Below, piece after piece: positions 1 to 37,360 of a stretch of DNA of 37,360 nt. The number at the start of each line of letters is the position of its first letter. Position 1 is the stretch's first letter. The stretch is from the NCBI GenBank assembly GCA_024698555.1, contig JAILRI010000173.1, positions 1-37,360 of the forward strand, given 5' to 3'. The DNA comes from Lachnospiraceae bacterium (GTDB lineage Bacteria; Bacillota; Clostridia; Lachnospirales; Lachnospiraceae). The position numbers were made by a program, and so were the translations under genes. A model generated the notes under the pieces. It saw only the letters and a list, made by a program, of their open reading frames with translations. It was not told the DNA's origin and did no database searches.

Positions 1-761
1 ATGGATATAGATTCTAAGTATAGTGGTAATGCAGATAGTATAAAAGAAAATAAAAGAGCAGCTTAATGGTCAAGGTAATAAGTCTGAAATAGAGAGAGCT
101 GGGTTACTTATAAAGGATATAACGGATGAGGATAACCAGGTGTGGTATATCAGCAGGGATCTGACAAATGCCCGTTACTTGTTCCAAAGGGTGTCAAGCA
201 AAGTTTCTTGATTTATCAAGCTTTGATACGAGTAACGTTACAGACATGTCTTATATGTTCTCTTTGTGTAAAGCAGAGTCTCTTGACTTATCGAGCTTTG
301 ATACAAGTAGTGTTACAGATGTAAGTGGCATGTTCTGGGCGTGTAAAGTAAAGTCTCTTAATTTATCAAACTTTGACACGAGTAGTGTGACCGACATGGG
401 TAGCATGTTCAAGGAGTGTAAAGCAGAATCTCTTGATTTATCAAGTTTTGATACAAGTAGCGTTACGTGTATGCGATGGATGTTTCACAGTTGTAAATTA
501 AAGTCTCTTGATTTATCAAATTTTGATACAAGTAACGTTAGAGACATGATGGGCATATTTGCTTGGTGTAAAGTAGAGTTCCTTGAGACAGCTGATGAAA
601 GGATTTTAGCTAAGTGGAATGAGTGTCAAGCAGAGTCTCTTGATCTATCAAGTTTTGATACGAGTAGTATTATATAATTTGGTTACATGTCTGAGGATTG
701 TCAAGTAAAGTATCTGAAGGCAACTAAGAAGAAGATTTGGGCTAAATGGAATAGCAGATAG
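1..761 (+). pseudogene. Broken BspA-like DUF285 repeat protein gene
   Basis: This is a DUF285 (BspA-like, lipoprotein/PARCEL-type) repeat gene that no longer reads through. An ATG at position 1 opens a 21-codon frame ending at 66. Removing one A from the AAAA run at 52-55 joins it to a frame continuing with GQGNKSEIERAGLL and LTNARYLFQR. Removing one G from GGG at 189-191 joins that to the repeat frame, which gives FQRCQAKFLDLSSFDTS. The repeat frame stops at TAA 675-677, yet the repeat register continues past it through EDCQVKYLKATKKK to TAG 759-761. The TAA sits where the aspartate of SSVTDMS should be and needs base substitutions, so it looks like real decay. The repeats are usually surface or effector modules. 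The true 5' end may lie outside the window. Family assignment is good; function is unknown. Confidence 0.75.
204..710 (+). repeat. Tandem 75-bp coding repeats (DUF285 units)
   Basis: Seven head-to-tail units start at 204, 279, 354, 429, 504, 579 and 636. All are 75 bp except the sixth, which is 57 bp and has a diverged core (ETADERILAKWNECQ). The 25-residue consensus is SLDLSSFDTSSVTDMSxMF followed by xxCKAE. Base-level similarity between units is high, so slippage or recombination between units is expected. Confidence 0.9.
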
Positions 762-771
762 GAGTTAGTAT

Positions 772-960
772 ATGGCTAGAGGTTTACATAGATTAAAGAT
801 ATATGAGTCTAATGGTGCTTTTAAGAAGACTGTACCGAAGATTGTTATTCAAGGTGATTGGGTAAGGCAGTTTGGTTTCGATATTGGTGATAAAGTGAGA
901 GTAGAGTGTTATGAAGGTAGGTTGGTTATAGTAAATGATAATGAGGAAGAGCATAAGTGA
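772..960 (+). CDS. SymE-like small protein (AbrB/MazE-type fold)
   Basis: This 62-residue basic protein carries RLKIYESNG at the start, then VPKIVIQGDWVRQFGF, DIGDKVRVECYEGRLVIV and an acidic tail. The pattern of a beta strand, WLxxxGF, GDKVxVxxxxGxLVI matches the SymE toxin-like family, which has the AbrB swapped-hairpin fold. E. coli SymE is an SOS-induced, RNA-linked toxin. Many Clostridia copies are uncharacterised and could be DNA-binding instead. The ATG follows GGAG at 761-764, which overlaps the end of the broken repeat gene. No antisense RNA partner could be recognised. The AT-rich codon use matches the neighbouring accessory genes and differs from the division cluster downstream. 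Family call is fairly secure; toxicity is inference. Confidence 0.65.
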   Translation: MARGLHRLKIYESNGAFKKTVPKIVIQGDWVRQFGFDIGDKVRVECYEGRLVIVNDNEEEHK

Positions 961-1036
961 TTATGTTAGCAGATTAAGGAAGTTAGGCGAAATATTGTGT
1001 AATTAGTATAATTGATATTGAGTAGGAGGTGAGAGT

Positions 1037-1764
1037 ATGTCTGGATTCGTAGTGCCAGGTGCCTTCCGTGGTGGAGGTGGAGGTGGCTCACAGAGGTCAT
1101 ATGATTTTATAAGTAGTTTTGAGGATGCAAAGTTCTCTGTGGGGGGGGAGTTTATACACTAAAATGGGTAGACATAGAAGGTCATTATTCTTATAGCTTT
1201 GCAGAGGATCCACATATAGGTGATTGGCAGTCTTTTGAGAATAGTTTGAAAGCTGATCGTGACAGGATGGTTGCATCTGCACGTGCTGAGTATGGTTACA
1301 GAGTAGGTACAACACTAACAGAGAATGCTGATGCAGGGTTAGGTGGGTACGTCGGATGGAGAAGTCGCCGTGTAACAGGATCTGGTATGTTATTAGTTCC
1401 GTATTTAACATATGGTGGCATGGCATCTTCTTATGCATCAAATCAAGGGAGTTATGTTGGTCAGGCCAAGCGTACTGAGGTTCTTAGAGGGACAGCGCCT
1501 AATGGTCCATATGGTACGTATGTGTGGGTATCTCAGACCCTGACATATGAATCGTTTTCAGCGGCTGGAGGATTAACTTCAGATGAATATAATAATTCGT
1601 ACAGACCAACATGGTTTTTAGTCGATGGTAAGTGGATAAATTTCGGAAACGCTACAGATCTTGTCGAGAGGTTTATTCCATTCTGTGAGTCATTATTAGT
1701 TCAGACTTGGTATAAAGATGGTAATTCTGGTATAAATAGAGCAATCTTATACTTAGATGAGTAG
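1037..1764 (+). pseudogene. Glycine-rich accessory protein, frame broken at an 8-G run
   Basis: An ATG at 1037 behind a strong AGGAGGT (1024-1030) opens MSGFVVPGAFRGGGGGGSQR and stops after 42 codons, just past eight consecutive G at 1141-1148. With seven G the frame would run on without a stop as SVGGVYTLKWVDIEGHYSY through to TAG at 1762-1764, giving about 242 residues. No family was recognised in the rest, which is rich in Gly, Tyr, Trp and Ser and has no membrane segment. It could be a phage-type or secreted structural protein. The G run could be a sequencing error, a phase-variable tract or a programmed frameshift; sequence alone cannot decide. A TTG-started version from 1246 lacks a convincing ribosome binding site. 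Confidence 0.6.
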
Positions 1765-1791
1765 AGTCCTACTTAATTTAAGTAGGACTCT
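1763..1791. terminator. Bidirectional terminator between convergent genes
   Basis: A near-perfect palindrome of 14-nt arms (1763-1776 and 1778-1791, reading AGAGTCCTACTTAA and its complement) overlaps the stop codon of the upstream plus-strand gene and ends 25 bp before the stop of the convergent minus-strand gene. Flanking sequence is AT-rich on both sides. In a transcript the central bases would form the loop. It probably terminates both genes. Confidence 0.75.
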
Positions 1792-1816
1792 CTTATTAGA
1801 GAATCTTGTTGGTAAG

Positions 1817-2026
1817 TTAACTCCAGCGTTCTTCCTCTGTGATGGTAGTTACTTTGGTTCTCTTGTGTTCGTTAGGCTTGACTTGAGTGTTTATAGGTTT
1901 AGTTTGGTAATTATTTATTTGTTTGTTATCGGTCTTAGGTTTACTAGTTACTTTGAAACCTTGATAAACAGCCCAAATGACAATAATAGCTATCACAATT
2001 CCAACAAGTCCTTCGACTGGTATCAT
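1817..2026 (-). CDS. Small single-pass membrane protein, unknown function
   Basis: This 69-residue protein begins MIPVEGLVGIVIAIIVIWAV, one N-terminal membrane helix of about residues 5-22, followed by a polar, lysine- and asparagine-rich tail. It is a real gene by its signals: AGGAGGTGA lies 3 nt before the ATG (plus-strand 2030-2038), and a near-consensus promoter lies at 2072-2100. It converges on the gene at 1037-1764 and shares a terminator with it. Size and topology would fit a phage holin-like or small regulatory membrane peptide, but there is no diagnostic motif. It is a different frame from a longer plus-strand open frame over the same bases, which lacks comparable signals. Confidence 0.65.
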   Translation of the reverse strand: MIPVEGLVGIVIAIIVIWAVYQGFKVTSKPKTDNKQINNYQTKPINTQVKPNEHKRTKVTTITEEERWS

Positions 2027-2071
2027 AAGTCACCTCCTATTAATCAGTAGTATATAAATAGTGTTAAGTAG

Positions 2072-2100
2072 ATTGTATAGTTTATTTGAAAGTATGTCAA
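2072..2100 (-). promoter_or_regulatory. Sigma-A promoter of the small membrane protein gene
   Basis: On the minus strand, TTGACA (plus 2095-2100) is separated by exactly 17 nt from TACAAT (plus 2072-2077). A T-rich stretch precedes the -35. The start would fall near 2065, leaving a leader of about 40 nt before the AGGAGGTGA site. Confidence 0.75.
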
Positions 2101-2177
2101 GAAAAACTTGGATAGACTTCAATTGTAATATCTTATTCCTACATTATTTATACATTTTAGTAAATTAAGTTTTCAGG

Positions 2178-2196
2178 AATACGCCCCTCCCGTATT
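2178..2196. other. Short inverted repeat in the intergenic gap before mraZ
   Basis: AATACG (2178-2183) and CGTATT (2191-2196) flank a C-rich 7-nt spacer. The 2041-2305 gap otherwise holds the two promoters and the GTGG boxes listed separately. This is also roughly where the AT-rich accessory segment gives way to core genes. It could be an operator or a boundary scar; no att duplication was recognised. Confidence 0.25.
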
Positions 2197-2220
2197 GTAG
2201 AAAAATTTTTAAAATTATGC

Positions 2221-2249
2221 TTGATTTTATGACATTTTCGTGTTAATAT
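2221..2249 (+). promoter_or_regulatory. Promoter of the mraZ (dcw) operon
   Basis: TTGATT (2221-2226), a 17-nt spacer and TAATAT (2244-2249), with TG one base before the -10 (extended -10). The start would lie near 2256, just before the GTGG boxes. The same hexamer pair and spacing recur in front of ftsZ. Confidence 0.7.
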
Positions 2250-2258
2250 GATGACAAG

Positions 2259-2293
2259 GTGGTGACAGAGTGGTAGTAAGTGGTTGATAGTGG
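2259..2293 (+). promoter_or_regulatory. Probable MraZ operator: four GTGG direct repeats
   Basis: GTGG begins at 2259, 2270, 2280 and 2290, so the repeats are 11, 10 and 10 bp apart, one per helical turn. MraZ proteins are known to bind direct repeats of TGGG/GTGG-type boxes with about 10-bp periodicity upstream of mraZ. Here the boxes sit downstream of the predicted start site, and the last one merges with the mraZ ribosome binding site. Autorepression of the operon is inferred. Confidence 0.75.
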
Positions 2294-2305
2294 GGGGTGA
2301 TAAAA

Positions 2306-2737
2306 ATGTTCATGGGCGAGTATGGACACGTACTGGATCCCAAGAACAGGGTTATCATTCCGGCGCGTTTTAGAGAAGGACTTGAAGGAAAATTCATTAT
2401 TACATCGGGTCTTGACGGGTGCCTTTACCTGCTTACCATGAAAGCGTGGGAAAGCTTTGTGGAACAGCTTGCCGGACTGCCTTTTACCAAACAGACCAGA
2501 GAATTCAGAAGATTCTTCACTCAGAATGCTGCCGAAGCAGAGATCGACAACCAGGGCAGAGTACTGATACCTCAAAACCTTAAAGCTCTGGCAGGAATCG
2601 ACAAGGATGTCGTTTTTGTGGGTGTTATAGATAAGATCGAACTGTGGGCGAAGGAAAGGCTCGATGAGAGTCAGGCCGATGACAGTATGGAGAATATTGC
2701 CGAAAGGATGTCCACAGAGTTTGGATTAAGACTGTAA
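2306..2737 (+). CDS. mraZ: Transcriptional regulator MraZ
   Basis: MraZ is a ring-forming DNA-binding protein that controls the division and cell-wall operon. The 143-residue product has two tandem AbrB-like half-domains, each with the signature DxxxRxxIPxxFR: DPKNRVIIPARFRE in the first half and DNQGRVLIPQNLK in the second. The start MFMGEYGHVLD matches the family; a GTG nine bases upstream lies inside the G-rich ribosome binding site and is less likely. It is the first gene of the cluster, 36 nt before rsmH, and its likely operator lies just upstream. Family length is normal. Confidence 0.95.
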   Translation: MFMGEYGHVLDPKNRVIIPARFREGLEGKFIITSGLDGCLYLLTMKAWESFVEQLAGLPFTKQTREFRRFFTQNAAEAEIDNQGRVLIPQNLKALAGIDKDVVFVGVIDKIELWAKERLDESQADDSMENIAERMSTEFGLRL

Positions 2738-2773
2738 GGTGTTATAAGCTTGTACTTCAGGGAGGTCCGGAAG

Positions 2774-3757
2774 ATGGGGGATAACAATTTTGAACATGTT
2801 CCGGTTCTTTATAAAGAAGTGATCGAAGGTTTGAACATCAAACCTGAAGGTATTTATCTGGACGGAACACTCGGAGGCGCGGGACATGCTTCCGGAGTCC
2901 TGAAAAGCCTGCATAAAGGCGGAATGCTGATCGGTATCGATCAGGACAGGGAAGCGATATTTGCGGCAGGAAAGAAGCTCCAAAAAACACTCGAAGAAAT
3001 GATGAGCAGCCGGGTTAAAGCAAGTGAACTTCCGAAATATGAAATATACAAAAGCAATTATGAGGCTTTTGAAAGTATATTAGCGAAAGCGGGCGCAGCA
3101 AAGGTTGACGGGATACTCCTTGATCTGGGAGTTTCATCTCACCAGCTGGATGCGCCGGAACGCGGTTTTTCATACAGATACGACGCTCCTCTCGATATGA
3201 GGATGGATCTGGATCAGGAGAAAACCGCATACGATATCATCAATACATATGACGAAATCGCCTTGTTCAAAATCATAAGGGATTACGGCGAGGACAGATT
3301 CGCGAAAAACATTGCGAAGCACATATGTGAAGCAAGGAAGGTTAAGCCTGTTGAGACTACTTTTGAGCTGAATGAGATCATCAGGGCGGCCATACCCGCG
3401 AAGGTAAGGGCTGCAGGCGGACATCCGTCAAAAAGGACATTTCAGGCTGTCAGGATTGAGCTCAACCGTGAACTGGAGGTCCTTGAAAAGACTCTGGATA
3501 AGATGATCGAAAGATTATCGCCGCAGGGAAGGTTGTGCGTGATCACATTCCATTCGCTTGAAGACAGGATCGTGAAAAATATATTTAATAAGGCTGAAAA
3601 CCCGTGCGTCTGTCCTCCTGAATTTCCCGTCTGCGTATGCGGCCGGGTCTCAAAGGGTAAAGTGATAACAAAAAAACCCATAATTCCGGATGAGGATGAG
3701 GTAGAAGATAATATAAGAGCAAAGAGTTCCAAACTTAGAGTCTTTGAAAAGAAATAA
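2774..3757 (+). CDS. rsmH: 16S rRNA (cytosine-1402-N4)-methyltransferase RsmH
   Basis: RsmH (MraW) uses S-adenosylmethionine to methylate N4 of C1402 in 16S rRNA at the decoding site. The 327-residue product begins [20 protein letters not shown]. It carries the SAM-binding motif [52 protein letters not shown] and [13 protein letters not shown], all family hallmarks. A cysteine-rich patch near the C-terminus ([13 protein letters not shown]) is common in Firmicutes members. The ATG at 2774 was chosen because GGGAGG lies at 2760-2765; an upstream in-frame TTG at 2750 has no such site. mraZ-rsmH-ftsL is the usual order. Confidence 0.96.
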
Positions 3758-3802
3758 GGGAGAAGCCTGGGGATAACGGTTAAGGAAAGGTTAGGGGAGA
3801 AT

Positions 3803-4393
3803 ATGGCGCAGAAGACTGGTAAATACGCTTACAACAGAAATTACTATGAAAATTTGCGCAGTAGAAGCGTATATGAGGGGAATGCTGTAAGAAAGCTCGA
3901 TACTGCCACCGAATTGTACGACGAGGAATATGAGGACGAGCAGGAATATGAGAAGGAATATGCGGATCCCCAGCCGTTAAGACGCGGCAATCTTAAAAAT
4001 TCCGGCGAATGGTCACGGGAAAGATCAAGAGAAACAGGGGAAGCGGCAGAACCCAGGGCACGGCTTAAATGGAAAATAGACATCAACCTTGGATATACCC
4101 TGACCATGGTTGCGGCTGTATGCGCGCTGCTTGTCACTTCGTTTCTGATGCTGGAGACCAGATCCGATATTATCCAGACGGAAAAAAAGATCAGCATCGC
4201 GAAAAACGAGCTGGCTGATGTAACTGCCCTGAATGAAAGTTTGAAAGCTTCTCTTGACACGCAGATGGATAGAAATTATATTTATAGTATGGCAGTAGGA
4301 AGGCTGGGCATGGTTTACCCCAATGATAACGAAAAGGTGACGTATGAACCCGCAGACGGGGGATATGTGCGCCAGATGTCGCAGATACCCTGA
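3803..4393 (+). CDS. ftsL: Cell division protein FtsL
   Basis: This 196-residue bitopic protein fits FtsL by position (between rsmH and the class B PBP) and by plan: a cytoplasmic N-terminus, one membrane helix at about 96-117, and a short extracellular coiled coil (TEKKISIAKNELADV onward) ending in MAVGRLGMVYPND, the typical FtsL end motif. FtsL links DivIB/DivIC and FtsW-PBP at the septum. The N-terminus is long for FtsL, about 95 residues, with a strongly acidic, tyrosine-rich stretch near residues 38-55. The start is supported by AGGGGAGA just upstream. Confidence 0.85.
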   Translation: MAQKTGKYAYNRNYYENLRSRSVYEGNAVRKLDTATELYDEEYEDEQEYEKEYADPQPLRRGNLKNSGEWSRERSRETGEAAEPRARLKWKIDINLGYTLTMVAAVCALLVTSFLMLETRSDIIQTEKKISIAKNELADVTALNESLKASLDTQMDRNYIYSMAVGRLGMVYPNDNEKVTYEPADGGYVRQMSQIP

Positions 4394-4429
4394 AAGTACT
4401 GCCATATAAACAGCACCGGCAGGTACATC

Positions 4430-6343
4430 ATGGAAACATACAGAGAAGAACGTCGAAGAAAAGAATACAGAAAAATGACGAGTATCATGAAGAAAAACCT
4501 TTACGGGGTCTTCTTCGTGATTCTTGTTTTATGTGGGATACTTATAGGCAGGCTGGTATACTTAAACAATGTCAACGGTGAAAAATACGCCAAGGCTGTC
4601 CTGTCACAGCAGAGCTATTCCACCAAGACTGTAGCCAGTGAACGCGGAAAGATACTGGACCGTAACGGTGTGGTACTGGCACGGAGCGAAAAAACATATA
4701 ACGTGGTCATCGATCCGAAGGTCATAAACAGCCAGGATTATTATCTTGAGCCCACTTTAAAGGGGATAACACAGATCCTCGGTTATGATGAAAATGAGAT
4801 AAGCCGCCTTATAAGGGAAAACGCTGACAACTCATATATAGTTTATGAAAAGGATGTTGACTATTCAAAGGTTTCTGAATTCAACAAGTACAAGTCTTCG
4901 CACAAATTTGTGGTAGGTGTGTGGTTTGAAGAGGAATACAAACGTATATATCCGCACAATTCTTTTGCGTCGCACGTTATCGGTTTTGTAAATGACGGCT
5001 CAGGCAATTACGGACTTGAACAATACTATAATGATGAACTGACCGGAACGGACGGGATATCCTACGGGTATTATGATTCCGAACTGAACATGCAGAAGGT
5101 GGAAAGGGCTGCCCAGGCAGGAGATACGCTGATCACGACTCTTGATTACAATATTCAGACGATCATTGAAGAGAAGGTAGCTGAATTCAACCGTGATATC
5201 GGCTGCAACAATATCGGCGTGATAGTTATGGATCCGTCTAACGGTGAAATACTGGGCATGACCTCAAATCGTGAATTCGATCTTAACGAGCCCAGAAAAC
5301 TGGAGGGAGTGTATCCCGAAGAAGAGCTGGAATTCATGACTGATGAAGAAAAGCTGGCCGCTATGTACCGTATGTGGCGTAATTTCTGTGTCTCAGATAC
5401 CTATGAACCCGGATCGACCTTTAAGACGATAACTGTTGCAGCTGCTCTGGAAGAAGACAAGGTGTTTTCCGGTTCCACTTTTGAATGTAAAGGCTTCAAA
5501 GAGGTCGGAGGGTGGAAGATTGGCTGCAATTCAAAAAGCGGACACGGAAACTTAAATCTGGCCGAGGCACTGATGAAATCCTGCAACTGCGCATTGATGG
5601 ATATTGCCGAAAAGCTGGGGCCTGACACTTTTTTCAAATATGAGAAAAGATTCGGCTTTGGACGCAGGACGGGAGTAGACCTGACTGGAGAATCCGCAGG
5701 CATCATTATAGACAGGAAGAATTTGAGAGATACAGAGCTTGCTACCAGCAGCTTCGGCACCACGTTCAATGTTACCATGGTGCAGGTGGCTGCGGCATAT
5801 TGCTCGATCCTGAACGGAGGATCGTATTACAATCCGCATGTTGTCAGCCAGATAAGGCGCAGCGACCAGAGTGTGGTCAAGATCAGTGATAATACTGTGG
5901 AAACACAGACTGTCAGCAGAAAAACATCAGACTTTATCAGGGATGCCCTATATATGACCGTTGAGCAGGGAACCGCGACTCCCGCGAAGGTAAAAGGTTA
6001 TCTGATCGGTGGTAAGACCGGGACGGCTCAAAAACGTCCGAGAGAAGAGAAAAAGTATGTTGTATCTTTCGCCGGATTTGCTCCCGTAGATAATCCCAAA
6101 GTGCTGGTCTACATAGTGATCGATGAGGTTCATGATCCGGAAATGGCAGGCAGTTCGGGACCTGCGACGAGAATGTGCGCATCCATAATGAAGGAGATAC
6201 TTCCTTATCTCGGTCTTTATCCGGCTGAAGGCGGGATAGAGTATCATGTGGATTATGATCTGATCGGAAATGTTTCGGGCAGCGGTGATGGTTCGGACAA
6301 TGATGAACTAAATTCGGATGTTCTTCCGGAAGGGCTTGACTAG
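4430..6343 (+). CDS. ftsI: Class B penicillin-binding protein (FtsI/PBP2/SpoVD type)
   Basis: This septal D,D-transpeptidase cross-links peptidoglycan together with FtsW. The 637-residue product has a short basic cytoplasmic tail, one membrane helix (about 23-46), a PBP dimerisation domain (about 65-230) and a transpeptidase domain. The three active-site motifs are intact: STFK with nucleophile Ser329, SCN at 384-386 and KTG at 529-531. No PASTA domain follows; the C-terminus ends in a low-complexity Gly/Ser/Asp stretch, so it is not a classical full-length SpoVD. It follows ftsL by 36 nt. The start has only a weak site (GGCAGG). A strong promoter for the next operon overlaps its stop. Confidence 0.93.
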   Translation: METYREERRRKEYRKMTSIMKKNLYGVFFVILVLCGILIGRLVYLNNVNGEKYAKAVLSQQSYSTKTVASERGKILDRNGVVLARSEKTYNVVIDPKVINSQDYYLEPTLKGITQILGYDENEISRLIRENADNSYIVYEKDVDYSKVSEFNKYKSSHKFVVGVWFEEEYKRIYPHNSFASHVIGFVNDGSGNYGLEQYYNDELTGTDGISYGYYDSELNMQKVERAAQAGDTLITTLDYNIQTIIEEKVAEFNRDIGCNNIGVIVMDPSNGEILGMTSNREFDLNEPRKLEGVYPEEELEFMTDEEKLAAMYRMWRNFCVSDTYEPGSTFKTITVAAALEEDKVFSGSTFECKGFKEVGGWKIGCNSKSGHGNLNLAEALMKSCNCALMDIAEKLGPDTFFKYEKRFGFGRRTGVDLTGESAGIIIDRKNLRDTELATSSFGTTFNVTMVQVAAAYCSILNGGSYYNPHVVSQIRRSDQSVVKISDNTVETQTVSRKTSDFIRDALYMTVEQGTATPAKVKGYLIGGKTGTAQKRPREEKKYVVSFAGFAPVDNPKVLVYIVIDEVHDPEMAGSSGPATRMCASIMKEILPYLGLYPAEGGIEYHVDYDLIGNVSGSGDGSDNDELNSDVLPEGLD

Positions 6344-6364
6344 AAAAAACAAGTAGCATATAAT
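6336..6364 (+). promoter_or_regulatory. Consensus promoter of murD-ftsW-divIB
   Basis: TTGACT (6336-6341), exactly 17 nt, then TATAAT (6359-6364). The -35 overlaps the end of the PBP coding region, including the first base of its stop codon. The start would be near 6371, giving a leader of about 100 nt before murD. It is one of the best sigma-A matches in the window. Confidence 0.8.
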
Positions 6365-6472
6365 GTATACTTGATTTGATAATATACTATATATTGATGC
6401 AGGGAGCATGGTTTCATATTATCATATGATCCCGGCATCGCGATATTTTGTCTAAAAGCAATGGAGGAAAAC

Positions 6473-7837
6473 GTGAACAGGTTTATAGGAAAAAAAGTAA
6501 TGATCATCGGCGCGGGTATCAGCGGTACTGCCGCTGCGGATCTTCTGACCGATTCGGGCGCGGAGATCGTACTTTACGATGCCAATACAAAAGGGCTGCT
6601 TGACGAAGCTTCGGTACGTCTGAGGCTGTCGGGAAGGTTCAACGGGCGTGTTGTGCTTGGAGATATTCCCGAAGACTGCCGCGAAAAACTTGATTATCTG
6701 ATCTTAAGCCCCGGAGTTCCCAAGGATCTGCCATTTGTCCTGCTGATGGAAAAACGCGGAACGAAGGTTATCGGGGAGATCGAGCTGGGATACTACTATG
6801 CGAAAGGTAAACTTGCCGGTATTACCGGAACCAACGGTAAAACGACCACTACGGCGCTGACGGGACATATTCTTTCCAAAGTTTATGAAGACACTATAGT
6901 AGTTGGAAATATCGGCACTCCGTATACCGAATTCGCAAAAAATACCAAAGATACTTCGATGACTGTGGCGGAGCTTTCCAGCTTTCAGCTGGACACCATA
7001 GAGACCTTCAGGCCTGATGCCGCTGTTATACTGAATATCACTCCGGATCATCTTGACAGGCACCATACCATGAAAAACTATATCAATGCCAAGATGAATA
7101 TAGCTGTAAATCAGACCGAAAAAGATATATGCGTATTGAATTACGAAGACGCGACGCTCAGGGAATGCGCAAGCGGACTAAAGAGCACCGTGGTGTGGTT
7201 TTCATCAAAGCGCAGGCTCGATAACGGGTTCTATTATGAAGACGGAGCCATTTACAGGGCCGTCAAAGGGGAATCGGTCTGCGTCTGCAAGACTGATGAA
7301 CTGCAGCTTATAGGCATGCATAATTATGAAAATGTCATGGCTGCCTGCGCGGTGGCATATTATTTCGGAGTACCCGATGAAACGCTGCGTGAGGCGCTGC
7401 GTACATTTAAGCCCGTTGAACACAGGATCGAGTATGTGGCGACCAAAAACGGCGTGAAATACTACAATGATTCAAAGGGGACCAACCCTGATGCCTCCAT
7501 TCAGGCCGTAAAAGCCATGAACGCTCCGACATATCTGATCGGCGGAGGTTATGACAAGGGAGCTGATTACAGCGAGTGGATAGAGTGTTTTGGGGATAAG
7601 ATAAAGCATCTGATCCTTATGGGACAGACGAAGGATAAGATAGCCGACTGCGCAAGGGCACACGGGTTTAACGCGATCACTTTTGCTGACAGCATGGAAA
7701 TGGCTGTGGAATTCTGCTCAAAGAACGCTTTGCCCGGTGAAAATGTTCTGTTATCTCCCTGCTGCGCAAGCTGGGGCATGTTCAAAAATTACGAGGAACG
7801 TGGAAAGATTTTCAAGGAGCTTGTAAATGCGCTCTAA
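6473..7837 (+). CDS. murD: UDP-N-acetylmuramoyl-L-alanine--D-glutamate ligase MurD
   Basis: MurD adds D-glutamate to UDP-MurNAc-L-Ala using ATP, the second amino-acid step of the peptidoglycan precursor pathway in the cytoplasm. The N-terminal Rossmann-like domain shows KVMIIGAGISGTAAADLL, the ATPase P-loop is GTNGKTTTT (Lys123), and ILNITPDHLDRH, KPVEHRIEY and YNDSKGTNPDA are Mur-ligase signatures. A GTG at 6473 is preferred because GGAGG at 6463-6467 stands 5 nt before it and it gives the typical MNRFIGKKV start; an ATG at 6461 would use that same site as coding sequence. It overlaps ftsW by 11 nt. Confidence 0.95.
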   Translation: MNRFIGKKVMIIGAGISGTAAADLLTDSGAEIVLYDANTKGLLDEASVRLRLSGRFNGRVVLGDIPEDCREKLDYLILSPGVPKDLPFVLLMEKRGTKVIGEIELGYYYAKGKLAGITGTNGKTTTTALTGHILSKVYEDTIVVGNIGTPYTEFAKNTKDTSMTVAELSSFQLDTIETFRPDAAVILNITPDHLDRHHTMKNYINAKMNIAVNQTEKDICVLNYEDATLRECASGLKSTVVWFSSKRRLDNGFYYEDGAIYRAVKGESVCVCKTDELQLIGMHNYENVMAACAVAYYFGVPDETLREALRTFKPVEHRIEYVATKNGVKYYNDSKGTNPDASIQAVKAMNAPTYLIGGGYDKGADYSEWIECFGDKIKHLILMGQTKDKIADCARAHGFNAITFADSMEMAVEFCSKNALPGENVLLSPCCASWGMFKNYEERGKIFKELVNAL

Positions 7838-8996
7838 TTCTGTAAAAAGAACTCTTTTCAGTAATTATGATGTCGTTCTGGTGATGCTCTGCATCTTTCT
7901 GGGCGTATTCGGGCTGGTAATGATCTACAGTACGAGTTCATACAACGCCGCGAGATATTACGGTGACGCCAAGCTGTATTTTAACAGACAGGGTCTGTTT
8001 CTCATCATCGGCTTTTTCGCCATGATAGTTGTATCACAGATCGATTACAGATGGTATATAAAGCCATGGTTCGGCATTACGTGGCTTCGTCCTATACTGA
8101 TCCTGTATATCCTTTGCCTGGGAATGCAGGTGTATGTACTTGTAAACGGTTATTCAGCGGGCGGATCCTCCAGATGGATCATGATACGCGGTATCGGTAC
8201 TTTTCAGCCCTCCGAGGTCACGAAGATCTGCTTTATAGTGGTGGTGGCATATCTGGCGCAGAAGGCTCCCAAAAGGATGAACTATCTGTCGGGATATCTG
8301 GTGGTGGTAGCGGCCATGGCTCCGCTGCTCGTACTTGTGGCCAGGCAGAACCTGTCCACAGCAATTATCATGGCAGGTATCCTTACGGTCATATGTTTTG
8401 TTGTTTCCAGAAAAAAAGCATATTATGCCATAGTGTTTATGCTGCTGGCCGGATTCGCCGCGGTGTTTGTCATGATGGCCGGATACAGGGCGGAGCGTAT
8501 TGAAAACTGGCTTCATCCCGAAAACCTTGAAAGCGGATCGCAGATACTTTCCGGATTATATGCCATCGCTTCGGGTGGACTCTGGGGCAAAGGTCTGGGA
8601 GAGAGTATAGAGAAACTCGGCTATATTCCTGAAGTTCACACGGACATGATCTTTACCGTCATATGTGAGGAACTCGGGATCTTCGGAGGCATACTGGTCA
8701 TTGCTACAGTGCTGTTTATGCTGTGGAGGCTGATGCTCATAGCCATTAACGCTCCGGATATGTACGGCGGACTGATCGCTGCGGGCGTGCTGTCACACAT
8801 AGCGCTGCAGGTTCTGCTGAATATAGCGGTAGTTACAAACAGTGTGCCGGCTACAGGCATTCCCTTCCCGTTTATAAGCTATGGCGGAAGCTCTCTGCTG
8901 GTGTTGATGGCGGAAATGGGGATCGCTTTATCGGTTTCAAAATATACGGTCAGGGAAGTTCCTAATGAAGAAGTTGAGCAGGTATACCAAGCTTAG
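7827..8996 (+). CDS. ftsW: Septal peptidoglycan glycosyltransferase FtsW
   Basis: FtsW is the SEDS-family enzyme that polymerises lipid II at the septum, partnered with the class B PBP. The 389-residue product is polytopic, with about ten membrane segments. It has the SEDS signatures SSRWIMIRGIGTFQPSE, LGYIPEVHTDMIFTVICEELG (with the catalytic-loop aspartate) and GIPFPFISYGGSS. The start overlaps the end of murD and follows AAGGAG, suggesting coupled translation. It overlaps divIB by 32 nt. murG, often found next to ftsW, is absent here. RodA is the alternative, but the context favours FtsW. Confidence 0.9.
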   Translation: MRSNSVKRTLFSNYDVVLVMLCIFLGVFGLVMIYSTSSYNAARYYGDAKLYFNRQGLFLIIGFFAMIVVSQIDYRWYIKPWFGITWLRPILILYILCLGMQVYVLVNGYSAGGSSRWIMIRGIGTFQPSEVTKICFIVVVAYLAQKAPKRMNYLSGYLVVVAAMAPLLVLVARQNLSTAIIMAGILTVICFVVSRKKAYYAIVFMLLAGFAAVFVMMAGYRAERIENWLHPENLESGSQILSGLYAIASGGLWGKGLGESIEKLGYIPEVHTDMIFTVICEELGIFGGILVIATVLFMLWRLMLIAINAPDMYGGLIAAGVLSHIALQVLLNIAVVTNSVPATGIPFPFISYGGSSLLVLMAEMGIALSVSKYTVREVPNEEVEQVYQA

Positions 8997-9693
8997 TATT
9001 GTTTTTATAATAGTCTGCGGCATAGCCGCATTTCTGGTGACTTTCCGCCTGAAAAACATCTCTTTGAAGAACGGCACCATTTACAGCGATGATGAGATAA
9101 AAAACAGGCTTTTTGACAACAGCAGGATAGATCACAATACTTATCTTTTTGCATGGAAGGTCAATCATTCCTCCAAATACAGATACCCGTTTATCGAAAA
9201 GATTGATGTGGAGGTCATTGACAACAGCTCCGTGATCATTTATGCATACGGCAAAGCGGTTATCGGATGCGTTGAACATATGGGGCAGTATATGCATTTT
9301 GACCGTGAAGGCGTGGTGGTGGAGAGTGATTCAAAACCCCTTGAAGGGATACCTCTTATCGAGGGACTTGAGTTTGAAAATGTGGTAAAGGGCAAAAAAC
9401 TGGAAATGGGCGATTCACAGCTCTTTGACAGATTATTGTCCCTGATCATGAGACTGAAGCAGAAGGAGATAGTGGTTCAGAACATTGTATTCGGGCTCAG
9501 GGACGATATCACCTTAAAGATCGATGGCAATGAAGTATTGCTGGGCAATGATGACGACTATGATTACAGGATAAACAATCTGGGGGCTGTCATGGAGGCT
9601 GTTGAAAGTAACAAGGGAAATGGAAAATACCGCTACGATATGAGAAATTACAACGAAAAAAATCAGGAATTATCCGTAAGAAGGCTAGAGTAG
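8965..9693 (+). CDS. divIB: Cell division protein DivIB/FtsQ
   Basis: This 242-residue bitopic protein has one N-terminal helix (about 9-27) and an extracellular part. It starts with a POTRA-like stretch (LKNISLKNGTIYSDDEIKNR) and then shows the pattern VEVIDNSSVIIYAYGKAVIG followed by FDREGVVVESD, typical of FtsQ/DivIB proteins. It stabilises the FtsL-FtsW-PBP septal complex. Translation starts inside the ftsW end, so it is coupled. Sequence conservation in this family is low, and the call rests on the helix plus strand pattern and on the position between ftsW and ftsZ. Confidence 0.85.
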   Translation: MKKLSRYTKLSIVFIIVCGIAAFLVTFRLKNISLKNGTIYSDDEIKNRLFDNSRIDHNTYLFAWKVNHSSKYRYPFIEKIDVEVIDNSSVIIYAYGKAVIGCVEHMGQYMHFDREGVVVESDSKPLEGIPLIEGLEFENVVKGKKLEMGDSQLFDRLLSLIMRLKQKEIVVQNIVFGLRDDITLKIDGNEVLLGNDDDYDYRINNLGAVMEAVESNKGNGKYRYDMRNYNEKNQELSVRRLE

Positions 9694-9707
9694 CAGATAA
9701 AAAAATT

Positions 9708-9733
9708 AAATAAAGATTTTTTATTTGTTTTTT
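9708..9733 (+). terminator. Weak A-U hairpin after divIB
   Basis: AAATAAA (9708-9714) and TTTATTT (9720-9726) flank a 5-nt loop and are followed by a T run broken by one G. All pairs are A-U, so termination would be leaky. It lies directly ahead of the ftsZ promoter and may separate the two units. Confidence 0.4.
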
Positions 9734-9745
9734 CGTGATTTTTTC

Positions 9746-9774
9746 TTGATTATTATACCGAATATATGTAATAT
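9746..9774 (+). promoter_or_regulatory. ftsZ promoter
   Basis: TTGATT (9746-9751), 17 nt, TAATAT (9769-9774): the same hexamers and spacing as the mraZ promoter. The start would be near 9781, just before the AAGGAGG site at 9792-9798. No GTGG boxes are seen here. Confidence 0.7.
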
Positions 9775-9806
9775 ATTAAATATAGTTACTTAAGGAGGAC
9801 AAAAAG

Positions 9807-11021
9807 GTGCTCGAGATTTTACAGGAAGATAACGGCTCATTGGCAAAGATCATAGTTGTTGGGGTTGGCGGAGCTGGTAATAACGCTGTAAACCGCATGA
9901 TAGATGAGAAGATCATGGGCGTGGATTTTATCTGCGTCAATACTGATAAACAGGCACTTAAAGCATGCCGTACCGAGAATACGATCGTTATCGGTGAAAA
10001 GCTTACAAAGGGTCTGGGTGCCGGCGGGCGTCCCGAGATGGGTGCCAAAGCTGCCGAAGAGAGCCTCGAGGAAGTAGTTGAGGCTGTAAAAGGCGCCAAT
10101 ATGGTATTTGTTACCTGCGGCATGGGCGGCGGTACCGGAACCGGAGCTGCTCCCGTTATTGCGAAAGCATGCAAGGATATGGGGATCCTCACAGTTGGTA
10201 TCGTTACCAAGCCTTTTGATTTTGAAGGTCCCAAGCGTATGGAAAATGCCCTGAACGGTATTGCCAATCTTCGCGAGAGTGTAGATACCCTGATCGTCAT
10301 TCCGAATAACAAGCTTCTTGAAATTTCGGACCGCAATACCAAGATGAAGGATTCCTTCAGGATGGCAGACGGAGTTCTTCATCAGGGCGTGCAGGGCATA
10401 ACCGCCCTTATCAATGAAAACTCCATTATCAATCTGGACTTTGCGGATGTATGTTCCGTAATGAGAGACAAGGGAGTCGCTCATATCGGTATCGGAGCTG
10501 CTACAGGTGACAACAAGTGTCTTGACGCGGTTGAGATGGCTATTCATTCACCGCTCCTTGAAACTTCCATCGATGAGGCTGAAAGTGTTATCATTCATTT
10601 CAGCGGTGATATAGGCATCCACGAATGTGATGAAGCTGCACATATGGTAACCGACAGGCTCGGTGAAAACGCGAATGTCATCTTCGGTCTTTCCATTCCG
10701 GATGATGACGAGGGTGTGGTTTCTGTAACTGTTATCGCTACCGGGATTTCAGAGGTTGGTATTCCTTCACGTGAAGAGATCGGCAGCGCTTCTGCTTCCG
10801 AAAATAAAGTATCCGCTCTTGACCAGTACTTAAGACCTTCGGGCAGGACCGGCTCGGCTTCTTCAGTTACTTCCCGTACAGGAAGTTCATCCGCCGGAAA
10901 CACTTCAGGAGGCAGAAAGACTGCTCAGACGACGGCTCAGACAGCTGCCGCCGCGGATACGGACAAAAAGGAACCTCCCGTTAATATTCCTGCGTTCCTT
11001 CTCAAAAAGGGTGGCAAATAA
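9807..11021 (+). CDS. ftsZ: Cell division GTPase FtsZ
   Basis: FtsZ polymerises into the Z-ring that organises septation. The 404-residue product has the tubulin signature GMGGGTGTG (residues 105-113), the N-terminal nucleotide motif VVGVGGAGNNAVNRM, and the T7-loop region (INLDFADVCSVM). A variable Ser/Thr/Gly/Ala-rich linker (about 325-390) leads to the C-terminal peptide VNIPAFLLKKGGK, which resembles the usual DIPAFL core that binds FtsA, SepF or ZipA-type partners. The GTG start follows a strong AAGGAGG. It has its own promoter, and a hairpin after its stop separates it from the antiporter genes. Confidence 0.98.
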   Translation: MLEILQEDNGSLAKIIVVGVGGAGNNAVNRMIDEKIMGVDFICVNTDKQALKACRTENTIVIGEKLTKGLGAGGRPEMGAKAAEESLEEVVEAVKGANMVFVTCGMGGGTGTGAAPVIAKACKDMGILTVGIVTKPFDFEGPKRMENALNGIANLRESVDTLIVIPNNKLLEISDRNTKMKDSFRMADGVLHQGVQGITALINENSIINLDFADVCSVMRDKGVAHIGIGAATGDNKCLDAVEMAIHSPLLETSIDEAESVIIHFSGDIGIHECDEAAHMVTDRLGENANVIFGLSIPDDDEGVVSVTVIATGISEVGIPSREEIGSASASENKVSALDQYLRPSGRTGSASSVTSRTGSSSAGNTSGGRKTAQTTAQTAAAADTDKKEPPVNIPAFLLKKGGK

Positions 11022-11031
11022 AGATAATAAC

Positions 11032-11060
11032 GGCCTGGTACAGAGATGTATCAGGTCTTT
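11032..11060 (+). terminator. Hairpin between ftsZ and mrpE (attenuator-like)
   Basis: An 11-bp stem (11032-11042 with 11047-11057, including two G-U pairs) is closed by a GAGA tetraloop of the GNRA class and followed by only three T before CATT. It probably lowers transcription of the antiporter genes relative to ftsZ, or protects the ftsZ mRNA end. Confidence 0.55.
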
Positions 11061-11075
11061 CATTGGAGGGACATC

Positions 11076-11540
11076 ATGTTTATCCTTCTGCTGGCTTTAT
11101 GGATCGTCTTTAACGGGAAATTTACCTGGGAGATATTTATCATTGGAGCGATCCTGTCCGGTCTGGTATGCTTTTTTCTGGTAAAGTTTGCCGGCTATTC
11201 TTTTAAAAAAGAATTTAAAGCCATTAAGCTGATACCTGATCTTTTATCATATGCGGGTATTCTTCTGATTGAGATCCTGAAGTGTAATTTTGCGGTAATA
11301 GGGATCACGCTGTTCAGACCGCGCGGCATAAAGCCTGTGATAGTACATTTTAAAACACGTATCAGGTCTAAGGTGTTAAAGGTTATACTTGCGAATTCCA
11401 TTACACTTACGCCCGGAACCATAACAGCTTCGCTTCATGATGATGAGTTTTATGTTCATTGTCTGGATCGGGCCTTTGCCGAAGGGATCGAGTCATCAGT
11501 GTTTGTCCGCAGGCTTGAGAGGATGGAGGAGCGCTTATGA
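11076..11540 (+). CDS. mrpE: Mrp/Mnh-type antiporter subunit E
   Basis: This 154-residue membrane protein matches the MnhE/MrpE family: two or three N-terminal helices (LLLALWIVFNGKFTWEIFIIG onward), then a cytoplasmic domain with ILLIEILKCNFAVIGITLF, LKVILANSITLTPGTITASL and DDEFYVHCLDR, all family hallmarks. Subunit E is part of the multisubunit cation/proton antiporter that exports sodium. The ATG at 11076 was chosen over one at 11046 because TTGGAGGG lies just before it; the upstream ATG lies in the hairpin loop. Its stop overlaps the start of mrpF. Confidence 0.88.
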   Translation: MFILLLALWIVFNGKFTWEIFIIGAILSGLVCFFLVKFAGYSFKKEFKAIKLIPDLLSYAGILLIEILKCNFAVIGITLFRPRGIKPVIVHFKTRIRSKVLKVILANSITLTPGTITASLHDDEFYVHCLDRAFAEGIESSVFVRRLERMEERL

Positions 11541-11914
11541 GTCCTTTCATAACATATTTGCTTACCGGAGCCGTTATACTGTTTATCGTTCTGATAGCGG
11601 CCTGCTTTATCAGGGCTGTCATCGGGCCTACGGTAGCTGACCGTATAGTCTGCATCAATATGATCGGAACTTATGTGATCATGATCATCGCGGTTCTCAC
11701 CATACTTCTTCATGAGTCCTGGCTGGCGGATATAGCCTCGATATATGCTATGATCAGCTTTCTGGCTGTGGTGGTGCTTACCAAAATCTATATCGGTGTT
11801 TACCGTGAGGCACAGAACCGGAAAACAGATAGTGGAACCGTAAAGAAAGATCGTTCGTCTAAAAAAAAGAAAGGCACTTTAAAAGAGCCGGCAGGGAGTG
11901 ATAGTATTTGGTAA
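11537..11914 (+). CDS. mrpF: Mrp/Mnh-type antiporter subunit F
   Basis: This 125-residue protein has three membrane helices and the MnhF motif RAVIGPTVADRIVCINMIGT, followed by WLADIASIYAMISFLAVVVLTK. It is a small membrane subunit of the Mrp antiporter. The start overlaps the mrpE stop by 4 nt (ATGA), so translation is coupled. The C-terminal 35 residues are a lysine- and serine-rich cytoplasmic tail that is longer than in most family members. Confidence 0.88.
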   Translation: MSPFITYLLTGAVILFIVLIAACFIRAVIGPTVADRIVCINMIGTYVIMIIAVLTILLHESWLADIASIYAMISFLAVVVLTKIYIGVYREAQNRKTDSGTVKKDRSSKKKKGTLKEPAGSDSIW

Positions 11915-12267
11915 GAGAGATCATCGCGGCTGTGCTGATAGTCATAGGCGCAGTATTTTCCATAGTTTCGGTATTCGGAGTGTTCAGGTTCGGCTATGTG
12001 CTTAACCGTATGCATTCGGCAGCGATGGGCGATACAGTCGGTATTCTGTTTGTCATGATCGGACTGGTCGTTTTAAGCGGTTTTAACTTTACTTCGCTGA
12101 AGCTGATCGTCATCATTCTGTTTTTCTGGCTGGCCGGTCCGGTTTCGTCACATCTGCTGGCGAACCTTACGGGAAGCGTTGATAAGGAACATATACCTGA
12201 GATCGTTGATATTGACGGTTCCGGGTCAGATAATACAACTAAAAGGAGAGTAAAACCAAATGAGTAA
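11908..12267 (+). CDS. mrpG: Mrp/Mnh-type antiporter subunit G
   Basis: This 119-residue membrane protein has three helices and matches the MnhG/MrpG family by VFGVFRFGYVLNRMHSAAMGDTVG followed by LKLIVIILFFWLAGPVSSHLLA. It starts at TTG inside the end of mrpF and has AGGGAG about 10 nt upstream. Its tail overlaps the next gene by 8 nt. Subunits A-D, which carry the proton and sodium translocation paths, are not encoded next to E, F and G here; they must be elsewhere, or this three-gene set has another role. Confidence 0.86.
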   Translation: MVREIIAAVLIVIGAVFSIVSVFGVFRFGYVLNRMHSAAMGDTVGILFVMIGLVVLSGFNFTSLKLIVIILFFWLAGPVSSHLLANLTGSVDKEHIPEIVDIDGSGSDNTTKRRVKPNE

Positions 12268-12793
12268 CAACAAAGAAGCAAACAAGGGATTGTCCAAGAA
12301 GCAGATCGTCACTGCCGTGATATGCGGCTGTGTAGTGCTGGCTTTACTGATAGTTATCATTATACTTGACGGGTTGTGGGGAAAGCATCTGTATATACAA
12401 AATGACACAGATAAGAATATTACCAGTATTTCCGTATATTTTGAAGACACCGAGGAAAATATGGTGGATTATCTGTTTGAAGGCGCTGTTGAAAAAGGAC
12501 AGAAGATCGATTTTCCTTACAATGAAAAGATCGAGTATGCCGGGATCGATTATGAATGCGCCATTTATGTTGAGTTTGATGACGGAATGGAATTTGAAGT
12601 GGCCGACGGTACATTCAGGCGGGATTTCAACGGAAATATAAGGCTTCGTTTTTACAAGGAAAAAGACGGATACTTTATCCGTACAAAAGCCGGTGTCGGG
12701 TTGTTTGAGAATACCCACAATACTGATATGAACTCGAAGATCGAGCTTTATTTTAGCGGCGAGGATGCCGGAGATTGGGATTATATAGACTGA
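12260..12793 (+). CDS. Membrane-anchored protein of unknown function
   Basis: No family was recognised for this 177-residue protein. It has a lysine-rich cytoplasmic N-terminus, one membrane helix (about 19-37) and an acidic extracellular part with alternating strand-like segments (KHLYIQNDTDKNITSISVYF, ECAIYVEFDDGMEFEVADG, NIRLRFYKEKDGYFIRT), suggesting a small beta-sandwich domain outside the cell. The start follows AAGGAG at 12242-12247. It overlaps mrpG by 8 nt, and its TGA shares its A with the rimO start (TGATG), so it is translated in the same operon. Confidence 0.75.
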   Translation: MSNNKEANKGLSKKQIVTAVICGCVVLALLIVIIILDGLWGKHLYIQNDTDKNITSISVYFEDTEENMVDYLFEGAVEKGQKIDFPYNEKIEYAGIDYECAIYVEFDDGMEFEVADGTFRRDFNGNIRLRFYKEKDGYFIRTKAGVGLFENTHNTDMNSKIELYFSGEDAGDWDYID

Positions 12794-14115
12794 TGAAGCT
12801 GTTCTTTATTTCACTCGGATGTGATAAAAATCTCGTTGACAGTGAAAAAATGCTCAGGGAACTTAAAGATTCCGGAATAGAGATCACTGAGGACGAGTAT
12901 CAGGCTGATATCTGTATTGTCAATACCTGCTGTTTTATAGGCGATGCCAAGCAGGAATCAATCGAAACTTTGCTGACTATGGCCGGGCTTAAAAAAACAG
13001 CCCGGCTAAAGGTGTTGATCGCAGCCGGATGTCTTGCCCAGCGCTATAAAGACGAGATACTGAAGGAGATTCCCGAAGTAGACGGTGTTCTCGGCACATT
13101 TAACTGCGAACGTATCGTCACTCTGTTAAATTCCTGCATTAAAGCTGATGACGGGCTCAAAGTCATTACCGATGAGGTATACCGTGAGAGCCAATACCGA
13201 AGACGATTAAAGAGTGATCTTGAGCATTATTCTTATCTGAAGATTGCCGAGGGGTGTGATAAAAGGTGCACCTACTGTATAATACCGTATGTAAGGGGCA
13301 GATATCGCAGCTTTCCGATTGAAGATCTGGTGAAAGAAGCTGAGGAACTGGCCGGAAACGGTGTGAATGAGCTTATACTCATAGCGCAGGAAACGACTAT
13401 TTACGGGACAGATCTGTACGGACATAAGGCAATCGCCGAACTGATACATGAACTTGCGGCCATTGACGGGATCAGCTGGATAAGGCTCATGTACTGTTAT
13501 CCCGAAGAGGTTTCGGATGAACTGATCGAATGTTTTAAACAGGAAAAAAAGCTGGTGCGTTACATTGATCTGCCTATTCAGCATATTTCCGATCCTGTGC
13601 TTAAAAGGATGGGCAGAAGGACTACCGGAAAGGACATCAGGAATATCATCTTTAAACTAAAAAAGGAGCTTCCCGACCTCATTATACGGACTTCACTGAT
13701 CAGCGGATTTCCGGGGGAAACCGAAGAGGAATTTGAAGAGCTGCTGTCATTTGTGAAGGAAGGGTGTCTGGACAGAGTGGGAGTGTTTACGTTTTCACGG
13801 GAAGAGGGGACACCGGCTTACGCAATGAAACCGCAGATCAGAAAGAACATCCGGGAGCAAAGACGGAAGAAACTGATGCTGGCCCAGCAGGAGATCGTGT
13901 TCGATAAAAACAGTTCGATGAACGGCAGAGAGCTTACAGTATGCATTGACGGTTATCTCCCCGATGAAGGTGTTTATATCGGACGATCCTATATGGATGC
14001 ACCGGGGATCGATGGGTGTATATTCTTAAAATGCGACAGGGAACTTATAACTGGGACATTTGTAACGGCCACGATAAGCGGGGCCAGAGGATATGATCTG
14101 CTTGGCAGCTGTTAA
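12793..14115 (+). CDS. rimO: Ribosomal protein S12 methylthiotransferase RimO
   Basis: RimO is a radical-SAM enzyme that adds a methylthio group to a conserved aspartate of ribosomal protein S12. The 440-residue product has the N-terminal MTTase domain with cluster cysteines Cys10 (LGCDKN), Cys46 (NTCCF) and Cys80 (AAGCLAQ), the radical-SAM motif CDKRCTYC (Cys155, Cys159, Cys162), and a C-terminal TRAM domain. MKLFFISLGCDKN is the usual start of RimO and separates it from MiaB. Translation restarts at TGATG from the preceding gene; an in-frame TTG at 12775 is unlikely. It lies 9 nt before pgsA. Confidence 0.95.
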   Translation: MKLFFISLGCDKNLVDSEKMLRELKDSGIEITEDEYQADICIVNTCCFIGDAKQESIETLLTMAGLKKTARLKVLIAAGCLAQRYKDEILKEIPEVDGVLGTFNCERIVTLLNSCIKADDGLKVITDEVYRESQYRRRLKSDLEHYSYLKIAEGCDKRCTYCIIPYVRGRYRSFPIEDLVKEAEELAGNGVNELILIAQETTIYGTDLYGHKAIAELIHELAAIDGISWIRLMYCYPEEVSDELIECFKQEKKLVRYIDLPIQHISDPVLKRMGRRTTGKDIRNIIFKLKKELPDLIIRTSLISGFPGETEEEFEELLSFVKEGCLDRVGVFTFSREEGTPAYAMKPQIRKNIREQRRKKLMLAQQEIVFDKNSSMNGRELTVCIDGYLPDEGVYIGRSYMDAPGIDGCIFLKCDRELITGTFVTATISGARGYDLLGSC

Positions 14116-14124
14116 GGAGTATTT

Positions 14125-14667
14125 ATGAATTTACCTAATAAGATCACACTGTTCAGATTTTGTATGATACCGGTCTTTGCCGTTGTTTTTCTTTTACGGC
14201 AGCCCTGGTCGGATCTGACAGCCCTGATCATTTTTCTGGTCGCGGCATTCTCGGATTTTCTGGATGGATATCTTGCACGCAAAAATAATATGGTCACAGA
14301 TTTTGGAAAACTTATGGATCCGCTGGCCGACAAGATGCTTGTAAGTACCGCACTGATATGCTTTGTAGGGATACGTGCCGAATTTCCCGCATGGTGCGCG
14401 ATCATTATTATTGCCAGGGAATTTATTATCAGCGGCTTTAGACAGATAGCCGCTGAAAAGCATGTGATCATCATGGCCAGCTGGTGGGGCAAGATAAAAA
14501 CAGTGGTTCAGATGATCATGTGTGTTTTATTCATATTTACGATCGATGCTGTATGGTATTCGTATGCGCGTTTAGTGTTTATGTGGCTTGCGGCCGCGCT
14601 TACGATAATCTCGCTGGCGGATTATATCATAAAAAACAGGGATGTTATCGATACGTCTAATTTATAA
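14125..14667 (+). CDS. pgsA: CDP-diacylglycerol--glycerol-3-phosphate 3-phosphatidyltransferase
   Basis: PgsA makes phosphatidylglycerol phosphate from CDP-diacylglycerol and glycerol-3-phosphate in the membrane. The 180-residue polytopic product starts MNLPNKITLFRFCMIPVF, typical of the family, and carries the full CDP-alcohol phosphotransferase motif D-x2-DG-x2-AR-x8-G-x3-D-x3-D with Asp44, Asp47, Gly48, Ala51, Arg52, Gly61, Asp65 and Asp69. AAGGAG precedes the ATG. rimO-pgsA is a common order in Firmicutes. Confidence 0.94.
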   Translation: MNLPNKITLFRFCMIPVFAVVFLLRQPWSDLTALIIFLVAAFSDFLDGYLARKNNMVTDFGKLMDPLADKMLVSTALICFVGIRAEFPAWCAIIIIAREFIISGFRQIAAEKHVIIMASWWGKIKTVVQMIMCVLFIFTIDAVWYSYARLVFMWLAAALTIISLADYIIKNRDVIDTSNL

Positions 14668-14777
14668 AATAAAGATAATACCATTTATATGACAAAGAAA
14701 TAACACACTTGTGACATACTTCGCCTTTAAATTCACATTGGGATATTGTCTACATTTTCAGGCGGAGGTGACAAGGG

Positions 14778-15338
14778 TTGAAACGGTCCGGATATGCTTG
14801 TTTGACTGTTTTACTGTGCATTTTTCTTTGCATGGCTGTTTCTTCATGCACTTCAAAGCCCAAACCGGATCCGGGTCTTCAGATCACAGAAAGTCCGGAA
14901 CCGACCGGTTCCGATACAGAGCCTGAACTTACCAAGACTGTGCAGAATCAGGACAAGACTGAGGTTATCACACTCAGGTATTATGTAGTGAACGGCAATG
15001 GCCAGCTGGAGCGTGCCACATCTCTTGTAAAAGGCGGCACACAGATAACTCCCGAACTTGTACTCGATTTTTTACTTGATTCGCTTGAAGATGAATCGAT
15101 AGTTCTCAAAGTCGACGGCATAGAGATCAAAGATAAAGTATGCGTTATCAGCTTTGATGATTCGATATATTCGGTGGCTGCTTCGGGCGCCCGCATGGAG
15201 AACGCGGTTCTTGATGCCATAGCGCAGAGTATTCTGGACAATGTAAAAGATGTCTTAGGGGTCTCGTACAGGATCAAAGGAGATCAATATATTACCGACA
15301 ATAATTCATTTTCAGTGGATTCTGTATACATGGAATAA
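14778..15338 (+). CDS. GerMN-domain lipoprotein
   Basis: This 186-residue protein starts at TTG behind GGAGGTG (14764-14770). It has a lipoprotein signal ending in the lipobox AVSSC, a Pro/Thr-rich linker, and a GerMN domain (about residues 60-180): RYYVVNGNGQLERATSLVKG, DFLLDSLEDES, VCVISFDDSIY, and a last stretch where the family predicts the next strand (VKDVLGVSYRIKGDQ). GerMN domains occur in the germination protein GerM and in lipoproteins near the cell wall. The role is probably extracytoplasmic envelope-related. The 110-nt gap before it holds no clear promoter. An intrinsic terminator follows. Confidence 0.8.
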   Translation: MKRSGYACLTVLLCIFLCMAVSSCTSKPKPDPGLQITESPEPTGSDTEPELTKTVQNQDKTEVITLRYYVVNGNGQLERATSLVKGGTQITPELVLDFLLDSLEDESIVLKVDGIEIKDKVCVISFDDSIYSVAASGARMENAVLDAIAQSILDNVKDVLGVSYRIKGDQYITDNNSFSVDSVYME

Positions 15339-15358
15339 TTACAGGTAATCTTCTTTTA

Positions 15359-15388
15359 CCCCGCATACATGATGTGGGGCATTTTTTT
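15359..15388 (+). terminator. Intrinsic terminator after the GerMN gene
   Basis: CCCCGCAT (15359-15366) pairs with ATGTGGGG (15372-15379), with one G-U pair and a 5-nt loop, followed by CA and seven T (15382-15388). The ribosome binding site of the next gene begins at the next base, so any read-through message carries the hairpin just ahead of that start. Confidence 0.85.
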
Positions 15389-15398
15389 GAGGTGTATT

Positions 15399-16661
15399 TT
15401 GAAAAATCTGATAATAATCGGCGGCGGGGCTGCCGGTATGATGGCGGCGGCCGCTGCCGGAAACCGGGATCTTAAGGTCACTTTGATCGAGAAAAATGAG
15501 AAACTGGGTAAAAAGCTGTATATTACCGGTAAAGGACGCTGTAATCTGACCAATGAATGTGACAACGAGACCTTTTTAAAAAATGTGGTCAGGAATCCGA
15601 AATTTATGTACAGCTGCGTTTCGGCTTTTGATCCGCATGCCTGTATGGAATGGTTTGCGGATAACGGACTTAAGCTTAAGACAGAACGGGGAAACCGCGT
15701 CTTTCCCGCAAGCGACAGATCGAGTGATGTGATTAAAACACTGGAAAGAGCGATCACGTTAACCAAGGCTGAAGTAAAACTCGGAACTTTAGTTAAGAAT
15801 ATCGTTGTTAAAGAGCCGGAAGAAGGCAGTGGGCCCGCGGTATCAGGCGTAAGGCTGATGAATGGGGATATACTTACTGCCGATTATGTATGCGTGGCTA
15901 CGGGAGGCTCAAGCTATCCGTCGACGGGTTCTACGGGAGATGGATACCGATTTGCGAGGGAAACCGGACACAATGTGACCGATACATACCCGTCTCTTGC
16001 TGCTGTAAAAGTGAGTGAAGGATTCGTGAAAAGGCTGGAAGGCCTGTCTTTGAAAAATATAGTCCTGAGCGCCTATGATGATCATAAAAGAGTTTATAAA
16101 GAACTCGGCGAGATGCTGTTTACAGCCGATGGGATAAGCGGGCCTCTGGTCCTGACTCTTTCGGCTCTGATGACGAGTCAGCTTTCTTCCGGCAGCTTAA
16201 AAATATATATCGATCTTAAACCGGGACTTGATGAAGAAATGCTTGATGCCAGACTGCTGAGGGATTTTGATGAGGGCAGGAACCGTTATTTCGCGAATGC
16301 TCTGGACAAGCTTCTGCCTTCAAGCATAATACCCGTCATCATAGAGCTTTCAGGTATAGATGGGAAAAGAAAAGTCAATTCGATAACAAAAGAGGAACGC
16401 CGAAAGCTCATTACGCTCCTGAAAAGCTTTGAGCTTACGTCGAAAGGAATTGCCGGATATAACGAGGCTGTCATCACCAGGGGCGGAGTGGATATAAGAC
16501 AGGTAAATCCCAAAACCATGGAATCGAAGCTGGTAAAGGGGCTTTTTTTTGCTGGAGAGGTTCTTGATGTTGACGCGCTGACCGGAGGGTTCAACCTTCA
16601 GATCGCATGGTCTACCGCACAGGCTGCAATACAGGCGATACTAAAAGACGTTGACGGATGA
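15399..16661 (+). CDS. NAD(P)/FAD-dependent oxidoreductase (HI0933/BaiN/YhiN family)
   Basis: This 420-residue flavoprotein has the FAD-binding Rossmann motif IIIGGGAAGMMAAAAAG, then EKNEKLGKKLYITGKGRCNLTN, GNRVFPASDRSSDV, VATGGSSYPSTGSTGDGYRFA and FAGEVLDVDALTGGFNLQIA, a series specific to the HI0933-like family. Members include BaiN, linked to bile-acid dehydroxylation, but most have unknown substrates, so no reaction is assigned. A TTG at 15399 is preferred: GAGGTG at 15389-15394 stands just before it, and the product begins MKNLIIIGGG. An upstream ATG at 15369 lies inside the terminator loop. cmk follows after 32 nt. Confidence 0.88.
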   Translation: MKNLIIIGGGAAGMMAAAAAGNRDLKVTLIEKNEKLGKKLYITGKGRCNLTNECDNETFLKNVVRNPKFMYSCVSAFDPHACMEWFADNGLKLKTERGNRVFPASDRSSDVIKTLERAITLTKAEVKLGTLVKNIVVKEPEEGSGPAVSGVRLMNGDILTADYVCVATGGSSYPSTGSTGDGYRFARETGHNVTDTYPSLAAVKVSEGFVKRLEGLSLKNIVLSAYDDHKRVYKELGEMLFTADGISGPLVLTLSALMTSQLSSGSLKIYIDLKPGLDEEMLDARLLRDFDEGRNRYFANALDKLLPSSIIPVIIELSGIDGKRKVNSITKEERRKLITLLKSFELTSKGIAGYNEAVITRGGVDIRQVNPKTMESKLVKGLFFAGEVLDVDALTGGFNLQIAWSTAQAAIQAILKDVDG

Positions 16662-16693
16662 CAGTATAAAAGATTATGAGGAGGAAATTTAAA

Positions 16694-17374
16694 ATGAAGT
16701 ATTACAGCATAGCGATAGACGGACCTGCGGGTGCAGGCAAATCGACCATAGCAAAGAAATTCGCGTCCGAACTTGGATTTACATACATCGATACCGGAGC
16801 TATGTACAGGGCGATAACTCTGTTTTATGTGGAAAAGGGGATCGACTGCTCGGACGAGGCTTCAGTATGCCGGTATCTCTCTGAGATCGATGTAGATATT
16901 TGTTATATTGACGAAGCGCAGCATGTTCTGCTGAACGGCGCGGATGTGACCGGCAGTATCAGAACGCAGAAGGTCAGCGATAACGCGTCAAAGATTTCGG
17001 CTATCGGACAGGTCAGGGAGAAGCTGGTTGCGCTGCAGCAGCAGATGGCCCGTTCAAAGAACGTGGTCATGGATGGCAGGGACATAGGTTCTGTAGTACT
17101 GCCTTTCGCAGATCTGAAAATATATCTGACGGCCAGCGTTGAGGTAAGGGCAAAAAGAAGATTTCAGGAGCTGGTCGAAAAGGGAACTGAGGCTGATCTT
17201 TCCACTATCGCGAAGGAAATTGAGGAACGTGACTGGCGCGATATGCACAGGGAAAATTCCCCCCTGGTCTGTGTAGAGGACGCGAAGGTAGTAGATACTT
17301 CAGATATGACGATAGATGAGGTGACCACGTACTGCATGAAACTGTTTGATGAAGTGAAAGGCTGTGAACAGTAA
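16694..17374 (+). CDS. cmk: Cytidylate kinase
   Basis: Cmk phosphorylates CMP and dCMP with ATP. The 226-residue product has the P-loop GPAGAGKS (residues 10-17), then YIDTGAMYRAITL, the family motif VVMDGRDIGSVVLPFADLKIYLTAS, and AKRRFQELVEKG. The ATG at 16694 was chosen because GAGGAGG (16678-16684) lies ahead of it; an ATG at 16676 overlaps that site. The order cmk - ispH-rpsA is common in Clostridia, and only 11 nt separate the two. Confidence 0.95.
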   Translation: MKYYSIAIDGPAGAGKSTIAKKFASELGFTYIDTGAMYRAITLFYVEKGIDCSDEASVCRYLSEIDVDICYIDEAQHVLLNGADVTGSIRTQKVSDNASKISAIGQVREKLVALQQQMARSKNVVMDGRDIGSVVLPFADLKIYLTASVEVRAKRRFQELVEKGTEADLSTIAKEIEERDWRDMHRENSPLVCVEDAKVVDTSDMTIDEVTTYCMKLFDEVKGCEQ

Positions 17375-17385
17375 CTTAAAAGAGC

Positions 17386-19356
17386 ATGATCATAAAAACT
17401 GTCAAAAGTGCCGGCTTTTGTTTCGGGGTGAGCCGTGCGGTCGAATCCGTATACAAAGAACTTGAGAAGGGCGGAAATGTATATACTTTCGGTCCGGTAA
17501 CACATAATGAGACCGTGGTAAGTGAGCTGGAAGCGAAGGGCGTGCGTATTGTGGAAAATATCGAAGAAGCGGATGCCTTAAGCGGTGCGACTATAATCAT
17601 ACGTTCTCACGGAGTATCAAGGGATATCTATGAAAGATTAAAGTCCAATACATCAAACAATGTGATCGATTCCACGTGCGCCTTCGTAAAGAAGATCCAT
17701 GGGATAGTGGACGAAGCCGGAAAAAGAGGTGAATTTGTACTGATCTTCGGTGACGCTTCACACCCGGAGGTAAAGGGGATCTGTGGGTGGTGCAGCGGCG
17801 GCTACATGGTAGTCAGTGATGGATCGGAGCTTGCCGGGTTAAGTATTCCTGAAGGGAAAAATGTGACAGTTGTTGAACAAACCACATTTAATTTGCAAAA
17901 ATTTCAACAAATGCTTGATATTTTGTCTGAAATGGGTTATAGTATTAATGTTGTGAATACAATCTGCAACGCGACCGACGTAAGGCAGAGGCAGACGCGT
18001 GAACTTGCCGGTGAGTGTGACGCCATGATAGTTATCGGCGGAAAAAACAGCTCGAACACGCGTAAGCTCTATGACATTTCGGTCAATGAATGTACTAATA
18101 CTTACTACATACAGGCACTCGCTGACTTAAGGGTAGACGAAATCAGGAAATTTCGTTGTGTAGGTATTACAGCAGGGGCATCAACGCCCAAAAAAATTAT
18201 TGAGGAGGTTCAGAAAGTAATGTCTGAAGAAAATTTTGAACAAATGCTGGAGGATTCATTCAAAACCATACACAACGGGGAGGTAGTCGACGGAACAGTC
18301 ATCAGTGTGAAGCCTGATCAGATCATTCTTAACATTGGTTATAAAGCCGATGGTATCATTACCAGAAACGAATATACAAACGATCCTTCGCTCGACCTTA
18401 CCACAGTTGTGAACGAAGGAGACACGATCCGCGTAAAGGTCGTAAAGGTCAATGACGGAGACGGACAGGTACAGCTTTCCGTACGTAAGCTCAAAGCTGA
18501 GCATGACAGCAAGATCCTTGAAGAAGCATTCGAGAACAAGACAGTTCTCAAGGCTAAGGTAGTGAAGATCCTTGCCGGCGGTATCTGCGCGCAGGTTGAT
18601 GAGACCAATGTGTTCATTCCCGCAAGTCTTGTATCCGACATCTATGAAAAGGATCTGGGCAAGTATCTTGACCAGGAGATCGAATTTGTCATCACCGAGT
18701 TCAACCCTAAGAGACGCCGTATCATAGGCGACCGCAAGCAGCTTATTGTTGCTAAGAAGGAAGCGGTTCTGGCTGCGCTCTTCTCCAGGATCAAGGTTGG
18801 CGATATCATTGAAGGAACAGTAAAGAACGTTACCGATTTCGGCGCGTTTATCGATCTGGGCGGTGCAGACGGTCTGCTTCATATCTCAGAAATGAGCTGG
18901 GGCCGTATAGAGAATCCCAAGAAGGTATTCAAGCCCGGAGATACAGTTAAAGCATTTATCAAGGACATTCAGGGACATAAGGTTGCTTTGTCCATGAAGT
19001 TCGCTGATCAGAATCCTTGGATCGATGCAGAGACCAGATTTGCTCCCGGCAATATCGTTAAGGGCAAGGTTGCCCGCATGACAGATTTCGGCGCTTTTAT
19101 CGAGCTTGCGCCCGGTGTTGACGCTTTGCTTCACGTTTCCCAGATATCCCGTGAGCATATCGAAAAGCCTGCTGATGTATTGAAGCTTGGTCAGGAAGTT
19201 GAAGCCAAGATCGTAGATTTCAATCTTGAAGATAAGAAGATCTCACTCAGCATCAAGGCTTTGCTTGCTCCCGAGAAGAAGGAAGCTGCTCCCGAAGCCG
19301 CTGCCGGGGATACAGCTGAGGCTCCTGCTGAGGATGCGAAGCCCGCTGAGGAATGA
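17386..19356 (+). CDS. ispH: IspH-S1 fusion: HMBPP reductase plus four-S1-domain RpsA-like protein
   Basis: This 656-residue protein joins two functions. Residues 1-280 are IspH, the iron-sulfur enzyme of the last MEP-pathway step, with cluster ligands Cys12, Cys98 and Cys194, and His40, His75 and His126 in their usual motifs (VTHNE, RSHGVS, ASHPEVKG). Residues about 295-630 are four S1 RNA-binding domains (about 298-368, 384-450, 470-537, 553-625), the last two the best conserved (TDFGAFIDLGGADGLLHISEM and TDFGAFIEL). A short Ala/Glu/Pro tail ends the protein. The fusion is known in Clostridia. GAGGAGG at 18202-18208 ahead of an in-frame ATG at 18220 could also yield a free S1 protein. The first ribosome binding site is weak. 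Confidence 0.95.
   Translation: MIIKTVKSAGFCFGVSRAVESVYKELEKGGNVYTFGPVTHNETVVSELEAKGVRIVENIEEADALSGATIIIRSHGVSRDIYERLKSNTSNNVIDSTCAFVKKIHGIVDEAGKRGEFVLIFGDASHPEVKGICGWCSGGYMVVSDGSELAGLSIPEGKNVTVVEQTTFNLQKFQQMLDILSEMGYSINVVNTICNATDVRQRQTRELAGECDAMIVIGGKNSSNTRKLYDISVNECTNTYYIQALADLRVDEIRKFRCVGITAGASTPKKIIEEVQKVMSEENFEQMLEDSFKTIHNGEVVDGTVISVKPDQIILNIGYKADGIITRNEYTNDPSLDLTTVVNEGDTIRVKVVKVNDGDGQVQLSVRKLKAEHDSKILEEAFENKTVLKAKVVKILAGGICAQVDETNVFIPASLVSDIYEKDLGKYLDQEIEFVITEFNPKRRRIIGDRKQLIVAKKEAVLAALFSRIKVGDIIEGTVKNVTDFGAFIDLGGADGLLHISEMSWGRIENPKKVFKPGDTVKAFIKDIQGHKVALSMKFADQNPWIDAETRFAPGNIVKGKVARMTDFGAFIELAPGVDALLHVSQISREHIEKPADVLKLGQEVEAKIVDFNLEDKKISLSIKALLAPEKKEAAPEAAAGDTAEAPAEDAKPAEE
18202..18222 (+). 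promoter_or_regulatory. Possible internal ribosome start for the S1 part
   Basis: GAGGAGG lies 11 nt before an in-frame ATG (18220) exactly in the linker between IspH and the first S1 domain. The product would start MSEENFEQMLEDSF and contain all four S1 domains. The site is stronger than that of the full-length start, though its spacing is longer than ideal. The same bases encode EEVQKVM, so it may be chance. Confidence 0.4.
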
Positions 19357-19377
19357 TTCATTAAACCAGATTTTACT

Positions 19378-19411
19378 AAGAGTCCGTTTTATCGCGGGCT
19401 CTTATTTTTTT
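19378..19411 (+). terminator. Intrinsic terminator after ispH-rpsA
   Basis: AAGAGTCCG (19378-19386) pairs with CGGGCTCTT (19395-19403), nine pairs with one G-U, around an 8-nt loop, followed by A and seven T. A clear end of the cmk-ispH-rpsA transcript. Confidence 0.9.
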
Positions 19412-19420
19412 AAAAAGTGT

Positions 19421-19448
19421 TTGCTTTTGTATAATTTAATGATATTAT
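19421..19448 (+). promoter_or_regulatory. Possible cheR promoter
   Basis: TTGCTT (19421-19426), 16 nt, TATTAT (19443-19448). A TATAAT at 19430-19435 is an alternative -10, but with a poor -35. Because a strong terminator lies just upstream, some promoter must exist in this 117-nt gap; which hexamers are used is uncertain. Confidence 0.4.
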
Positions 19449-19528
19449 ATTAGGTGTGGTTTCGGATGGTCTTTATTTGCGACCGGATTCCGTTATCGTT
19501 ATCCGTACAGAAAGGGGATTTTTAGCAA

Positions 19529-20317
19529 ATGGCTGATGATTATGAGAGCTTCAAAAAACAGATTTTGACGCTTACAAAGATCGATCTGAATGCGTACAAG
19601 GAAGGGCAGATGAAGAGAAGGATCGATACTTTGATCGGAAAACAGAAATGTAAAGGGTACAGTGAGTATGTCAATCTGATAAAGACCAATCATGACAAGT
19701 TTGAGGAATTTGTCAATTACCTTACTATCAATGTTTCTGAATTCTGGCGTAATCCGGAGCAATGGAAGATACTTGAAGAAAAGGTAGTGAAGGACCTGGT
19801 AAAAAAGCCTTCCTTCAAGATATGGAGCGCGGCCTGCTCAACAGGAGATGAGCCGTATTCCCTGGTTATGCTTCTTTCCAAGTATGTTCCCATGAATCGG
19901 ATCAAGATCATAGCGACCGATATAGATAAACAGGTACTTGAAAAAGCTCAGGCAGGGTTATATAATTCCAAGAGTCTTAAAGGCCTTCCCGATGAATTCA
20001 AGAAAAAGTATTTTGATCAGGTTGGTGACAGTAACTTTAAGATCAAAGATGAAGTAAAAAAATGCGTTGATTTTAAGATCCACAATCTTTTGCTCGATCC
20101 TTATCCTTCAGGCTGCGATCTGATCGTATGCCGCAATGTCCTCATTTATTTTACCGAAGATGCGAAGGATGCGATTTATGTAAAGTTTCATGATGCTTTG
20201 AAACCGGATGGCATACTGTTCTTGGGAAGTACGGAGCAGATAATCGCACCCGGCAAGATTGGATTTTCCACTATTTCGTCCTTCTTCTACAGAAAAGGCG
20301 AAAAGCCTGCGAAATGA
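19529..20317 (+). CDS. cheR: Chemoreceptor glutamate methyltransferase CheR
   Basis: CheR transfers methyl groups from S-adenosylmethionine to glutamates of chemoreceptors during adaptation. The 262-residue product has the N-terminal all-alpha CheR domain (KRRIDTLIGKQKCKGYSEY) and the methyltransferase domain with LTINVSEFWRNPEQW, the SAM motif IWSAACSTGDEPYSLVMLL, IIATDIDKQVLEKAQAGLY, and CDLIVCRNVLIYF followed by LGSTEQI. It stands alone, without other chemotaxis genes, between ispH-rpsA and plsX. A motile or chemosensory lifestyle is implied. AAAGGGG precedes the ATG. Confidence 0.93.
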   Translation: MADDYESFKKQILTLTKIDLNAYKEGQMKRRIDTLIGKQKCKGYSEYVNLIKTNHDKFEEFVNYLTINVSEFWRNPEQWKILEEKVVKDLVKKPSFKIWSAACSTGDEPYSLVMLLSKYVPMNRIKIIATDIDKQVLEKAQAGLYNSKSLKGLPDEFKKKYFDQVGDSNFKIKDEVKKCVDFKIHNLLLDPYPSGCDLIVCRNVLIYFTEDAKDAIYVKFHDALKPDGILFLGSTEQIIAPGKIGFSTISSFFYRKGEKPAK

Positions 20318-20359
20318 TCGGCGGCATAAGAATTTTTCCGAAAGGCGGTTACAGATTTA

Positions 20360-21367
20360 ATGGGTAATGCAGTCAGAGTGGCTATAGACGCGATGGGTGG
20401 TGACAATGCGCCGTTCGAACCGGTCAAAGGCACTGTGGAAGCCGTGAATGAGTGCAGTGAAGTGCATTGCATTCTGGTAGGTGATACTGCTTCGATAGAG
20501 GCTGAACTGGCTAAATATACATATGACAAAAACGCTATAGAAATAAAACCGGCTTCAGAGAATATTTCATGCGACGAACCGCCTGTCATGGCGATCAGGC
20601 GCAAGAAGGATTCGTCCATCGTGGTCGGCTTGAATCTGATAAAGAACGGTGAAGCAGATTCATTCATTTCCGCCGGAAGCACCGGAGCTGTACTGGTTGG
20701 CGCACAGCTGGTCGCAGGCAGGATAAAGGGCATAGAGAGAACACCGCTGGCACCTCTTATTCCTACTCTTAAAGGGTGCGCGTTGCTGGTCGACTGCGGA
20801 GCCAATGTTGATTCGCGCGCGTCGCATCTGCTGCAGTATGCCAGAATGGGTTCCATCTATATGGAAAACGTTGTAGGAATAAAGAATCCAAGAGTTGCGA
20901 TCGTCAATATCGGAACTGAAGAAGAAAAAGGAAACGCACTCGTTAAGGAAGCGTATCCTCTCTTAAACGCGTGCAGCTCGATCAATTTTACCGGAAGCAT
21001 CGAGAGCAGGCAGATCCCTTACGGTGACGCGGATGTTATAGTCTGCGACGCGTTTGTCGGCAATGTCATTTTGAAAATGTATGAAGGAGTGGCAGGCGCT
21101 CTGCTTCAGAAGATAAAAGGCGCGATGACATCAACTCCCATTTCCACACTGGGCGCAGCAATGGTCAAGAAACCCCTGAAAAAGACTCTGAAAGGTTTCA
21201 GCATGGAAGAATACGGCGGTGCGCCGATGCTGGGCTTAAACGGACTGGTCATGAAGACACACGGCAATTCCAAAAGTGTTGAGATCAAAAATTCGATATT
21301 ACAGAGTGTAAAGTTCGTAAATGCGGATATTACAGGCAAGATCAGGATGAACCTTTTAGAGGAATAA
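20360..21367 (+). CDS. plsX: Phosphate acyltransferase PlsX
   Basis: PlsX converts acyl-ACP and phosphate to acyl-phosphate, the donor for PlsY in phospholipid synthesis. The 335-residue product starts VRVAIDAMGGDNAPFEPVKG, followed by SFISAGSTGAVLVGAQLVAGRI, ALLVDCGANVDSRASHLLQYA, NIGTEEEKGNALVKEAY and YGDADVIVCDAFVGNVILKMYEG, all family motifs. The usual upstream DUF177-rpmF pair is missing and cheR takes its place, 42 nt away. acpP follows after 68 nt. Confidence 0.96.
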   Translation: MGNAVRVAIDAMGGDNAPFEPVKGTVEAVNECSEVHCILVGDTASIEAELAKYTYDKNAIEIKPASENISCDEPPVMAIRRKKDSSIVVGLNLIKNGEADSFISAGSTGAVLVGAQLVAGRIKGIERTPLAPLIPTLKGCALLVDCGANVDSRASHLLQYARMGSIYMENVVGIKNPRVAIVNIGTEEEKGNALVKEAYPLLNACSSINFTGSIESRQIPYGDADVIVCDAFVGNVILKMYEGVAGALLQKIKGAMTSTPISTLGAAMVKKPLKKTLKGFSMEEYGGAPMLGLNGLVMKTHGNSKSVEIKNSILQSVKFVNADITGKIRMNLLEE

Positions 21368-21435
21368 GGTGCTGTATTTTATATAATTTCGGGACTGAAG
21401 ATATTTAGAAATATACAATACGGAGGTTTTATAAA

Positions 21436-21666
21436 ATGGAATTTGAAAAGCTTCAGAAGATCATCAGTGAGGTGTTAAGCATCGAACCTGATGAGGTCAC
21501 CATGGATTCGACATTTATTGACGACCTGGGAGCAGATTCCCTTGATGTGTTCCAGATCATCATGGCCATCGAAGAGGAATTTGATATCGAGATCGATAAT
21601 GACGCCGCTGAGAAGATATCGACCGTGGGGGACGCGGTAGAAGCTATTAAAAACGCGGTAGGCTGA
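21436..21666 (+). CDS. acpP: Acyl carrier protein
   Basis: This 76-residue acidic protein carries growing fatty acyl chains on a phosphopantetheine arm attached to Ser35 in the motif [23 protein letters not shown] strong GGAGG (21422-21426) precedes the ATG. It sits in the classical order plsX-acpP-rnc-smc-ftsY, with fabD, fabG and fabF not in between. A stable hairpin follows its stop. Confidence 0.97.
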
Positions 21667-21695
21667 ATAATTTTCAGGGATATTGTGAGTGTTGG

Positions 21696-21725
21696 GTGCT
21701 TGCGGATCACTTCGCAAGCACTTTT
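21696..21725 (+). terminator. Strong hairpin between acpP and rnc
   Basis: A perfect 9-bp stem, GTGCTTGCG (21696-21704) with CGCAAGCAC (21713-21721), around an 8-nt loop, followed by only four T. It could be a partial terminator letting acpP exceed rnc, or an RNase III target in the rnc leader, 24 nt before the rnc start. Confidence 0.65.
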
Positions 21726-21748
21726 GGGATAATTGACGGGGATAATTT

Positions 21749-22486
21749 ATGACGAACAGGGAGAATGAGGTTTTAAAACTGCAGGAGGTCATAGGATATA
21801 ATTTCAATGATAAAAAGCTGCTTATAGAGGCATTATCTCATACATCCTATACAAATGAGAGAAAGCTTGAAAAGCATTACAGTTATCAGAGACTGGAATT
21901 TCTGGGTGACGCCATACTGGAAGCTGTAACAAGCAGATATCTGTATGAAAAATATCCGACTTACACTGAAGGAGAGCTTACCCGTGAACGTGCCGTGATG
22001 GTATGCGAGGAAACTCTGGCTAAATGCGCAAGGTCATTTAATCTGGGTGATTACATACTGCTCGGAGTCGGAGAACAGAAGAATCATGGGAATGAACGTG
22101 ATTCCATACTGTGTGATGTTTTTGAGTCGCTGATCGGAGCGATATATCTGGACGGAGGAATACTTGACACGAAGGAATTCATTGTGAAATTCCTGCTCAA
22201 TACCAATAACAGAGCCTCTCACGATTATAAGAGCATGCTTCAGGAAGAGGTTCAAAGCTGGGAAGAACCTGTTACCATAGGTTATGAGCTGGTAAAGACG
22301 GAAGGACCCGAGCACATGATGGTCTTTACCGTAAAAGTAGTTCTGGGCAACAGGGAAATGGGGATAGGAAGCGGCCATTCCAAAAAGGAAGCGGAGATGA
22401 AGGCTGCCCACGAAACCATGCATATGTTAAAGATTTTCCACTGCGCCAATGAAGTTTCCTGCAAAAATCAGGAACAAGAAAAGTAA
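21749..22486 (+). CDS. rnc: Ribonuclease III
   Basis: RNase III cleaves double-stranded RNA in rRNA maturation and mRNA turnover. The 245-residue product has the nuclease domain with the signature RLEFLGDAILEAVTSRYLY (Glu50, Asp54) and the second metal site DVFESLIGAIYLDGG (Asp123, Glu126), then a double-stranded RNA-binding domain (about 160-230) ending in GSGHSKKEAEMKAAHETM. Catalytic residues are intact. It precedes smc by 22 nt, the standard order. Confidence 0.96.
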   Translation: MTNRENEVLKLQEVIGYNFNDKKLLIEALSHTSYTNERKLEKHYSYQRLEFLGDAILEAVTSRYLYEKYPTYTEGELTRERAVMVCEETLAKCARSFNLGDYILLGVGEQKNHGNERDSILCDVFESLIGAIYLDGGILDTKEFIVKFLLNTNNRASHDYKSMLQEEVQSWEEPVTIGYELVKTEGPEHMMVFTVKVVLGNREMGIGSGHSKKEAEMKAAHETMHMLKIFHCANEVSCKNQEQEK

Positions 22487-22508
22487 CTCGTAACAAGAGG
22501 TTTTTAAG

Positions 22509-25500
22509 ATGTACCTAAAAAGTATTGAAATACAGGGATTCAAGTCTTTTGCCAACAAGATCGTACTTGAATTCCATGACGGCATTACAGGCATTGTAGG
22601 ACCTAACGGAAGCGGAAAGTCCAATATTGCCGATGCCGTAAGGTGGGTTTTGGGCGAACAAAGCGCCAAGCAGCTGCGCGGTACCAATATGCAGGATGTT
22701 ATTTTTTCCGGCTCGCAGGCGCGTAAGCCGTTGGGCTTTGCTTCGGTTGAGATCACCTTTGACAATCATGATCACAAGCTTCCGCTTGCCTACGATGAAG
22801 TAAGCGTAGCCAGGCGCGTATACAGGTCAGGTGAGAGCGAGTATCTGATGAACGGCAGTCCCTGCAGACTGAAGGATGTGCAGGAACTGTTTATGGATAC
22901 CGGCATAGGCAAAGAGGGGTATTCGATCATAGGACAGGGACAGATAGACAGGATACTGTCCACCAAGCCCGAAGACCGTCGTGAACTTTTTGATGAAGCC
23001 GCCGGGATCGTAAAGTTCAAAAAGAGAAAACAGATAGCCGAGAAGAATCTGACCGAAGCCGGAGACAATTTAAACCGTGTAACGGATATAGTTTCGGAGA
23101 TCGAAAAGCAGATCGGACCGCTGGAAAAACAGTCGGAAAAAGCAAGAGAATACTTAAGGCTTAAAGAGATATTGAAACGCCTGGAACTGAATAATTTCCT
23201 GTGCGAGTATGAAAAAGCCGACAATATCAGGGAAAGCCTGGAAACCAGGTTTAAGAACGCAAGTGATGAACTTGAGGACACCAGAAAGGCCAATGCCAGC
23301 GCCGAGGCTGAATACAAAAAGCTTGAAGAACAGATAGAGGACTGCAATAAAGCTCTCGATGAAGGCAAAAGCTTCCGCTCGGAGCTGCTGGTGAAGATCG
23401 AAAAAGAGGAAGGCGAGATCAAGGTCTTCGAACAGCAGCTTCTGGCTATTTCACAGAGCTCGGAGAGGATCGAGGAAAGAACCGGCGAGATCGAAAATCA
23501 GATAAAAATACGCAATCAGGAAAAAGCCGACTTTGAAAAGCAAAAGGCTCTTCTGGATGAGAAAACAGGAGAGAGTAACAAAAAGCTTCAGGAAGCGTCC
23601 GAAAAAGCCGAACAGATCAGAACGGGCATCACTGAACTGGATCAGCAGATCGCTGAAGACAACGCGTTCATAATGAGACTCATGAATGATGACGGGGGCG
23701 CGAAGGCTGAATTACAGCGTATAGAGACACTTATTGAACAGGCCGGGATCAAACGGTCTGAGCTTTCTGCAAAGATCATTGCCAGTGAATCCGAGAAGGT
23801 GCGGTGCGCGGAAAATGTGCATGCCATGACCGCCGCTTATAACGAAGTCTGTGACAGATTAAAAGGGCTTGAAGACAGGCTTTCGAAAAAGAAAGAGGAA
23901 ACGCTGAAACTTACCGGCGAAGCAGAAAGGATCAACGCTGTTTTTGAAGGAACCAGGGAGAAATTATTGGGGGAACGTTCCAGGCTGGAGTCACTGCGCA
24001 ATATTTCCGAAAGATATGAGGGCTATGGTCAGACGGTACGTAAGCTGATGGAGGCGAGAGAACGATTTCCGGGTATCAACGGTGCTGTAGCTGAGCTTAT
24101 AAAAACGGAGAAGAAATACGAGACCGCCATTGAAACAGCACTGGGCGCTTCTATTTCACATATTGTTACAGAGGATGAAGCAACAGCAAAAGCCGCGATA
24201 GAATACCTTAAAGCCAATAAACTGGGTAGAGCGACTTTCCTGCCTGTAACCAGTGTGGGAAGACGTAAGAACGAGATCGATCCGGATTCGCTTCAGGAAA
24301 AGGGAGTGATCGCAACTGCCAATGAACTGGTTAGCTGCGAGGAAAAATATCAGGGAGTGATAGATCACCTTCTGGCTGCGTTTATCGTAGTCGATCATGT
24401 TGACAATGCGCTGGCTCTCGCTAAAAAGTATAAATACGGACTCAGGATCGTTACTCTTGAGGGCGAACAGCTGGCGCCCGGCGGCTCGATCGCGGGAGGC
24501 GCATACAGAAATAACAGCAACCTTCTGGGAAGAAACCGTGAGCTGGACGAACTGGAGAAAAGTATCAATAAGCTCAAAAAAGAACTAGACAAGCTTGATC
24601 AGGACAGATCCGGGGTGCGTGAAAAACTGACGGCGGCAAGGGCTGAGACGGAAGAACTGAAGGAGAGTATCAGAGATGTTTCCCTGGAACAGGGAAGCGC
24701 TTCGTTAAGGCTGGAAAGAGCCAAAAATGAAGCAGAGGAGCTTGCGAACAGCACCTATGACTATGAAAATGAGAACAGAGAGCTGGAAATACAGTTATCG
24801 GAGCTGAAAGCTTCAGCTGCATCAAGGAACAGGCATATTGCCGAGAATTCCGAGAAGAATACAAAACTGCAGGAGAATATTGACCGTAACAGTGAAAGGC
24901 TGCTGGAACTGAAAAACAGTGAGGGTAAGGCAGCCGAAGAAGTAAACGCGATAAAGCTTGAAGCGGCGTCGACTGAGCAGGCTGCCGGATTTGTGAAAGA
25001 GAATATTTCACGTATAGAATTTGAGATCGAAAGGCTGAACGAAGAAAAAGAAGAAGTGGTAAACAGCGTAGAGGTCTCAAAACAGGAAGTTAAAAACAAA
25101 AAGGATGAGATAACAGCCAATAAGAGATCGATCGAAAAGGACAGAGCAAGGATCGAAGAGCTGGATGAGAATATCCTGCAGCTGACGGAAAAGAAAGAAA
25201 GTATACGCAACGAGCATAAAAGCTTCTTTGAATCGTGGACTGAACTCGGTAAAACAGTTACGGAACTGGAAAAAGAAGTTTTAAGGCTGTCGAACCAGAA
25301 GGAAAAACTGGAAGAGCAGATCAACGGGCTTTCGGCATATATCTGGGAAGAATACGAACTCAGTTACGGAGGCGCGGTTCCTTACAGGGAAGAGGGCTTT
25401 AAGGCATCGGCTGCGAGGACGCTGATCAATGAAACAAAGAGTCAGATCAAAGCCTTAGGCGATGTAAACGTCAATTCGATAGAAGAATATAAAGAGGTTT

Positions 25501-26066
25501 CGGAAAGATATAACCTGCTCAGCGCTCAGAAGGAGGATCTCGTAAACTCGAGAGAGTCCATATTGGGCATCATCAATGAGCTGGATGAGGAAATGCGTAA
25601 ACAGTTCGCGGAACAGTTTGCGCTTATTGCGAAGCAGTTCAATCTGGTATTCGGTGAACTCTTCGGCGGAGGAAAGGGCGAACTCGAGCTGATCGAAGAT
25701 GAGGATATGCTTGAAGCCGGAATCCGTATCATAGCACAGCCTCCGGGTAAAAAGCTTCAGAACATGATGCAGCTTTCGGGAGGCGAGAAGGCGCTGACCG
25801 CTATTGCGTTGTTATTCGCGATACAGAATCTCAAGCCTTCGCCATTCTGCCTGCTTGATGAGATAGAGGCAGCGCTTGACGATTCAAATGTCAAGAGGTT
25901 TGCTTCTTACCTGCATAAACTAACCAGGAATTCACAGTTTATTGTGATCACCCACAGGCGCGGAACCATGACAGCCGCTGACAGACTGTACGGTATCACC
26001 ATGCAGGAGAAAGGCGTATCAACACTGGTATCGGTGAGCCTGATAGAGGATTCGCTGGATACATGA
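22509..26066 (+). CDS. smc: Chromosome segregation protein SMC
   Basis: SMC is the condensin ATPase that organises and segregates the chromosome with ScpA and ScpB. The 1185-residue product has Walker A GPNGSGKSN (residues 31-39, Lys37), a long coiled coil, a hinge (about 500-660, with GYGQTVRKLMEARE and LGRATFLPV onward), a second coiled coil, the signature LSGGEKALTAIALLFAI (from Leu1089) and Walker B CLLDEIEAALDD (Asp1117, Glu1118). Length is typical. AAGAGG precedes the ATG. ftsY follows 24 nt later. Confidence 0.98.
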   Translation: MYLKSIEIQGFKSFANKIVLEFHDGITGIVGPNGSGKSNIADAVRWVLGEQSAKQLRGTNMQDVIFSGSQARKPLGFASVEITFDNHDHKLPLAYDEVSVARRVYRSGESEYLMNGSPCRLKDVQELFMDTGIGKEGYSIIGQGQIDRILSTKPEDRRELFDEAAGIVKFKKRKQIAEKNLTEAGDNLNRVTDIVSEIEKQIGPLEKQSEKAREYLRLKEILKRLELNNFLCEYEKADNIRESLETRFKNASDELEDTRKANASAEAEYKKLEEQIEDCNKALDEGKSFRSELLVKIEKEEGEIKVFEQQLLAISQSSERIEERTGEIENQIKIRNQEKADFEKQKALLDEKTGESNKKLQEASEKAEQIRTGITELDQQIAEDNAFIMRLMNDDGGAKAELQRIETLIEQAGIKRSELSAKIIASESEKVRCAENVHAMTAAYNEVCDRLKGLEDRLSKKKEETLKLTGEAERINAVFEGTREKLLGERSRLESLRNISERYEGYGQTVRKLMEARERFPGINGAVAELIKTEKKYETAIETALGASISHIVTEDEATAKAAIEYLKANKLGRATFLPVTSVGRRKNEIDPDSLQEKGVIATANELVSCEEKYQGVIDHLLAAFIVVDHVDNALALAKKYKYGLRIVTLEGEQLAPGGSIAGGAYRNNSNLLGRNRELDELEKSINKLKKELDKLDQDRSGVREKLTAARAETEELKESIRDVSLEQGSASLRLERAKNEAEELANSTYDYENENRELEIQLSELKASAASRNRHIAENSEKNTKLQENIDRNSERLLELKNSEGKAAEEVNAIKLEAASTEQAAGFVKENISRIEFEIERLNEEKEEVVNSVEVSKQEVKNKKDEITANKRSIEKDRARIEELDENILQLTEKKESIRNEHKSFFESWTELGKTVTELEKEVLRLSNQKEKLEEQINGLSAYIWEEYELSYGGAVPYREEGFKASAARTLINETKSQIKALGDVNVNSIEEYKEVSERYNLLSAQKEDLVNSRESILGIINELDEEMRKQFAEQFALIAKQFNLVFGELFGGGKGELELIEDEDMLEAGIRIIAQPPGKKLQNMMQLSGGEKALTAIALLFAIQNLKPSPFCLLDEIEAALDDSNVKRFASYLHKLTRNSQFIVITHRRGTMTAADRLYGITMQEKGVSTLVSVSLIEDSLDT

Positions 26067-26090
26067 TAAAAGGATTATGGAGCGTTTCAA

Positions 26091-27053
26091 ATGGAAGAAA
26101 TAACCGAGAAAAAAGAAAAAAAAGGCTTTTTCAGCCGTCTTGCGGCAGGACTTACCAAGACCAGAGACAGCATTTCGAACAGCCTGAGCAATATTTTCAG
26201 CGGATTTTCACAGATAGATGACGATTTTTATGAGGAACTCGAAGAAACGCTGATCATGGCGGATCTTGGAGTTAACGCAACTGAAGAGATCATGGATAAC
26301 CTCCGGGCCGGGGTAAAGGAGCGTCATATAAAGAAGCCCGATGAATGCAGACAGCTTCTGATAGACAGCATATCCGAACAAATGTCGGTACCTGAGGATG
26401 CCTATGAATTTGAAAACAGGCAGTCAGTCGTTATGGTCATAGGAGTAAACGGCGTAGGCAAGACTACTTCTATCGGCAAACTGGCCGGTCAGCTTAAAAA
26501 TAACGGCAAGAGGGTGATCGTCGCCGCGGCCGATACTTTCAGGGCAGGAGCTATAGACCAGCTGGCCACATGGACAGAAAGAGCCGGAGTGGAGCTCATT
26601 TCACAAAGCGAAGGCTCGGATCCGGCCGCAGTGGTTTTTGACGCTGTAAACGCTGCCAAATCAAGGCACGCGGATGTACTGCTCTGCGATACAGCGGGAC
26701 GTCTGCACAATAAAAAGAATCTGATGGAAGAGCTGCGTAAGATCAACAAGATAGTTGACAGGGAATTTCCGGACGCGTACAGAGAAACGCTGGTAGTGCT
26801 GGACGGAACTACCGGTCAGAATGCTTTGGCCCAGGCAAAACAGTTCAGCGAGGTAGCTGATATCACGGGTATCATCATCACCAAGCTGGACGGTACCGCT
26901 AAGGGCGGGATCGCTGTTGCCATATCCAAGGAACTTAATATCCCGGTCAAATATATCGGAGTGGGTGAGCATATCGACGATCTTCAGAAATTTGACCCGA
27001 AGAGCTTTACAGAGGCACTGTTTTCGGACAGCAGGGAAAAAGAACAGGCGTAA
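26091..27053 (+). CDS. ftsY: Signal recognition particle receptor FtsY
   Basis: FtsY is the SRP-receptor GTPase that delivers ribosomes making membrane proteins to the translocon. The 320-residue product has a lysine/glutamate-rich N-terminus, the helical N domain, and the G domain with GVNGVGKTTSIGKLA (Lys124), VAAADTFRAGAIDQLATW, LLCDTAGRLHNKKNLMEEL and ITKLDGTAKGG. The acidic A domain is short, as in many Gram-positives. It converges on the minus-strand ECF gene with only 3 bp between the stops. Confidence 0.97.
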   Translation: MEEITEKKEKKGFFSRLAAGLTKTRDSISNSLSNIFSGFSQIDDDFYEELEETLIMADLGVNATEEIMDNLRAGVKERHIKKPDECRQLLIDSISEQMSVPEDAYEFENRQSVVMVIGVNGVGKTTSIGKLAGQLKNNGKRVIVAAADTFRAGAIDQLATWTERAGVELISQSEGSDPAAVVFDAVNAAKSRHADVLLCDTAGRLHNKKNLMEELRKINKIVDREFPDAYRETLVVLDGTTGQNALAQAKQFSEVADITGIIITKLDGTAKGGIAVAISKELNIPVKYIGVGEHIDDLQKFDPKSFTEALFSDSREKEQA

Positions 27054-27056
27054 AGT

Positions 27057-27743
27057 TCATATCCCGTATTTTATTTTGACCCTTTTAAGCTTTTTACCGA
27101 AAGGGTCAGCCAGCAGAAACAGAAAAACGAAATTTGATACCGCATACAGGATTGTGTGCGGTATTGCTGATATTACGGAAGCAATATACAGCTGAGCCTC
27201 AAACCCCGAAGCGTACCAGAGCACTGTCCAGATATCCATGATCAGGGAAAAGATTATTCCACTGATCACTCCGTATATAAGCAGCAAGGGTCTGCTTTTT
27301 TTCAGGGACCCGGCAAAAAGACCGGCAAACCACCCTATAAGGCCCCAGGCAAGCATCTGGAACGGAGTCCACGGCCCCTGGCCGAAATAAAAATTGGAGA
27401 TCAGTGCAGACAGCGAACCCACCAGAAATCCGGCTTCACTCCCCAGATACATGGCGGTGATGACGGTAAGAGCCGTGATCGGCTTGAAAAAGGGGATAAA
27501 ACGCCCCAGGACACTTAAAGCGGTCATGACCGCCACCAGAATAAGCCGGCCTGTGCCTGTAGCTTTTTTTTCGAAACCGGCGGTAAAGAGCAGCAATGAA
27601 AAAACAGCTACGGAAAGAGAGATCAATAAATGCTTCTGCTCGTCAAAGAGCAATACTCCGGCAACGGCCGCGGCAGGTATCAAAACGAAGGGGATAAGTA
27701 TTTTCAGTATATTTCTTAAATTCCTGTTATGTATGATCATCAT
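27057..27743 (-). CDS. ECF transporter substrate-binding (S) component
   Basis: This 228-residue membrane protein has about six to seven helices and S-component hallmarks: LGRFIPFFKPITALTVITAMYLG, EAGFLVGSLSALISN and FYFGQGPWTPFQMLAWGLIGW. S-components bind a vitamin or other small ligand and dock on an EcfT-EcfAA' module. The exact ligand is not evident; its neighbourhood, with DUF4430 and toroid proteins plus EcfT and EcfA on the opposite strand, suggests a corrinoid-like ligand. The first of two adjacent ATGs has only a weak ribosome binding site, and the best promoter lies so close that the message could be almost leaderless. Confidence 0.82.
   Translation of the reverse strand: MMIIHNRNLRNILKILIPFVLIPAAAVAGVLLFDEQKHLLISLSVAVFSLLLFTAGFEKKATGTGRLILVAVMTALSVLGRFIPFFKPITALTVITAMYLGSEAGFLVGSLSALISNFYFGQGPWTPFQMLAWGLIGWFAGLFAGSLKKSRPLLLIYGVISGIIFSLIMDIWTVLWYASGFEAQLYIASVISAIPHTILYAVSNFVFLFLLADPFGKKLKRVKIKYGI
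27078..27107. other. Inverted repeat at the ends of convergent ftsY and the ECF S gene
   Basis: GACCCTTT (27078-27085) and AAAGGGTC (27100-27107) enclose 14 nt and lie within the S-gene 3' coding end, 25 nt after the ftsY stop. There is no T run after the stem on either strand, so it is a weak terminator candidate, but it is the only hairpin I found there. Confidence 0.3.
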
Positions 27744-27749
27744 GCTAAT

Positions 27750-27779
27750 ACTCTATCAGAGACGATAAGAATGTGTCAA
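27750..27779 (-). promoter_or_regulatory. Possible promoter of the ECF S-component gene
   Basis: On the minus strand TTGACA (plus 27774-27779) is followed after 18 nt by TAGAGT (plus 27750-27755). The -35 is perfect, the -10 mediocre. The start would fall at or next to the ATG (27743). The 13 bases covering the -35 and its upstream T run are identical to those of the 2072-2100 promoter. Confidence 0.45.
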
Positions 27780-27798
27780 GAAAAACACATGACATTCT
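27768..27798. promoter_or_regulatory. Operator-like inverted repeat between divergent genes
   Basis: AGAATG-TG-TCA (27768-27778) and TGACATTCT (27790-27798) are inverted copies apart from a 2-nt bulge, 11 nt apart. The repeat covers the -35 of the minus-strand ECF S promoter and lies upstream of the plus-strand gene at 27890, so one regulator could control both. Which protein binds is unknown. Confidence 0.4.
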
Positions 27799-27807
27799 CG
27801 AAATATG

Positions 27808-27836
27808 TTGATATTTGATGATTAAAATGATAGTAT
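27808..27836 (+). promoter_or_regulatory. Possible promoter of the gene at 27890
   Basis: TTGATA (27808-27813), 17 nt, TAGTAT (27831-27836); a TATTAT three bases further on is an alternative -10. The leader would be about 45 nt. Confidence 0.4.
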
Positions 27837-27889
27837 TATGTAAGTGTATTGTAAACAGAAATTATATTCAATTCGTGGAGGAAGAACAT

Positions 27890-28522
27890 ATGCAGACTGA
27901 TAAGATAGTAGTGGCCGCAGGCGGAAACGGAAGAGAAAGCGCATTCAGGGAAGCTCAGAAATTTGCTGACTACATTGGTCTTGACAATAAAGCCGCGCAG
28001 CGCTTAAGACTGCTCACTGAAGAAACTTTAGGGATGATGGAGGCTATAACCGGGAATTTTTCGGCAAAGTACTGGATCGAAAGCGCTGAAGACGGAAAAT
28101 ATAAAATGCATCTAACCGCTGCGACCATCATGGATTTTGACAAAAAACAGCAGTTGATAGATGTTTCATCAGGTAAGAAAAATGCCGCTGCCAAAGGTAT
28201 CATGGGCAAGATCGGACAGATCATCGAGAACAGCCTGTACAGCATCGATAAGGCTGGCAGCCTTTCTGCCGAGTACGGAGGAACACCCCTTATGTACGGC
28301 GAGATGGGCATGTGTGATATGAGCGGTATGGAGTCTTCCACTTATTTCTGGTCTCTGCAGAAATACAGGGACAATATCTCCAGATACGAACAGGATAATG
28401 AGGCTTATAAGGAAGCCTGGGATGAGCTCGAAAAATCAATAGTGGCCAATATCGCGGATGATATCAGCGTAGCGGTAAAGGGCGATACCGTGGATATGAT
28501 CATAACAAAGACGTATCGCTGA
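27890..28522 (+). CDS. Conserved Lachnospiraceae-type protein, possibly GHKL ATPase-like
   Basis: This is a 210-residue soluble protein without signal peptide or membrane segment. The segment RLRLLTEETLGMMEAITGNF resembles the N-box helix of the GHKL ATPase fold used by RsbW/SpoIIAB anti-sigma factors, and ELEKSIVANIADDISVAVKG resembles the end of such domains, but the glycine-rich G-boxes are not clear. An ATP-binding or anti-sigma role is a guess; it may be a degenerate member. The ATG at 27890 has a strong GGAGGAA; a TTG/ATG further upstream (27815) has none. It is divergent from the ECF S gene and precedes the DUF4430 gene by 87 nt. Confidence 0.6.
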   Translation: MQTDKIVVAAGGNGRESAFREAQKFADYIGLDNKAAQRLRLLTEETLGMMEAITGNFSAKYWIESAEDGKYKMHLTAATIMDFDKKQQLIDVSSGKKNAAAKGIMGKIGQIIENSLYSIDKAGSLSAEYGGTPLMYGEMGMCDMSGMESSTYFWSLQKYRDNISRYEQDNEAYKEAWDELEKSIVANIADDISVAVKGDTVDMIITKTYR

Positions 28523-28548
28523 TCAGGTCTGTGACGGAAAAATGCCGC

Positions 28549-28577
28549 TTGTTTTTGAATGGCGGTTAATGTATAAT
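28549..28577 (+). promoter_or_regulatory. Promoter of the secreted DUF4430 gene
   Basis: TTGTTT (28549-28554), 17 nt, TATAAT (28572-28577). The leader would be only about 26 nt to the ATG at 28610, with AGGAGG at 28595-28600. That leaves no room for a riboswitch in the transcript. Confidence 0.65.
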
Positions 28578-28609
28578 GACCATATATTATTTCCAGGAGG
28601 TGTTTGATC

Positions 28610-29527
28610 ATGAGATCAAAATTTAACAGGTTCTTTGCGCTGATGCTTGCATTTGCTTTAGCTTTTGGCGGATTCGCGGGCTTCGGCAAAACAACAGCGG
28701 CAAATGCCGCGGACAGTGTCAAGGTGTATGTTACTATAGCCGATGAGATCGGTCTTAAGGTAGTTAAACAGCAGTCGGTTACGGTTACAGACATCAATGA
28801 TGACGGAGTACTTACTTACATCGATGCCCTTTACTGCGCGCATGAGAAATACTTTAAAGGCGGAGCTGCTGCAGGATTTGCTTACAGCATAGGCACTACT
28901 ATGGATGGCGACCCCCTTCCCTGGGTTACGCTTCTGTGGGGAATCGATATTGGCGGCAGCTACGGGTTCTATAAGAACAATGCTTCCATAGCCAGTGTTG
29001 CCGACGGCATGATCGAAAACGGCGATTATATTGATGCATACGTATACAGGGATCTTGAGTCCTGGTCTGATACTTATTCCAACTTTGCCAAGAGAAGAGT
29101 TGTTGCCGCGAAGAACAAGGCTGTCAAGCTTAAAGTTTATTATATGGATCGCGATGAGAACTGGATGGAAACACCCGCACCTCTTGCCAACGCCAATATC
29201 CGTATCAATAACAAGGAAACCGACTATGTGACCGATGAGAACGGTATCGTCAAGGTTAAATTCGACAAGGCCGGAAGCTATATGGTAACTGCGACCAACA
29301 GCTACAAGCTGATCGTTGATCCTATCTGCCTGGTTTTTGTAAGACCTGACATCGGCGAAGTGATCACGGTTAAAAATATCAACTATACCGTTACCAAAGC
29401 CGGCAAGCCTGACGGCAAGAAGGGCGTGGTTACCTACAGCGCTGAACTGAATCCCAAGAATACCAAGGATGTTCCCAAGACTGTAGATTTCGGCGGTATC
29501 ACCTACAAGGTAAAGAAGGTTAAATAA
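28610..29527 (+). CDS. Secreted DUF4430-type surface protein
   Basis: This 305-residue exported protein has a signal peptide (about 1-34, ending ANAA before DSVKV). A DUF4430-like beta-grasp domain (about 36-160) follows, with SIGTTMDGDPLPWVTLLWGI and GSYGFYKNNASIASVADGMI in place of the usual WxYxVNG segment. Next come a small Ig-like or Big_1-like domain (ANANIRINNKETDYVTDENG) and a C-terminal ITVKNINYTVTKAG...GGITYKV segment of the kind found in Lachnospiraceae surface proteins. DUF4430 is related to the C-terminal domain of transcobalamin. ATG 28610 suits AGGAGG better than a TTG at 28604. Two nt separate it from the toroid gene. Ligand unproven. Confidence 0.75.
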   Translation: MRSKFNRFFALMLAFALAFGGFAGFGKTTAANAADSVKVYVTIADEIGLKVVKQQSVTVTDINDDGVLTYIDALYCAHEKYFKGGAAAGFAYSIGTTMDGDPLPWVTLLWGIDIGGSYGFYKNNASIASVADGMIENGDYIDAYVYRDLESWSDTYSNFAKRRVVAAKNKAVKLKVYYMDRDENWMETPAPLANANIRINNKETDYVTDENGIVKVKFDKAGSYMVTATNSYKLIVDPICLVFVRPDIGEVITVKNINYTVTKAGKPDGKKGVVTYSAELNPKNTKDVPKTVDFGGITYKVKKVK

Positions 29528-29529
29528 TT

Positions 29530-31545
29530 TTGAAAAAGGTTTTTTTACCGATAATCAGCTTATTTATGATCATTATCCTTTGCGGAAGCGTGAAAACTTC
29601 CGCAAAGGATAATTCTTATGTTAAGACCTGCCGTGAATATACGGATGGGATCATTGAGCATGAAATGAGCCTTACCGGTACCGACAGTATAGAAGCCTGG
29701 ATTTCAAAAGCTCTGGCAGAGGACATCGGCGGCACGGCGGAATGGTATATGCTGGGGCTTTTGCAGTATCCTTACGCTTCAGGAAAAGAAGCTGCCGGGA
29801 TCGAAAAAGGCGCAGGTAAGTACAGAAGCGCGCTTGAGAATTATGTCGCTTCAAAAGATATCAAAGGCGGTTCAGTGAGGCTTAAGTTCGCCCTTCTTCT
29901 TATTGCGTCCGGCTCCGACAGCGCGTTTATCAGTGAAGTACTTGATGATGGGACTATTGGCAGTCAGGGGATCATGAGCTATGTCTTCGGACTGCATATT
30001 CTGAACAACGGTTATGAGAGCGACAGCATAAGCCTTGAAAATCTACTGACAAACCTTATGGAAAAACAGCATGAGGATGGAGGCTGGTCGATCTCGGGCG
30101 GATACGGTGATGTTGATGTGACCGCAATGACTCTTACCGCGCTGGCTCCTTATTCTGACCCGGAAACCTGTAAGCAAAGGGGACTGGATGCGGACCTTAT
30201 AAGTGAATCCATATCGGCAGGAATTAACTTCCTTTCGGAAAAACAGCTTGAAGACGGTGATTACCAAAGCTACGGTGCCCGTAACGCCGAAAGCACCGCA
30301 CAGGTTATTACGGCTCTTTCGGCTTTGGGGATAGATTGCGCCGGAGATTCAAGATTTATCAAAAACGGGAACACTCCCATAGATGGTCTTTCTCTGTATC
30401 GAAAGAATAATGGCAGTTTTTCGCATAAGCTTGATGATTCAGAAAACGCGACAGCCACAGTACAGACTTTTTATTCCCTGGTGGCATACGAACGGTTTGC
30501 AAGCGGTAAAGGATCGCTGTTCCTGATAAAGAATCCGGCCGTGAAAGACGGGGAAATCGAAGATTCCGGTGAAATCCCAGGAACGAAAGAAACCGGGGGA
30601 ATTACTGAAGAAGGTAAAGCGGAGGAAACGAAAGAAATCCCTGAAACGGGAGAAACTGAAGAAAGCGAAGAAAGCGAAAAAACCGAAGAAACCGTGGGAA
30701 TAACTGAAGAAGGTGAAACGGAAGAAACAAAAGAAATCCCTGAAGCGGGAGAAACCGAGGATACCGGGGAAATCCCTGAAATAGAAGAAAACGAAGAAAC
30801 CGGGAAAACAGGAAAAACACAGGAAACAGGAAAAACACGGGAAACAGATAAGGCTAAGATGTCCGCGAAAGCAGAAAATAACGGAAACAAACCGCTTGGA
30901 TACAAGCTTTACGCGATCATTGCGATACTCGCGGTTTCGGCTTTTGTATGCGCGCTGCTTGCGCTCCTTAAAAAACACAGGAAGAATATCCTGTTTACTC
31001 TGATAGTTACCGCCGCCGCGATATTGTTCGTTATTTTTACCGATTTTGCTTCGACAAAAGATTATTACGGCGGGGCGGAACGAAACAACTACAGCCCGGA
31101 CGGAATGATAAACGTCCAAAATGATAATGTACCTGATCCAGAGGCGGACGGAATAAAAGTCGATATAAGCTCCTGTAAGGTTTCCATGTCCATCAGGTGT
31201 GATATAATTAAAGACCGGACGGATAATAAATATATCCCTGCTGACGGGTGCATTCTGGATGATACGGATTTTGAGATACATGACGGCGATACGGCATATG
31301 ATGTACTGGTAAGAGCTGCCAGAGAGTACGGGATCAGCGTAGACCATAAAGGAAGCGGTGAAATGATCTATATCAGCGGGATCAATTACCTGTATGAACT
31401 GGATTACGGCGATCTGTCAGGGTGGGTCTACAAGGTGAACGGCAAGCTCCCGTCGGTCGGATGCGCAGCATATAAGCTTGAACCGCAGGACCGCGTGGAA
31501 TGGTGCTATACATTGGATCTGGGCAATGATACTTTTGGCAACTGA
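29530..31545 (+). CDS. Membrane-tethered alpha-toroid + DUF4430 protein (transcobalamin-like plan)
   Basis: This 671-residue protein has a signal peptide (1-25) and an alpha-alpha toroid domain (about 45-330) with prenyltransferase/squalene-cyclase-type repeats (EKQHEDGGWSI, SEKQLEDGDYQSYG, LYRKNNGSFSH). A Glu/Thr-rich linker (about 340-445) leads to two helices (459-480 and 487-504) with KKHRKN between them, then a DUF4430 domain (about 545-668, GWVYKVNGKLPSVGCAAYKL). The positive loop places both large domains outside. No cyclase DxDD motif is seen, so enzyme activity is unlikely. Toroid followed by DUF4430 is the plan of intrinsic factor and transcobalamin. It starts at TTG with AGAAGG in the preceding gene's end. 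EcfT follows after 79 nt. Corrinoid binding is inference. Confidence 0.72.
   Translation: MKKVFLPIISLFMIIILCGSVKTSAKDNSYVKTCREYTDGIIEHEMSLTGTDSIEAWISKALAEDIGGTAEWYMLGLLQYPYASGKEAAGIEKGAGKYRSALENYVASKDIKGGSVRLKFALLLIASGSDSAFISEVLDDGTIGSQGIMSYVFGLHILNNGYESDSISLENLLTNLMEKQHEDGGWSISGGYGDVDVTAMTLTALAPYSDPETCKQRGLDADLISESISAGINFLSEKQLEDGDYQSYGARNAESTAQVITALSALGIDCAGDSRFIKNGNTPIDGLSLYRKNNGSFSHKLDDSENATATVQTFYSLVAYERFASGKGSLFLIKNPAVKDGEIEDSGEIPGTKETGGITEEGKAEETKEIPETGETEESEESEKTEETVGITEEGETEETKEIPEAGETEDTGEIPEIEENEETGKTGKTQETGKTRETDKAKMSAKAENNGNKPLGYKLYAIIAILAVSAFVCALLALLKKHRKNILFTLIVTAAAILFVIFTDFASTKDYYGGAERNNYSPDGMINVQNDNVPDPEADGIKVDISSCKVSMSIRCDIIKDRTDNKYIPADGCILDDTDFEIHDGDTAYDVLVRAAREYGISVDHKGSGEMIYISGINYLYELDYGDLSGWVYKVNGKLPSVGCAAYKLEPQDRVEWCYTLDLGNDTFGN
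30601..30759 (+). repeat. Imperfect 99-bp repeat encoding the Glu/Thr-rich linker
   Basis: The segment starting ITEEGKAEETKEIPETGETE (30601) recurs as ITEEGETEETKEIPEAGETE 99 bp later (30700), with shorter GKT and EET repeats after it. It is a low-complexity linker between the toroid and the membrane helices; repeat number may vary between strains. Confidence 0.8.
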
Positions 31546-31624
31546 TCAGGAACCTCCGGCGCATAAGCAGGGTATTTCGTATAAAATATAATGGTTTATG
31601 GATAATTAGACTGCAGGAGATAAT

Positions 31625-32503
31625 ATGCGTGCATTTGAGAACCTGAATCCTCTGACGGTTGCGTTTTACTACGCTGTGACACTGTCAATAGCCATGTTTA
31701 CCATGAATCCGATCCTGCACGTGGCCGGATTTATCGGGGGAATATTGCAGTTCGCTGTCTTTAACCGGAAAAAGACAACGGGTACGCATTTATATTTTTT
31801 CATCATAGGGAGCATTCTGGCTCTGGTACGTCCTGTATTTTCACATAACGGGGTTACTGTACTGTTTGTGGTCAATGATAATCCGATAACGCTGGAATCC
31901 TTTATTTTCGGAATAAATTCCGCAGTGATGGTGGTTGGGGTATTATATCTGTTCAGAGTTATTTCTGTCATTTTCACCTCGGACAGATTCCTGTATCTTT
32001 TTGGCGCGTTTTCTCCAAAGACTGCTCTGGTTATGTCAGCCGGATTAAGATTCATACCACTCTTAAGAAGAAGATACCGCATGATAGGTATGGCTCAGAC
32101 TGTCATCGGGATCAATAAGGACGATAACGTGATCGACCGGATGGGAGCCGCTGCGAAGACTATGTCCGCTACCGTCACATGGGGGCTTGAGAACGGGATA
32201 ATCACTGCTGAAAGCATGGCGGCCAGATATTTCGGCACGGGAAAAAGAAGCAGATACGCGTTGTTTAAGTTCGGCAGAGAAGACCTTTATGTGGTGATGA
32301 CCGTAGCCGTACTTTCCGTAATTCCGGTGGTATGTCTGTTCAAGGGTGACTTTGATACCGTATTTTACCCTGAATTTTTGATGAACGAACCGGATATCCG
32401 TACGGTTCTCGGATATCTCTGCTATGGTGTGATCATTTTGATTCCTGTTATTATGAAAGTTCTGGAGAATTACAGATGGAAATTCTTAAGGTCGAGGATC
32501 TGA
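31625..32503 (+). CDS. ecfT: ECF transporter transmembrane component EcfT
   Basis: EcfT is the membrane scaffold that couples ATP hydrolysis by EcfA-A' to the S-component. The 292-residue product has several membrane helices at both ends, a cytoplasmic coupling region (LRFIPLLRRRYRMIGMAQTV onward), and the family pattern NGIITAESMAARYFGTGKRS, in which MAARYFG replaces the commoner MxARGYG. CAGGAGA precedes the ATG. It overlaps the ATPase gene by 28 nt, so the two are coupled. It is probably used by the S-component at 27057-27743. Confidence 0.88.
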   Translation: MRAFENLNPLTVAFYYAVTLSIAMFTMNPILHVAGFIGGILQFAVFNRKKTTGTHLYFFIIGSILALVRPVFSHNGVTVLFVVNDNPITLESFIFGINSAVMVVGVLYLFRVISVIFTSDRFLYLFGAFSPKTALVMSAGLRFIPLLRRRYRMIGMAQTVIGINKDDNVIDRMGAAAKTMSATVTWGLENGIITAESMAARYFGTGKRSRYALFKFGREDLYVVMTVAVLSVIPVVCLFKGDFDTVFYPEFLMNEPDIRTVLGYLCYGVIILIPVIMKVLENYRWKFLRSRI

Positions 32504-34122
32504 CGTACTGTTATCCCGAATGCAGTCAGCCGGCAGTCAGGAACATATATTTTTCGGTGGATGAGGGTGAAGTGTTATGCATCTGCGGTGAGACCGGAAG
32601 CGGAAAATCCACGTTGCTGAGGCTTTTAAAAAAAGAGCTGGTCATGAACGGCACCGTCTCGGGTAAGATAAGGTATAGCGATGATACTGTAAAGATCGGC
32701 TATGTAGGGCAGAATCCCGGTGAACAGATAGTTACCGACAAAGTGTGGCATGAGCTGGCATTCGGAATGGAAAACCTGGGTTTTTCACAGGAAAAAATGG
32801 CTTTGAGAATGGCAGAGATCTCCGCGTATTTCGGGATCGAAGAGTGGTTTGACCGTAATACGGATGAGCTTTCCGGAGGTCAGCAGCAATTGCTCAATCT
32901 GGCATCGGTTATGGCCATAGAGCCGGATATACTGATCCCGGACGAGCCGGCTTCACGTCTTGATCCGGTTTCGGCAGACATGTTCTGGAATTCGGTCTGG
33001 AGACTGCGCAGGGATCTGGCTCTCACTGTGATCCTGGCTGAACACAGATTAGAAGATATTATTCCGGCATGCGACAGGCTTATGGTTTTGAAGGACGGAT
33101 GTATAGCCATGCTGGATACTCCTTCCGCAGCTGTACGTTCCATCGATCCTGGCGATAAACTCTATAACGCGCTTCCTGCTGCGTACAGGCTGTTTGACGG
33201 GCTTTGGGGCAAAAAAGAACGGCATCCTTCAGAAACGATACTGACCGTTTCTGAGGGAAGAAAAAAATTAAGGGAATATATAAATGAAAACGGTAGCTGT
33301 ACAGAAAATGAAGATCATATCCTGAAGAGATCGGATACAGCTTTAGAAAGACAAGAAAACGCACTTGAATTTGAGCATGTATATTTCAGATATCAGAAGG
33401 ATATGCCCGACGTTCTGACGGACTTTAACCTGAAGGTTAAAAAAGGCATGATCTACTGCCTGATGGGCGGCAACGGAGCCGGGAAGACCACTGCTGCGCT
33501 GGTGGCGGCAGGGCTGTGTAAACCTTACAGCGGAAATGTCAGAGTTTTTGACAGACCGTTAAAGAGCTATAAAAATCAGAGCTTATATAACGGGTGCCTT
33601 ACCATGCTGCCTCAGGAAGCAGAGAATCTGTTTCTTTACGATTCGGTCGCTGAAGAATTAAAAAGCATGGATTACGATCCCGCAAGTAATCCGATAAGCA
33701 TACCCGGGCGGCTTTATGAGCGGCATCCCTATGACCTTTCGGGCGGTGAAAGGCAGCTTCTGGCACTTGCGAAGGTGATGCAGACCCGGCCCAAGCTTCT
33801 TCTGCTCGATGAACCGACTAAAGGACTGGATGCTTCGGTAAGGACTCAGTTTGCCGATACTCTGCTCAGACTGAAGGACGGCGGGATAACCGGTCTTGTC
33901 ATAACACATGATGTGGAATTTGCGGCTGCGGTAGCCGACAGATGTGTGATGTGTTTTAAAGGGAGTATCGTTGCGGACAGTACGCCCGAAAACTTTTTTG
34001 CCGGAAACAGATTCTATACTACTGCCGCCGCAAGGATCGGGAGAGGAATATGCGAGGGTTATCCGACTTTAGAAGGACTGCTAAGGACGCTGGACAGACG
34101 TTTGCCGGGAAATCATGAATAA
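32476..34122 (+). CDS. ECF transporter ATPase, fused EcfA-EcfA'
   Basis: This 548-residue protein has two ABC ATPase domains in one chain. Domain 1 (about 1-225): Walker A GETGSGKST (Lys44), Q-loop GQNP, signature LSGGQQQ (132-138), Walker B ILIPDEPASRLDP with Asp156-Glu157, switch His190. Domain 2 (about 296-520): Walker A GGNGAGKTT (Lys337), signature LSGGERQ (420-426), Walker B LLLLDEPTKGLD with Asp444-Glu445, switch His477. Both sites look catalytic, though a proline sits just before the first Walker B aspartate, where a leucine is usual. A polar linker joins the domains. It starts inside ecfT. Confidence 0.92.
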   Translation: MEILKVEDLTYCYPECSQPAVRNIYFSVDEGEVLCICGETGSGKSTLLRLLKKELVMNGTVSGKIRYSDDTVKIGYVGQNPGEQIVTDKVWHELAFGMENLGFSQEKMALRMAEISAYFGIEEWFDRNTDELSGGQQQLLNLASVMAIEPDILIPDEPASRLDPVSADMFWNSVWRLRRDLALTVILAEHRLEDIIPACDRLMVLKDGCIAMLDTPSAAVRSIDPGDKLYNALPAAYRLFDGLWGKKERHPSETILTVSEGRKKLREYINENGSCTENEDHILKRSDTALERQENALEFEHVYFRYQKDMPDVLTDFNLKVKKGMIYCLMGGNGAGKTTAALVAAGLCKPYSGNVRVFDRPLKSYKNQSLYNGCLTMLPQEAENLFLYDSVAEELKSMDYDPASNPISIPGRLYERHPYDLSGGERQLLALAKVMQTRPKLLLLDEPTKGLDASVRTQFADTLLRLKDGGITGLVITHDVEFAAAVADRCVMCFKGSIVADSTPENFFAGNRFYTTAAARIGRGICEGYPTLEGLLRTLDRRLPGNHE

Positions 34123-34156
34123 ACGGGATGATAAGGAGCAGTAAAGACGTACATAT

Positions 34157-35125
34157 ATGGAAAACTGCGAAGAAAAAAAGACATTAGGCAAAGAGATCAT
34201 GATCGGACGCACACGGTTCAGTTCCAATGTGCTCATGGCTCCTCTGGCCGGATATACCTGTTTTCCGTTCAGGCTCATGGTAAAAAGACTGGGCGCGGGA
34301 AGCGCTTATACAGAAATGGTCAGTGCCGATGCCCTCAAATATAACGACAGGGCAACCTCCAGGCTGTTGTTTACGGATGAACGTGAAGAACTGAAATGTG
34401 TACAGCTTCTCGGAGCGATCCCGGCTGTATTTGAAAGAGCCGCCAAAAGCGAAAGGCTCGCTAAGTTTGATGTTATAGATATTAATATGGGATGCCCGGT
34501 ACCTAATGTGGTAAAATCCGGTGAAGGATGCGCTCTGATGGATGATATCGGGAGAGCTTCCGCCATCATCGAGGCTGTAAAAAGAAGCGGAAAAACCGTT
34601 TCGGTAAAATGCCGCCTCGGGATGAACCGGAAAAAGATCGTTATCGAAGAATTCGCCAGAATGTGCGAGGGATCCGGCGCAGATATGATCACTATACACG
34701 GAAGGACCAGGGATATGATGTATGATGGCGAACCGCTTTACGAATATATAAAGCTCGCAAAGCAGGCAGTAAGCATCCCGGTGTTTGCCAACGGCGGGAT
34801 AGATTCCGGGGAAAAAGCGCTTTTAACTATGGAAAAAACAGGCGCGGACGGGATCATGCTGGCCAGATACGGATTTGAAAATCCATTGATATTTCCGCAA
34901 CTTTCAGGAACAAAATGTTCTGATACCAAGTACAGCCTGATCAGCGAACAGCTTGATATCGCCGGGGAATGCTATGATGAGCTGTTTGTGCTTACATATA
35001 TAAAAAAACTGGCTTCGTATTTTATGAAAAAGCTTCCCGGAACAAAACAGAAAAAACAGGAGCTTTTTAAGTGCGGAAGCATTACACAGTTAAAGCCCCT
35101 GCTTTGGGATATATTTGGGAGTTGA
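34157..35125 (+). CDS. dus: tRNA-dihydrouridine synthase
   Basis: Dus reduces uridines in the D-loop of tRNA using FMN and NADPH. The 322-residue product has the FMN barrel start SSNVLMAPLAGYTCFPFRLM, the catalytic cysteine motif DINMGCPVPNVVKSGEGCALM, then KCRLGM, ITIHGRTRDMMYDGEPLYEY and IPVFANGGIDS. The usual GRAxxGNPW segment reads MLARYGFENPLIF, so it is a divergent member. The start is uncertain: AAGGAG (34134-34139) is 17 nt before the ATG at 34157, and ATG 34199 (MIGRTRFSSNV) would match typical family lengths equally well. The LRR gene starts 5 nt after the stop. Confidence 0.88.
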   Translation: MENCEEKKTLGKEIMIGRTRFSSNVLMAPLAGYTCFPFRLMVKRLGAGSAYTEMVSADALKYNDRATSRLLFTDEREELKCVQLLGAIPAVFERAAKSERLAKFDVIDINMGCPVPNVVKSGEGCALMDDIGRASAIIEAVKRSGKTVSVKCRLGMNRKKIVIEEFARMCEGSGADMITIHGRTRDMMYDGEPLYEYIKLAKQAVSIPVFANGGIDSGEKALLTMEKTGADGIMLARYGFENPLIFPQLSGTKCSDTKYSLISEQLDIAGECYDELFVLTYIKKLASYFMKKLPGTKQKKQELFKCGSITQLKPLLWDIFGS

Positions 35126-35129
35126 TAAC

Positions 35130-37322
35130 ATGTTGATACAGGAACGGTTTGAAATAGAAAACGGGGTTTTGAAAGCCTACACGGGAACGGACGCGTCTGT
35201 TTCCATTCCCGAAGGGGTAACGGAGATTGGTGAAAATGTATTTAAGGGCATGTCCTGGCTTCAAAATATATCGCTTCCCCGTTCTTTGAAAAAAATCGGG
35301 GCATCAGCGTTTAAAGGGTGCAGAAAGCTTAAAGAAATGGATTTCCCCGATGGTCTTACCGAAGTGGGCGAGTATGCTTTTCACAGATGCCATGATCTGG
35401 TAGAGCTTGTTTTTCCCGAGTCGGTCACAAAGGTCGGCGGACATGCGTTCCTGTATTGTGATCATCTGACAAGGGTGGTCTTAGAAGGTCCCAAACATCT
35501 TGAAAAGGCCGCATTTTCACATAATCTCTCGCTTCGTGAAGTAAGGCTTAATAAAGAACTGGACGATTCGAACTTCAATGACGAAGTATTTGAAGGATGT
35601 GTACTCCTTGAAAGGATAGTACTGTCGGGGAAAGCTTTTGAAATCAGTAATCTCATAGAGGCGATGGATTCGCGCAGCGCATATCCCCGGATCATCAAGT
35701 CCATTGCCCAAAGCGTATTTCATTCGCTTCATATAGAAGACCGGGTTTTGCAAAGCTTCAACATCAATCTGAAAACGGTATCGCTTCCCGAGGGCATCAC
35801 GCAGATCGGAAAAGGCTGCTTTTTTGATAAAAAGGGAATAGTACGCCTGATCCTGCCCGAAAGCTTAAAAACCATAAAAGCCAATGCATTTTTAAACTGC
35901 ACCGGTCTGGAAGAGATCACTGTTCAAAATGAGGAGCTGGAGCTTGACGATAAGGCTTTTCGGGGATGCTGTAACCTGAAGGCGGTACAGCTTTTCGGAA
36001 ATACATATCTTCTTGAGGATGAGTCGGATAATGAGCTGGTAAACAGAATCAGGGAGCAGGTATTAGGTGATTTTTATATCAGCGGACGCATACTCTTAAG
36101 GTATTTGGGAAATGAGGAGCAGATCCGGATCCCGAAGGAAGTTGAGATCATAGGTGAACGGTGCTTTTTCGGCAATGAGAGGTTAAAATCCGTAACCTGT
36201 CCGGGACGCCTTCTCGAGATACGTGAACAGGCTTTTGCCGGATGTGTCGCTCTTCAAAACGTAGTTTTGCCCGACAGTCTGAAAAGGATCGAAAGGGAAG
36301 CATTTGCAGAGTGCAAAAAGCTGCTTAAGATAAATCTTCCCGATACAATGGAATACATCGGGGAATATGCCTTCAGACGATGCTTTGCTCTGCCGCTTTT
36401 TGAAAAAAGACCTGAAGCTTCGATAATTCATCCCTACGCTTTTTACAAGGGCGCAAATGATATCCTTCCGCATAGGGAAGAAAGCAAGATCAACGTTGTC
36501 AGCTGCGACCAAAGTGTTAGTTCCACGGACGGTTATGAATGCGATTTTACAAAAAACGGATTTATCAGGCCTTATGCGCATATAAACAGTACGGATATCA
36601 GAAGTCTGAAGCTTACTGGAGTAAAAAGCATCGGAGAATTTGCGTTTTCGGCATGTTCCGGTCTGGAAGAGATCGCGATCGATTCGCCGGAATGCATGAT
36701 AGGGCATGAGGCATTCTGCGGATGTCCCGATTTAAAAAGAGTGGTCCTGAATGTTAAGGAGCTTGGAGAAGGAATATTCTCTTACTGCAGAAATCTTGAA
36801 GAGGCTGTTATTTCCGGAGTATCGGTTCTTCCGGCGAAAAGCTTCGCAGGGTGCAGTTCACTGAAAAGCATCGAAATAAAGGATCTTAGGGAAATAGGTT
36901 CGAGATGCTTTGACGAATGTATCTATTTGGAATATTTTGATCTTTCCACGGTCAAACTGATAGGAGAACGGGCTTTTGAACGGTGCGAGAGTCTGAAAGA
37001 GGTTAAACTGTATAATACCGAATGCGCGTATCATGCGTTTGCCGACTGCTCATCCTTGAAGCACGTGGAGCTCTCGCGGGAAACGATCCTTAAAAGCCGG
37101 GTTTTTACCGGATGCACACAGATCGAAAGTATAGGATTTGAAGGCCATAAATATGAGTTTTCCTGTTTTTCCGACTGTTTAAATCACACAGGCAATCATT
37201 ACCCTGTACAGGTCAGGGAAACGATCGCTTCGATCTGGTCATGCTTTGAGATACGTGACTTAAAAAAACTGACAGGATATGCTCAGGATGCCACCGTGAT
37301 CACGATCCCGCAGGATATATAG
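35130..37322 (+). CDS. Large leucine-rich repeat (LRR_5/BspA-type) protein, cut by a TAG
   Basis: The open frame encodes 730 residues of LRR_5 repeats (consensus like IPEGVTEIGENVFKGMxxLxxIxLP) and has no signal peptide or membrane segment. A larger module recurs: FEIENGVLKAYTGTDASVSI at the start, LHIEDRVLQSFNINLKTVSL (about residue 205), FYISGRILLRYLGNEEQIRI (about 315) and FEIRDLKKLTGYAQDATVIT at the end. The last copy is interrupted by TAG 37320-37322 after IPQDI, and the same frame continues EIGQDVFREHVR, completing the repeat. So the stop is probably a nonsense mutation or an error, and the true gene runs past the window. ATG 35130 follows GGGAG. It is transcribed with dus. Ligand and location are unknown. 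Confidence 0.8.
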   Translation: MLIQERFEIENGVLKAYTGTDASVSIPEGVTEIGENVFKGMSWLQNISLPRSLKKIGASAFKGCRKLKEMDFPDGLTEVGEYAFHRCHDLVELVFPESVTKVGGHAFLYCDHLTRVVLEGPKHLEKAAFSHNLSLREVRLNKELDDSNFNDEVFEGCVLLERIVLSGKAFEISNLIEAMDSRSAYPRIIKSIAQSVFHSLHIEDRVLQSFNINLKTVSLPEGITQIGKGCFFDKKGIVRLILPESLKTIKANAFLNCTGLEEITVQNEELELDDKAFRGCCNLKAVQLFGNTYLLEDESDNELVNRIREQVLGDFYISGRILLRYLGNEEQIRIPKEVEIIGERCFFGNERLKSVTCPGRLLEIREQAFAGCVALQNVVLPDSLKRIEREAFAECKKLLKINLPDTMEYIGEYAFRRCFALPLFEKRPEASIIHPYAFYKGANDILPHREESKINVVSCDQSVSSTDGYECDFTKNGFIRPYAHINSTDIRSLKLTGVKSIGEFAFSACSGLEEIAIDSPECMIGHEAFCGCPDLKRVVLNVKELGEGIFSYCRNLEEAVISGVSVLPAKSFAGCSSLKSIEIKDLREIGSRCFDECIYLEYFDLSTVKLIGERAFERCESLKEVKLYNTECAYHAFADCSSLKHVELSRETILKSRVFTGCTQIESIGFEGHKYEFSCFSDCLNHTGNHYPVQVRETIASIWSCFEIRDLKKLTGYAQDATVITIPQDI

Positions 37323-37360
37323 GAGATCGGACAGGATGTTTTCAGGGAGCATGTGCGTCT
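37323..37360 (+). other. In-frame continuation of the LRR repeat after the TAG
   Basis: The 12 codons after the stop read EIGQDVFREHVR, exactly the second half of the LRR_5 unit begun before the stop. The window ends here, so how far the frame goes is not visible. Confidence 0.7.

Follow-up and report, generated by a model that had tools for sequence, protein, structure and literature searches.

Animal transcobalamin, intrinsic factor and haptocorrin are soluble proteins whose two domains are joined directly to one another, with no membrane hairpin. Bacterial fusions of a toroid to an SLBB domain were described by Burroughs et al. 2007 (PMC1796856) and, in the portions of that paper considered here, are surface-located and often found with a second exported SLBB protein. 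The operons concerned contain CbiO- and CbiQ-like genes, the hosts usually lack key enzymes of B12 synthesis, and the same portions predict that such proteins scavenge B12 and that they were transferred to animals (PMC1796856). The idea of capture has been in print for 19 years and is not new in kind. On the transport side, 6FNP is ECF-CbrT of Lactobacillus delbrueckii, an importer of cobalamin and cobinamide; in the portions of its description considered here, a single ECF module serves both CbrT and other S-components (PMC5997447). The literature that we searched, which included few subscription papers and no preprints, yielded no experimental test of systems of the 2007 type. Papers on DUF4430, judged by their titles or the start of their abstracts, included none on bacterial B12 uptake, and for SCO2321-2324 only unrelated work was found.

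The locus described here lies in a window of 37,360 nucleotides (the whole stretch of DNA that was analysed) from a member of the Lachnospiraceae. It is well conserved, very probably corrinoid-specific, and fits this predicted and apparently experiment-free kind. As in the 2007 systems (PMC1796856, portions considered here), a toroid and a DUF4430/SLBB domain are accompanied by a second exported protein and by an ECF-type ATPase and permease, and the likeness extends to the probable surface location and the predicted role, and may extend to hosts that are usually without B12 synthesis. Compared with the SLBB (DUF4430) surface-protein group, the window was found to have the DUF4430 domain, the toroid fusion and the CbiO/CbiQ-like operon. 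It differs from the 2007 systems in the linker and hairpin that split the two domains, in its fused A-A' ATPase, in having the S-component gene on the other strand, and in its other exported protein, in which no DUF4430 match was found, the second exported protein of those systems often being an SLBB protein. Neither an S-component nor a riboswitch is named in the portions of the 2007 paper considered here. The CbrT-type S-component, the riboswitch link, the hairpin architecture and the host context are what is added to the 2007 prediction.

Exported proteins and transporter components

Two exported proteins with DUF4430-type domains had been proposed in the original prediction. This holds for one of them, a 671-aa protein (29530..31545, plus strand) that matched Pfam PF14478 (2.3e-16, 60.4 bits against a cut-off of 23.8 in the protein search; 64.4 bits in the genome search); in the other, D1, no DUF4430 match was found. 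From N- to C-terminus the 671-aa protein comprises a signal-like segment, an alpha/alpha toroid (29608..30516, plus strand, approximately residues 27-329), an acidic linker, a two-helix membrane hairpin and the DUF4430 domain (31285..31512, plus strand), a transcobalamin-like SLBB beta-grasp. The two membrane segments between toroid and DUF4430 (30913..31041, plus strand) were seen by hydropathy at residues 462-480 and 486-504, and the model has helices at 457-479 and 484-503. The domain order of transcobalamin and intrinsic factor, which had also been proposed, stood in so far as the toroid precedes the beta-grasp domain, as it does in these proteins and in haptocorrin. What lies between the domains is not transcobalamin-like, as only the bacterial protein has a linker and two membrane segments there.

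The proposed placement of DUF4430 in the beta-grasp group of the transcobalamin C-terminal domain was supported by structural comparison of a low-confidence model of the domain, in which haptocorrin, intrinsic factor and transcobalamin made up the first 12 rows and the domain superposed on the beta domain of these animal proteins. For the toroid model, Foldseek gave 2pmv at rank 12 (E 0.71), and the other comparison gave generic toroid rows. No profile-level sequence match was found between the 671-aa protein and the animal B12 carriers. There was a weak match to the SCO2321 family (NCBIfam NF053823, membrane protein), with the best stretch on part of the toroid (2e-7), but at 30.2 bits the protein scores far below the 300-bit cut-off of that family.

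D1 (28610..29527, plus strand, approximately 305 aa) is the first exported protein and has a hydrophobic N-terminus and an ATG start preceded by AGGAGG. Its N-terminal domain is of unknown family; it contains a DxDxDG-like motif and is followed by a weak CarboxypepD_reg/Ig-like stretch. Homologues of D1 were found upstream of the toroid gene at L003, L004, L035 and L036 and in the riboswitch operons of L043 and L050. By eye, the C-termini of the copies at L003 and L004 resemble a sortase anchor, in which SPETG or SPDTG is followed by a hydrophobic segment and by lysines; the Pfam anchor model scored above its cut-off at L036 and below it at L035, and D1 of the window is without such a tail. 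A diverged DUF4430 domain in D1 is plausible, because the genes upstream of the toroid gene at L037 and L062 carry DUF4430 (4.8e-13 and 1.6e-15, respectively). The genome of L036 belongs to the same genus as that of the window.

A complete ECF set, with S on the minus strand and T and a fused A-A' on the plus strand, was borne out by Pfam, NCBIfam and the profile matches of S and T. The S-component (27057..27743, minus strand, 228 aa), of CbrT type, matched Pfam ECF families. Its family profile (A5, built from 17 S-components) found chain 6fnp_A, CbrT, as the best PDB match (3.6e-23), against 2.1e-6 for RibU (riboflavin) and then 8e-5 for 4hzu_S. Judged by these profile matches, the window S is closest to CbrT among solved S-components. 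The T-component (31625..32503, plus strand, 292 aa) belongs to a family whose profile, A8, finds EcfT at 1.3e-14 (5d3m_D, with 6fnp among the entries identical to it in sequence). The A-A' gene (32476..34122, plus strand) shares an overlap with that of T and encodes 548 aa with two ABC domains. An ABC ATPase pair and an EcfT-type permease lie directly downstream of the toroid-DUF4430 gene. The A-A' protein matched ABC_tran in two stretches (2.9e-47, Pfam) and the ECF ATPase model TIGR04520 at 3.9e-84 and 282 bits, below the 315-bit cut-off, and its halves also matched cobalt-type ECF ATPase models of NCBIfam below their cut-offs. The kinship of the window S to CbrT and of the window T to EcfT recalls ECF-CbrT. 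In contrast to CbrT with its shared module (PMC5997447, portions considered here), the window S is encoded beside a T and an A-A' of its own, is longer at the N-terminus by approximately 50 residues, and is accompanied by exported proteins.

Between the S and D1 genes is a gene of unknown family (27884-28522) with no Pfam or NCBIfam match up to E 1; none of the other 42 loci examined contained a relative at the threshold used, and we excluded the gene from the system. From our own reading of the translations, the S gene is convergent with an FtsY-like neighbor, and a Dus-like gene lies downstream of A-A'.

Conservation and cobalamin riboswitches

In a sample of 150 genomes drawn from the family, the 671-aa protein was matched at 1e-10 in 33, the window's own genome included. 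The 43 loci compared were the window, two from the contig scan, 39 fetched from family genomes and one on another contig of the own genome. Conservation of the neighborhood, which the original prediction had put forward as a check, was evident in that DUF4430, T, A-A' and S were kept together at 31 of these loci, at 25 of which the toroid was present as well. Because L004 and L036 keep these genes on one strand, in the order D1, toroid-DUF4430, T, A-A', S, the reversal of the S gene in the window appears to be a local rearrangement.

The association extended to a sample of 249 genomes from the phylum, of which 76 had S at 1e-12; DUF4430 was present in at least 73 of the 75 that remained when the own genome was left out. 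From 82 listed S matches we used 79, omitting that of the own genome, one in G328 of only 52 residues, and in G375 the second of two overlapping pieces; 71 of those used covered at least 170 residues (longer matches) and eight covered fewer (short matches). At least 62 of the 71 longer matches had DUF4430 no more than 20 kb away. Among the matches listed, DUF4430 was adjacent to seven of the eight short ones, and an upstream riboswitch was found for none of the eight.

The cobalamin riboswitch RF00174 gave 43 hits in 24 of the 33 family genomes. Twenty-two of these hits, in 21 genomes, fell inside one of the 39 fetched loci or no more than 4 kb away from it; together these loci amount to 669,056 bases of approximately 90 million (an approximate sum over the 33 genomes). 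In all but one case (L056) of these 22, the downstream genes on the same strand included genes of the system, although at L068 the gap between riboswitch and downstream genes was only partly covered. In the phylum sample, a riboswitch was found upstream, on the same strand and within 20 kb, for at least 56 of the 71 longer S matches (29 in a first pass and 27, at 3.7-15.7 kb from S, in a retest of 37 genomes, in which 31 riboswitch rows on relevant contigs were chosen by eye). The other 15 comprised ten that were retested, two in genomes without any listed riboswitch (G198 and G305), and three covered by the first pass only (two in G397, one in G212). Of 150 riboswitches listed, 37 were in such a position upstream of S, against 0.6 expected if a mean genome size is assumed.

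No RF00174 hit was found in the window, its own genome (G000) or the close kin G134 and G039; a riboswitch at the locus would be a supporting rather than a defining trait of a CbrT-type S. In the S tree, on which the riboswitch label needs six changes, the window S falls in a clade of ten (support 98/98) with two riboswitch-linked S-components, and it shares 52% identity with the S of L037, which is riboswitch-linked. Because that clade includes two riboswitch-linked members, the simplest reading of the tree is that the riboswitch was lost in the window's lineage.

Ligand, mechanism and alternatives

The own draft genome (94% complete, 7.85% contamination) has a single B12-binding protein, a part of methionine synthase (MetH) at a contig end with the pterin-binding and both B12-binding domains. 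No match for CbiD, a FecCD/BtuC-type permease or MetE was found in it, and these absences are soft because of the completeness and contamination of the draft. CbiD, taken as a single marker of B12 synthesis, was missing in 28 of the 33 genomes examined, the own genome included, which indicates that most of them should not build the corrin ring. Of the other genomes without a riboswitch hit, G134 has MetE and one FecCD protein; in G039, MetE and CbiD were not found and FecCD was matched only below the cut-off.

The kinship of S to CbrT, the cobalamin riboswitches of relatives, the DUF4430 model and the MetH part of the host all support a corrinoid, as originally suggested. Very probably this is vitamin B12 itself or a closely related compound, for instance cobinamide, the exact corrinoid being something that we infer. 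We are highly confident that the system transports a corrinoid, and consider it likely that the exported proteins take part in this import in some way. That they capture the corrinoid directly and hand it over to S is, in our opinion, somewhat favored. In such a mechanism, the toroid and DUF4430 domains would both be extracellular, tethered through the membrane hairpin, and would close on the corrinoid in the way that transcobalamin does with its alpha and beta domains. The captured corrinoid would be handed to the CbrT-type S-component, which would carry it across the membrane as T and A-A' hydrolyse ATP and release it inside, where the cobalamin-dependent methionine synthase of the host could use it. 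We see an even chance that much of the phylum relies on this form of B12 uptake, in which a bacterial transcobalamin tethered to the membrane would grip the corrinoid between toroid and beta-grasp domain and deliver it directly to a CbrT-type S dedicated to the system.

The alternative that survives best, which we nevertheless consider unlikely, is a corrinoid importer without hand-over, in which S binds its ligand alone, like CbrT, and the toroid/DUF4430 proteins serve at the surface as anchors, stores or decoys. For the cobalamin transporter ECF-CbrT of L. delbrueckii, the portions of its description considered here mention no exported partner (PMC5997447), and the surface proteins of relatives can be very large and have cell-wall repeats, as in the 1597-aa protein of L054 with its choline-binding repeats. 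However, the close coupling of the S and DUF4430 genes, seen in the longer matches of the phylum sample and, together with T and A-A', at the 31 loci, suggests a direct role of the exported proteins. A switch of ligand in the window's small clade, for instance to a different tetrapyrrole or to a small molecule of another kind, appears improbable. Such a switch would account for the absent riboswitch in G000, G134 and G039, and the short S matches paired with DUF4430 but with no listed upstream riboswitch suggest that the link of DUF4430 to B12 may not be universal; on the other side, the window S nests with riboswitch-linked S-components and resembles that of L037, and the host has a cobalamin enzyme, with no other B12 route found in its draft genome. 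Import of cobalt is very improbable since, although cobalamin riboswitches control cobalt transporters as well and cannot by themselves separate cobalt from B12 (PMC3766115, portion considered here), and the ATPase halves have the sub-threshold cobalt-type matches described above, S matches CbrT, no CbiM match was found in the Pfam, NCBIfam and S-profile PDB searches, most of the genomes should not make a corrin ring for want of CbiD, and big DUF4430/toroid proteins would be hard to account for with an ion as ligand.

If capture with hand-over to S is true, import by ECF transporters would include a step of capture outside the cell, S being otherwise taken as the binding protein, and a large bacterial group would be credited with a B12 system whose genes are annotated automatically as DUF4430 and generic ECF components. 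The locus would then be a living bacterial counterpart of intrinsic factor, whose origin would be testable on the bacterial protein. This would be unsurprising to readers of the 2007 paper, but the locus makes the idea directly testable.

In some relatives a MoxR-DUF58-transglutaminase trio was observed in the riboswitch operon that contains the system genes, and this trio may build the surface assembly.

A second type of DUF4430 and S-component pair

The draft genome from which the window derives encodes a second DUF4430 protein of 136 aa (PF14478, 5.4e-14) on a 4.6-kb contig (C35), where it is followed by a short S-component (locus L074, 2529-3438 for the two genes). Neither T nor A-A' is present on this contig. 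In the phylum sample, a DUF4430 gene adjoined the short S-component (a match over fewer than 170 residues) in at least seven of eight cases, and none of the eight had a cobalamin riboswitch upstream among the matches listed. We consider these pairs to represent a second DUF4430-S type, whose ligand is perhaps different from that of the main system.

ECF and toroid genes in relatives

A single reading frame of 818-983 aa joins the S-component to A-A' in the relatives L041, L046, L047, L048, L053, L061 and L070, and the S gene is followed by a second T-like gene in L043 (5219-6795), L045 (2368-3923) and L050 (630-2277). Very large toroid proteins are encoded by the riboswitch-led operons of L050 (3382 aa, 7916-18064), L041 (2605 aa, 2564-10381) and L054 (1597 aa, 1805-6598), the last bearing choline-binding, Big_2 and Listeria-Bacteroides repeats.

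In several relatives, DUF4430/toroid genes stand in line with a trio encoding a MoxR-type AAA ATPase, a DUF58-like protein and a transglutaminase-like protein: L054 (14667-19244), L055 (2432-6551), L057 (10063-14181) and L068 (12013-16638). A cobalamin riboswitch lies directly upstream in three of these relatives. The trio also occurs in L056 (5402-9843), where it adjoins a toroid gene on the opposite strand, and part of it in L044 (1-2964). Among the papers listed in a literature search, none linked the trio with cobalamin in its title or abstract opening.

Other genes near the system

Between S and D1, the first exported protein, the window encodes a protein of ~210 aa (27884-28522, plus strand) that had no match in Pfam or NCBIfam and, at the threshold used, no relatives at any of the 42 other loci. 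Downstream, a translation read by eye gave a leucine-rich-repeat-like protein of 735 residues (35115-37322, plus strand).
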